From positions 16,539,262-16,603,261 of the forward strand of contig NC_058063.1 of the NCBI RefSeq assembly GCF_020085105.1: DNA of 64,000 nucleotides, in the 5' to 3' direction. Of this stretch, positions 1 through 64,000 are shown one piece after another; the stretch's first letter is position 1; every line of letters begins with the position of its first letter. The notes under the pieces are model-generated. The model searched no databases. It was not told the DNA's origin and saw only the letters and a list, made by a program, of their open reading frames with translations. The stretch is from Siniperca chuatsi. Taxonomy: Eukaryota > Chordata > Actinopteri > Centrarchiformes > Sinipercidae. The position numbers and the translations under genes were made by a program.

Positions 1-131
1 TGGACTTCGTCCACTGTGCAACAAGTCAGGAAGTGAAAATGACACAAGATACAGGAAACATATTCAAATACACACTGGCAGTTTTGTCACTCGACTAATT
101 GTCTCTCCACAGTTACTTCACTTTTCACAAC

Positions 132-138
132 ATGGACG
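132..138 (+). other. Candidate first coding exon of GIMAP-like copy 1 (decayed splice donor)
   Basis: ATGGACG occurs here in a context (ACAACATGGACG) matching the clear first exon of GIMAP copy 2 at 8334-8340. In copy 2 the exon is followed by GTGAGT. Here the next bases are TTAATT, so the phase-1 donor seems lost. An IRF-like half site (GAAGTGAAA) lies about 100 bp upstream. Calling this an exon rests only on the resemblance to copy 2. Confidence 0.4.
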
Positions 139-1087
139 TTAATTTCTTTCAGTTATTCCTGTCAGGACTGAACACTGCACATTAAGTTGCAAGATGCAGA
201 AATGTAAATAATGGTTCTGTTTTAAATAATTTCTGACAGTTTACAGGTCCTAGGCTAAATTTAGATGACGGCCATAGATCTAATTGTGCTTTTGTTTCTT
301 TTTTTTTTACTTAATGCTAATAGTGATCCTTGCATACTTAGAGTGAAAATTAGAGTGTGTGATTATCATTAATTATTTGATTGCACCGGAGATTTACTCT
401 GTTCGGAAATTAGCTTAAATCCTCTACAGGAAACGAATCCATTACTCCAACAACTCTACAGAGTGAGACGTCCTCTCTGCTACTGATTGCGTCACGTTCT
501 TCCAGTTAAACTTTCCTTAATAACATAATCAATGATTTAAGCTTATACATTTAATAGTTTTGAACCAGGACCTCCAGTGGATGAAGTGTCTCGTGAAAAA
601 TGAGGTGCGCCAAATTTCGTAGTCTACCGCAGAAATTTCAATGTGTCAGATACACATTTAATCAACATTTAGGTAATTATAAGTATCAGACTGGACACAG
701 TGTTTAGATACCCAATAATAAAGGACTCAGATCGCCAAAATAAAACCCCTGATCATCTCGATTAAAAGCTGTTTACAAAATGATCCTCAGTGTTCTTTAC
801 CACAATACATTAACTTATATTGTTGAACAGTGATTGGTATACTGTTAGATACATAAGATGTTCTTAATCATTATTTAGCTCGTGGGCCTCTCTTTATGTA
901 TTGACACCATTATTTATTCTCTTATTGTGCTAATGCAGCTATTTTAGTACAAACAGCTTTCCCTTTCCATTGTGATTTTTGACCAATGAGGATTTTTTTG
1001 TAATTGAGCTCATGTGTCTCTTTTTATATATGAAAACAACCAAAACACACACATGTACAGTATTATTAATTGATTATTCTCTTTCAG

Positions 1088-2020
1088 TGTCAAACAGGAA
1101 AATTGTCATCCTGGGAAAAACTGGATCTGGGAAAAGCAGCCTGGCTAACACCATATTTGGAGAGAAACTGTGCACGATCGGCCATTCTCCCAACTCTGAA
1201 ACAAGTGAATGTCAAGCAAAAACCAAATCTGTCAATGGAAGAAGCATCACTTTGATTGATACTCCTGGTTTCTTTGACACAGATAGATCTGAGGAGGAGC
1301 TGAAGCCTGAGATAGTGAGGTGTATCACAGAGTGCGCCCCTGGGCCTCATGCTTTTCTCATTGTGCTTAAAGTGGAGAGATTCACAGAGCAGGAGCAGGC
1401 TGTCATCAACAAAATACATCAATACTTTTCTGAAGAAGCTTTAAAATATGCAACAGTTGTCTTTACTTATGGAGACGAGCTCCATGAAGGACAGACAATT
1501 GAGGATTCTGTCTGAATAAGATGATGAGTGATCTGGTGAAGAAATGTGGCAGCCGGTGCCACGTCATTGATAATAAACACTGGAACAAAAATCCAAAGGA
1601 TAAAAACAGGAGCAACCAGTTCCAAGTGGAGGAGCTTCTTAAGTCAATAGACAAGATGGTGATGGAAAACAAGGGAAGCTGCTACACCAATGAGATGCTA
1701 CAAGCAGTGGAGGAAGAAATACAACAAGAGGAGGAGCAGATTAGACTGTTATCAGGAAACATGTCAGAGGAAGAGGTCAGAGTGCAGGCTAAGGTCAATG
1801 TATCCACAAAACTTTTGGTCAGATTAGCAGGTATTGGAACAGGTGCATTGTTAGGAGCTTTGCTTGGTGTAGTAGTGCTGGGTGGATTAGTTGTCAAGCA
1901 GTGATGGGAGGTGTTACAGGATATCATGCAGCTGAGGGAGTAGACACACCACAGGAAGCAGCGAAGAAGGCAATGGAGGCTGTCAAGAGACTCTTACAGT
2001 CAAAGTCAAAACAGAGTTAA
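1088..2020 (+). pseudogene. GIMAP/AIG1-family GTPase copy 1, main exon, frameshifted
   Basis: GIMAP proteins are immune-associated GTPases with one large exon carrying the AIG1 domain. After an acceptor ending TTTCAG, the frame gives the P-loop GKTGSGKS (G1), DTPGFFD (G3), the AIG1 box LIVLKVERFTEQEQ, and TYGDEL in the G4 position. A small deletion near 1506-1530 then breaks the frame and yields a TGA at 1513. The rest of the domain (VKKCGSRCHVIDNK, then a helical region) continues in another frame. A second shift near 1895 separates the glycine-rich hydrophobic tail from the final YHAAEG segment, which ends at TAA 2018-2020. A polyadenylation signal AATAAA is at 2553. It is a host gene relic. 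Assembly indels are an alternative, but two shifts plus a poor exon-1 donor favour true decay. Confidence 0.85.
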
Positions 2021-2080
2021 AACCTATAATGAGCCATGACTCTTGAAGAAGTCGGAGATAATATATGATTTAAAAGTCAT

Positions 2081-2520
2081 ATCTCCTTGTAGATCAAATG
2101 GAAATCTTACTCTAAAAATATTTAACCATTGAGCTGATTATGTTTATTCATTTGTAATATGTAATAGGTTGCACTTCTTGTCTGTTATTCCTGTTTCACG
2201 AGCTAACCACAGAGTGTTGGTTTGATATGTTGTCCAGTGCATGTACTGTAAACTGTAACCACAAACCACCAAGATAAAACATTTTTAACAGCATCTGTAG
2301 AGAAGAATTTAAAGATTGTTTAAATCAAACAAGTGTACGCTCTTGGCTGTATTTCTGTTATATCATTGCTCAGCATTTCCTGTTGCAAAAGCTAACCAGA
2401 AAATATCTCTTAATGTATGTACAACATGATTTTGACAGGCCTTCTGATGCTCCTGCTAAAAGAGTTGTGGTTCTTTGTGGATTACAATGAATCACTAAGG
2501 CAAATATAAAGAATGAATAA
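2081..2520 (+). repeat. GIMAP 3' flank, duplicated at 4405-4835
   Basis: The stretch downstream of GIMAP copy 1 recurs at about 4405-4835. Shared parts include GTGATTATGTTTATTCAT-type sequence (one base differs), a stretch around GTTTAAATCAAACAAGTGTA, and AAGCTAACCAGAAAATATCT. The second copy has no GTPase exon in front of it, so it probably marks a lost GIMAP gene. Confidence 0.6.
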
Positions 2521-2654
2521 ACTGAAACCTATGAAAAATCGTCATTTGAGCAAATAAAGTTTTACTTGGTAAGGTAATCAATTTATGAATGGTACATTGG
2601 GATAATTAAATTGATTTCATAACAGAGGAGGTAAAATATGTTTAGCAAAGATTA

Positions 2655-2995
2655 CTGCAAAGAGTGAAACAAGACTAAGAGTCTACAGCCATGCTAGCAG
2701 CTCTGTGAAGCTATACTGAGGCACAGCTAATGTCAGCATGCTAACATCCTCACAATGTTGATGCTAACATGATGTTTAGTAGGTGTAATGTTAATCATGT
2801 CATCATGTTAGTTTAGCATGTTAGGTTTTGATAATTAGCACAAAACATATAGTACAGTTGAGGCTTATGTCATTGATCGGGTGTTTTGCAGATATTTGAT
2901 CATGAACCAAAGTATTGGACAATTTGCAATATTAATCTGCTAGTGTCGCTAGAGAAAAAGTCAGAGGATCACCAAAGTCATTATTAAAAGTTAGT
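2655..2995. repeat. Dispersed fish repeat ('ATGCTAACAT' type)
   Basis: This stretch is rich in CATGCTAACAT motifs and ends with an ACCAAAGTATTGGACAA to AAAGTCAGAGGATCACC segment, which I recall as a common teleost interspersed repeat. A related, opposite-facing piece lies at about 9350-9450. The recognition is from memory and the boundaries are approximate. Confidence 0.45.
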
Positions 2996-3380
2996 TTACT
3001 ATCACTAAACTGTGGCCAACACAAAGGATATAAGTTTGTAGGCCAATAGCTATCCAACATGCTACTTTTCATAATTTTTCTTGTATAATATTTGCTTTAT
3101 TCCAGTGTAACATGTACCGTTACTGTACTACATAATTCATTTATAGTTTCCTCAGGATTTGTTGCCACAGCCTGTAGCTGTCCACACTTTTCTTTGAATA
3201 ACAGTTAATTGTACATTTTAACACCTTTTGTTGGTCCTGTTCTATCTCTATAAATTTCAGCATGAACACAATGCTGTGTAATGCTCCCAGAAAATGCCTT
3301 GTAATAGTCAGTATCATGTTTGGATCCCTGCCGGCAGTCTCATGTTAATTCTTGTTTGACCACAGCGATTGAACTCCCCA

Positions 3381-3412
3381 AATGCCCCCACACTGTGAAG
3401 TGTGGGGGCATT
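3381..3412. repeat. Small perfect hairpin
   Basis: AATGCCCCCACACT (3381-3394) pairs perfectly with 3399-3412 around a GTGA loop, giving a 14-bp stem rich in G-C. There is no adjacent gene or T-tract. It is probably an incidental palindrome or part of a repeat. Confidence 0.6.
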
Positions 3413-3839
3413 AGGGCATTAGACACTAGAATAAAACCTTTGTCAGGAGAAAAGACACACACACACATACACACAATATCCTTGTTATCTTTAGTTAATA
3501 AGGTTTTGAAAATAATACTTTATCTCTTCTTATGCCTTGGTAACAAAGTACCAGTACTAGAAATTTTGAAAGAAAGAATTTGATCAAAGAAAGCTTTTAG
3601 TTAAGCCAATAAATATTTTATTTTAAAGCCTGTGATGGAATGTGTTTTGTGCTGTGATTGTGATTAGCCTACATTATGTGTTGAAGTTTTCATACGGCAG
3701 TGATACAAGTGATAAAGACAATTGCAACATGCCTTTGTTGCTCCCGCTATCACCTTGCATTCAGTAGGGAAATTAAATGGGTGGCAAAAATGCACTCTTT
3801 TCTTTACAGGCATTGTTGACTGTGAGTTAAGGTTACTTC

Positions 3840-4155
3840 TTGTCCTTTAAAAGGAGCACCATACATGCAGATAAGTAGACATTCTGAATCACGAGTTTAG
3901 ACCCTTTATACAACTGCCAACATGGATAACAAACTATTTGGTAGAAAGATAATAGTTCCTACATGAAACTGCTCACAACAAATCTGTGGATTATCTTAAG
4001 CAGTCCCATTATATTAAAAAAATGAGGACATCTCTACGGCAGATATCTCCAAAACTCGGCAACTCACACCAAAACAATCTAGATGGATAAATAGTACTAC
4101 AGGTAAGAGGAAAAATACGGATTTGTGATTTTGGGGTGAACTGTCCCTTTAATGT
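3840..4155. repeat. Dispersed repeat, probable non-autonomous DNA element
   Basis: The stretch opens near CTTTAAAAGGAGCAC and closes near TGAACTGTCCCTTTAA. The inner part, ACGGCAGATATCTCCAAAAC followed by TCGGCAACTCACACC, is a motif I recall from widely repeated teleost MITE-like sequences. No coding potential is seen. Family assignment is from memory. Confidence 0.4.
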
Positions 4156-4404
4156 GCAGGATGCAGAAATTTAATAATAGCTGGGGGTTTTTTGGTCAAA
4201 TTATTTTTGCAGTGCATAGCTGCTACACTGAGATGGCTCCCAAAAGACTTTTCTTCTTTTTTTTACATAATGTAAATTGTGATGCTCTCATACTTAAAAG
4301 CTAAGGATGTGGATGTCACGAGCCGATCCTAAGTGACCGACACATGATTGATCAGGGCATATGTTAATCGATCGTTATCAGCTGAAATACTGTGAAGCCT
4401 GTAG

Positions 4405-4835
4405 ATTCAATGAAAATCTTGTTCTAAAGAAACTTCAACCATTGAGGTGATTATGTTTATTCATATGAAATATGTAATAGGTTGTGCTTCTTGTCTGAGC
4501 TTCAAACTTTAGTCACTTATTCTTTTTTCATGAGCTAACCACAGAGTGTGTTGGTTTGATGTGTTGTGTACTGTAAACTGTAACCACAAACCAAGAAGAT
4601 AAAACATTTTAACATCTTTTGTAGAGAAGATCTTAAAGATTGTTTAAATCAAACAAGTGTACGCTGTTGGCTGTATTTCTGTCTGCTCTTAAAATATTGG
4701 TCACTGTTTCCTGTTGCAAAAGCTAACCAGAAAATATCTCTTAATGTATGTACAACATGATTTTGTTAGACAGGCCTTCTGATGCTCCTGCTAAAAGAGT
4801 TGTGGTTCTTTGTGGATTACAATGTGAACAGTAAA
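4405..4835 (+). repeat. Second copy of GIMAP 3' flank
   Basis: This is the partner of 2081-2520. It includes the AAGCTAACCAGAAAATATCT segment and the region ending near GTGGTTCTTTGTGGATTACA. It is an orphan flank without its gene. Confidence 0.6.
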
Positions 4836-5535
4836 CAAATAAAAATTTTATTTGAGCAAGTTTTTTAATTAATTGATGGGACGTTTGAATCTAGACTCAA
4901 CCTAATAGTGTCACTAGATGTAAAAGTCTCTGCACACCATGAATGTCATCCTTTGAGCCAGATTAAAATTAATAATACAAAATATAATCAATAAATCAAG
5001 TATGATAGGGTAGGGTTAGGGTTTGATTATAGATTAAGATAAAACTATATTGATCCCCATGGGGAAATTCACAAGATACCCAGCAGATAAAGTAGCTAAA
5101 ATTTGCCCCACCTTTAGCGGCTTCAACATTAAAGTGATGCTTACACATTAATGCATCAATAGTTTTAATCCAATAATATAATAAACATTATTCTGAAATG
5201 GGTCATTATGCATAATGAGTACTTTTACTTTTGGTACTTTAAGAATATTTTGATGCCAATACTTTTCTACTTTTGCATAAGTCAAAATTTTACGGTGAGT
5301 ACTGTGGTATTGCTAGAAAACATCTTGAGTATTTAGTCGAGCAATTAAGACAGCCAAGAAAACTGGATGTCAGCTATCTCACATAATTTAAAGAGAGGGA
5401 ACCACATCCTGGACTGGGAGGAGGCCAGAACTGTTTGAGAAGTGTCTGAGGAATTTGGTAGAGCTACTGCTGATGCAGTCAAGATTATTCAGGTTACTCA
5501 CGTTAAAAAATAAATCTAAGTGGCATGTTATTGTG

Positions 5536-5561
5536 CACTCCTGGTTTCTTTGATGCAGATA
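5536..5561 (+). pseudogene. Micro-fragment of a GIMAP G3 region
   Basis: These 26 bases match the GIMAP exon around the G3 motif (coding TPGFFDAD) exactly. The surrounding sequence shows no other recognisable GTPase. It is best read as a scrap of a deleted gene. The match is short, but it lies within a GIMAP cluster, which makes chance unlikely. Confidence 0.5.
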
Positions 5562-6365
5562 CAGGCCGGTAGCCAGGTCCATCCCTCAGGATGTTTTCTG
5601 CCACTTTTTTTCACTATTATTTCCTGTTAGCTTATACCTTGGGTCATATATCATAAGTTGATAACGAGCATCCCCAACTCCTGCCATTTGGTCTCAGGGT
5701 GCCCAAAACCCCTTTTTGGGACATGTTTCTGGCAAAATGATGTGAATGCAAATATTAAGGTACTACAATTGCATAAATAGTCATACAAGTATGAAGTTTT
5801 GCAGGGAGAACAAAAGGGAAAGTAGCTAAATGAGATTCTATTTTAAAATATCACCCAAAACATCCCTAAAAAGACTGTCTGCTTGATAAAGTCTAATCAA
5901 AAATGATTATTTTCCAGCACTTTATGGTAAATATCAAATCAGAGAAAACAGTAATTAGCCTTCCAAATGGGGGTAAGCATATTTAACATTTAACAACAGA
6001 CCTAGATAAACACTCTAAATGCAGCCAAAGGGAAAAACAACAACAGAAAAAGCCAAAGACAAGGGGACATCAAATTCCCAAAATGTTGTTATTGGCATAC
6101 CAAAATAAAAAGCTTGTAACAGAAGAACTGTAAGGCCAAAATGCATATATAAGGACTCATGTGAAAGGCAAACGTCATGGGAGCTAGTGAGTTTTTGGTT
6201 TATTGGTGTCCCCAGACCTTAACCCTGATCCGGTGCACCACAGATCCACAGTGAATTTTAAAAGGTTAATCATCATCATATGCATCATTTTCATCCTCTT
6301 CCTCATAATCATCGGTATTTGTATGTACCTATGTATGTATGTAACCCTTTTGCACATGATACTCC

Positions 6366-7180
6366 CCAAGTCAAGTCAAGTTTATTTATATAGCACATTT
6401 AATAGACTGGCTATGAAATGAAAATGTAGACTCATTGTGCTTCAAAATATAAGCAAAAAAGAAAAATAGGCAAAAATCATGCATGACAAAAACATACAAG
6501 ATACATATAAGATAAGGAGGTATTACATATATGGAAACACAAGATAAGATAAAAACAAGATAAAATGGTATTACAATAAAAATGGAATAAGATAAGTAGG
6601 TATTATCATTATTAATAAAAAATGAATGATAATGATAAACATACTGATTCTATGATAAAACCAGTTGACCACACACTTTGTACATGTTAACCACACATTT
6701 TAAACCTAACTAAAAGCTTGTGAAAAAAGGATATGTTTTTAGTCTGCTTTTAAAAGAAGATACTGTTGTAGCAGACCTGTCAGGGATACTCCAGGCTCCG
6801 CTACCCACTAACGATCCACACCTGCTCCCAATCACACTCCTGCTCCACATTAGCTCACAATCCCTGCACTCAACTCAGTATGTGTCTGACCTTGTTAGAA
6901 TGTAGTACTGACCATGCCACTCGGCATAAAACCCTAGATCTCCTTTCTCCAAGCGATCTCCCTCCTTCACACTTCTCTCTCTCCATACCCACTCTCTCTA
7001 GCTGTTATCAAGTAAAGAACACTCTTGTCCATCTCAGTGTCCCCTGCCTGTCTGTTCCGTAACAAGACCTTAGTTCATGTGGTAGAGAATTCCAGAGAGT
7101 AGAACCATAATGAATGAAGGAACCATAAGCTGATTTAGAATTGATTCTAGGTATAGTGAGGAGACCTTTACTTGATGATC
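6366..7180. repeat. Dispersed repeat interrupted by a solo LTR
   Basis: The segment begins with CAAGTCAAGTTTATTTATAT, a familiar start of a teleost interspersed repeat. It resumes after the LTR insertion as AGACCTTAGTTCATGTGG, then AGAGAATTCCAGAGAGTAGA. It abuts a GIMAP fragment near 7230, so it probably inserted into or next to an older GIMAP copy. Ends are approximate. Confidence 0.45.
6778..7064 (+). mobile_element. Solo LTR (retrovirus-like/Gypsy-type), 287 bp
   Basis: The element starts TGTCAGGG and ends CCGTAACA, so it has TG...CA termini. It is flanked on both sides by the 5-bp direct repeat AGACC (6773-6777 and 7065-7069). A TATA-like GCATAAAA and a polyadenylation-like AAGTAAAG lie in the expected order. 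No internal region is present, so this is a fossil solo LTR. It sits inside another dispersed repeat and is therefore younger than that repeat. Confidence 0.7.
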
Positions 7181-7229
7181 TAAAGGATCTGACCGGTGTG
7201 TATTCAATGAGCATGTCAGCGTCAGAAAA

Positions 7230-7390
7230 GATAGTCATGCCAGTCAAGATATTGATGGAAAACAACGGAGGCTGCTACACCAATGAAATACTACAAGAAG
7301 TCGAAGATGAAGAGCGCATTAAACTGTTATCAGGACACATGTCACAGGACGTGATCAGAAAACAAGCGAAAACCAACGTCAGACTACATA
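7230..7390 (+). pseudogene. GIMAP-like C-terminal helical fragment
   Basis: The translation contains MENNGGCYTNEILQEVEDEE followed by RIKLLSGHMSQD. This matches the helical region after the AIG1 GTPase core in the other copies (MENNGGYYVNKMLQAVEKEI). The P-loop part is missing and the sequence runs into unrelated DNA on both sides. It is the remnant of another GIMAP gene. Confidence 0.75.
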
Positions 7391-8333
7391 GTCACTTGCA
7401 ATGTTTGCAGATTTTAATCGGAATTTCTGAGGTTCCCCAAAATAGCAAACAACTGTGTAGTTTGTGATATTCTCAAAGACCAGAATAAACTTACAGCCCT
7501 TATTGGATTTATAAGAAAGAAGTAATCTGGCTACAGGCCACACTTTAAACACTAAGGGCTTATTGTTTTCAGTCTGTTTCCTTGTACAGCTGATTCCCAG
7601 AAGTTGGATATAGATGCTGCCAATAAAAACACTGTGTGTCTCACTCAGAGACAAAACACTCCACCCTAAAAAGGTATGAAAAGGTGCAGCTGCCATCCTC
7701 ACTCTTTCACACGAAATAGAGTATCCCATTTATTATGTAAGCTATTCTTGATGCCTTTAACAAGAAACCTAATTCTAAAGGAAATTGTGCTTTTCACTAT
7801 ACAGTATAAATGTAAAATGCACTCATAGCACTGAGTTTTTAATCACCTTTAGTGGTGGGGAAATATGGAATTTTGAAGGCAGTGAATGGAGTTTTTATGT
7901 TTTATTCTTGTTGCTGTAATTCTTTTCTATTTCTCTTATTATCACTTGTTATTTATTTTACCTGACTGTTTTATTACCGTGCCTTTTGTCATGTTATGTT
8001 ATGATTTTACAAAATTCTGTTCTACAAATAGTAATTTAAAAATAATTAATGTGTTTTTACATGATTCTGATAGGTGTAAAAACAAAACATTAATTAAATG
8101 CATTGAACATGAATTTGATTATGTTATTTTCATTTGAGTTTTTACTTACGCTTTGACATATTTTGCATAATCAAGGCCTGTATCAGGAGCTCATAGGTGA
8201 TACTCTTTCCATTGTTCAGGTACAGCTAATCAACAAGTCTAACCGGTAGAAAATGAGAGTACAGTCAAACCACAGCAAGAGAACAAAACATCCAGCAAGG
8301 ACGAGTGCCTACAGTGATTTGTTTTCTGACAAC

Positions 8334-10607
8334 ATGGACGGTGAGTTGAGCTTTATCAGTGCAGTGGTGAAGGAATTATTCATATTCTTTATGTAGTAAA
8401 AGTGACAACACCATACTGTAAAAATACTTACAAGTAAGTCTCACATTGAAAATGTAACTAAAGTAAAAGCATGTGAGTATTATCAGCAAAATGTATTTGA
8501 AGTATCAAAAGTGAAAGAAAAATGGGCCCTTTTATTATGAAATTCTTATGGGTGATGCATGAATGTGTAGGTAGCATTTTGCTGTTGTAGCTGGTTAAGG
8601 TGGAGCCACCTTTAACTACTTTGTATACTGTTGGGTAGTTTAATCTTTAACAGTGCATGATATTTTCATCCTGTGTTTTGTATGAACAATCTTGGTAAAG
8701 TAACTGGTAACTATATCTGTCAGGTAGATATAGTGGAGGAAAATATTTTCCTCTGAAATGTAGAAGAGTAGAAGTTTAAAGCAGAATGAAATGGAAATTC
8801 TTAAGTGGAGTTCAAGTACCTAAAATGTGTACTTAAGTACCATTTTGAGTAAATTGATTTAGTAACACTGAGCAACATGCTGTACATAATTCTGCCACAC
8901 ACAGAACTTTATCCATCTACAATTCACTCACTGCTACGAAACAACTGAGATATTGGAAGAATTTCCATGACATCAGGAGGAAATGTAATCACTTGATGAT
9001 CCCTTAACTTTTAATCTGGCACCATCATCAGGCCAAAATACTATTTGTTCAATACTACTTGATGTAAGATATAAAATGCCTAAATAAAAAACAATCAAAA
9101 AACAAACAAGTGAAATATAATACACATTGCTATATTAATTTACTTTGTATGTATATATAAACAAATTCAAGCTAAATAATTGTCCTTTAACATATGTTTT
9201 TCATATCATTATAACACAGTAAATGCATACAAAAAAAGGAAATGCATATAACCATGTGTGTTGTATTTCACATTATTTATTTGATTTGTTTTATTTTATG
9301 TATTTTAAATCTTCCATATTGTGTTTAGTGCTATTTAACAATTGTTGGCACGTTAACACACTAAACTAAGACAATGATAAACATTTCACCTGCTGAACAT
9401 CAGCATGTTAGCATTGTCACTGTGAACATGTTGGCATGCTGATGGTACCTTTTGGTATTTTTCACTATTCTCTGAGTTTACAGACCAAACAAATAATCAA
9501 ATGAGAAAATAATCAGAGCCAAAATGTCAGGTTAACAGAACAAGTAAAAGTGAAATGTAATGTATTTATACAGAGTCATTGTTGTCTTCTAGTACTGACT
9601 TCAAGGAGGATCGTCCTACTGGGAAAAACTGGATCTGGGAAAAGCAGCCTGGCTAACACCATATTTGGCGAGAAACTGTTCACCACAAACCATTCTCCCA
9701 ACTCTGGAACAAGAAAATGTCAAACAAAAACCAAATCTGTCAATGGAAGAAGCATCACTTTGATCGACACTCCTGGTTTCTTTGACACAGATAGATCTGA
9801 GGAGGACATGAAGCCTGAGATAGTGAGGTGTATCACAGAGTGCTCTCCTGGGCCTCATGCTTTTCTCATTGTGCTTAAAGTGGAGAGATTCACAGAGCAG
9901 GAGCAGGCTGTCATCACTAAAATATGCCAATGTTTCTCTGAAGATGCTCTAAAATATGCTGCAGTTGTCTTCACTCATGGTGACCAGCTCCCGGAAGGAA
10001 TGAAAATTGAGGAGTTTGTCAGTCAGAATAAGAATCTGAGTTGTCTGATGAAGAAGTGCGGAGGCCGTGCCACGTCATTGATAATAAATACTGGAAGAAC
10101 AACGAAGAGGACGACTACAGGAGCAACCAGTTCCATGTGGCAGAGATATTCAACACACTAGACACAATGCTTGAGGCAAACAAAGGATGCTACTATACGA
10201 ATGAGATGCTACAAGAAGTGAAAAGAGAAATACAGAGAGAGGAAGAGCGCATTAGACTGTCATCAGGAAACATGTCACAGGAAAAGATTAGAAACAAGGC
10301 TAAAATTAGCGTTTTTGACACGTTATTGATCAGATCAGCAAGTATTGCAACAGGTGCGTTGTTAGGAGCTTTGCTTGGTGTGGCAGAGATGGTTACAGCA
10401 ACTGTTAGAAATATTCAGGACCTTTCAGATTTTTCAGCAAGAGCAAGAGGAACAGTTGCATTGGCCGCTCAAAGTGGCGTAGTAAAGGGTGGTCTGATAG
10501 GATATAATGCAGCTGAAGGGGCAGAAACTCCAGTGGAAGCCATCCAGAAGACAGCGGAGGCGGTCTGGAACCAATCTTGGGGTGCAGCACAACAAAACAA
10601 CAAATAG
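8334..10607 (+). pseudogene. GIMAP/AIG1 GTPase copy 2, two exons, single 1-bp frameshift
   Basis: Exon 1 is ATGGACG (8334-8340) with donor GTGAGT. Exon 2 starts at 9593 after TCTTCTAG. The phase-1 join gives MDVLTSRRIVLLGKTGSGKS, carrying the P-loop. G3 is DTPGFFD, the AIG1 box is LIVLKVERFTEQEQ, and the G4-position motif is THGDQL. At about 10065 one G is missing (GGCCGTGCC against GGCCGGTGCC in the sister copies). This moves CHVIDNKYW and the rest into the next frame, which stays open to TAG 10605-10607. With that base the gene would be complete, including the glycine/alanine-rich hydrophobic tail. AATAAA lies at 11164. It may be a young pseudogene, an allele, or an assembly error. As written, the product would lack G5 and the C-terminal helices. 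Confidence 0.85.
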
Positions 10608-13600
10608 AATAAATACTCTGACAGCACTGCAGAGCAGGAGGTTGATGTTTTTTTAGATAAAACATATAAATCATGTTAAACCCAACTAGGGAAGAGTGGG
10701 CTACTTGACTTATGGATGGGTGAGACATTTAAATCATTAGTTGGGAACCAGGATTTAGCGATCGAGCTGTAGTAACTTCCTAATAATTTTTGTCAGTTTT
10801 GAGTATCAGTGTGATTGGTGTTTTACCAATACAGGGTAAACAATTAGTATACATTTGAGAAATGATTGATGACGACATCAAATTTAAATTATGAATAATT
10901 CCAAAGGGAGATCAAATTGTAATTCTATTAGAGAGAGGTTGAAGACATTCAATATGAACAGGATATCATAAAACATGATAATAATCATGTGATCAATAAT
11001 CTGAAATCATCTATAACTATTTATTTTACACATTTTGTTTTCCTCATTAGTTGATTCTTGATTGAAGAGTTTTTGCATTTTGTTTTGAGTGATTCAACAA
11101 GTAAACAGCTGTGTGTTGTGTGTTGATAAGTTCTTTCAGTCTCTCTTTTGTTGTGCCAGCTACAATAAATTCACAGACCATGAATTATAATTCCTTAGGT
11201 TAATCAAAATCAATTCTATGTGCGAAAGGACATTTATTATGATATTGTGATAACTTCTGTATTTTTTGAAAGATTTATTTTATGCTTTCCATGACTTTGA
11301 GATGCTGAAAGATGCTTTTCAGTTTTTTCCATTAATGAGAAATGGATCTTTGTTATTAAAGTTATTGATTGTGTAATAAGTTATGTAACAATTAAACAGC
11401 TGTGTGCTTATAAGTGTTTTCCAGTCTCTGTTTTGTTGTGCTACAATAAATTCAAAACAGCATTTCATATATTAAAAATTTCCAATGACCCGATAGAGTT
11501 TCAATTAGAATTTCTAAGGTTTCCAAAGATTGCAACCTGTTCTTCAATATTGAGAACACACGGTAAACTCAACCACACGGGTCACAAGTGCATGTATGGA
11601 GTACCCAACTGTCGCTCACTTCAATTAATGTCATGTTAGTCTGGTTATGCAGCCTGTTAATAGTGTCCAGTTCAATATGACTGTTGCCATTAAAAAACTA
11701 ATCAAAATAACATTCTTTTCAACCTGTACCTTCCCAGCCACAGTCACCATCCTAAACAACTATGAAAAGGTGCAGCCATCACCCTCCTGACAGATTCTTC
11801 AATCTAAATCCCAGACAAAACTTCAATCAGAATTTCAAAGATTACAAGAAAAGAAAGCAAGCAGCTGTAGTTCTTGAAGGTTGGCTGTATGTCGAACTAG
11901 ATTACCATAAACACTAAAGAGCTGTCAGTTTGCTAAAGTAAAATAGACAAATGCTATTATCAATGGAATAGAGATGTCAATGGTCACATGTGGTGGAGAG
12001 AGAGATGAAGTTCTTATTAGATTAACTGCAATGCAAAGCTAAGGAAATGTCACATAAATCAAGAACAACGGACAATGTGCCTAATTTCAGACTTTTTTTT
12101 CAATTGATGTGGAAAATTTCTCTGTGTCCCTGAACAATTTCTGTAACAAGAAAAGCACAAAAAACTGCTACTTTTCTGGAAGACATTGTAAAACATATTT
12201 CATGTTTTTTCTTTGTTATTTCTCATCATAATTAATTACATTTATTTCTTATAATGTCCCTGTCTTATGTTATACAGTCATTTTGGAGCTGCTTTGTATG
12301 TGCAGAAGTGTGTCTGTCATTTTCCTGTTTGCATATTTCAGTATAGTTGTTGTAAAACACAAGTGCAATGCAAATGATGGACTTTACAATGAAATTTCAT
12401 ATTAAGAGTTTAGAAGATTTTTTTTATTGTTTATCTTTGGGTGGAAGTGATTGAAGGTAAGAATGAAAATAGCATAGCCTACCTTTTATTAAAGAAATTC
12501 TCACTTTTCACTCCTGCAGGGTAGTCGCATATGCGGGCTAAATGCAGTCCACATGTCGTCTATCACAGGAATCTGCATTTTCAAGATTTCCATTTTTAAT
12601 TAATTTGATCACAGAGCAAGTTTTGTCACCAAACTATAGGGTGTTTCTATTATTTTGTCCACCACATTTACAGTAGGGTGGGTTCAGCAAAAGTGGGCCA
12701 GTTTTTGGCAAATACACTGGGGCACCACTATAACAAATATTCACTCACTTCATTCATGTTTTTATGAAATAATACAACCCTTCTTAACATGTTCATGTAA
12801 AGTTTTGAAGAGAACTGATTATTGTTTGAAAGTTATAGACTCTCAAACCCAACAATACCCACCATTTTTTCCACTTCTTTCTCCAAATTACATGGATGTT
12901 TTACGTGTAGGCTAGTGTAATATGGATGTAGCTCAAATGATACTATATGTTGTAGTTAATATCAGTGTTGGGGAAGCTACTTTGAAAGCATACTTAGAAA
13001 AAGTAGTTCAAACTACTTTATTACAAAAAAAGAATAATGAACATGTGCTATGAACTTATAACAAAATAGGCCTATAATACAAAAAAGTCACATGCCAGCA
13101 AAAAAAAATGCCACTCAGTTGATTTTATTGCAAAAAGTGCCCACTTATTCATAAGTCATGCATAAAACAAAAAATAAAATACCCCACTGTTCATGGGAAA
13201 GTACAAGGGTAAAATGGTAATGGTAAAATAAAATAAAAATAATTCCTTTTATGGCCTAAAACAGTTTGTAGTTTCAGTAGTTAACTACACATAAATGGCA
13301 AAAAAAGAAGTAATTTAACTATGTTAAATGTTTCTGATATTAGCTTAAACCATTCTTAAACTGTTAGTTGTGCTCACCTTTCTTTTGAAAGAAATGAGTC
13401 AAAAGCTGTTTTCCCTCCCACTGTTTGCTTTCTTTCTCTTTCCTTTCTTTCTTGGTACCTTGATTTCCCTTTCTTGGAGAAAGATATGATTTACTAATTG
13501 CAGTGATGGCTGAAGAAAGACGATCATCTTTTGGAGCTATTTCACAGCTGTGAATGAAAACGTTGCTAACTGCAATGTGTGTATCAAAGCCGGGTCTCAC

Positions 13601-14932
13601 AGGTGGCAGGTAGAAATTCTACCACTCCGATAACCTTACAATTATTGCTAACCTTTGGCAAATCATTTAGTGGTCATGAAAATGTATTCAGATTTAGTAT
13701 ATTGATGATGCATTCAGCTCATAAATCATGACACACTGCTCTCCCCTACATGACAATACATAAGCCGCTTTTCATAATAAAAAGTATTGGTATTGGTATT
13801 GATATTGATGATTCTGACCATGTATTACTTGGTATCGGATCGAAACCAAATTGTGGGTATCCCCCACCCCTAGTGTTTAGAGACAAATCCCAGGGGCAGA
13901 TTAAAACATTTTGCACCTATTGTAAGCAGTGACAGGGGCCTCAGAGAGCCTCCATTATTTTTGTCCATACAAAGTTCAGTCCCCTAACCGATTTATTTAG
14001 CCAATTTTATTTTACTGCTGACACTAATTACTTAGAAATAAAAAATTGCAAACAAAAACAAACTTTTCATTCCAAGCTTTTTGGGGGCCCTCCCCCATTG
14101 GGGCCCTGGGTAGTCAGGTAGTCCCCCCACTAAGACGCCCCTGAACATTGGTGAGGTGAGGTGCCTGTGCAGAGCCCACAGGATACTAAAAGACAATACC
14201 CACCCACTAATTGTACATATGTTCTGTGTGTGTAGTGAAAACACTCTCCAAAACAGTTTCAACAAAAACTGAAAATAAACCTTCATGAATGTAGGATTTA
14301 TTGCAGGATTTTTGTATTAGACTACATTCGTTTTGTATTAGACTGCTAAAACTAGTGTACCTAGCACTTTTTATGCTACTTTATACTTCTACTGCACTAC
14401 ATTTTGGAGGCAAATATTGTAATTTTTACTACACTACATGTTAGCTACTTGTTACTTTGCAGAGATTATAAAATATAAATCAACTAATAAATCATTAACG
14501 TTATATATTATCATAGGTTAAGCTACCCAGAAGTATATGTGATTAATAGCACCACCTTTACCAGCTGTAACGTTAAAGTGATGCAAACATTAATGCATCA
14601 CTAACAATAATCCTGTAATATATATGATTTTGAAATGGGCCATTCTGCATAATGAGAACTTTTGGTACTTTAAGTTGGCCTATATGATTCTTTAATACTT
14701 TTGTACTTTTACTTAAGTGAGATTTTGAATGCAGACTTTTACTTTTAGTAGGCTACTTCTTCCACCACTGGCTAAAAGTAACTATAAAGTAGCCATAAAC
14801 TGGCAACTGTGATGCGTGTCAAGGAACACAAAGTAGGCTAAGTTGTTTACCTTGACGACATTGGAGGCTCTACAAAGCCCCGTCTCAGTAGGCAGAAGCA
14901 TGCCTAAGAACCCTTCCCCAAGTCTCTTAAGA
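10608..14932. other. Intergenic spacer, no gene recognised
   Basis: The spacer is AT-rich. Two related pieces at about 11095-11170 and 11390-11455 share AAACAGCTGTGTG and CTACAATAAATTCA, suggesting a duplicated GIMAP 3' end. The stretch near 11750-11850 (ATGAAAAGGTGCAGC) echoes 7672-7700. From 14380 to 14770 lies the teleost 'ACTTTTACTTAAGT' repeat. Short open frames here have no recognisable motif. Confidence 0.5.
14380..14770. repeat. Teleost 'ACTTAAGTAAAAGTA' dispersed repeat
   Basis: The stretch is dominated by GGTACTTTAAG, TTTTGTACTTTTACTTAAGT and CATAATGAGAACTTTTGG. Related pieces occur at about 5200-5310, 8380-8870, 22850-23190, 36740-37085 and 55080-55195. It is a common non-coding fish repeat. 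Family assignment is from memory. Confidence 0.5.
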
Positions 14933-14944
14933 GAAAGTGAAACT
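14933..14944 (+). promoter_or_regulatory. ISRE-like element of finTRIM A
   Basis: GAAAGTGAAACT fits the interferon-stimulated response element core GAAANNGAAAC exactly. It ends 38 bases before the ATG at 14983. Many fish TRIM genes are interferon- or virus-inducible, so a functional site is plausible. No start-site mapping is possible here. Confidence 0.6.
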
Positions 14945-14982
14945 TAAAAGTGTTCTTCTCTGCATGTGTGAAACTCATCAAC

Positions 14983-17900
14983 ATGGCGGAGCAGGAGCGC
15001 AGCGTGGATTTGGACCAGAATCAGTTTTGCTGTTCAGTATGTCTGGACCTGTTAAAAGAGCCAGTCACCATTCCCTGTGGACACAGTTACTGTAAAAGCT
15101 GTATTGAGGGATGCTGGGACCAGAGAGAGGAGAAGGGAACGTACAGCTGCCCTCAGTGCAGGGAGACCTTCAGTCCCAGGCCTGTTCTGAGGAGGAACAA
15201 CATGCTGGCTGAGGTGATGGCGGGAAACACTAGTGGTGTGGTAGAAACAGTATAGGGGTTGTGATAGTGTATAGAGAGTTACTTTTAGCCACTTATTCCA
15301 CAGTTATTAAAAGACAAATAGGCTTATATGTAGAGTTTAACTATAACATCTTGAAATTATCATTTTTATCTATCAAAATACTCAACTCTTTTTAATACTA
15401 TGGTGTCACTATTTTTGAATACACCTGTCAAAATACAGGATGTTACAACATGTATGAAGTGGCAATATAACTGAAATTCATAATTAGATCACTGATTAAA
15501 CGTTTTAATGCGACACCATGTGGCCATAAGCACTTAACATTTTGGTTAATAACACCTGAAATGTGTAGAGGCATATCCTACCTTTTTTCATAGCCACGTC
15601 TATTTCTATACAAACATTTTTAAACCACCATACCTACAAATTGTATTCAATCTCTATCAAATAATGTATTTGTGTGCTTGTTTTTTACATGTCATAAAGT
15701 TTTCCTGTAATTGGTGGTCCTGCAAAATATGAGGGTATTCCACCTGTAGGGCTGACTACAGTCACATGATACATTTAAATGGCTGTGAGTGGTCATGAGT
15801 CACTTGAAATTTGCACAGATATCCTTGTGCACAGCCTTGGTAGACGTGTACTCTGTGAATTCTGTTCTCATTCTACTTTTGTCCTGTGTGTCATATAATC
15901 TACAGTCTTTCTCACGACCTTCCTTTTTATCATCCCAGGTTGTTGAGATGTTAAAGAGAACAAGCACCCAGCAGGCTGCTCCCCCTGCTGCTGTGGCCTG
16001 TGCCGGCCCGGAAGATGTCGCCTGTGATTTCTGCTGTGGGAAACGAAACAAAGCCACGACGTCTTGCCTGACGTGTTTGGCATCTTACTGTCCAGCTCAC
16101 CTCGAGCCTCACTACAGTGTTCCGGTGTTGAAGAAGCACCAGCTGGTCTCGGCTACAATCCCCCTACAGGAAAAGATGTGTACAAAGCACAACAAGCTGA
16201 TGGAGGTCTACTGCCAGACAGACAAGAAGTGTATCTGCTATCTGTGCATTATAGATGAGCATAAAAGCCACCGTACAGTGTCAGCTGCAGCAGAGAGGGC
16301 TGAGAAAGAGGTAGAAACAAAAACACGGAAGAAATACTGAACGTGAAAAATAAATGTTTGTTACTTTAGAATTTTAGTCAAATCTTTATTACCAGTTGTA
16401 CTCAGTAGATCTGATGTGGTTGTAATAATCAAAAATGTAGTTTGTGTTAATGAAAGCACTAGAAATTAGTAATTTGCTTAAATTACCAACATTTTCTTTC
16501 AGGAACAGCTGATTGAGAAGCAAATGGAAGTCCAGGAGAGATTCCAGGAGAGAGAAAAGGAGCTGGATGAGCTGGTCCAGGCTCTGAAGGATTTCAAGGT
16601 ATGGACATTAAGTATTTGATCCTGTGTCTGTATTCCCCACTGACTATAGAAGAAATCTTGTCCAGGTTTTTTTTATCTGGTAAGTTGAGCTTATTAAGTG
16701 GTAGAAAAGGTTTCAATCGTAGTCATCTGGACACTGTTTAACTGATTCTGAAAACAGTGTCCAGGTGACTAAGATTTAAACCTTTTCTACGATGGAACAT
16801 TCCTGGACGAATGAGGGACTACGCCATCTCAAGTGGTATTACTGATATAAATAAAACCTTTTGCAGCATCATAAAAGTTTAATAACTTGACACTGAGGCC
16901 AGTCAATCACTCTGAGAGTGACAGCAGGCTCTAATCTGTGTTTTCAGTTTTGATACTGAGGCTACCTTTTTGTATATACTGGTATATGGACTGGGCCTTT
17001 AATTTTCTGAAGTAATTACCCTAATAACCACTACAGATGCATGCGTTTACTTGTTGATTCAATTTGTCATGACAATGTATTAGGGGCCCACTGAAAGTTC
17101 ATATGTACGGAATCCAGATTTTTGTGCTACACCACTGGCTATTATTAATTTTTGTCTGAGAGACTACTGACTTGCTGAGATATCGCCATCCAGAGCATCC
17201 ATAAAATCAACCAATGCCTATGCATAATATCATCATGTTTGAGTAACTAATACCACATTGTGTAAAAAAAATCTGTGGCATTTTGCCACAGAGAGTGCAT
17301 TTCAAAACAACAAAGCTTGATGTTTTTCTGTGTATGAACAGAGTTGTAGCCAGACTGCAGTGGAGACCAGTGATGAGATCTTTGATGAGCTGATCTCCTC
17401 CATAAAGAAAAAACACACTTTGGTGAAGGAGCTGATCAAAGCCCGGGAGAGGACTGCAGTCGCTCAGGCTGAAGAGCTGCAGCTGCAGATGGAGGAGGAG
17501 ATCACCAAGCTGAGGAGGAGAGACACCGAACTGGAACAGCTTTCTCATGTGGACGACCACATCCTTTTCATTCAGGTACCAGACACTTTTCAGTGTGGCA
17601 GCTTTTTCTATCTATCTTTTTTTTTTGTATTTCTATCACTTTGTATATTTTTTATGTTATATCAGTTCCACATGACTGAATAATCAGTGCCATACAGCCA
17701 AAGCACTCACCGTCTGTAACATCAGAAGCTTAAATATGTGACATCTGCAAGCCAAATTTCACAGTGCAACACATGATGACCATATTGGAAAATCAAGTTT
17801 GATTTTGTCCAAGCTTAACTGAAAGTTAACTGGTGGTTATTCTCTGGACCACAAAGTTGGACAAATGTATACAAAGTTTTGGTTGACTAGTCACATTGTT

Positions 17901-18951
17901 TTTTTTATGGAATTGACATCAACTAGATTTTATGTGTTTTTACATACAGTAAATATTATACTTGTAACTATTTGTTTTCTGGTCTCTGGCTTGTTGAATT
18001 CCCTCCAGACTTTCCAGTCCCTCTCCACCTCCTGTGAATCTCCAGACTTGCCTTCAGGTCGCGTTGTTCGTCCCCAAAGTTGGTTCAAAACTGTGACTGA
18101 CTGCTTGTCCAAGCTGAGGGCTGACATAGAGAGCCTCCTGCAGGTGACGGGGCCCAGGATCTCTGCCACAGGTACCTGATGATAAAAAATTTAAAAAAAT
18201 CCAGAATTCAAGTCCAGTGGTATTTAGGATTTTTTTTTTTTTTGTTAGTGTCTACTATAGATGTTGTGCTGCCACCTGTGCCAAAGACCAGAGAAGAGTT
18301 TTTAAGCTGTGAGTAAAACATTTAATTCTCTGCAGTTCCAAAATATGACAGTGAATTAATAATGAACTGAATAGCAAAAATTTTATGTTAATTATATATA
18401 TTTTTTCCTGCTTTGTTCTTCCATCAGATTGCTGTCCTCTAACACTGGATGAGAACTCAGTCCACAGATACTTGTCCCTTTCACATGAATTCCGGCGGGT
18501 GAAGAGTGAATACTACGAAAGATGTTATTCTGCTCACTCAGACAGGTTTATGAATGTCAGGCAGGTGTTGTGCAGAGAGGGTTTGTCAGAGCGTTGTTAC
18601 TGGGAGGTGAGTGGCAGTGGTTGTACTTGGTCAGTGGCAGTGTCATACAAAGACATCAGCAGATCATCGTCACATGACTCAGAGTATGGAAAGAATAACA
18701 AGTCGTGGCGTTTAGAGTGCTCCCCAGATGGTTACTCTTTCCAACACAACAACGGAAGAACAACAGTATCAGGCCCTCAATCCTCCAGGATCGGAGTGTT
18801 CCTGGATTATAAGGCAGGTACTCTGTCCTTTTATAGCATCTCTGACACGATGACTCTGCTCCACAAAGCACACGCCACCTTCACCCAGCCTCTCTATCCT
18901 GGCCTTGGGCTGAAGGGTGGTGGATATGCAGAACTGATTGACTACTTGTGA
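14983..18951 (+). CDS. finTRIM E3 ubiquitin ligase (RING, B-boxes, coiled coil, PRY-SPRY), intact
   Basis: The exons are 14983-15213, 15939-16310, 16503-16598, 17342-17575, 18009-18171, 18249-18308 and 18428-18951. All have AG/GT borders and consistent phases, giving 559 aa with stop TGA. Exon 1 (aa 1-77) is a C3HC4 RING with [15 protein letters not shown] and CPQC. Exon 2 holds two B-box zinc fingers ([24 protein letters not shown]). Exons 3 and 4 are coiled coil ([28 protein letters not shown]). The last exon is the PRY-SPRY/B30.2 domain ([45 protein letters not shown]), normally the target-binding surface. Domain order and length fit teleost finTRIMs, presumed cytoplasmic antiviral ligases. 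The start follows an ISRE-like motif. The C-terminus ([11 protein letters not shown]) differs from the sister SPRY copies (GDDDMSTSGSYAELIKLW). Confidence 0.9.
16696..16838. mobile_element. Foldback element in finTRIM A intron 3
   Basis: GTAGAAAAGGTTT (from 16701) pairs with its inverse ending at 16790. The arms are about 38 bp with a few mismatches. A tail, GGACGAATGAGGGACTACGC, follows the hairpin. The unit is bracketed by the 8-bp direct repeat AAGTGGTA (16696-16703 and 16831-16838). Relatives with much longer stems lie at 43591 and 61628. Confidence 0.65.
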
Positions 18952-19983
18952 TAAAATGTATATTGGGTTAATGTGTACCACTGTTGATCAGGCTGTAATT
19001 GGCCCTCCAGCATAACTGGATACCATATGATAGATGAGAGGATGTGATTTTACAAGAGTGAAAATGGTAAAACGAACGTTGAATCCCACGTGCCCAAATG
19101 TTAAGGTCTTGCTAAGTCAGAGTTTTGTTGTAGAGTTTTTGTGCCAATTTTCTCTGTAGCTTGTCAATGCTAACAAGAAATATTTTCTAAATAATAGCCA
19201 GTGTTTTTTTGCAGAAAATTTGTAAAGAAATATGCCTTAAGAGTATGGCATATCTGCAGTTTAGCACTTTGAGTAAGAAAACCTTCGAAAGCCTATATAA
19301 GTAGTTTCCTTATTGCTAAACAATTAAAACAACTAAGGTAAAAGGGTGTAGTGGTGTTAAACATTTTTTGTTAAATGGTTGGGATTTTTTCACTTTGGCT
19401 TCCCCAGTTGAAACAAACGTATTCTTCTTTGGGGTTTCCAGATATTTTTTTTTATTAGGCACCATGTGGGTCTGAAGGTTTGTCTGATTTAAAACACGAC
19501 ATTTGAAAATGTTTTTTAAAAAACATGTTCTTTTGAGTGTTATGGCTCTTAGTTATTATGGCCGATTGCTTTCACTTGTTCATTTGGATTGCCAACTGGA
19601 ATACTTCTTTGCATAAAAACGCTGCTCAGAAATGGTGACACTTCCTGTCATATAGAGTGGACATTTTCTGTTATTTACATTCTCCACCACATTGGATCAT
19701 TTATATGCAGAAGAGTATGTTTTGGTTATTTTCAGAGGAAAGAAATGAATAAATAAATACATACTCACAGCCCATTGTTTGATTGTAATTTGTCTCTTGG
19801 CAGAACATTTCTAGGCAGATGAGTCTAAACAGTCTTACGTGTATTATTTGCACACCAAATTTAATAAGTTCATCTTAGTGTATTTAGCAGTTTGTTGGTG
19901 TCTGACATCATGAAATAATTCACCCTGTTCTCTATAGGGAACTACATAGTGTCTCAGATGGCAAAACAATAATTTCAGACACT

Positions 19984-20240
19984 AGTGCTCCCCAAATGGT
20001 TACTCTTTCCAACACAACAGAAGCACACCAGTGTCAGGCCCTCAATCCTCCAGGATCGGAGTGTTCCTGGATTATAAGGCAGGTACTCTGTCCTTTTATA
20101 GCATCTCTGACACGATGACTCTGCTCCACAAAGCACACGCCACCTTCACCCAGCCTCTCTATCCTGGCCTTGGGCTGAAGGGTGATGATGATATGTCAAC
20201 TAGTGGATCTTATGCAGAACTGATCAAGTTATGGTATTAA
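19984..20240 (+). pseudogene. Orphan C-terminal half of a finTRIM SPRY exon
   Basis: The sequence begins abruptly at AGTGCTCCCCAAATGG, mid-SPRY. It encodes [20 protein letters not shown] onward to the end (GDDDMSTSGSYAELIKLWY, TAA). It resembles the SPRY of finTRIM copies B and C more than the adjacent intact gene. No upstream exons accompany it. It arose by tandem duplication or by unequal exchange between units. Confidence 0.8.
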
Positions 20241-20886
20241 AATGTATATTGGGTTAATGTGTGCCACTGTTGATCAGGCTGTAATTGGCCCTCCAGTATA
20301 ACTGGATACCATATGATAGATGAGAGGATGTGATTTTAAAAGAGTGAAAATGGTAAAACGAAAATTGAATCCCATGTGCCCAAATGTTAAGGTCCTGCTA
20401 AGTCAGATTTTTGTTGTAGAGTTTTTGTGCCAATTTTCTCTGTAGCTTGTCAATGCTAACAAGAAATGTTTTCTAAATAGTCCTGGCTCTTAGTTATTAT
20501 GGCCGATTGCTTTCACTTGTTCATTTGGATTGCCAACTGGAATACTTCTTTGCATAAAAAGGCTGCTCCGAAATGTGACACTTCCAGTCATATAGAGTGG
20601 ACATTTTCTGTTATTTACATTCTCCACCACATTGGATCATTTATATGCAGAAGAGTATGTTTTGATTATTTTCAGAGGAAAGAAATGAATACGTACATAC
20701 TCACAGCCCATTGATTGTAATTTGTCTCTTGGCAGAACATTTCTAGGCAGATGAGTCTAAACAGTCTTACGTGTATTATTTGCACATCAAATTTAATAAG
20801 TTCATCTTTTGTATCTTAGTGTATTTAGCAGTTTGTTGGTGTCTGAAATCCTGAAATAATTCACCCTGTTCTCTATAGGGAACTAC

Positions 20887-21431
20887 TGTCGTAAGGGGTG
20901 CTATATAGAGGTATGTGGACCCAAAAGCAGATGATGAGGAAGCAGTCTCAGGGAAAAGTAGCCGGATGACTACCATGTTTATTGTGGGGTGGTATGCAGG
21001 CAAGTACGGGCAGAACAGTAAGCAGACAGGTAATGAGCAGACAAAAGGCAGATAAGTACCAGCTAACATAAGTGAAAGCAGGGGAGTGAGTCCAAGGTGG
21101 GAACACAGTTCACAGGGGAGCAGCCAAAATCCAAGAATCCAAAATAGGTCCACGGGAGAACAAAAAAATCCAATACAAACTCACGGTAGATATGCTTGGC
21201 AGGAAAAACACCATGTGTACAACAATGATCTAAGAAAGAACAAAGAAAAGACCTAGACTAAATACCCTAGGGGAGGTGAGACAACGAGACACAGGTGCAA
21301 ACAATCAAGGGAGGACCTACAATCAAAACTGGAGGGAAAACACAGACAGGAAGTAATAACACAAGACACACAAAGGAAGAAGAATACAACCAAAAAATAA
21401 ACCAGGAAGTGACAACAACTAAACTACCACA
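20887..21431 (-). mobile_element. Solo LTR of a retrovirus-like (Gypsy/ERV-type) element, 545 bp
   Basis: The element has TG...CA termini (TGTCGTAAGG ... CTACCACA) and a 5-bp target repeat, ACTAC, on each side (20882-20886, 21432-21436). Read on the minus strand it has a promoter-like segment followed by an AATAAA signal near its end. The same site at 34430 and 49245 is empty, so it inserted after the units diverged. It is a fossil LTR with no internal genes. Confidence 0.75.
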
Positions 21432-22314
21432 ACTACATAGTGTCTCAGATGGCAAAACAATAGTTTCAGACACTACTCTGGTCAGTCCTTACTATTATTG
21501 ATGCTACTTTGTATTTTGAGTTGATGTGAGTCTATTAAATAGGATTTAATCATTCTTACTAGACATTCAGACGACAGTACAAACTGGAGACACACTGTAT
21601 AGTGGAGTATGCACATGGATAGTGAATGGTTTTGGACACAGCCAGTGTCTTTGTCAGGGGTCACAGTCAGCTACAGCCCAGCACTCCTGCAGCTAATGGA
21701 GATATACTGTGTTGCTCTGATGCTGCATGGTGAAGAACAGTGTCTGAAACCGTAGCAGGGTGCATGCTTGCCAACACAGGAGCGTGACATCTGCTCTTCC
21801 ATTCTCAGGTTACTCACCCTCCCTGTGCTGAGATACCCTCAGTTGACTGTTTACACCTAAAACTAATACAGTCCTGTAATAAGTCCTACCTTCATGAACA
21901 GGTGTCATCTTATTGATGTGTATGTCTGCCAGTTTGTGAATGGTTAGCACTTCAATACTCAGCCACATATCTTGTTTTAATAAGGTTAAAAAAAAAAGTT
22001 GTTTTTTTTTATTAAATTGTGTGCATTATTTTGTATTGCTTGGAGTAGGCGAGTGTCAGTGTTGTTTTCATGTTTGCTGCTTGGCCACAAAACAATTCGA
22101 ATACAATAATGTGTTTCTTCTATTTTAGGATGAACAGTTATGTAATATTGCATGGATGGCACCTCCCTGTTGAACAGTCACCATTGTGATATTTGACTTT
22201 TCCACCACTAGGGGCGCAGTTCGTCCAGCAGGATCAGATGGGCGACACTGTAAACACACTGCGCTCTTCACACCAGATAGTTGGCTTCATTCCTCTCTCC
22301 ACAAGAGCTAAACG

Positions 22315-25300
22315 ATGGGTGATATTTACCAATATCCCGTTTTCTTCGAGTGTCACAGCCTGCCGGAGCAGATTAAGAAAATAGAAAAGTATTTCCGTGT
22401 TCGCCGCAAATCAGGCGGAGGGGACTGCGGAGCGCTGACGCGTGTGGATGATAACGTCTACAGCCTTGCTTTCAAATATGAGGAAAGTAGGTCATAAAAC
22501 TCAACAACTCATGTTTTTAATTATTTAATATTGCGAACTGTCTTGTAATGTTGTTTTAAGACGTAGGCCTACTTATGTTTGAACTATAAGTAACTGCATA
22601 ATACATTGATTTATTTTATTTTGTTCGCCTACAAAACAAAATAATATGATCTGCTATTATCTGTCGAGGTGTAGGCCTGCCGGATTCACCGGGAATGTTG
22701 AGACTGGATCCTGAACAGCGAAATACTAATGTTAAACTTTCAGCTTCAAACTGAAGCTTAAATGCTGCCAGATGTCAAAGGAATACAGCAATAATAATCC
22801 ATAAAATGATTGACTGTACATAACTTGAGACAGTAAAATCAGCTGCTGTCAGTAGTGGAAGAAGTTCTCATATCTTTTACTTAAAGCAGCAATATCTCTG
22901 TAGAAATACTCTGTTACAAGTAAAACTCATTCAAGATTTCACTTAAGTAAAAGTGCAAATGTATGAACAGCAAACTGCACTTACAGTATTAAAGTAAAAG
23001 TAGGCCCACTTGTTTGGCAGAATTGTGCCTTTCAGAGAGTTATGTTACTATACTCCAGCTGTCAGATAGATGTAGTTGAGTGAAAAGTACAGTATATAAG
23101 TATAAAGCTGCATCAAATTGAAACACTCAAGTAAAGTAAAAGGGCCTCAGATTTGTACTTAAGTACAGTATTTGAGTAAATGTACTTAGTCACCTTCCAT
23201 CATTGGCTGTTGTCCATAAAACATGACATTGTGACTCATGTTGAAGTATTGTATTATGGTGCACACTGTGTGAGAGAGAGGTTTACACTCTGGGCACAAA
23301 CAGCAATAGTGTTCAGTTGCATAAATAGAGGGAGGAGAATGAGGAGAGAAGTAAAAAATAAGGAAAGACAGAGGATAAAAAAATCCTAAAGTTGCCCTAC
23401 ATTAGGTTTTATCATCTGCCCTTCCTTATTTTCTAACAAGTGACAGAAAAAGAGAGAAAGAGAGACTCATCTAATTATTTGAAATTCACAATAACTAATG
23501 TCACTGTTTCTGTCTTAGATCAGCAGGCAGTCCTTCAGAGATCTGAGCATATTGTGGATGGTCTGGTGATCACTGTCCGAGGCAGCCTGGAACCTCGCAC
23601 CCCCTCTCCCATCACCACCTCCACTGCAGCTCAGGTTAGCACAAAATGTCTGTCATTCAGTCAAGGTAGTGTATTTGCAATATACATTTATATTTCCTCA
23701 TTTCATGTAAACACTCTACATTGATGTATATGATCATATTATAATAGGAAGGGCTTTCTTCTGACAATTCAACTGTTTCTTTGCATTTTGCGAAAAAACT
23801 GAGGCAAGTAAACTGTTGTTGTCATTATTTGGATATCTCTTTTTTAACACAGAGCCCACAGGCCATTCCTGCCTCAACTCCTCCACCAAGTGGTGAAGAA
23901 TATGAACTACAACTTGATACTTACCTCCTTCGTTACCTAAAGGAATGTCCCAAGGCTGGGAAAGAACTAGAGAAAGAACTTGCCTCTGTGGCCTGCTCTG
24001 CCCAGCTTTACCCAGAGGAGGAGAGGGTTTTAGTCAGGAGTTTAGCTCAACCTGGTGCTGTAGATGAAGCTAGAAATCGGAAAGTCAAGGTAGGCAAAAT
24101 CTTTGATGGCTACCTGTGCCACTATGAGGTGGACCCTCACAAAGTTAAAGCTTTGCTTCAGTCCTGCAGCTCTGATCAGACCACAGATGAGGTGAAAGTG
24201 TACAGCGAGCCTGGGGTGGCTGTTGTGGTTGGGGAAAGTGCTCAGGTGAAGGCCAGGTTGATGGATGTAGAGGACAGGTCAGGTTTAAGTGAGACGCAAA
24301 CCAGCATTCGTCGACTGGGCAAGGCCAAGCTCCGCCTCCTCTGGAAAGAGATTGAGCACAGTTTGCGACGAGATTTTCCAGGAGTGAAGGTCACGCAGGG
24401 AGATGCAGGTCAGTTAGTTTTGGAAGGCACTGTGGAGGAGATTCTTAAGGCTGGAGATTGGATCTCTGATAAGGAGAATTTGGTGTTAGAAAGGACAGTT
24501 TCTGATAGGAGCCCACATTTTTTGGCCTTTCTAAGGAAGGCATACGGAGGTCCGGGGGTGCTAAGTGACTTTTTAGGGGTTGGTAACAAAGTGGAAATAG
24601 AGTTACGAGACACAGAGCTACGTTTCTTCACTCTCTCTGCTGATAAACTGGATGACACAGAGAAAAAACTGCAAGAAAAATTCAAGGAAGTCAAGATTGA
24701 TGTGCCTAACTGCTCTGCTGTGCCATCTGAGCTTCGGGAAAAGCTGAAGTCCAAGACAAATGAGATGAACCAAGGGCAACATAGGGCTCAGGTCGTGTTT
24801 GGCTCAGACAGCGCAGTGTGCTTACTGGGCCACACGAAAGAGGTTGAAGAGCTGAGTGAAGCTGTCATACAGTTTATTTTGGACCAGTCTAGCGTGCAAA
24901 GCAGGGTTGCACAGAATTTGGCATCTTTAAGTTTACGTGAAGTAAACACAACAGTGGCTAGCTACAGCCTTCGTGACGGGCTCCAGGTGCTGGTGTGTCA
25001 GGGTGACATCACCAAACAGGATGCTGATGCCCTGGTGAACGCTGCCAATGAAGATCTGGACCACTGTGGAGGTGTTGCTGCTGCCCTGAGTAAAGCAGGC
25101 GGTCCTGAAGTACAGAGTGAAAGCAGTGACTTAGTAAAGTATATTGGGAAAGTCCATACAGGTGAAGTGGTAGTGACCACAGGGGGGAACTTAAACTGCA
25201 AGAAACTGCTGCATGCTGTTGGGCCTGTTGGTGGAGAAGCAGGTGGCAGAGAAAGGATCTTACTCAAAAAAACTGTCCATTCTGCTCTGAATTTAGCAGA

Positions 25301-28300
25301 AATCATGGAGTTCCAGTCTATAGCCATGCCCTGTATCAGCTCAGGTGTGTTTGGTGTTCCTGTCACTGTGTGCTCTGAGGCTATTGTAACTGCTGTTAAA
25401 GAGTTTGGCAGTCAGGGAGGGCGAAGTCTGAGCAGAATAATCCTGATTGATAACAGAGGAGAGGTGGTGAGGGCCATGCAGGAAGCATGTGACAGACTTC
25501 TCCAAGTGACACAATCCGGAAACGGTGCACCAAGTGATTTGGGATTCCAGATGGATGTTGCCCAAGATGACATAGAAAAAGGAGCCACTGCTGGAGCTCC
25601 TGGAGATGGTGTCAGTCTAGAGATCATTCAGGGAACCATCGAGACCCAGCAGGTGAGAAACCTCTCTGAGATTTTAAGAAAATGTATATGTATATTTTTC
25701 TTTTAAGAAAAAAACTTCAGGACAGGCGCGAACCACAGGGAGATGGAGGAGGGGGGCACCAATTCATTTGATTATTTCAAGCAATTATTACGTAGGCTAT
25801 ATCTTGTATTGCCTAATGGTGCCTATTGTAGTTGTGCGTCATCTTAAATTTAAATATTTAATCATTATGATTATTATGATTGATGATCAGTAGGCTGTTT
25901 TGGTGCCCCCTCCGGCACTTGGTGCCCTACGCACAGCACTGGATGCGCATGTACGTAGCGGTGGCACTGCCTACACTCAATACTGTGTCTGAATCCATCC
26001 TGTGTAGACACAGATGGAGCACTGAAGCTGCTTCTGCTCTGCTAACGCGTGTTTTTGCTACATGGGCTGCGTTAACACTGTGTTAGAGTTTGGCATTAAG
26101 CATGGCCACAATATTATAGGCCAGTGTGGTAACCCACTGTTATGAGGGGGAAGGTGCAATGCATACATTTACAGTACTGCATGGCTAAAGCCACTGAAAT
26201 GCAAAAACCATGGAAGCAGTGGAAATGCAGCATAATACAATTACAGTTACTGGCATGGCAATCACCTGACTCTGCAGTTCCCTTTAGCTCTATGGAGCTA
26301 TTCAGTGTCTTGTAGCTTGTTGTTTTGGCAACTTTTCTGTCTTTTAGTTTATTCTCACCGCTGTCATCAGCATTGCTTCAATTCAAGTTTTCAGCCAAAA
26401 CCTCGAACAACCCACTGTATCATACCTGCTCAGCACCAAACTGAGCTAAAAGGACAGTGAATGTCAGACTTATATTCACCAAGACTCCCAATGAATGCTT
26501 ATGTTGTTCCATGTCTGCTGCATGTGGAAATAAGCAAGTGCATGCTAACAAGTTCACCATATCAACCTGATAGTCTGTCAGTGTTGTGTTTTAAAGATTG
26601 TTTCTGCTGTGCAAGTGGTCAGTTATTGCAAGATACCTGTGTTTTGAGTCTTTATAACTTTTTATGCCTGGTACTTCAGGTTACACATTTCTGAAATCTA
26701 GATTAAAATCACCCAATTTAGGAAGACGTGGATGTGAAAATTAAGTCTATAAGAAGACGTAAAACTTATTTCTTCCTGTGGGTGTCAGCTGATTTAAACT
26801 GTGGAGTGTTCAGCCCCCACCACAGCTCCTGCTCTCCTTCTAGGTGGATGCTCTGGTATCGCCCATGGTTGGCCATGATCCTCTCTCTACCTGTGTTGGA
26901 AACACTTTGTCCAAGATGGTTGGATCCCAGCTGACTGCAGGATTTAGAAAGGAAGCAGGAGAAGCAACGCTGCCTGGTGACACAGTCCTGGTGGAGGGCT
27001 TGCCTGGACTTCCATCTAATGCAGTGTTCTTCGTCAACCTCGTTCCCTGGGATGATGACCAGGATGGAATTGCAGTCCAGGTGAGATAGTGGAGGAGTGC
27101 TTGTTTCACTTGTGGCTTACCTTCTTCTTAGTATTTCCTATGTCTAGCCTTAAAAATCATTGTATTCTGACCTTTTCCAGGTTCTGAGACTGGGCATCAA
27201 CACAATCCTAACTTCCTGTGAGAATAGAGGGTTTGGATCTGTTGCTCTCCCTGTGCTCGGGGCTGGGATTGCCCTGCATTTTCCTGACAGCGTGGTAGCC
27301 AGGGTTCTACTGGAGGAAGTTCATAAGTTTGACCTCAACCGAGACAGCAGAACACCATTGCTGGTCCGCATCGTCATCCACCCCAGTGACGAAGAGTCTA
27401 GTGAGGTAATGGAAAATGCATTGTGCACAGACGTGTCCAAATTTCTTGGCTGATGATAATGAGTGTGATTCATTTAGTGTGTCTTCGTACCGGCATTCAA
27501 AAATAACACTATTTTATAAACTCCAAATCTATTTATGGTCAATTATTGCTGAAGTAATTAACCAGTATAATCAGTTGTATTTATAAACATCAGCTTACAT
27601 TTTTTCTTTCTTAACTAGATGACTATATGCTGGAATTGGTATTAAACCATATGCTTACTTGTCTCTGCAGGTGTTCACATCTGTCCAGGAAGCTTTCCAA
27701 CTGAAAAGATTCACAAAAGATGTTCACCAACCAGACCAAGGTGGGTATAGTTATTATATGACAGCAAATAATTGGAAATAAGTCCTGTGGCAGCCATTTT
27801 TCATGTTTTTAAGTGCATTTGTTACTTATTTACTCTCAGATGTATTTGATTTGGCTATACTGCAGTAAAGTGTAAATTGTCACCCAGCATCAAAAAAGTA
27901 TTTGTTGCTTGCATGAATAACAATTTCTTTTCTGGAACAATTCAGGTGATTTATTCTGTCAGTGTTATAAAATGTGACTGCTGTAATGACTAATTCACCA
28001 TGTTATAGATGAATATGATATAGAACTTTTTTAATATCTCAGTTGATTGTTTCTTTTATTTTCAACCAAATTAGCCACTGATATTTCCCCTAGATATGAG
28101 CACGCTAATGCTGTCATTCAGGAGTGCTTCTTTATCTGAGCCTTTATCTGTTTCCCCAAAAAATGATAAAACTGATCTTGAAAGCTAACAGCTAAAGAAA
28201 GCAAACAAGAAAAAGAAAATGTACTTAACAGAGTCATTCTTCTCTTCTAGTGTCAACTCCAAAGAGGATCGTCCTGCTGGGAAAAACTGGATCTGGGAAA

Positions 28301-29326
28301 AGCAACCTAGCTAACACCATATCTGGAGAGAAATTATTGTTTACCACAAACCATTCTCCCAACTCTGGAACACGAAAATGTCAAACAGAAACCAAATCTG
28401 TCAATGGAAGAAGCATCACTTTGATCGACACTCCTGGTTTCTTTGATGCAGATAGATCTGAGGAGGACATGAAGCCTGAGATAGTGAGATGTATCACAGA
28501 GTGCGCCCCTGGGCCTCATGCTTTTCTCATTGTGCTTAAAGTGGAGAAATTCACAGAGCAGGAGCAGGCTGTCATCACTAAAATCTGCCAGTATTTCTCT
28601 GAAGATGCTCTAAAATATGCTGTAATTGTCTTCACTCATGGTGACCAGCTCCCGAAAGGAATGAAAATTGAGGAGTTTGTCAGTCAGAATAAGAATCTGA
28701 GTGACCTGGTGAAGAAGTGCGGAGGCCGGTGCCACGTCATTGATAATAAATACTGGAAGAACAAAGTGCAGAACAACTACAGGAGCAACCAGTTCCAGGT
28801 GGAGGACCTACTCAACACAATAGACAAGATGGTGATGGAAAACAATGGAGGCTACTATGTCAATAAGATGTTACAAGCAGTGGAGAAAGAAATACAGAGA
28901 GAGGAAGAGCACATAAGACAGACATCAGACAACATGCCAGTGGAAGAGATCAGGAAACAGGCTAAAACCAGAGTGTCTGAGAGGTTTCTGATCCAACTGG
29001 CAGGTACTGCAACAGGAGCATTGTTAGGAGCTTTTTTTGGTGTGGCAGCAATGGTTGGATTAGTTATCACAGCTGTACAGAACGTTAAAGCACTCGCACA
29101 AAGAATTCCAGCACTAGGAGGAGCATACGCTGCTGCAGCAGCAGGAGGAGCAGAAGTAGCAGTCGCTGTTGGAGTCGTGGCAGGTGTGACTGCAGCGTCA
29201 GCAGGAGCAGTAATAGGTGGTGGTATTGGACATGATGCAGCTGAGGGAGCAGAAACACCATGGGAGGCAGTAGAGATGGCAGCTAATGCTGTCATCAACA
29301 AAGGAAAAGCTACATTAAAGTTGTAG
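22315..29326 (+). CDS. RRM-KH-macro-macro-AIG1 (PARP14-like/GIMAP) fusion protein, copy A, intact 1,231 aa
   Basis: The exons are 22315-22486, 23519-23634, 23853-25652, 26844-27080, 27181-27405, 27671-27740 and 28251-29326. Summed length is 3,696 nt with no stop until TAG. The N-terminus (IKKIEKYFRVRRKSGGGDC) matches the PARP14 RRM start. A KH-like region follows. Macrodomain 1 (about aa 470-650) keeps the ADP-ribose loops VNAANEDLDHCGG and SSGVFGVP. Macrodomain 2 (about 684-870) starts SLEIIQGTIETQQVDALVSP and has a divergent loop. Exon 6 ends ...HQPDQ plus G in phase 1. Exon 7 begins TG, giving VSTPKRIVLLGKTGSGKS (P-loop at 884-891). DTPGFFD, THGDQL, RCHVIDNK and an Ala/Gly-rich hydrophobic tail follow. 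No WWE or PARP catalytic domain is seen. The alternative is two genes: reading through the exon-6 donor gives about 14 more residues, then TAA. However, no first GIMAP exon lies in the 510-bp intron. Confidence 0.8.
22850..23190. repeat. 'ACTTAAGTAAAAGTGC' dispersed repeat in intron 1, copy A
   Basis: It opens GTAGTGGAAGAAGTTCTCAT and contains TTTACTTAAAGCAGCAATAT, ending near GTAAATGTACTTAGTCACC. It is shared with copy B (36740-37085), so it predates that duplication. A partly decayed relative lies at 55080-55200 in copy C. Confidence 0.55.
25746..25914. repeat. Possible small TIR element in intron 3, copies A and B
   Basis: GGAGG(G)GGGGCACCA at 25747-25761 is mirrored by TGGTGCCCCCTCC at 25901-25913. 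The same is present in copy B (about 39908-40075) and absent from copy C. It may be part of a larger DNA-transposon remnant. No clear target duplication was found. Confidence 0.4.
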
Positions 29327-29426
29327 CAACAGATTTTTTTGCCGCTTGGAGGCAGCGAGACAACATGAAGATATTATCACAAGTTGAATCTCAGACCACC
29401 ATTTCTGTTTAAAGAGGGGTTTTCTT

Positions 29427-29542
29427 TTTTCACAAAAATGGCTTCTTTGACTCCTCTTTCAAACCAACTCTTCTCTCTAAGATTCTAAGTAGAGAGAAGA
29501 GTTGGTTTGAAAGAGGAGTCAAAGAAGCCATTTTTGTGAAAT
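29427..29542. repeat. Perfect inverted repeat, 52-bp arms, 10-bp loop
   Basis: Bases 29427-29479 are the exact inverse of 29490-29542 or nearly so at the ends, around the loop AGATTCTAAG. It lies 100 bp past the stop of fusion copy A. It replaces about 700 bp that follow the stop in copies B and C. The right arm runs directly into AATATTCACTCTCC, which is shared by all units. Confidence 0.8.
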
Positions 29543-30996
29543 ATTCACTCTCCTTTTATCTCTGTTTTTGTCTCCTCCAACTCTGGAGGGAAAGATCTGC
29601 TCTGTTGGTGCTAAATGCTCCACTGTGTTCACCAGCTAATCGCTAACTTTGTCTGTCTGCCGTTTGGTGTTGAGCAAGTAGTGGACTACAGAGATTTTTG
29701 CAGAAAACAACAGCTGCCTGATGAGGGTAGAAACAAGGTTGATAAGAGTTTGCTGGCCAAAAAACCAAAACAATGAGCTGAAAGAGGTTAAAAAGGCTCC
29801 ATAGAGTGGAAGGGAATTGTAGGACAGGTGAAAATTCTATGTGGGTTTGACAACTTTCACAAAATGCATAGTGGATCCATTGTAAATTAAAAAAATATAT
29901 AAAACTGATTAGCAGCTTTAAAGTGCAGAATGTTTGGGGCAGTGCCCTGAAAAAGATGGAGGGATACTCATTTGTAAAACACTTGTAAATTATGTAGTAA
30001 TCATTCTAATATAAGAACAGTGGGCTCCTGCAGTCTTTATATATTGGTAATGTATAAACAAAATGTATAGATAAATTAATAAATAAACAATGTTTAATTG
30101 TCTGACAGTGGTTGTTTGAATGTGGACTATCCAGAACTTCAAGGTGTTCAATTATGTACTTTTTTTCTACTGACCTCTTTCTCTATACTAAGCCATTTGT
30201 TATACACCTGTTTTTCAACAATAAAATAACTGATTGCTAACAAGTCTTCTCATATGTCCATAATTTTCATTAGTGGGCTGTATGTCTGACTAGTTTACCT
30301 CATTACTATGGGATTCCTACTGCACCTGCAAGGTCTGATCAACAGGGGGCTCCCTAGAGCAGGAAAATGCTTTGTTTAATCAGATACCACTGGATTCTTT
30401 CACATCCTGTAAAGAGGAGAAGCATCAAGAGCAGTAGCAATGCTAGTATTTATGGGACCTTGAATTGAGATTTATCATACAATGGATGTAGTTATGGGTG
30501 ATTTTGTAATGTAAGACCTTTTCTGGTTACACAGGGAGGTCAGAGGTCAAGTTACAGTGCTGATATGTATGGATAGGGTGTCTCAGTTAAAGCTGCATCT
30601 GAAAACTTGGATGTTTGTTGGGTATTTGATGACAAAGAACATTTTGTTGTGGATACACTGTACCTGAATCACAAAGTTATTATTTAATTTAGCAGTCCCC
30701 AGCTTCGCTTTCACAGTTTAAGGATCAACATTGGTGTTTTCACTGATTTAGCTCAGGAGTTTAAATGGTTTTAGCCATTTGTCCAGCATGTTTCATAGTT
30801 GTTGTTTTTTTGTTACTTTTGTACAACTTCAAAATAAATAAAATACAGACTCCACATGAAGCTCATAGCCTTTGCCCTTGCAGGGATGAATCAAGCTGCA
30901 TTGAATTAAATCTAAATCTAAATGTACCTTGTTTTCCAAGTATTTCAGAGAAAATGAATCTCAGCAACACTCAAGTATTTTTACAAAACAAAAGTT
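29543..30996. other. Spacer between units A and B
   Basis: The stretch 29610-29910 is a dispersed repeat (GTTGATAAGAGTTTGCTGGC ... ATGCATAGTGGATCCATTG) also found at 44290-44600 and 62340-62660. AATAAA signals near 30070 could end the fusion-A transcript. From about 30410 the sequence matches 44745-45110 and 62805-63180 closely and leads into the next finTRIM. No gene is recognised. Confidence 0.55.
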
Positions 30997-33771
30997 GAGC
31001 TGGACCAGGATCAGTTCTGCTGTTCAGTATGTCTAGATCTGCCAAATGAACCAGTTACTATTAACTGTGGACACAGTTACTGCAGAGGCTGTATTGAGGG
31101 ATGCTGGCACCAGAGAGAGGACAAGGGAACATACGGCTGCCCTCAGTGCAGGGAGACCTTCAGTCCCAGGCCTGTTCTGAGGAGGAACAACATGCTGGCT
31201 GAGGTGAAGGGTGAATTATAGTGTATTGACAGGAGAGGTGTTTGTATCTGCTCTTACCTGTACTTAACAGATAGTATTCACCTAGATTGTTATATTCCCT
31301 ACTTTGTCCTGTAAATATACTTAAACCACTGTAGTCCTTTCTTCCTGTTTTTGCGTTGTCCCCTTGTGCCTCCACTCACTGAATCCAAATGTCTTCTTTG
31401 TGTTAAAATACAAACTGTAATAGAAAGAAGGAGTGGTTTTAGTCGAAACAGTAATGGTGGTAAGTTACTTTCTATTGAGATAAACGTGACATTTTTGGTG
31501 TCAATACAGGAATGATTTAACATTGCAAGGTAGGGCCTTTTAGCACATTTTCACTTCTATTTTCCCATAAATTAATAAAACAAACTTTCACATTTATATT
31601 TTGATGCAGATTAAAAATGTGTACTCATTTTTTATCATAATAACACAAATATAAGATTTGTGGGAGGTCATTTAAAATCTATTGCCATTACATACTGCAG
31701 TTTGTCCAACAGAGAGCACTGACTAGTTTATTTATAACTATAAAATGTTCTTCTCAGTACATATCTTGGTCACAATTCTTTAAAGAAACAAAAAAGGTTT
31801 ATTTGTCAACATGCTTTTTTTAAAAACTGGTAATCTGTTTTTTAATTCAAATATCTATTGGTATCAGCCTCAAAAATCCAGTATGCTCAGGCTATGGTAT
31901 GTGCTTTCTGAAGAGAGCTAATTTCTAACTTCCTATCATCCTTTAGCTTGTTGAGAATCTGAAGAAGTCAAGCACCCAGCAGGCTGCTCCCCCTGCTGCT
32001 GTGGCCTGTGCCGGCCCGGCAGATGTCGCCTGTGATTTCTGCTGTTGGAAACGAAACAAAGCCACGACGTCTTGCCTGACGTGTTTGGCATCTTATTGTC
32101 CAGCTCACCTCGAGCCTCACTACAGTGTTCCTGTGTTGAAGAAGCACCAGCTGGTCTCGGCTACAGTCCCCCTACAGGAAAAGATGTGTACGAAGCACAA
32201 CAAGCTGATGGAGGTCTACTGTCAGACAGACAAGAAGTGTATCTGCTATCTGTGCATTATAGATGAGCATAAAAGCCACCGTACAGTGTCAGCTGCAGCA
32301 GAGAGGGCTGAAGAACAGGTAGAAACAGCAGAACTAGTGAACGTGAAACTGTAGACTGTTAAAATAAACAGGTCTGCAGTCAAACACATTGACATGTTTG
32401 TTACTTTTGAATTTTAGCCCAATCTTTAATTGGTACCAGTACCAGTTGTACTCAGTAGATCAGATGTGATTTGCAATAATAGAAAACTAAATAACTTTAT
32501 TAATAAAACTGTTCACAATGAGTCATTTGCTGTAGCACCAACTATTTTTTTTCAGAAACAGCTAATTGTCATAAGAAAGTCCAGGAGAGAGAAAAGGAGC
32601 TGGATGAGCTGGTCCAGGCGCTGAAGGATTTCAAGATGTGGACATTCAGTATTTGATCCTGTGTCTGTATTCCCCACTGACTATAGAAGAAGTCTTGTCC
32701 AGGTTTTGATATCTGGCAAGGTGTGCTCATAAACCCAATTGTATCAACAACAAAAAATCTGAACTTGCTCAACCTTTTCCACAGAGAATGTTATTTTAAA
32801 AAGAAAAATCTTTGTTTTTCTGTTTTTCATTTTTTAGAATTTCTATCACTTTGTATAATTCTTAAGTTATGTCAGTTCCACATGACTGAAGATTCAGTAC
32901 TGTACAGCCAAAGTACTCACCGTCTGTAAATGTAGAAGTTTAAACATGCAAAACTCGGCAACAAAGCACAGCTGAATGCATTGCCGAAAGGTGACATCTG
33001 CTGGCCAGATTTGTCAGTGCGACACATGATGACCATATTGGAATATCAAGTTTAATTTTGTAACAACTTAACTGAAAGTTAACTGGTGGTTATTCTTTGG
33101 TCCACAAAGTGTTGATTGCATTGTCACATTGTGTTTTTTTTATGGAATTGACATCAACTAGATTTTATGTGTTTTTTACATACAGTAAATATTATACTTG
33201 TAACTATTTGTTTTCTGGTCTCTGGCTTGTTGAATTCCCTCCAGACTTTCCAGTCCCTCTCCACCTCCTGTGAATCTCCAGACTTGCCTTCAGGTCGCGT
33301 TGTTCGTCCCCAAAGTTGGTTCAAAACTGTGACTGACTGCTTGTCCAAGCTGAGGGCTGACATAGAGAGCCTCCTGCAGGTCACAGGGCAGTGTTGTGCA
33401 GAGAGGGTTTGTCAGAGCGTCGTTACTGGGGGTCAGTGGCAGTGTCATACAAAGACATCAGCAGATCATCGTCACATGACTCAGAGTATGGAAAGAATAA
33501 CAAGTCGTGGAGTTTAGAGTGCTCCCCAAATGGTTAGTCTTTCCAACACAACAGAAGCACAACAGTGTCAGGCCTTCAATCCTCCAGGATCGGAGTGTTC
33601 CTGGATTATAAGGCAGGTACTCTGTCCTTTTATAGCATCTCTGACACGATGACTCTGCTCCACAAAGCACACGCCACCTTCACCCAGCCTCTCTATCCTG
33701 GCCTTGGGCTGAAGGGTGATGATGATATGTCAACTAGTGGATCTTATGCAGAACTGATCAAGTTATGGTAA
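30997..33771 (+). pseudogene. finTRIM copy B, broken
   Basis: The RING exon (30997-31203; [19 protein letters not shown]) is open but has lost its ATG segment. An in-frame start is not available upstream. The B-box exon 31947-32318 is full length (372 nt) and open, with a Gly-to-Trp change after CDFCC. The coiled-coil exon 32556-32635 lacks 16 nt and its GT donor is now AT. Exon 4 is absent. Exon 5 begins at 33245 and is fused by a deletion near 33386 straight into mid-SPRY sequence, removing exon 6. The SPRY has a TAG near 33535. The remaining SPRY end ([18 protein letters not shown] to KLW, TAA) is readable. It cannot make a TRIM protein. Confidence 0.88.
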
Positions 33772-36204
33772 TAAAATGTATATTGGGTTAATGTGTGCCA
33801 CTGTTGATCAGGCTGTAATTGGCCCTCCAGTATAACTGGATACCATATGATAGATGAGAGGATGTGATTTTACAAGAGTGAAAATGGTAAAACGAACGTT
33901 GAATCCCACGTGCCCAAATGTTAAGGTCTTGCTAAGTCAGATTTTTGTTGTAGAGTTTTTGTGCCAATTTTCTCTGTAGCTTGTCAGCGCTAACAAGAAA
34001 TGTTTTCTAAATAGTCCTGGCTCTTAGTTATTATGGCCAATTGCTTTCACTTGTTCATTTGGATTGCCAACTGGAATACTACTTTGCATAAAAAGGCTGC
34101 TCAGAAATGGTGACACTTCCTGTCATATAGAGTGGACATTTTCCGTTATTTACATTCTCCACCACATTGGATCATTTATATGCAGAAGAGTATGTTTTGA
34201 TTATTTTCAGAGGAAAGAAAAGAATAAATAAATACATACTCACAGCCCATTGTTTGATTGTAATTTGTCTCTTGGCAGAACATTTCTAGGCAGATGAGTC
34301 TAAACAGTCTTACGTGTATTATTTGCACACCAAATTTAATAAGTTCATCTTTTGTATCTTAGTGTATTTAGCAGTTTGTTGGTGTCTGAAATCCTGAAAT
34401 AATTCACCCTGTTGTCTATAAGGAACTACATAGTGTCTCAGATGGCAAAACAATAATTTCAGACACCACTCTGGTCAGTCCTTACTATTATTGATGCTAC
34501 TTTGTATTTTGAGTTGATGTGAGTCTATTAAATAGGATTTAATAATTCTTACTAGACATTCAGACGACAGCACAAATTGGAGACACACTGTATAGTGGAG
34601 TATGCACATGGATAGTGAATGGTTTTGGACACAACCAGTGTCTTTGTCGGGGGTCACAGTCAGCTACAGCCCAGCACTCCTGCAGCTAATGGAGATATAC
34701 TGTGTTGCTCTGATGCTGCATGGTGAAGAACAGTGTCTGAAAACGTAGCAGGGTGCATGCTTGCCAACACAGGAGCGTGACATCTGCTCTTCCATTCTCA
34801 GTTTACTCACCCTCCCTGTGCTGAGATACCCTCAGTTGCCTGTTTACACCTAAAACTAATACAGTCCTGTAATAAGTCCTACCTTCATGAACAGGTGTTG
34901 ATTCAACTGTATGGTCAGTGTGGAGGCAGTAGTTTGTGGTGCTGTTGAGCTGTACTGTGTGATACTGAGAGGTGTTTCTATTATTTACGCAACCCTCGGT
35001 GATGTAAATGGGGTGAACAAAATAGAAAATATTTCAGGTTTTAATTTACCTAAAGATTGTGTTTGAACACACATTAGAAGGTATCTGTATTCCACAATGT
35101 AGTCTAATCCCACTTTAGCCTATTCCCTATTGAATGAATAAACAACTCAGATCTGAGTTACTGCCCGGTTGCAAGGACACACCCATAGCACTAGTCACAA
35201 CTCAAGCAGCCAGGTGTGGTTCCATGAAGATTTGTCTTGACGCACAAGGACATTATTTGAATAATAAATTTGCTTCAGTGTAAAAGAAAGATCAACATTT
35301 TGACACATTATTACCCCAGCTGTAAAACATGTTTAAATACAATGGATTGTTATATGCTGACAGTACTTTTTACACAGCACTACCCCTCCAAAATCCTCAA
35401 GTATCTGGATTTCTTGGAGTTATTGGACTTGTATACACTAGGTGTTTGTTCATACGAGGCATAACAGGCTTTTACGCCTCTCTGGGGTCTAACTGACTCC
35501 ATACACAAGTAACATCATATGTAGGACAACATAGTGTACATTTCTTTGTCTGTGAATGACTTTTTGGTAAACAAAAGGAATACTTTTTTCTTCATGCAGA
35601 GTCCATAAAACACATAAAACATGAATTTTTTGTTGTAATAACAATGCTTTATGGTGATTTCTGTATTTTGTCATCTTATTGATGTGTATGTCTGCCAGTT
35701 TGTGAATGGTTAGCACTTCAATACTCATCCACATATCTTGTTTTAATAAGGCTAAAATAAAAGAAAAGCAAATATTTAAAGGAAAAACGTTGGTTATAAA
35801 TGGGGAAATAGCCTATTCGTATTTTTTGCACATACAGCATTGGTGTTTGGGACCCCAAACAATGAGAAAGTACAAGGACAAATAGTAAGTCAACATTTAA
35901 ATTAAATTGTGTGCATTATTTTGTATTGCTTGGAGTAGGCGAGTGTCAGTGTTGTTTTCATGTTTGCTGCTTGGCCACAAAACAATTCGAATACAATAAT
36001 GTGTTTCTTCTATTTTAGGATGAACAGTTATGTAATATTGCATGGATGGCACCTCCCTGTTGAACAGTCACCATTGTGATATTTGACTTTTTCACCACTA
36101 GGGGCGCAGTTCGTCCAGCAGGATCAGATGGGCGACGCTGTAAACACACTGCGCTCTTCACACCAGATAGTTGGCTTCATTCCTCTCTCCACAAGAGCTA
36201 AACG
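33772..36204. other. Spacer between finTRIM B and fusion copy B
   Basis: 33772-34905 is the finTRIM 3' flank shared with units A and C, here with the LTR site empty. 34905-35680 is present in B and partly in C (49710 onward) but missing from A. There the flank jumps from ACAGGTGT directly to CATCTTATTGATGTG. 35890-36204 is the conserved upstream region of the fusion gene, including AGGGGCGCAGTTCGTCCAGC. No gene is recognised. Confidence 0.55.
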
Positions 36205-39200
36205 ATGGGTGATATTTACCAATATCCCGTTTTCTTCGAGTGTCACAGCCTGCTCGCGGAGCAGATTAAGAAAATAGAAAAGTATTTCCGTGTTCGCCGC
36301 AAATCAGGCGGAGGGGACTGCGGAGCGCTGACGCGTGTGGATGATAACGTCTACAGCCTTGCTTTCAAATATGAGGAAAGTAGGTCATAAAACTCAACAA
36401 CTCATGTTTTTAATTATTTAATATTGCGAATTGCCTTATAATGTTGTTTTAAGACGTAGGCCTACTTATGTTTGAACTATAAGTAACTGCATAATACATT
36501 GATTTATTTCATTTTGTTCGCCTACAAAACAAAATAATATTATCTGCTATTATCTGTCGAGGTGTAGGCCTGCCGGATTCACCGGGAATGTTGAGACTGG
36601 ATCCTGAACAGCAAAATACTAATGTTAAACTTTCAGCTTCAAACTGAAGCTTAAATGCTGCCAGATGTCAAAGGAATACAGCAATAATAATCCATAAGCT
36701 GATTGACTGTACATAACTTGAGACAGTAAAATCAGCTGCTGTCAGTAGTGGAAGAAGTTCTCATATCTTTTACTTAAAGCAGCAATATCTCTGTAGAAAT
36801 ACTCTGTTACAAGTAAAACTCATTCAAGATTTCACTTAAGTAAAAGTGCAAATGTATGAACAGCAAACTACACTTACAGTATTAAAGTAAAAGTAGGCCC
36901 ACTTGTTTGGCAGAATTGTGCCTTTCAGAGAGTTATGTTACTATACTCCAGCTGTCAGATAGATGTAGTTGAGTGAAAAGTACAGTATATAAGTATAAAG
37001 CTGCATCAAATTGAAACACTCAAGTGAAGTAAAAGTGCCTCAGATTTGTACTTAAGTACAGTATTTGAGTAAATGTACTTAGTTACTTTCCATCATTGGC
37101 TGTTGTCCATAAAACATGACATTGTGACTCATGTTGAAGTATTGTATTATGGTGCACACTGTGTGAGAGAGAGGTTTACACTCTGGGCACAAACAGCAAT
37201 AGTGTTCAGTTGCATAAATAGAGGGAGGAGAATGAGAAGTAAAAAATAAGGAAAGACAGAGGATAAAAAATCCTAATGTTGCCCTACATTAGGTTTTATC
37301 ATCTGCTCTTCCTTATTTTCTAACATCAAGTGACAGAGAAAAGAGAGAAAGAGAGTCTCATCTATCCATCCATCCATCTTCTACCGCTTGGTCCCGTTAG
37401 GGGTCGCGGGTGACTGGAGCCTATCCCAGTGACTTTGGGCCTTAGGCAGGGTACACCCTGGACAGTGGCCAACTCGTCGCAGGGCTAACACAGACACAGA
37501 CAAGGACAGACAACCATTCACTCTCACATTCATTCAATACGGGCAATTTAGAGTTATCAATTAACCTACACATGCATGTCTTTGGACGGTGGGAGGAAGC
37601 CGGAGAACCCGGAGAGAACCCACGGTAACACGGGGAGGACATGCAGACTCCACCCAGAGAGATCGTGTGATGTTGGTCTGGTCCGGGAATCGAACCCACG
37701 ATCTCCTTATTGGGAGGCAGGAGCTTTAGCCGCTCTGCCACCGTGCACCCCCGAGTCTCATCTAATTATTTGAAATTCACAATAACTAATGTCACTGTTT
37801 CTGTCTTAGATCAGCAGGCAGTCCTTCAGAGATCTGAGCATGTTGTGGATGGTCTGGTGATCACTGTCCGAGGCAGCCTGGAACCTCGCACCCCCTCTCC
37901 CATCACCACCTCCACTGCAGCTCAGGTTAGGTTTCTTTGCTTTTTGCGAAAAAGAACTGAGGCAAGTAAACTGTTGTTGTCATTATTTGGATATCTCTTT
38001 TTTTAACACAGCGTGCACAGGCCATTCCTGCCTCAACTCCTCCACCAAGTGGTGAAGAATATGAACTACAACTTGATTCTTACCTCCTTCGTTACCTAAA
38101 GGAATGTCCCAAGGCTGGGAAAGAACTAGAGAAAGAACTCGCCTCTGTGGCCTGCTCTGCCCAGCTTTACCCAGAGGAGGAGAGGGTTTTAGTCAGGAGT
38201 TTAGCTCAACCTGGTGCTGTAGATGAAGCTAGAAATTGGAAAGTCAAGGTAGACAAAATCTTTGATGGCTACCTGTGCCACTATGAGGTGTTCCCTCACA
38301 AAGTTAAAGCTTTGCTTCAGTCCTGCAGCTCTGATCAGACCACAGATGAGGTGAAAGTGTACAGCGAGCCTGGGGTGGCTGTTGTGGTTGGGGAAAGTGC
38401 TCAGGTGAAGGCCAGGTTGATGGATGTAGAGGACAGGTCAGGTTTAAGTGAGACGCAAACCAGCATTCGTCGACTGGGCAAGGCCAAGCTCCGCCTCCTC
38501 TGGAAAGAGATTGAGCACAGTTTGCGACGAGATTTTCCAGGAGTGAAGGTCACGCAGGGAGATGCAGGTCAGTTAGTTTTGGAAGGCTCTGTGGAGGACA
38601 TTCTTAAGGCTGGAGATTGGATCTCTGATAAGGAGAATTTGGTGTTAGAAAGGACAGTTTCTGATAGGAGCCCACATTTTTTGGCCTTTCTAAGGAAGGC
38701 ATACGGAGGTCCGGGGGTGCTAAGTGACTTTTTAGGGGTTGGTAACAAAGTGGAAATAGAGTTACGAGACACAGAGCTACGTTTCTTCACACTCTCTGCT
38801 GATAAACTGGATGACACAGAGAAAAAACTGCAAGAAAAATTCAAGGAAGTCAAGATGGATGTGCCTAACTGCTCTGCTGTGCCATCTGAGCTTCGGGAAA
38901 AGCTGAAGTCCAAGACAAATGAGATGAACCAAGGGCAACATAGGGCTCAGGTCGTGTTTGGCTCAGACAGCGCAGTGTGCTTACTGGGCCACACGAAAAA
39001 GAGGTTGAAGAGCTGAGTGAAGCTGTCATACAGTTTATTTTGGACCAGTCTAGCGTGCAAAGCAGGGTTGCACAGAATTTGGCATCTTTAAGTTTACGTG
39101 AAGTAAACACAACAGTGGCTAGCTACAGCCTTCGTGACGGGCTCCAGGTGCTGGTGTGTCAGGGTGACATCACCAAACAGGATGCTGATGCCCTGGTGAA

Positions 39201-42200
39201 CGCTGCCAATGAAGATCTGGACCACTGTGGAGGTGTTGCTGCTGCCCTGAGTAAAGCAGGCGGTCCTGAAGTACAGAGTGAAAGCAGTGACTTAGTAAAG
39301 TATATTGGGAAAGTCCATACAGGTGAAGTGGTAGTGACCACAGGGGGGAGCTTAAACTGCAAGAAACTGCTGCATGCTGTTGGGCCTGTTGGTGGAGAAG
39401 CAGGCGGTAGAGAAAGGATCTTACTCAAAAAAACTGTCCATTCTGCTCTGAATTTAGCAGAAATCATGGAGTTCCAGTCTATAGCCATGCCCTGTATCAG
39501 CTCAGGCGTGTTTGGTGTTCCTGTCACTGTGTGCTCTGAGGCTATTGTAACTGCTGTTAAAGAGTTTGGCAGTCAGGGAGGGCGAAGTCTGAGCAGAATA
39601 ATCCTGATTGATAACAGAGGAGAGGTGGTGAGGGCCATGCAGGAAGCATGTGACAGACTTCTCCAAGTGACACAATCCGGAAACGGTGCACCAAGTGATT
39701 TGGGATTCCAGATGGATGTTGCCCAAGATGACATAGAAAAAGGAGCCACTGCTGGAGCTCCTGGAGATGGTGTCAGTCTAGAGATCATTCAGGGAACCAT
39801 CGAGACCCAGCAGGTGAGAAACCTCTCTGAGATTTTAAGAAAATGTATATGTATATTTCTTTTTAAGAAAAAAAAACTTCAGGACAGGCGCGAACCACAG
39901 GGAGATGGAGGAGGGGGGCACCAATTCATTTGATTATTTCATGCAATTATTACGTAGGCTATATCTTGTATTGCCTAATGGTGCCTATTGTAGTTGTGCG
40001 TCATCTTAAATTTAAATATTTAATCATTATGATTATTATGATTGATGATCAGTAGGCTGTTTTGGTGCCCCCTCCAGCACTTGGTGCCCTACGCACAGCA
40101 CTGGATGCGTGTGTACGTAGCGGTGGCACTGCCTACACTCAATACTGTGTCTGAATCCATCCTGTGTAGACATGGATTGAGCACTGAAGCTGCTTCTGCT
40201 CTGCTAACGCGTGTTTTTGCTACATGGGCTGCGTTAACACTGTGTTAGAGTTTGGCATTAAGCATGGCCACAATATTATAGGCCAGTGTGGTAACCCACT
40301 GTTATGAGGGGGAAGGTGCAATGCATACATTTACAGTACTGCATGGCTAAAGCCACTGAAATGCAAAACCATGGAAGCAGTGGAAATGCAGCATAATACA
40401 ATTACAGTTACTGGCATGGCAATCACCTGACTCTGCAGTTCCCTTTAGCTCTATGGAGCTATTCAGTGTCTTGTAGCTTGTTGTTTTGGCAACTTTTCTG
40501 TCTTTTAGTTTATTCTCACCGCTGTCATCAGCATTGCTTCAATTCAAGTTTTCAGCCAAAACCTCGAACAACCCACTGTATCATACCTGCTCAGCACCAA
40601 ACTGAGCTAAAAGGACAGTGAATGTCAGACTTATATTCACCAAGACTCCCAATGAATGCTTATGTTGTTCCATGTCTGCTGCATGTGGAAATAAGCAAGT
40701 GCATGCTAACAAGTTCACCATATCAACCTGATAGTCTGTCAGTGTTGTGTTTTAAAGATTGTTTCTGCTGTGCAAGTGGTCAGTTATTGCAAGATACCTG
40801 TGTTTTGAGTCTTTATAACTTTTTATGCCTGGTACTTCAGGTTACACATTTCTGAAATCTAGATTAAAATCACCCAATTTAGGAAGACGTGGATGTGAAA
40901 ATTAAGTCTATAAGAAGACGTAAAACTTATTTCTTCCTGTGGGTGTCAGCTGATTTAAACTGTGGAGTGTTCAGCCCCCACCACAGCTCCTGCTCTCCTT
41001 CTAGGTGGATGCTCTGGTATCGCCCATGGTTGGCCATGATCCTCTCTCTACCTGTGTTGGAAACACTTTGTCCAAGATGGTTGGATCCCAGCTGACTGCA
41101 GGATTTAGAAAGGAAGCAGGAGAAGCAACGCTGCCTGGTGACACAGTCCTGGTGGAGGGCTTGCCTGGACTTCCATCTAATGCAGTGTTCTTCGTCAACC
41201 TCGTTCCCTGGGATGATGACCAGGATGGAATTGCAGTCCAGGTGAGATAGTGGAGGAGTGCTTGTTTCACTTGTGTCTTACCTTCTTGTCTCCTTTACAC
41301 CATATTATAGTATTTCCTATGTCTAGCCTTAAAAATCATTGTATTCTGACCTTTTCCAGGTTCTGAGACTGGGCATCAACACAATCCTAACTTCCTGTGA
41401 GAATAGAGGGTTTGGATCTGTTGCTCTCCTGTGCTCGGGGCTGGGATTGCCCTGCATTTTCCTGACAGCGTGGTAGCCAGGGTTCTACTGGAGGAAGTTC
41501 ATAAGTTTGACCTGAACCGAGACAGCAGAACACCATTGCTGGTCCGCATCGTCATCCACCCCAGTGACGAAGAGTCTAGTGAGGTAATGGAAAATGCATT
41601 GTGCACAGACGTGTCCAAATATCTTGGCTGATGATAATGAGTGTGATTCATTTAGTGTGTCTTCGTACCGGCATTCAAAAATAACACTATTTTATAAACT
41701 CCAAATCTATTTATGGTCAATTATTGCTGAAGTAATTAACCAGTATAATCAGTTGTATTTATAAACATCAGCTAACATTTTTTCTTTCTTAACTAGATGA
41801 CTATATGCTGGAATTGGTATTAAACCATATGCTTACTTGTCTCTGCAGGTGTTCACATCTGTCCAGGAAGCTTTCCAACTGAAAAGATTAACAAAAGATG
41901 TTCACCAACCAGACCAAGGTGGGTATAGTTATTATATGACAGCAAATAATTGGAAATAAGTCCTATGGCAGCCATTTTTCATGTTTTTAAGTGCATTTGT
42001 TACTTATTTACTCTCAGATGTATTTGATTTGGCTATACTGCAGTAAAGTGTAAATTGTCACCCAGCATCAAAAAAGTATTTGTTGCTTGCATGAATAACA
42101 ATTTCTTTTCTGGAACAATTCAGGTGATTTATTCTGTCAGTGTTATAAAATGTGACTGCTGTAATGACTAATTCACCATGTTATAGATAAATATGATATA

Positions 42201-43504
42201 GAACTTTTTTAATATCTCAGTTTATTGTTTCTTTTATTTTCAACCAAATTAGCCACTGATATTTCCCCTAGATATGAGCACGCTAATGCTGTCATTCAGG
42301 AGTGCTTCTTTATCTGAGCCTTTATCTGTTTCCCAAAAAAATGACAAAACTACTCTTGAAATCTAACAGCTAAAGAAAGCAAACAAGAAAAAGAAAATGT
42401 ACTTAACAGAGTCATTCTTCTCTTCTAGTGTCAACTCCAAAGAGGATCGTCCTGCTGGGAAAAACTGGATCTGGGAAAAGCAACCTAGCTAACACCATAT
42501 TGGGAGAGAAATTGTTTACCACAAACCATTCTCCCAACTCTGGAACACGAAAATGTCAAGCAGAAACCAAATCTGTCAATGGAAGAAGCATCACTTTGAT
42601 CGACACTCCTGGTTTCTTTGATGCAGATAGATCTGAGGAGGACATGAAGCCTGAGATAGTGAGCTGTATCACAGAGTGCGCCCCTGGGCCTCATGCTTTT
42701 CTCATTGTGCTTAAAGTGGAGAAATTCACAGAGCAGGAGCAGGCTGTCATCACTAAAATCTGCCAGTATTTCTCTGAAGATGCTCTAAAATATGCTGTAA
42801 TTGTCTTCACTCATGGTGACCAGCTCCCGAAAGGAATGAAAATTGAGGAGTTTGTCAGTCAGAATAAGAATCTGAGTGACCTGGTGAAGAAGTGCGGAGG
42901 CCGGTGCCACGTCATTGATAATAAATACTGGAAGAACAAAGTGCAGAACAACTACAGGAGCAACCAGTTCCAGGTGGAGGACCTACTCAACACAATAGAC
43001 AAGATGGTGATGGAAAACAATGGAGGCTACTATGTCAATAAGATGTTACAAGCAGTGGAGAAAGAAATACAGAGAGAGGAAGAGCACATAAGACAGACAT
43101 CAGACAACATGCCAGTGGAAGAGATCAGGAAACAGGCTAAAACCAGAGTGTCTGAGAGGTTTCTGATCCAACTGGCAGGTACTGCAACAGGAGCATTGTT
43201 AGGAGCTTTTTTTGGTGTGGCAGAAATGGTTGGATTAGTTATCAAAGCTCTGCAGAACGTTAAAACGTTAATGACACTCGCACAAAGAATTCCAGCACTA
43301 GGAGAAACATGCGCTGCTGCAGCAGCAGGAGGAGCAGAAGTAGCAGTCGCTGTTGGAGTCGTGGCAGGTGTGACTGCAGCGGCAGCAGGAGCAGTAATAG
43401 GTGGTGGTATTGGACATGATGCAGCTGAGGGAGCAGAAACACCATGGGAGGCAGTAGAGATGGCAGCTAATGCTGTCATCAACAAAGGAAAAGCTACATT
43501 ATAG
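36205..43504 (+). pseudogene. Macro-GIMAP fusion copy B, two frameshifts, GTPase exon intact
   Basis: The exons are 36205-36379, 37810-37925, 38012-39813, 41005-41241, 41360-41583, 41849-41918 and 42429-43504. The splice sites and phases match copy A. Exon 1 has one extra codon (CHSLLAEQ). In exon 3 an A run at 38996-39000 carries two extra bases. The frame then closes at TGA 39014-39016, just before macrodomain 1. Exon 5 lacks one C near 41429 (GCTCTCCTG against GCTCTCCCTG). The two shifts do not compensate. The GTPase exon is fully open (P-loop GKTGSGKS, DTPGFFD, THGDQL) but has no start of its own. As written, only the RRM/KH part could be made. Expression of the GTPase would need another promoter or exon. 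Assembly indels are a real alternative. Confidence 0.82.
37364..37752 (-). mobile_element. tRNA-derived SINE in intron 1 of copy B
   Basis: On the minus strand the element begins GGGGGTGCACGGTGGCAGAG. It has a B-box-like GGGTTCGATTCC and ends in an ATGGATGGATGG tail. The 11-bp direct repeat GAGTCTCATCT flanks it (37353-37363, 37753-37763). The equivalent sites in copies A (23463) and C (55425) are empty, so it inserted after duplication. Confidence 0.8.
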
Positions 43505-43574
43505 CGATTATAGCCGAACTACATATGTATCAAATGACAATCTGAAATTGTGACACTGTGCTAGATTTGTAAAC

Positions 43575-43779
43575 AAGCAACTGTTTGTATCGTAGAAAAG
43601 GTTTCAGTCGTCATCTGGACACTGTCACAGAATCAAGAATGACTTCCATGGGAGTCATTCTCAATCTTGATTCTGATGGGAGCCGTGTCCAGATGACTAG
43701 ATGACTACGACTGAAACCTTTTCTACGATAGAACACTCCTGGACGAATGAGGGACTACACCGTCTTAAGCAACTGTTTG
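43575..43779. mobile_element. Foldback element behind copy B
   Basis: CGTAGAAAAGGTTTCAGTCG (43591) is inverted at 43708-43727. A tail, GGACGAATGAGGGACTACAC, follows. A 13-bp direct repeat, AAGCAACTGTTTG, lies on both sides (43575-43587, 43767-43779). The middle is rearranged compared with the copy at 61628, with a shortened, imperfect stem. Confidence 0.7.
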
Positions 43780-43945
43780 CTAACAAGTTTGCCAATACTG
43801 TGTTCACAGATTGTTTCTGCTGCTCCTGTGGCAAAAAGTGGCCAAAAAATAAAAATCAATGAATGCAGGTTTAAAGCTTTGCTTAGCATTGACTGCTTGA
43901 GGGCAGCTGAACAAACTTAAAACATCGTTCACATATTATCATCGT

Positions 43946-44147
43946 TTAAAGCTAGGGTAGGTAACGTTGGAGAAACTAGCAAGAGACAGCTAGATTTTGA
44001 AAGTATCCATTAGCAATGATTGGATGGGCTTATTACAGGCCTGCGACACACGGATACCAGATATTATTTCTTTTTTCCCGCAGAACATTTGATTTATTGA
44101 TTGCTGTTGGGATGTAAAGACAAATACATTACCTACCCTAGCTTTAA
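43946..44147. mobile_element. MITE with 19-bp terminal inverted repeats (unit B)
   Basis: TTAAAGCTAGGGTAGGTAA at the left end is exactly inverted at the right end. The body is 202 bp and non-coding. An identical-length copy lies at 62004-62205. The terminal TTAA fits a TTAA-targeting (piggyBac-like) origin, but this is a guess. Confidence 0.75.
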
Positions 44148-44289
44148 AGTTGTTATGTTATAGTTACCTATTTACACATCTAGCAGACACAGAGCAACAT
44201 TAGCATTTATTTAGAGTTGTGTTTCTGGCAACCTGGAAAATATTCACTCTCCTTTTTGTCTCCACCAACTCTGGAGGGAAAGATCTGCT

Positions 44290-44600
44290 CTGTTGGTGCT
44301 AAATGCTCCACTGTGTTCACCAGCTAGTCGCTAACTTTGTCTGTCTGCCGTTTGGTGTTGAGCAAGTAGTGGACTACAGAGATTTTTGCAGAAAACAACA
44401 GCTGCCTGATGAGGGTAGAAACAAGGTTGATAAGAGTTTGCTGGCCAAAAACCAAAACAATGAGCTGAAAGAGGTTAAAAAGGCTCCATAGAGTGGAAGG
44501 AACTGTAGGACAGGTGAAAATTCTATGTGGGTTTGACAACTTTCACAAAATGCATAGTGGATCCATTGTAAATACAAAAAAAAATTGATTAGTGCAGCTT
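44290..44600. repeat. Dispersed repeat shared by all three units
   Basis: It contains GAGCAAGTAGTGGACTACAG, GATAAGAGTTTGCTGGCC and ATGCATAGTGGATCCATTG, ending before GCAGCTTTAAAG. Copies lie at 29620-29910 and 62340-62670. A reverse-facing relative may lie at 58360-58640. It is non-coding. Confidence 0.5.
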
Positions 44601-45897
44601 TAAAGGGAAGAATGTTTGGGTCAGTTACCTGAAAAAGGTGGAGGGATACTCATTTGTAAAATACTTGTAAATTATGTAGTAATCATTCTAATATAAGAAC
44701 AGTGGGCTCCTGCAATCTTTATATATTGGTAATGTAAAGAGGAGAAGCATCAAGAGCAGTAGCAATGCTAGTATTTATGAGACCTTGAATTGAGATTTAT
44801 CATACAATGGATGTAGTTATGGGTGATTTTGTAATGTAAGACCTTTTCTGGTTACACAGGGAGGTCAGAGGTCAAGTTACAGTGCTGATATGTATGGATA
44901 GGGTGTCTCAGTTAAAGCTGCATCTGAAAACTTGGATGTTTGTTGGGTATTTGATGACAAAGAACATTTTGTTGTGGATACACTGTACCTGAATCACAAA
45001 GTTATTATTTAATTTAGCGGTCCCCAGCTTCGCTTTCACAGTTTAAGGATCAACATTGGTGTTTTCACTGATTTAGCTCAGGAGTTTAAATGGTTTTAGC
45101 CATTTGTCCAGCGTGTAGGAGAAAGTTTGACTCATCCTATATTAATGAAATTGTGTATAAAATAAAGTTTTTAATCAAATGTACAAGCCTTGAAATATTT
45201 AGCAGAATTTTCCTAAACCTTTGTTACAAGTTTCTGAATTTTCCTAGATGTTCCCTTAATAACTGGCCTAAAAAGTGTCCAACTTCATAGACTTGAAAGA
45301 CATTAACACATTTTCTTGATAATTGTGCAGAACTTGTGGGCTCCTTCGTGGACTTTTTGAGCTTTTTATGCACACTTTCTTAGATTTGCAATGCTACAGA
45401 CTTTGCTTGAGGGAATTACCCACCATTAGTTCATAGTTGTTGTTTTTTTTGTTGCTTTTGTACAACTTCACAATAAATAAAATACATGAATCTCAAAGCC
45501 TTTGCCCTTGCAGGGATGAATCAAGCTGCATTGAATTGAATCGAAATAAATATTGTGGAAATGTTAAAATCGGCATGACACTGAAATACCGATTCAAACT
45601 ACATGACCCCAGTTTGTATCACAGGCTTACTTTAAAATATTTGTAGTCCTAAGCCTAATTCAAGATAACCCTGATGATAGTGATGTCATCAGGGTTATTT
45701 TCTCAGACTTTGAAATATCCCTTCAGAGCCACAGAGGACATTATACAATTGTTTACAGGCTAATTAGCACAAACCAGGACTGGTCAACTGATCTTGATGT
45801 GTGAAATTGGTGTCTGCCCCTTTAACTCAGTTTCTCTGAGCACACAGGTGATGTCAGTTATAATAGGATCTGGTTCAAGCAGGGAGTCAGCTCCTTG

Positions 45898-48177
45898 TTT
45901 TGGGATGCTGGGACCGGAGAGAGGAGAAGGGAACGTACAGCTGCCCTCAGTGCAGGGAGAAGAAACTTTCACATTTATATGTTGATGCAGATTAAAAATG
46001 TGTACTCATTTTTTATCATAACAACACAAATATAAGATTTGTGGGAGGTAATTTAAAATCTATTGCCATTACATACTGCAGTTTGTCCAACAGAGAGCAC
46101 TGACTAGTTTATTTATAACTATAAAATGTTCTTCTCAGTACATATCTTGGTCACAATTCTTTAAAGAAACAAAATGTTTATTTGTCAAAATGTTTGTTTT
46201 TTTTTAAAACTGGTATCAGCCTCAAAAATCCAGTATGCTCAGGCCATGGTATGTGCTTTCTGAAGAGAGCTAATTTCTCCCAAAACTAATTGGTCATCTG
46301 ACGTCAGTACTTTCCTGTCACCCTTTAGCTTGTTGAGAATCTGAAGAAGTCAAGCACCTGTGCCGGCCCAGAAGATGTCGCCTGTGATTTCTGCTGTGGG
46401 AAACGAAACAAAGCCACGACGTCTTGCCTGACGTGTTTGGCATCTTACTGTCCAGCTCACCTCGAGCCTCACTACAGTGTTCCTGTGTTGAAGAAGCACC
46501 AGCTGGTCTCGGCTACAATCCCCCTACAGGAAAAGATGTGTACGAAGCACAACAAGCTGATGGAGGTCTACTGCCAGACAGACAAGAAGTGTATCTGCTA
46601 TCTGTGCATTATAGATGAGCATAAAAGCCACTGTACAGTGTCAGCTGCAGCAGAGAGGGCTGAAGAACAGGTAGAAACAGCAGAACTAGTGAACGTGAAA
46701 CTGTAGACTGTTAAAATAAACAGGTCTACAGTCAAACACATTGACATGTTTGTTACTTTAGAATTTTAGTCCAATCTTTATTACCAGTTGTACTCAGTAG
46801 ATCAGATGTGATTTGCAATAATAGAAAACTAAATAACTTTATTAATAAAACTGTTCACAATGAGTCATTTGCTGTAGCACCAACTATTTTTTTTCAGAAA
46901 CATCTAATTGTCATAAGAAAGTCCAGGAGAGAGAAAAGGAGCTGGATGAGCTGGTCCAGGCGCTGAAGGATTTCAAGATGTGGACATTCAGTATTTGATC
47001 CTGTGTCTGTATTCCCCACTGACTATAGAAGAAGTCTTGTCCAGGTTTTGATATCTGGCAAGGTGTGCTCATAAACCCAATTGTATCAACAACAAAAAAT
47101 CTGAACTTGCTCAACCTTTTCCACAGAGAATGTTATTTTAAAAAGAAAAATCTTTGTTTTTCTGTTTTTCATTTTTTAGTATTTCTATCACTTTGTATAA
47201 TTCTTAAGTTATGTCAGTTCCACATGACTGAAGATTCAGTACTGTACAGCCAAAGTACTCACCGTCTGTAAATGTAGAAGTTTAAACATGCAAAACTCGG
47301 CAACAAAGCACAGCTGAATGCATTGCCCAAAGGTGACATAGAGAGCCTCCTGCAGGACACAGGGCCCAGGATCTCTGCCACAGGTACCTGATGATAAAAA
47401 TAAAAAAAAATCCAGACTTCAAGTCCAGTGGTGTTTAGGATTTTTTTTTGTTAGTGTCTACTATAGATGTTGTGCTGCCACCTGTGCCAATGACCAGGAA
47501 AGAGTTTTTACGCTGTGAGTAAAACATTTAATTCTCTGCAGTTCCACAATATGCCAGTGCATTAATAATGAACTGAATAGCAAAAGTTTGATGTTAATTA
47601 TATATATATTTTTCCTGCTTTGTTTTCTGTCAGATTGCTGTCCTCTAACACTGGAGAGAACTCAGTCCACAGATGCTTGTCCCTTTCACATCGATACCAG
47701 CGGGTGACGAGTGAAGCCAATAAGAAATATTATTCTGCTCACTCAGACAGGTTTATGAATGTCAGGCAGGTGTTGTGCAGAGAGGGTTTGTCAGAGCGTC
47801 GTTACTGGGAGGTCAGTGGCAGTGGTTGTACTTGGTCAGTGGCAGTGTCATACAAAGACATCAGCAGATCATCGTCACATGACTCAGAGTATGGAAAGAA
47901 TAACAAGTCGTGGAGTTTAGAGTGCTCCCCAAATGGTTACTCTTTCCAACACAACAACGGAAGCACAACAGTGTCAGGCCTTCAATCCTCCAGGATCGGA
48001 GTGTTCCTGGATTATAAGGCAGGTACTCTGTCCTTTTATAGCATCTCTGACACAATGACTCTGCTCCACAAAGCACACGCCACCTTCACCCAGCCTCTCT
48101 ATCCTGGCCTTGGACTGAAGGGTGATGATGATATGTCAACTAGTGGATCTTATGCAGAACTGATCAAGTTATGGTAA
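45898..48177 (+). pseudogene. finTRIM copy C, broken but with an open PRY-SPRY exon
   Basis: Only the distal RING (GGGATGCTGGGACC to GTGCAGGGAGA, 45898-45960) remains, joined by a deletion to intron sequence. The B-box exon 46329-46670 is open with an in-frame 30-nt deletion in the Gln/Ala/Pro linker. The coiled-coil exon 46898-46977 has the same 16-nt loss and GT-to-AT donor change as copy B. Exon 4 is missing. Exon 5 keeps only its last about 50 nt (to 47383). Exon 6 (47455-47514) is intact. The SPRY exon 47634-48177 lost one T near its start (CTGGAGAG against CTGGATGAG). The remaining frame is open for the whole PRY-SPRY ([24 protein letters not shown]). It is not a functional TRIM. Confidence 0.87.
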
Positions 48178-51009
48178 TAAAATGTATGTTGAGGTGGTTA
48201 ATGTGTGCCACTGTTGATCAGGCTGTAATTGGCCCTTCAGTATAACTGGATACCATATGATAGATGAGAGGAGTGAAAATGGTAAAACAAACGTTGAATC
48301 TTGCGTCACCCAAATTCTAAGGTCCTGCTGACTCACTTCAAACATTATCAGTGTTTTCTTTTGTTGCAGAGTTTTTGTGCCAATGTTCTCTGTAGCTTGT
48401 CAGCGCTAACAAGAAATGTTGCGAAAAACACTGGCTACTATTTAGATCACAATTTATATATGAAATATAACTTCAAAAATATTGCACTGCTGCAACTTAG
48501 TAACAACCTTCAAAAGCTCTTAAGTAGTTTCCTAATTGCTAAACAATTAAACCAGTTAAGTTAAAAGGGTAGAGAGGTGTTTAAAAACATGTCTTGTTCA
48601 ATGGTTTGGATTTTGAAGGTTTGTTTTGCATTGGGGTTTTCAATTTAAAACAGTTAGAAATATATATTCTTTTTAAAGGCTTTTATTGAGAGTTATGGCT
48701 CTTAGTTATTATGGCCGATTGCTTTCATTTGTTCCATTTGGATTGCCGACTGGAATACTTCTTTGCATTAAAAAGGCTGCTCAGAAATGGTGACACTTCC
48801 TGTCAGGAAACAGTTTGTTGTCCGTTACTTCAAACCATATTAGCTTTGCCACAGTTCTGTTTGTTTTAGTGTATTTAGTCCACTATGTTACTTTTTCCAG
48901 ACTATGACTGTTTGGTTTTGAAGAGTGGACATCTAATACATGTTTATTTCCACTTATTTACATTATCCACCACATTGGCGTATTTATATGCAGAAGAGTA
49001 TGTTTTGAGTCATTTTGATTATTTAGAAGAAATAAATACATACATACTTACTCACAGCCCATTGTTTCTGATTGTAATTTGTCTCTTGGCAGAACATTTC
49101 TAGGCAGATGAGTCTAAACAGTCTTACGTGTATTATTTGCACACCAAATTTAATAAGTTCATCTTTTGTATCTTAGTGTATTTAGCAGTTTGTTGGTGTC
49201 TGAAATCCTGAAATAATTCACCCTGTTGTCTATAAGGAACTACATAGTGTCTCAGATGGCAAAACAATAATTTCAGACACAACTCTGGTCAGTCCTTACT
49301 ATTATTGATGCTACTTTGTATTGTGAGATAATTACTCTATTAAATAGGATACAATAATTTCTACTAGACATTCCGACGACAGTACAAACTGGAGACACAC
49401 TGTATAGTGGAGTATGCACATGGATAGTGAATGGTTTTGGACACAGCCAATGTCTTTGTCAGGGGTCACAGTCAGCTACAGCCCAGCACTCCTGCAGCTA
49501 ATGGAGATATACTGTGTTGCTCTGATGCTGCATGGTGAAGAACAGTGTCTGAAACCGTAGCAGGGTGCATGCTTGCCAACACAGGAGCGTGACATCTGCT
49601 CTTCCTTTCTCAGTTTACTCACCCTCCCTGTGCTGAGATACCCTCAGTTGCCTGTTTACACCTAAAACTAATACAGTCCTGTAATAAGTCCTACCTTCAT
49701 GAACAGGTGTTGATTCAACTGTATGGTCAGTGTGGAGGCAGTAGTTTGTGGTGCTGTTGAGCTGTACTGTGTGATACTGAGAGGTGTTTCTATTATTTAC
49801 GCAACCCTCTGTGATGTAAATAAATGGGTCTATTTGCATGTGTTTTGTTAAGTGCGTTTGCCCTTGTCGGTCACCGTACAATATACCTAGGAAAGCCATA
49901 CATCCTTTGAGTGCCTTAGTTCTCTAGTTTGTGGTTGTAAAGTTCCATGAGGCTGTGATTATCCTAGAGGTCACAATAGGTCATTTTATACAGTGAGGTC
50001 AAGTTTCCAAAAATGGTCTCACTGTAAGGAAACTATGGGGACTAACCTCATCACACATGAATACACGTGGGCTCATTGAATAGGGTTACTGCCCAGCTGC
50101 AAGGACACACCTATAGCACTCGTCACAACTCAAGCAGCCAGGTGTGGTTCCATAAAGATTTGTCTTGACACACCAGGACATTTTTTTAATGAATACATTT
50201 ACTTCAATGTAAAAGAAAGATCATATGGACTGAAATATTTGCTCATTTTGACACATTATTCTTTTGAGAAGAGAAGACATTTTTCAATAATACTTCACAA
50301 AACTTTTGGACAATGTTCCAGCTTGTTTTCATCACCTAAGTCTCTTGTTTGTCCCAGATGGTTATTGGGGACTAAAAGAGGTGGACATCTTGAAAACAAA
50401 GATCTAGTTATTTGCCATATTTGTCACACCACGCATGTTAAATAATGTTTAATTCTCTGCACGGCTGTGTCATTATTATTAGTAATAGTATTAGGCTAGT
50501 ATTGTTTAGGTTAATGGTTGTTGACCATCAGTAAAGTTTTGTTGAATGTAGTGTTGTACATACTGTCACAAGACAGCAGCATTTTAGGGGTGATAGTTCT
50601 TGAAAAAAGGAGAGAATTAAGGAAATAAGGAAAGGCAAACTGGAATATAAAAGTTAGGTAGAAGAGAAATAAGTATAATGCTATTAATAACCCATCTTCA
50701 GTCAATGAGATCAGTGTTTTTTATAGCAGGTTTGGCATAACACATGATAGCTCTGAATGTGACACTATATGCAGCAGGCTTCCAGTTTGTCCCCCATTAG
50801 GAGCTGCTGCAGCCAAACAAGGCATCAGGGCCTGATAGTTTGAAAGGAATAATGTTCAAGGACATTTAAAAGTTTAAATTTTAGAGCTTTCTCATATAGT
50901 TCCAATGCTTGATAGTACCTACAGCACCCCATGTTTTCTTTTATATTTTAGTCTTTTAACTTTTACTTTTAATACTATGAGAACCTAATTTTATTGCAAA
51001 GACTCTGGT

Positions 51010-51013
<4 letters not shown>

Positions 51014-51070
<57 letters not shown>
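51014..51070. repeat. (TA)n microsatellite
   Basis: An uninterrupted run of alternating T and A, about 57 bp long, lies in the unit-C spacer. Confidence 0.95.
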
Positions 51071-51074
<4 letters not shown>

Positions 51075-51728
51075 ATATACCTTGTGTCTATGTTACATTT
51101 CTAAGAAATATATGCAACGCATCTATCTGCTCAAACAACTTAACCTGGGGTATCCTTCTTTAATACCTTATAAAGCTTAACTTTGTTTAATCACCTTGAT
51201 ACTTCATAACTTTTTCTAGCTTTTGAAGTGATGACACGTTTCAGACGTGCACTGCAGAACATTAAGCATTACTTCTGTTTGGGGTCTCAGAGACCCCAGC
51301 TGTAAAACATGGTCAAATACAATGGACTGTTATATCCTGACAGTACTTTTTACACAGCACTACCCCTCCAAAATCCCAACGTATTTGGATTTCTCTTATT
51401 GGACTTTGAACAGGCCGTTGCACCTCTCTGGTGTATAATAAACCCCAAACACAAGTAACATCAGGATAACATACTGTACATTTCAATGTCTGTGAATTGC
51501 TTGGCAAACATTTGTTCATGCACAGCCCATACAGTAACACAAGTATTATTGCTTTATTTGGTGTAATAACAATGCTTTATGGTGATTTCCGTATTTTGTC
51601 ATCTTCATCAGATTTGTATGTCCAGTCTGTGGCAAAGGGAAGATTTACCACTTCAATACTTATCCACATATTGTGTTTTCATAAGGTCAAAATAAAAGAA
51701 AAAAAGTTGGTTCATTTTGCAACTACCC

Positions 51729-51730
<2 letters not shown>

Positions 51731-51762
<32 letters not shown>
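51731..51762. repeat. (TTA)n microsatellite
   Basis: About ten tandem TTA units are followed by a T tract, shortly upstream of fusion copy C. Confidence 0.9.
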
Positions 51763-52567
51763 TTTTTTTACACATAGGCTACAGCAGTGGGGTCTGTCAA
51801 CAAAACACAAGGATTAGGGTTTTTTTTTCTTAAATTGTGTGTATCATCTTTTATTACTTGCAGTAATCATCCTTTCGGTGTTTGTTTAATGCTTGCTGCC
51901 AAACAATTAGCTAGAATATAATAATGTTTTCTCATCTATTTTAGGGTTTACAGTAATGAAACGCTGCATGGCATCTCCCTGTCACCATGGTCATTTTGGA
52001 CTTCCTCACATGGGGCGCAGTTAGTCCAGCAGGATCAGATGGGCGACACTGTAAACACACTGCGCTCTTCACACCAGATATTTGGCTTCATTCGTCTCTC
52101 TACAAGAGCTAAACGATGGGTGATATTTACCAATATCCCGTTTTCTTCGATTGTCACAGGCTGCTCGCGGGGCAGATTGAGAAAATAGAAAAGTATTTCC
52201 GTGTTCGCCACAAATCAGGCGGAGGGGACTGCGGAGCGCTGACGCGTGTGGATGATAACGTCTACAGCCTTGCTTTCAAATATGAGGAAAGTAGGTCATA
52301 AGACTCAACAAGTCATGTTTTTAATTATTTTATATTGCGAATTGCCTTATAATGTTGGTTAAAGACGTTGGCCGCCCTACACATGTTTGAACTATTAAGT
52401 AGGCATCCACAATATGCTACACTGATTTATTTTATTTTGTTCGTTTATAGAACAAACTGGTAGGCTATTAACTGTCGAGGTAACAGCAAAATGCAGTATT
52501 ATAGTAAAAGTACACGTTTGGCAGAATGGTCCTTTTTATATAAAGTGTGTGTGAATATATATATATA

Positions 52568-54888
52568 AAAACTTTGTCCTTCACCCTCCGCGGGTGGTCT
52601 CATTCTTCGAGCTCGGGTTCTCTACCAGAGGCCTGGGAGCTTGAGGGTTCTGCGCAGTATCTTTGCTTTTCCTAGTACTGCACTCTTCTGGACCGAGATG
52701 TCTGGTGTTCTTCCACGGATCTGCTGTAGCCACTCCTCCAGTTTGGGGGTCACTGCCCCGAGTGCTCCGATGACCACGGGCACCACTGTTGCCTTCACCT
52801 TCCAGGCCTTCTCCAGCTCTTCTCTGAGCCCTTGGTATTTCTCTAGTTTCTCATGTTCCTTTTTCCTGATGTTGCCATCACTTGGTATTGCCACGTCAAC
52901 CACAACGGCTTTCCTCTGCTGTTTGTCCACCACCACAATGTCAGGTTGGTTCGCCATTACCATTCTGTCAGTCTGAATCTGGAAGTCCCACAGGATCTTG
53001 GCTCGGTCATTCTCTACCACCTTTGGAGGTGTTTCCCACTTTGACCTCGGGGTTTCCAGTCCATACTCAGTGCAGATGTTCCTGTACACTATGCCAGCCA
53101 CTTGGTTATGGCGCTCCATGTATGCTTTTCCTGCCAGCATCTTACACCCTGCAGTTATGTGCTGGATTGTCTCAGGGGCCTCTTTGCACAGCCTACACCT
53201 TGGGTCTTGTCTGGTGTGGTAGATCTGGGCCTCTATTGCTCTGGTGCTCAGGGCCTGCTCCTGTGCAGCCATGATGAGTGCCTCTGTGCTGTCCTTCAGT
53301 CCGGCCCGCTCTGGCCATTGGTAGGATTTCTTGATATCAGCAACTTCAGTTATGTTCCGGTGGTACATCCCATGCAGGGGTTTGTCCTCCCATGATGGTC
53401 CCTCCTACAGCACCTCTTCCTCTGTTCCCCATTGCCTGAGACATTCACTGAGCACGTCATCTGTTGGGGCCTTATCTTTGATGTACTTGTGTATCTTGGA
53501 TGTTTCATCCTGGATAGTGGCTCTCACACTCACTAGTCCACGACCGCCTTCCTTACGGCTAGCGTACAGTCTCAGGGTGCTGGATTTGGGATGGAACCCT
53601 CCATGCATGGTGAGGAGCTTTCGCGTCTTAATGTCTGTGGTCTGTATCTCTTCCCTTGGCCACCTTATTATTCCCGCAGGGTATCTGATCACTGGCAGGG
53701 CGTAGCTGTTTATTACCTGGGCCTTGTTCTTGCCATTGAGCTGACTTCTTAGGACTTGCCTTACTCGTTGGAGGTATTTGGCCGTTGCCGTCTTCCTTGT
53801 TGCCTCTTCGAGGTTGCCATTTGCCTGTGGTATTCCAAGGTACTTGTAACCATCCTCAATGTCTGCTATTGTTCCTTCTGGGAGTGAGACCCCTTCTGTG
53901 TGGACTATCTTCCCTTTCTTTGTCATAATTCGACTGCACTTCTCAAGCCCGAATGACATCCCAATGTCAGAGCTGTAGATCCTGGTGGTGTGGATCAGTG
54001 AGTCGATGTCCCGCTCGCTCTTAGCGTATAGCTTGATGTCATCCATGTAGAGGAGGTGACTGATGGTGGCCCCATTCCTGAGTCGGTATCCATAGCCAGT
54101 CTTGCTGATTATTTGGCTGAGGGGGTTCACACCTATGCAGAACAGCAGTGGGGACAGAGCATCTCCTTGGTATATGCCACATTTGATGGATACTTGTTCA
54201 AGTGGCTTGCCATTGGCCTCAAGGGTGGTTTTCCACAGCCTAGAGTTTGCAATGAAGCCTCTTAGAGTCCTGTTGATGTTGTACATCTCCAAGCATTCAG
54301 TGATCCATGTGTGCGTCATATGCTTTCTTGTAATCAATCCAGGCAGTGCACAGGTTGGTGTATCAGGTTCTGCAGTCTTGGGTGACTGTTCTGTCAGCCA
54401 GGAGTTGGTGTTTGGCTCCTCTGGTTCCTTTGCCAATGCCCTTCTGTGCTTTGCTCATGTATTGATCCATGTGTCCACTTATCTTAGCCGCGATGATGCC
54501 TGACATGAGCTTCCATGTTGTGGAGAGACGGTTATTGGCCGATAGTTGGATGGGACTGTACCCTTTGCGGGATCCTTCAGGATCAGGATTGTAGCTGGTT
54601 CATTTGTGCTGCTAGGCGCTCGTGGAGTGCAGTGAGCTTCTTTAGCCAGTAGGTGTGGATCCTGTCAGGGGTGTCCAGTTTTTCATACCTGAGACTCTTT
54701 CTTGGATGTCTGGCGCTGTGATGGTGACTAGATTCTGGATTCCTCTCTCAGAGCCACCAGCCACTGTGCATCGCTGTTGTGTGATGTCTTCCTCTCCCAT
54801 ATACTTTTCCAGTACTGTTCAGTTTCCAGCCGAACTGCTCTGCTTCCTGGGTCCCCCGTGTGAAAGTCTTAGCAATTGAGCTATCCAT
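52568..54888 (-). mobile_element. 5'-truncated LINE with REL-type endonuclease (R2/R4 group, Rex6-like)
   Basis: The minus-strand frame 54436-53405 encodes reverse transcriptase (GIYQGDALSPLLFCIG; catalytic LLYMDDIKLYA). After one in-frame TAG the same frame continues at 53368-52622. This part carries the CX2C...HX4C knuckle (CRLCKEAPETIQHITAGC) and a restriction-enzyme-like endonuclease signature (PDIVVVDKQQ ... VVDVAIPSD). Bases 54437-54888 hold earlier RT sequence in shifted frames. The 5' end is cut off. The element sits in a short (TA)n tract, with TATATATATA-type repeats on both sides that may be the target duplication. R4/Rex6-like is my best family call; another R2-group clade is possible. 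Confidence 0.85.
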
Positions 54889-57649
54889 ATATATATATAA
54901 TGACTGATGCTTTAACACTAAGCTGCATTCAATGTTACAGTTTGTAGAGATGCAGCACCATTTAGCTACTTTATCTACTCTTGGGTAGTTTAATTTATAG
55001 CACAGTATCATGTTTTATAAATTAATAATATGTTTTGTTTGTAAAAGCTTAATCTGTAAAGTAACTAGTAACTTCAGCTGTCAGATAAATGTAGTGGAGT
55101 GAAAAGTACAATATTTCCTCTGAAATGTAGTGAAGTAAAAATGTAAAGTAGAATCAAATTGAAATACTTAAGTAAAAGTATACAGTAGTGCAATGCTTGA
55201 GGAAGCGTACTGGTGCACACTGTATGAGAGAGAGGTTTACACTCTGGGCACAAACAGCAATATTGTTCAGTTTAGCCCACTGGCATAAATAGAGGGAGGA
55301 GAATGAGAAGTAAAAAATAAGGAAAGACAGAGGATTAAAAAAACCTAATGTTGCCCTACATTAGGTTTTATCATCTGCCCTTCCTTATTTTCTAACAACA
55401 AGTGAAAGAAAAAGAAAGAAAGAGAGTCTCATCTAATTATTTGAAATTCACAATAACTAATGTCACTGTTTCTGTCTTAGATCAGCAGGCAGTCCTTCAG
55501 AGATCTGAGCATGTTGTGGATGGTCTGGTGATCACTGTCCGAGGCAGCCTGGAACCTCGCACCCCCTCTCCCATCACCACCTCCACTGCAGCTCAGGTTA
55601 GCACAAAATGTCTGTCATTCAGTCAAGGTAGTGTATTTAAAATATACATTTACATTTCCTCATTTCATTGATGCTGGATACTGCATCATAAACACTCTAC
55701 ATTAATATATATGATCATTATATGATAGGAAGGGCTTTCTTCTGACAATTCAACTGTTTCTTTGCATTTTGCGAAAAAACTGAGGCAAGTAAACTGTTGT
55801 TGTCATTATTTGGATATCTCTTTTTTTAACACAGCGCCCACAGGCCATTCCTGCCTCAACTCCTCCACCAAGTTGTGAAAAATATGAACTACAACTTGAT
55901 ACTTACCTCCTTCGTTACCTAAAGGAATGTCCCAAGGCTGGGAAAGAACTAGAGAAAGAACTTGCCTCTGTGGCCTGCTCTGCCCAGCTTTACCCAGAGG
56001 AGGGGAGGGTTTTAGTCAGGAGTTTAGCTCAACCTGGTGCTGTAGATGAAGCTAGAAATTGGAAAGTCAAGGTAGGCAAAATATTTGATGGCTACCTGTG
56101 CCACTATGAGGTGTTCCTTCCCAAAGTTACAGCTTTGCTTCAGTCCTGCAGCTCTGATCAGACCACAGATGAGGTGAAAGTGTACAACGAGCTTGGGGTG
56201 GCTGTTGTGGTTGGGAAACATTCTCAGGTGAACGCCAGGTTGATGGATGTAGAGGACAGGTCAGGTTTAAGTGAGAAGCAAACCAGCATTCGTCAACTGG
56301 GCAAGGCCAAGCTCCGCCTCCTCTGGAAAGAGATTGAGCACAGTTTGCGACGAGATTTTCCAGGAGTGAAGGTCACGCAGGGAGATGCAGGTCAGTTAGT
56401 TTTGGAAGGCACTGTGGAGGAGATTCTTAGGGCTGGAGATTGGATCTCTGATAAGGAGAATTTGGTGTTAGAAAGGACAGTTTCTGATAGGAGCCCACAT
56501 TTTTTGGCCTTTCTAAGGAAGGCATACGGAGGTCCGGGGGTGCTAAGTGACTTTTTAGGGGTTGGTAACAAAGTGGAAGTAGAGTTACGAGACACAGAGC
56601 TACGTTTCTTCACTCTCTCTGCTGATAAACTGGATGACACAGAGAAAAACTGCAAGAAAAATTCAAGGAAGTCAAGATTGATGTGCCTAACTGCTCTGCT
56701 GTGCCATCTGAGCTTCGGGAAAAGCTGAAGTCCAAGACAAATGAGATGAACCAAGGGCAACATAGGGCTCAGGTCGTGTTTGGCTCAGACAGCGCAGTGT
56801 GCTTACTGGGCCACACGAAAGAGGTTGAAGAGCTGAGTGAAGTTGTCATACAGTTTATTTTGGACCAGTCTAGCGTGCAAAGCAGGGTTGCACAGAATTT
56901 GGCATCTTTAAGTTTACGTGAAGTAAACACAACAGTGGCTAGCTACAGCCTTCGTGACGGGCTCCAGGTGCTGGTGTGTCAGGGTGACATCACCAAACAG
57001 GATGCTGATGCCCTGGTGAACGCTGCCAATGAAGATCTGGACCACTGTGGAGGTGTTGCTGCTGCCCTGAGTAAAGCAGGCGGTCCTGAAGTACAGAGTG
57101 AAAGCAGTGACTTAGTAAAGTATATTGGGAAAGTCCCTAAAGGTGAAGTGGTAGTGACCACAGGGGGGAGCTTAAACTGCAAGAAACTGCTGCATGCTGT
57201 TGGTGGAGAAGCAGGTGGCAGAGAAAGGAACTTACTCAAAAAAACTGTCCATTCTGCTCTGAATTTAGCAGAAATCATGGAGTTCCAGTCTATAGCCATG
57301 CCCTGTATCAGTTCAGGCATGTTTGGTGTTCCTGTCACTGTGTGCTCTGAGGCTATTGTAACTGCTGTTAAAGAGTTTGGCAGTCAGGGAGGGCGAAGTC
57401 TGAGCAGAATAATCCTGATTGATAACAGAGGAGAGGTGGTGAGGGCCATGCAGGAAGCATGTGACAGACTTCTCCAAGTGACACAAACCGAAACGGTGCA
57501 CCAAGTGATTTGGGATTCCAGTTGGATGTTGCCCAAGATGACACAGAAAAAGGAGCCACTGCTGGAGCTCCTGGAGATGGTGTCAGTCTAGAGATCATTC
57601 AGGGAACCATCGAGACCCAGCAGGTGAGAAACCTCTCTGAGATGGGACA

Positions 57650-59040
57650 GAAAATGTGATGAGACAGAAAATGTGTCAAATCTTTTCAGACTAGAGATTT
57701 TCATATTGTCTCAGTGATTATATTGTAGCATAATAACAACTCTGAACTCTCGGAAGAATGACGCTTGGGATACTTGCACGAGTGCTTTTCCATATGACAG
57801 GCATGGCATTATAAATGGCTTTGCTTACCTTGATGATATGATGACAGTTTGACATTCAGCAGGAGCTCCAACATTACACAAAACTACTGAAAGCTGAATA
57901 TCACATTTCTTTTAAAAATGCTTGCAAAGTTGCAGCAAAGCTCAGTTGAAGAAGCCCATTACGGCTTGTCTACACAGGAGGCGTTTCAGCCGCATTTTTC
58001 AGTCACCAGCCTTGCGTGCATCTGAGGGAACAGATACGCTTCTATTTTAAATAAATAAATGTGTGTCTGAATCCTGTGTAGACACAGATGGAGCACTGAA
58101 GCTGCTGCTGCTGCTCTGCGAACACGCTGCTTTTGCTACATGGGCTGCGTTAATATTGTGTTAGAGTTTGGCATTAAGCATGACCACAATATTATAGGCC
58201 AGTGTGGTAACCCACTGTTATGAGGGGGAAGGTGCAATGCATACATTTACAGTACTGCATGGCTAAAGCCACTGAAATGCAAAAACCATGGAAGCAGTGG
58301 AAATGCAGCATAATAGAATTACAGTTACTGGCATGGCAATCATCTGACTCTGCAGTGCCCTTTAGCTCTATGGAGCTATTCAGTGTCTTGTAGCTTGTTG
58401 TTTTGGCAACTTTTCTGTCTTTTAGTTTACTCTCACTGCTGTCATCAGCATTGCTTCAATTCAAGTTTTCAGCCAAAACCTCGAACAACCCACTGTATGC
58501 TACCTGCTCAGCACCAAACAGCAGACAGACAAAGTTAGCAACTAGCTAATGAACAAAGTGAAGAATTTATCAGCTAAAGTGCCAAATATGTCCCTCAGGA
58601 GTTGTTGATAGCAAAACTGAGCTAAAAGGAGAGACTTTCATTCACCAAGTGACCAGACTCCCAATGAATGCTAATGTTGCTCCATCTCTGCTGTATGTGG
58701 AAATAAGCAAGTACTTGCTAACAAGTTTGCCATATCAACTTGGTAGTCTGTCAGTGTTGTGTGGTACAGCTTGTTTCTGCTGTCACCAAGTGGCCAAAAA
58801 ACAGTCAATGCAGGTTTAAGGAGGATAACTGTGTTCTGAGTCTTTATAACTATTAATGTCTTGTACTTTAGGTTACCCATTTCTGAAATCTGTATTAAAA
58901 TTACCAGATGTTTCTGTTAACAAGGGCACCCAGTCAGCTGATTTATAGTAAGCAAACACCTTGAGGAATAATGGGAGGGAATAAGAAATCAAGACGATTT
59001 ACTGTGGAGTGTTCAGCCCCCACCACAGCTCCTGCTCTCC
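57650..59040. other. Intron 3 of copy C, divergent from A and B
   Basis: After exon 3, copy C carries GAGATGGGACAGAAAATGTG and about 400 bp not seen in A or B. It rejoins them near TGTGTCTGAATCCTGTGTAG. From 58360 to 58860 it holds a fuller version of a dispersed repeat (AGCAGACAGACAAAGTTAGC) that A and B have in deleted form. No gene is seen. Confidence 0.6.
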
Positions 59041-61613
59041 TCCTAGGTGGATGCCCTGGTATCGCCCATGGTTGGCCATGATCCTCTCTCTACCCGTGTT
59101 GGAAACACTTTGTCCAAGATGGTTGGATCCCAGCTGACTGCAGGATTTAGAAAGGAAGCAGGAGAAGCAACGCTGCCTGGTGACACAGTCCTGGTGGAGG
59201 GCTTGCCTGGACTTCCATCTAATGCAGTGTTCTTCGTCAACCTCGTTCCCTGGGATGATGACCAGGATGGAATTGCAGTCCAGGTGAGATAGTGGAGGAG
59301 TGCTTGTTTCACTTGTGTCTTACCTTCTTGTCTCCTTTACACCATATTATAGTATTTCCTATGTCTAGCCTTAAAAATCATTGTATTCTGACCTTTTCCA
59401 GGTTCTGAGACTGGGCATCAACACAATCCTAACTTCCTGTGAGAATAGAGGGTTTGGATCTGTTGCTCTCCCTGTGCTCGGGGCTGGGATTGCCCTGCAT
59501 TTTCCTGACAGCGTGGTAGCCAGGGTTCTACTGGAGGAAGTTCATAAGTTTGACCTGAACCGAGACAGCAGAACACCATTGCTGGTCCGCATCGTCATCC
59601 ACCCCAGTGACGAAGAGTCTAGTGAGGTAATGGAAAATGCATTGTGCACAGACGTGTCCAAATATCTTGGCTGATGATAATGAGTGTGATTCATTTAGTG
59701 TGTCTTGGTACCGGCATTCAAAAATAACACTATTTTATAAACTCCAAATCTATTTATGGTCAATTATTGCTGAAGTAATTAACCAGTATAATCAGTTGTA
59801 TTTATAAACATCAGCTTACATTTTTCTTTCTTAACTAGATGACTATATGCTGGAATTGGTATTAAACCATATGCTTACTTGTCTCTGCAGGTGTTCACAT
59901 CTGTCCAGGAAGCTTTCCAACTGAAAAGATTCACAAAAGATCTTCACCAACCAGACCAAGGTGGGTATAGATATTATATGACGGCAAATAATTGGAAATA
60001 AGTCCTGTGGCAGCTATTTTTCATGTTTTTAAGTGCATTTGTTACTTATTTACTCTCAGATGTATTTGATTTGGCTATACTGCAGTAAAGTGTAAATTGT
60101 CACCCAGCATCAAAAAAGTATTTGTTGCTTGCATGAATAACAATTTCTTTTCTGGAACAATTCAGGTGATTTATTCTGTCAGTGTTATAAAATGTGACTG
60201 CTGTAATGACTAATTCACCATGTTATAGATGAATATGATATAGAACTTTTTTAATATCTCAGTTGATTGTTTCTTTTATTTTCAACCAAATTAGCCACTG
60301 ATATTTCCCCTAGATGTGAGCACGCTAATGCTGTCATTCAGGAGTGCTTCTTTATCTGAGCCTTTATCTGTTTCCCAAAAAAACGATAAAACTGCTCTTG
60401 AAAGCTAACAGCTAAAGAAAGCAAACAAGAAAAAGAAAATGTACTTAACAGAGTCATTCTTCTCTTCTAGTGTCAACTCCAAAGAGGATCGTCCTGCTGG
60501 GAAAAACTGGATCTGGGAAAAGCAACCTAGCTAACACCATATTGGGAGAGAAATTGTTTACCATAAACCATTCTCCCATGTCTGGAACACGAAAATGTCA
60601 AGCAGAAACCAAATCTGTCAATGGAAGAAGCATCACTTTGATCGACACTCCTGGTTTCTTTGATGCAGATAGATCTGAGGAGGACATGAAGCCTGAGATA
60701 GTGAGCTGTATCACAGAGTGCGCCCCTGGGCCTCATGCTTTTCTCATTGTGCTTAAAGTGGAGAAATTCACAGAGCAGGAGCAGGCTGTCATCACTAAAA
60801 TCTGCCAGTATTTCTCTGAAGATGCTCTAAAATATGCTGTAATTGTCTTCACTCATGGTGACCAGCTCCCGAAAGGAATGAAAATTGAGGAGTTTGTCAG
60901 TCAGAATAAGAATCTGAGTGACCTGGTGAAGAAGTGCGGAGGCCGGTGCCACGTCATTGATAATAAATACTGGAAGAACAAAGTGCAGAACAACTACAGG
61001 AGCAACCAGTTCCAGGTGGAGGACCTACTCAACACAATAGACAAGATGGTGATGGAAAACAATGGAGGCTACTATGTCAATAAGATGTTACAAGCAGTGG
61101 AGAAAGAAATACAGAGAGAGAAGAGCACATAAGACAGACATCAGACAACATGCCAGTGGAAGAGATCAGGAAACAGGCTAAAACCAGAGTGTCTGAGAGG
61201 TTTCTGATCCAACTGGCAGGTACTGCAACAGGAGCATTGTTAGGAGCTTTTTTGGTGTGGCAGAAATGGTTGGATTAGTTATCAAAGCTCTGCAGAACGT
61301 TAAAACGTTAATGACACTCGCACAAAAGAATTCCAGCACTAGGAGAAACATGCGCTGCTGCAGCAGCAGGAGGAGCAGAAGTAGCATTCGCTGCTGGAGT
61401 TGTGGCAGGTGTGACTGCAGCGCAGCAGGAGCAGTAATAGGTGGTGGTATTGGACATGATGCAGCTGAGGGAGCAGAAACACCATGGGAGGCAGTAGAGA
61501 TGGCAGCTAATGCTGTCATCAACAAAGGAAAAGCTACATTATAGCGATTATAGCCGAACTACAATGTATCAAATGAAAATCTGAAATTGTGACACTGTGC
61601 TAGATTTGTAAAC

Positions 61614-61837
61614 AAGCAACTTTGTATCGTGAAAAGGTTTAGTCGTAGTCATCTGGACACTGTTTTCAGAATCAAGACGTTTGGCTCCCATCCGGAAGTC
61701 ACAATTGAGAATGACTTCCGGATGGGAGCAAACGTCTTGATTCTGAAAACAGTGTCCAGATGACTACGACTGAAACCTTTCTCACGATAGAACACTCCTG
61801 GACGAATGAGGACTACACCGTCTTAAGCAACTGTTTG
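61614..61837. mobile_element. Foldback element behind copy C, arms of about 70 bp
   Basis: The sequence from 61628 (CGTGAAAAGGTTTAGTCG) to about 61701 is the near-exact inverse of about 61712-61786, with a loop around ACAATTGAGA. Inner stem parts include CCCATCCGGAAGTC and its inverse. A tail, GGACGAATGAGGACTACACC, and the direct repeat AAGCAAC(TG)TTTG border it. It is the least rearranged of the three copies in this window. Confidence 0.75.
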
Positions 61838-62003
61838 CTAACAAGTTTGCCAATACTGTGTTCACAGATTGTTTCTGCTGCTCCTGTGGCAAAAAGTGGC
61901 CAAAAAATAAAAATCAATGAATGCAGGTTTAAAGCTTTGCTTAGCATTGACTGCTTGAGGGCAGCTGAACAAACTTAAAACATCGTTCACATATTATCAT
62001 CGT

Positions 62004-62205
62004 TTAAAGCTAGGGTAGGTAACGTTGGAGAAACTAGCAAGAGACAGCTAGATTTTGAAAGTATCCATTAGCAATGATTGGATGGGCTTATTACAGGCCT
62101 GCGACACACGGATACCAGATATTTTTTCTTTTTTCCCGCAGAACATTTGATTTATTGATTGCTGTTGGGATGTAAAGACAAATACATTACCTACCCTAGC
62201 TTTAA
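62004..62205. mobile_element. MITE with 19-bp terminal inverted repeats (unit C)
   Basis: It is the same 202-bp element as at 43946-44147, with identical TTAAAGCTAGGGTAGGTAA termini and the same neighbours. It was therefore copied by segmental duplication rather than by separate insertion. Confidence 0.75.
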
Positions 62206-63957
62206 AGTTGTTATGTTATAGTTACCTATTTACACATCTAGCAGACACAGAGCAACATTAGCATTTATTTAGAGTTGTGTTTCTGGCAACCTGGAAAATA
62301 TTCACTCTCCTTTTTGTCTCCACCAACTCTGGAGGGAAAGATCTGCTCTGTTGGTGCTAAATGCTCCACTGTGTTCACCAGCTAGTCGCTAACTTTGTCT
62401 GTCTGCCGTTCGATGTTGAGCAAGTAGTGGACTACAGAGATTTTTGCAGAAAACAACAGCTGCCCGATGAGTGTAGAAACAAGGTTGATAAGAGTTTGCT
62501 GGCCAAAAAACCAAAACAATGAGCTGAAAGAGGTTAAAAAGGCTCCATAGAGTGGAAGGGAACTGTAGGACAGGTGAAAATTCTATGTGGGTTTGACAAC
62601 TTTCACAAAATGCATAGTGGATCCATTGTAAATACAAAAAAAAAAAAAAAAAAGATTAGTGCAGCTTTAAAGGGCAGAATGTTTGGGGCAGTTACCTGAA
62701 AAAGGTGGAGGGATACTCATTTGTAAAATACTTGTAAATTATGTAATAATCATTCTAATATAAGAACAGTGGGCTCCTGCAATCTTTATATATTGGTAAT
62801 ATAAAGAGGAGAAGCATCAAAAGCAGTAGCAATGCTAGTATTTATGGGACCTTGAATTGAGATTTATCATTCAATGGATGTAGTTATGGGTGATTTTGTA
62901 ATGTAAGACCTTTTCTGGTTACACAGGGAGGTCAGAGGTCAAGTTACAGTGCTGATATGTATGGATAGGGTGTCTCAGTTAAAGCTGCATCTGAAAACTT
63001 GGATGTTTGTTGGGTATTTGATGACAAAGAACATTTTGTTGTGGATACACTGTACCTGAATCACAAAGTTATTATTTAATTTAGCAGTCCCCAGCTTCGC
63101 TTTCACAGTTTAAGGATCAACATTGGTGTTTTCACTGATTTAGCTCAGGAGTTTAAATGGTTTTAGCCATTTGTCCAGCATGTAGGAGAAAGTTTGACTC
63201 ATCCTATATTAATGAAATTGTGTATAAAATAAAGTTTTTAATCAAATGTACAAGCCTTGAAATATTTAGCAGAATTTTCCTAAACCTTTGTTACAAGTTT
63301 CTGAATTTTCCTAGATGTTCCCTTAATAACTGGCCTAAATAGTGTCCAACTTCATAGACTTGAAAGACATTAACATATTTTCTTGATAATTGTGCAGAAC
63401 TTGTGGGCTCCTTCGTGGACTTTTTGAGCTTTTTATGCACACTTTCTTAGGTTTGCAATGCTACAGACTTTGCTTGAGGGAATTACCCACCATTAGTTCA
63501 TAGTTGTTGTTTTTTTTGTTGCTTTTGTACAACTTCACAATAAATAAAATACATGAATCTCAAAGCCTTTGCCCTTGCAGGGATGAATCAAGCTGCATTG
63601 AATTGAATCGAAATAAATATTGTGGAAATGTTAAAATCGGCATGACACTGAAATACCGATTCAAACTACATGACCCCAGTTTGTATCACAGGCTTACTTT
63701 AAAATATTTGTAGTCCCAAGCCTAATTCAAGATAACCCTGATGATAGTGATGTCATCAGGGTTATTTTCTCAGACTTTGAAATATCCCTTCAGAGCCACA
63801 GAGGACATTATACAATTGTTTACAGGCTAATTAGCACAAACCAGGACTGGTCAACTGATCTTGATGTGTGAAATTGGTGTCTGCCCCTTTAACTCAGTTT
63901 CTCTGAGCACACAGGTGATGTCAGTTATAATAGGATCTGGTTCAAGCAGGGAGTCAG
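62206..63957. other. Spacer leading to the fourth finTRIM
   Basis: This stretch is nearly identical to 44148-45894 behind copy B. It includes the dispersed repeat at 62340-62670 and the small hairpin GATAACCCTGATGA ... TCATCAGGGTTATT (63732-63765; also at 45668). No gene is recognised. Confidence 0.6.
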
Positions 63958-64000
63958 CTCCTTGTTTTGGGATGCTGGGACCGGAGAGAGGAGAAGGGAA
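63958..64000 (+). pseudogene. Start of finTRIM copy D, cut by the window edge
   Basis: GGGATGCTGGGACCGGAGAG with AGGAGAAGGGAA is the distal RING exon in the same truncated setting as finTRIM C, with identical upstream sequence. It shows the array continues to the right. Only about 40 bases are visible. Confidence 0.6.

What the first reader, a model, noticed from the sequence alone, without database searches (positions are those of the whole stretch)
22315..29326. Candidate new gene architecture: PARP14-like macrodomains fused to an AIG1/GIMAP GTPase
Seven exons join into one 3,696-nt open frame: RRM-like, KH-like, macro 1, macro 2, AIG1 GTPase, Ala/Gly-rich hydrophobic tail. Each splice pair is AG/GT with matching phase. 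PARP14 is known for macrodomains plus WWE and a PARP catalytic domain. Here a GIMAP GTPase takes the catalytic domain's place. This would link ADP-ribose sensing to a GTPase of the immune-associated type. I do not know of a described family with this order, but I could not search.
Basis: partly seen in the sequence, partly recalled or inferred. Interest (0 to 1): 0.88.

Follow-up and report, generated by a model that had tools for sequence, protein, structure and literature searches.

The report
Fish gene fusing macrodomains to GTPase
A mandarin-fish gene joins the ADP-ribose-handling half of the antiviral protein PARP14 to an immune-type GTPase in place of PARP14's enzyme end; many spiny-rayed fishes carry gene models with the same join, and I found no paper that describes it.

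Summary
Seven exons (22315-29326, +) give 3,696 nt and 1,231 aa with one terminal stop; the product equals database protein LOC122870585 of Siniperca chuatsi letter for letter. Domains: PARP14-type RRM, KH-like region, two macrodomains, AIG1/GIMAP GTPase, hydrophobic tail. Pfam finds no WWE or PARP domain.

The fusion is very unlikely to be an artefact. Of 120 listed relatives (397 scored), 94 hold macro and AIG1 domains in one protein. P0088, a 1,248-aa relative across the junction, is listed with a 4,301-nt contig, too short for ordinary introns, so probably an mRNA. The catalytic PARP14-like paralogue of Siniperca matches the fusion up to the exon 6/7 join and departs there.

Beyond the finding: macrodomain 2 of 33 fusions is one clade apart from 33 catalytic proteins (100/99), whereas the KH and macro 1 parts are nearer to the same species' catalytic protein than to any other fusion in 16 of 24 and 16 of 29 species: gene conversion. 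Myripristis may hold a second, independent fusion.

Likely role (inferred): an effector that reads or erases ADP-ribose and acts through a membrane-held GIMAP GTPase.

The parts
22315..22486 (+). exon 1, start ATG, RRM (first part)
23519..23634 (+). exon 2, RRM end
23853..25652 (+). exon 3 (1800 nt): KH-like region and macrodomain 1 (NAAN 492, HCGGVA 500, SSGVFG 592)
26844..27080 (+). exon 4, macrodomain 2
   Evidence: fold of the Perca orthologue
27181..27405 (+). exon 5, macrodomain 2
   Evidence: fold of the Perca orthologue
27671..27740 (+). exon 6, linker, similar to the linker of catalytic PARP14-like paralogues; last shared piece
27741..28250 (+). intron 6, the fusion point; no AATAAA/ATTAAA inside; identical splice sites in 3 copies
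28251..29326 (+). exon 7, AIG1/GIMAP GTPase (P-loop GKTGSGKS at aa 884) and Ala/Gly-rich hydrophobic tail, stop
36205..43501 (+). tandem copy 2 (matches to all 7 exons); frame breaks in exon 3 (near 38992-39001) and exon 5 (near 41428-41461)
52116..61541 (+). tandem copy 3 (matches to all 7 exons); frame breaks in exon 3 (near 56644-56680 and 57489) and exon 7 (near 61102-61422)
9592..10574 (+). lone copy of the GTPase exon, 90% to exon 7 in its first part, frame break near 10068; no match to exons 1-6 near it
1096..1841 (+). lone GIMAP GTPase exon, nearer to GIMAP8-like GTPases, frame break near 1512

Best explanation
This is one gene, not two: a non-catalytic paralogue of a PARP14-like gene whose 3' end (macro 3, WWE, PARP) was replaced by the single coding exon of a GIMAP GTPase, joined by splicing after the macro 2 linker exon. 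Supported here: gene structure; a probable spliced transcript in a relative; similar gene models in many spiny-rayed fishes; a catalytic paralogue in the same species; conserved active-site residues of macro 1 and P-loop; predicted folds. Inferred: capture by exon shuffling (the parent's exon ends were not seen, only its protein); the RRM/KH part binds RNA; the macrodomains bind, and macro 1 removes, mono-ADP-ribose laid down by the catalytic paralogue; target binding concentrates the GIMAP domain, which binds GTP, dimerises and acts on membranes through its hydrophobic tail, as an antiviral or anti-intracellular-pathogen effector.
Against: No expression, binding or GTPase data and no Siniperca RNA reads; P0088's contig itself could not be read. 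Copies 2 and 3 in the window have frame breaks. 21 of 103 fusion models have no macro 1 match, and P0088's macro 1 lacks NAAN, so removal of ADP-ribose cannot be essential to every member. Interferon control is not supported by a motif: none of the 10 GAAANNGAAA matches of the window lies in the 7 kb before the start codon. Most relatives are computer gene models. pTM of the full model is 0.35, and 4d86 (macro 1-2 together) fits with rmsd 22.8, so domain placement is unknown.
Confidence: 0.6

Rival explanations
1. Two neighbouring genes: a truncated PARP14-like gene ending after exon 6 and a separate GIMAP gene, merged only by gene predictors.
For: Gene predictors seem to merge neighbours in this cluster (P0001, P0011, P0014, P0121 carry extra GIMAP or TRIM parts). 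Intron 6 does hold a candidate first exon of 23 codons with fitting phase.
Against: No poly(A) signal in intron 6; similar linker and junction in many species' models; P0088 on a contig too short for ordinary introns; three tandem copies keep the order and splice sites.
Confidence: 0.03
2. A PARP9-like regulator: the fusion mainly binds or competes for ADP-ribosylated targets of the catalytic paralogue, and the GIMAP part is only a membrane anchor or dimerising handle without need for GTP turnover.
For: PARP9 is an inactive PARP14 duplicate (PMC13224862, passages seen) with an active macro 1 (PMC10499325, passages); the fusion shares its KH-macro 1 exon with the catalytic gene in many species.
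Against: P-loop kept in 94 of 94 and DTPGFxD in 85 of 94 fusion models suggests that nucleotide binding matters.
Confidence: 0.25
3. A decaying family kept as raw material for recombination, with little function of its own.
For: 2 of 3 full copies in the window have frame breaks; two lone broken GTPase exons lie nearby; macro 1 is often missing.
Against: Copy 1 and P0006 are open over 1,231 aa; 102 of 103 fusion models keep a macro 2 match beside the GTPase.
Confidence: 0.07
4. Two independent captures: one in percomorphs, another in Myripristis, each joining the same PARP14 linker to a GIMAP exon. (A rival about origin, not about function; it can be true together with the best explanation.)
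For: Macro 2 of the Myripristis fusion P0187 groups with the Myripristis catalytic gene, and one clade of all fusions is rejected (p 0.002); the GTPase clade of all fusions is borderline (p 0.047). Myripristis is the only species whose fusion is nearest to its own catalytic protein in all four regions, RRM and macro 2 included. I raised this from 0.35 to 0.45 because.
Against: Conversion of the whole front half in Myripristis would give the same trees; the junction lies at the same place.
Confidence: 0.45

Closest known systems
PARP14 (BAL2) and fish PARP14-like catalytic paralogues
   Same: RRM, KH-like region, macro 1, macro 2, linker; KH region 75-99% identical (rounded) to the same species' catalytic protein in 20 of 30 species
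   Different: no match to macro 3, WWE or PARP catalytic domain; AIG1 GTPase and hydrophobic tail instead
PARP9 (BAL1)
   Same: PARP14 duplicate without ADP-ribosylation activity (passages); active-type macro 1 (passages)
   Different: PARP9 keeps an inactive PARP-like domain (recalled); here the 3' end is another family
GIMAP/AIG1 GTPases (GIMAP7, GIMAP8-like of fish)
   Different: carried on a PARP14-type N-terminus of some 870 aa
Multi-domain AIG1 proteins of the snail Biomphalaria glabrata
   Same: AIG1 joined to other domains (death, kinase, ARM fold) (PMC7053062 passages)
   Different: no PARP in its main text and no macro domain among its two 'macro' words (term search)

Membership tests
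PARP14 / ARTD8 | PARP catalytic domain (PF00644) | tested here: not met
   absent from the fusion's Pfam list at E 0.1, present in P0125 of the same species; residues 990-1611 of P0125 match the window only at two macro 1 places, 26-27% identity
PARP14 / ARTD8 | WWE domain | tested here: not met
   absent at E 0.1; 22.8 bits over cut-off 21.1 in P0125
PARP14 / ARTD8 | PARP14-type RRM and macrodomains 1-2 | tested here: met
   RRM_PARP14_1 38.1 bits over cut-off 27; Macro 125.2 bits, 2 stretches
PARP14 / ARTD8 | macrodomain 3 | tested here: not met
   two Macro stretches against three in P0125
GIMAP / AIG1 GTPases | AIG1 domain above cut-off | tested here: met
   189.8 bits, cut-off 27
GIMAP / AIG1 GTPases | P-loop and DTPG motifs | tested here: met
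   GKTGSGKS 884, DTPG 933; P-loop pattern in 94 of 94 fusion models
GIMAP / AIG1 GTPases | GTP binding, dimerisation, hydrolysis | not testable with these tools
   no activity data can be made with these tools
Hydrolytic macrodomains (PARP14 MD1 type) | Asn, Gly-Gly and Phe of the active site | tested here: met
   NAAN 492, HCGG 500, F596 opposite PARP14 F926; section 7 of PMC10470015 read
Hydrolytic macrodomains (PARP14 MD1 type) | ADP-ribosyl hydrolase activity | not testable with these tools
   no activity data can be made with these tools

The most novel reading that the evidence does not exclude
An undescribed fish immune family in which the enzyme end of PARP14 was swapped, by exon capture and perhaps twice independently (percomorphs and Myripristis), for a membrane GIMAP GTPase, turning an ADP-ribose writer into an ADP-ribose-gated GTPase. 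Its KH-macro 1 exon is repeatedly overwritten by gene conversion from the catalytic paralogue, so writer and GTPase keep the same targeting module, while RRM, macro 2 and the GTPase stay separate. (Raised from 0.3 because of the control.)
Probability: 0.37. Interest if true: 0.8.

Novelty: new variant of a known kind. Interest (0 to 1): 0.62.

Why it matters
PARP14 is an interferon-linked ADP-ribosylation hub and GIMAPs are immune GTPases of unclear trigger. A natural fusion of the two suggests that they act on one pathway and gives a direct test of whether ADP-ribose recognition can switch a GIMAP GTPase. It also shows that fish proteins named PARP14-like in databases include non-enzymes, and that one exon is exchanged between the two gene types.

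Tried and rejected
Separate-gene reading: looked for poly(A) signals and first exons in intron 6; no signal, 8 short candidates, not fully excluded. Catalytic end in the window: not found. A dN/dS comparison of the tandem copies was too shallow, and its exon 7 row was out of register because of an indel, so it is dropped. Interferon element: GAAANNGAAA gave 10 matches in the window (shuffled mean 4.4), three of them the same intron 6 site in the three copies, none within 7 kb before the start codon. All fusions as one clade by macro 2: rejected because of Myripristis. Genypterus: nearest by path to catalytic rows in macro 2, but a clade with the other non-Myripristis fusions is not rejected (p 0.533), so its place is open. 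GTPase trees do not settle the origin: the free tree does not hold the fusions together (3 changes); a clade without Myripristis is not rejected (p 0.216), 33 of 34 fusion GTPases group with two other rows (91). Bootstraps had not settled. The macro 1 tree cannot be used for origin because the types mix. Rows dropped: P0088 and Siganus from that macro 1 tree, Gouania P0214 from the macro 2 tree. Trees used hand-picked subsets: 65 to 71 rows for macro domains, 107 and 75 for GTPases, out of 218 proteins. Range outside spiny-rayed fishes is not settled: each protein search lists only its best 120. Literature: of ten searches, nine bear on the fusion and on PARP14 hydrolysis; no listed title or abstract start points to a fish macro-GIMAP protein. 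Lists were cut (30 of 36, 15 of 280, 15 of 24), most listed papers were not opened, and most subscription journals and all bioRxiv preprints are missing.

Full report
What is there. The protein equals database entry P0003 in every letter, an uncharacterized protein LOC122870585 of Siniperca chuatsi, the mandarin fish, so the window is from that species or one almost identical. Pfam finds RRM_PARP14_1, Macro and AIG1 above their cut-offs; the KH-like part matches PARP14 KH models only below cut-off. Hydropathy peaks above 2 lie in the tail.

Is it one gene? The first Met of the GTPase exon's frame lies after the P-loop (translation), so that exon cannot make a GTPase alone. Intron 6 has no AATAAA or ATTAAA; a scan for ATG-to-GT first exons of fitting phase gave 13 candidates, 8 of them starting in intron 6, of at most 23 codons, which does not fully exclude a separate start. 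The splice sites of intron 6 are identical in three tandem copies. One search scored 397 proteins and listed 120; 94 of these 120 hold a macrodomain and an AIG1 GTPase, 58 exactly in the order RRM, KH region, macro 1, macro 2, GTPase; the other 26 match only the GTPase. P0088 (1,248 aa) is listed with one contig of 4,301 nt, which leaves some 550 nt beside the coding sequence, against 3.3 kb of introns in the Siniperca gene; it reads like an assembled mRNA. The contig itself could not be read. P0079 (979 aa, longest contig 4,568 nt) leaves some 1.6 kb and is weak evidence. The tag lgn probably means the Logan assembly of sequencing runs (recalled, not checked). Two catalytic PARP14-like proteins of that tag, P0140 and P0179 (1,613 and 1,603 aa on 5,257 and 4,942 nt), behave like P0088.

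Where it came from. Siniperca also has a catalytic PARP14-like protein, P0125, listed with a contig of the same length as P0003 (24,671,900) and so probably on the same chromosome, with three Macro stretches, WWE and PARP. It agrees with the fusion through the linker: the catalytic reads ...RGFTNDANPDQAS then FYRHVS and macro 3, the fusion ...KRFTKDVHQPDQVST then the GTPase. The split falls at the fusion's exon 6/7 join. I infer that a duplicate of the catalytic gene lost its 3' exons and captured a GIMAP exon by splicing; the exon ends of the catalytic gene were not seen. GIMAP exons without macro exons lie in the window at 1096 and 9592, although the 9592 one is itself nearest to the fusion's GTPase.

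How it evolves. For macro 2, 33 fusion proteins (32 from percomorphs, one labelled moray eel) form one side of a branch against 33 catalytic proteins and the Myripristis fusion, support 100/99. For macro 1 the two types mix: 17 changes of type, 13 forced by strong branches, shuffled mean about 22, although 4 and 7 of 500 shuffles were as low, so some clustering remains. Within 30 species chosen because both types were listed, the fusion and the catalytic protein are at the median 54% identical in the RRM (28 measurable), 79% in the KH region, 86% in macro 1 and 59% in macro 2 (the Mastacembelus macro 1 value, 27%, comes from a missing domain; KH is below macro 2 in 5 species). Macro 1 also evolves slowly, so I ran a control: in how many species is the fusion nearer to its own catalytic protein than to the fusion of every other species in the set? 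RRM 1 of 28, KH 16 of 24, macro 1 16 of 29, macro 2 1 of 30, the single cases being Myripristis. KH region and macro 1 share one 1,800-nt exon in Siniperca. Repeated gene conversion or crossing-over in that exon is the natural reading; not every species shows it.

One origin or two? The Myripristis fusions (P0187, P0201) have a macro 2 that groups with the Myripristis catalytic gene, and a single clade of all fusions is rejected (p 0.002). Their GTPase is not clearly with the others (p 0.047), and the front half of P0187 is nearest to the own catalytic protein in all four regions. Either a second capture or conversion of the whole front half explains this. Myripristis is Holocentriformes, outside Percomorphaceae. 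Genypterus (Ophidiiformes) is not placed with either type firmly.

Surroundings. The window is a tandem array: TRIM-like exons alternate with the fusion gene. RING, B-box and PRY/SPRY were found by Pfam in the first unit, RING and B-box in the second; the rest rests on DNA similarity. Fusion-gene copies lie at 22, 36 and 52-61 kb. Copies 2 and 3 have frame breaks, which may be real or assembly errors. A further intact copy, P0006 (1,231 aa), is listed with a contig of the same length.

Novelty. Each part is known. The combination is present in public gene models, unnamed or named for one half. Nine literature searches of an open-access library listed no paper that points to it by title or abstract start; most listed papers were not opened. 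The 2026 PARP14 review (PMC13224862) has no word beginning with fish, teleost or GTPase (term search; zebrafish would not be caught).

Noticed in passing
14941-20237, 30958-34000, 45900-49300: TRIM-type exons repeat between the fusion-gene copies, forming a tandem array of TRIM plus macro-GIMAP units. Pfam was run on exons of the first two units only; the third rests on DNA similarity.
   Followed up: partly
P0053 (protein search): A protein labelled moray eel (Gymnothorax javanicus, Elopomorpha) on a 190-Mb contig nests among percomorph fusions; contamination, mislabelling or transfer between fishes are all possible.
   Followed up: no
exon 3, 23853-25652, and P0125: KH and macro 1 parts of the fusion are nearer to the same species' catalytic protein than to any other fusion in 16 of 24 and 16 of 29 species, against 1 of 28 (RRM) and 1 of 30 (macro 2): gene conversion.
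   Followed up: yes
29428-29541: A perfect inverted repeat, 52-nt arms with a 10-nt gap, about 100 bases after the stop codon: a hairpin in the 3' untranslated part, a small transposon or an assembly artefact.
   Followed up: partly
14933-14942: GAAAGTGAAA, an interferon-element-like match, lies at the start of the first TRIM RING reading frame; 10 such matches in the window against 4.4 expected.
   Followed up: no
52001-54000: Odd composition: GC 0.486 and AT skew -0.256, mostly in intron 1 of copy 3.
   Followed up: no
P0001, P0011, P0014, P0121: Some database models carry extra GIMAP or TRIM parts on the fusion; probably merged neighbours, but longer natural fusions are not excluded.
   Followed up: no
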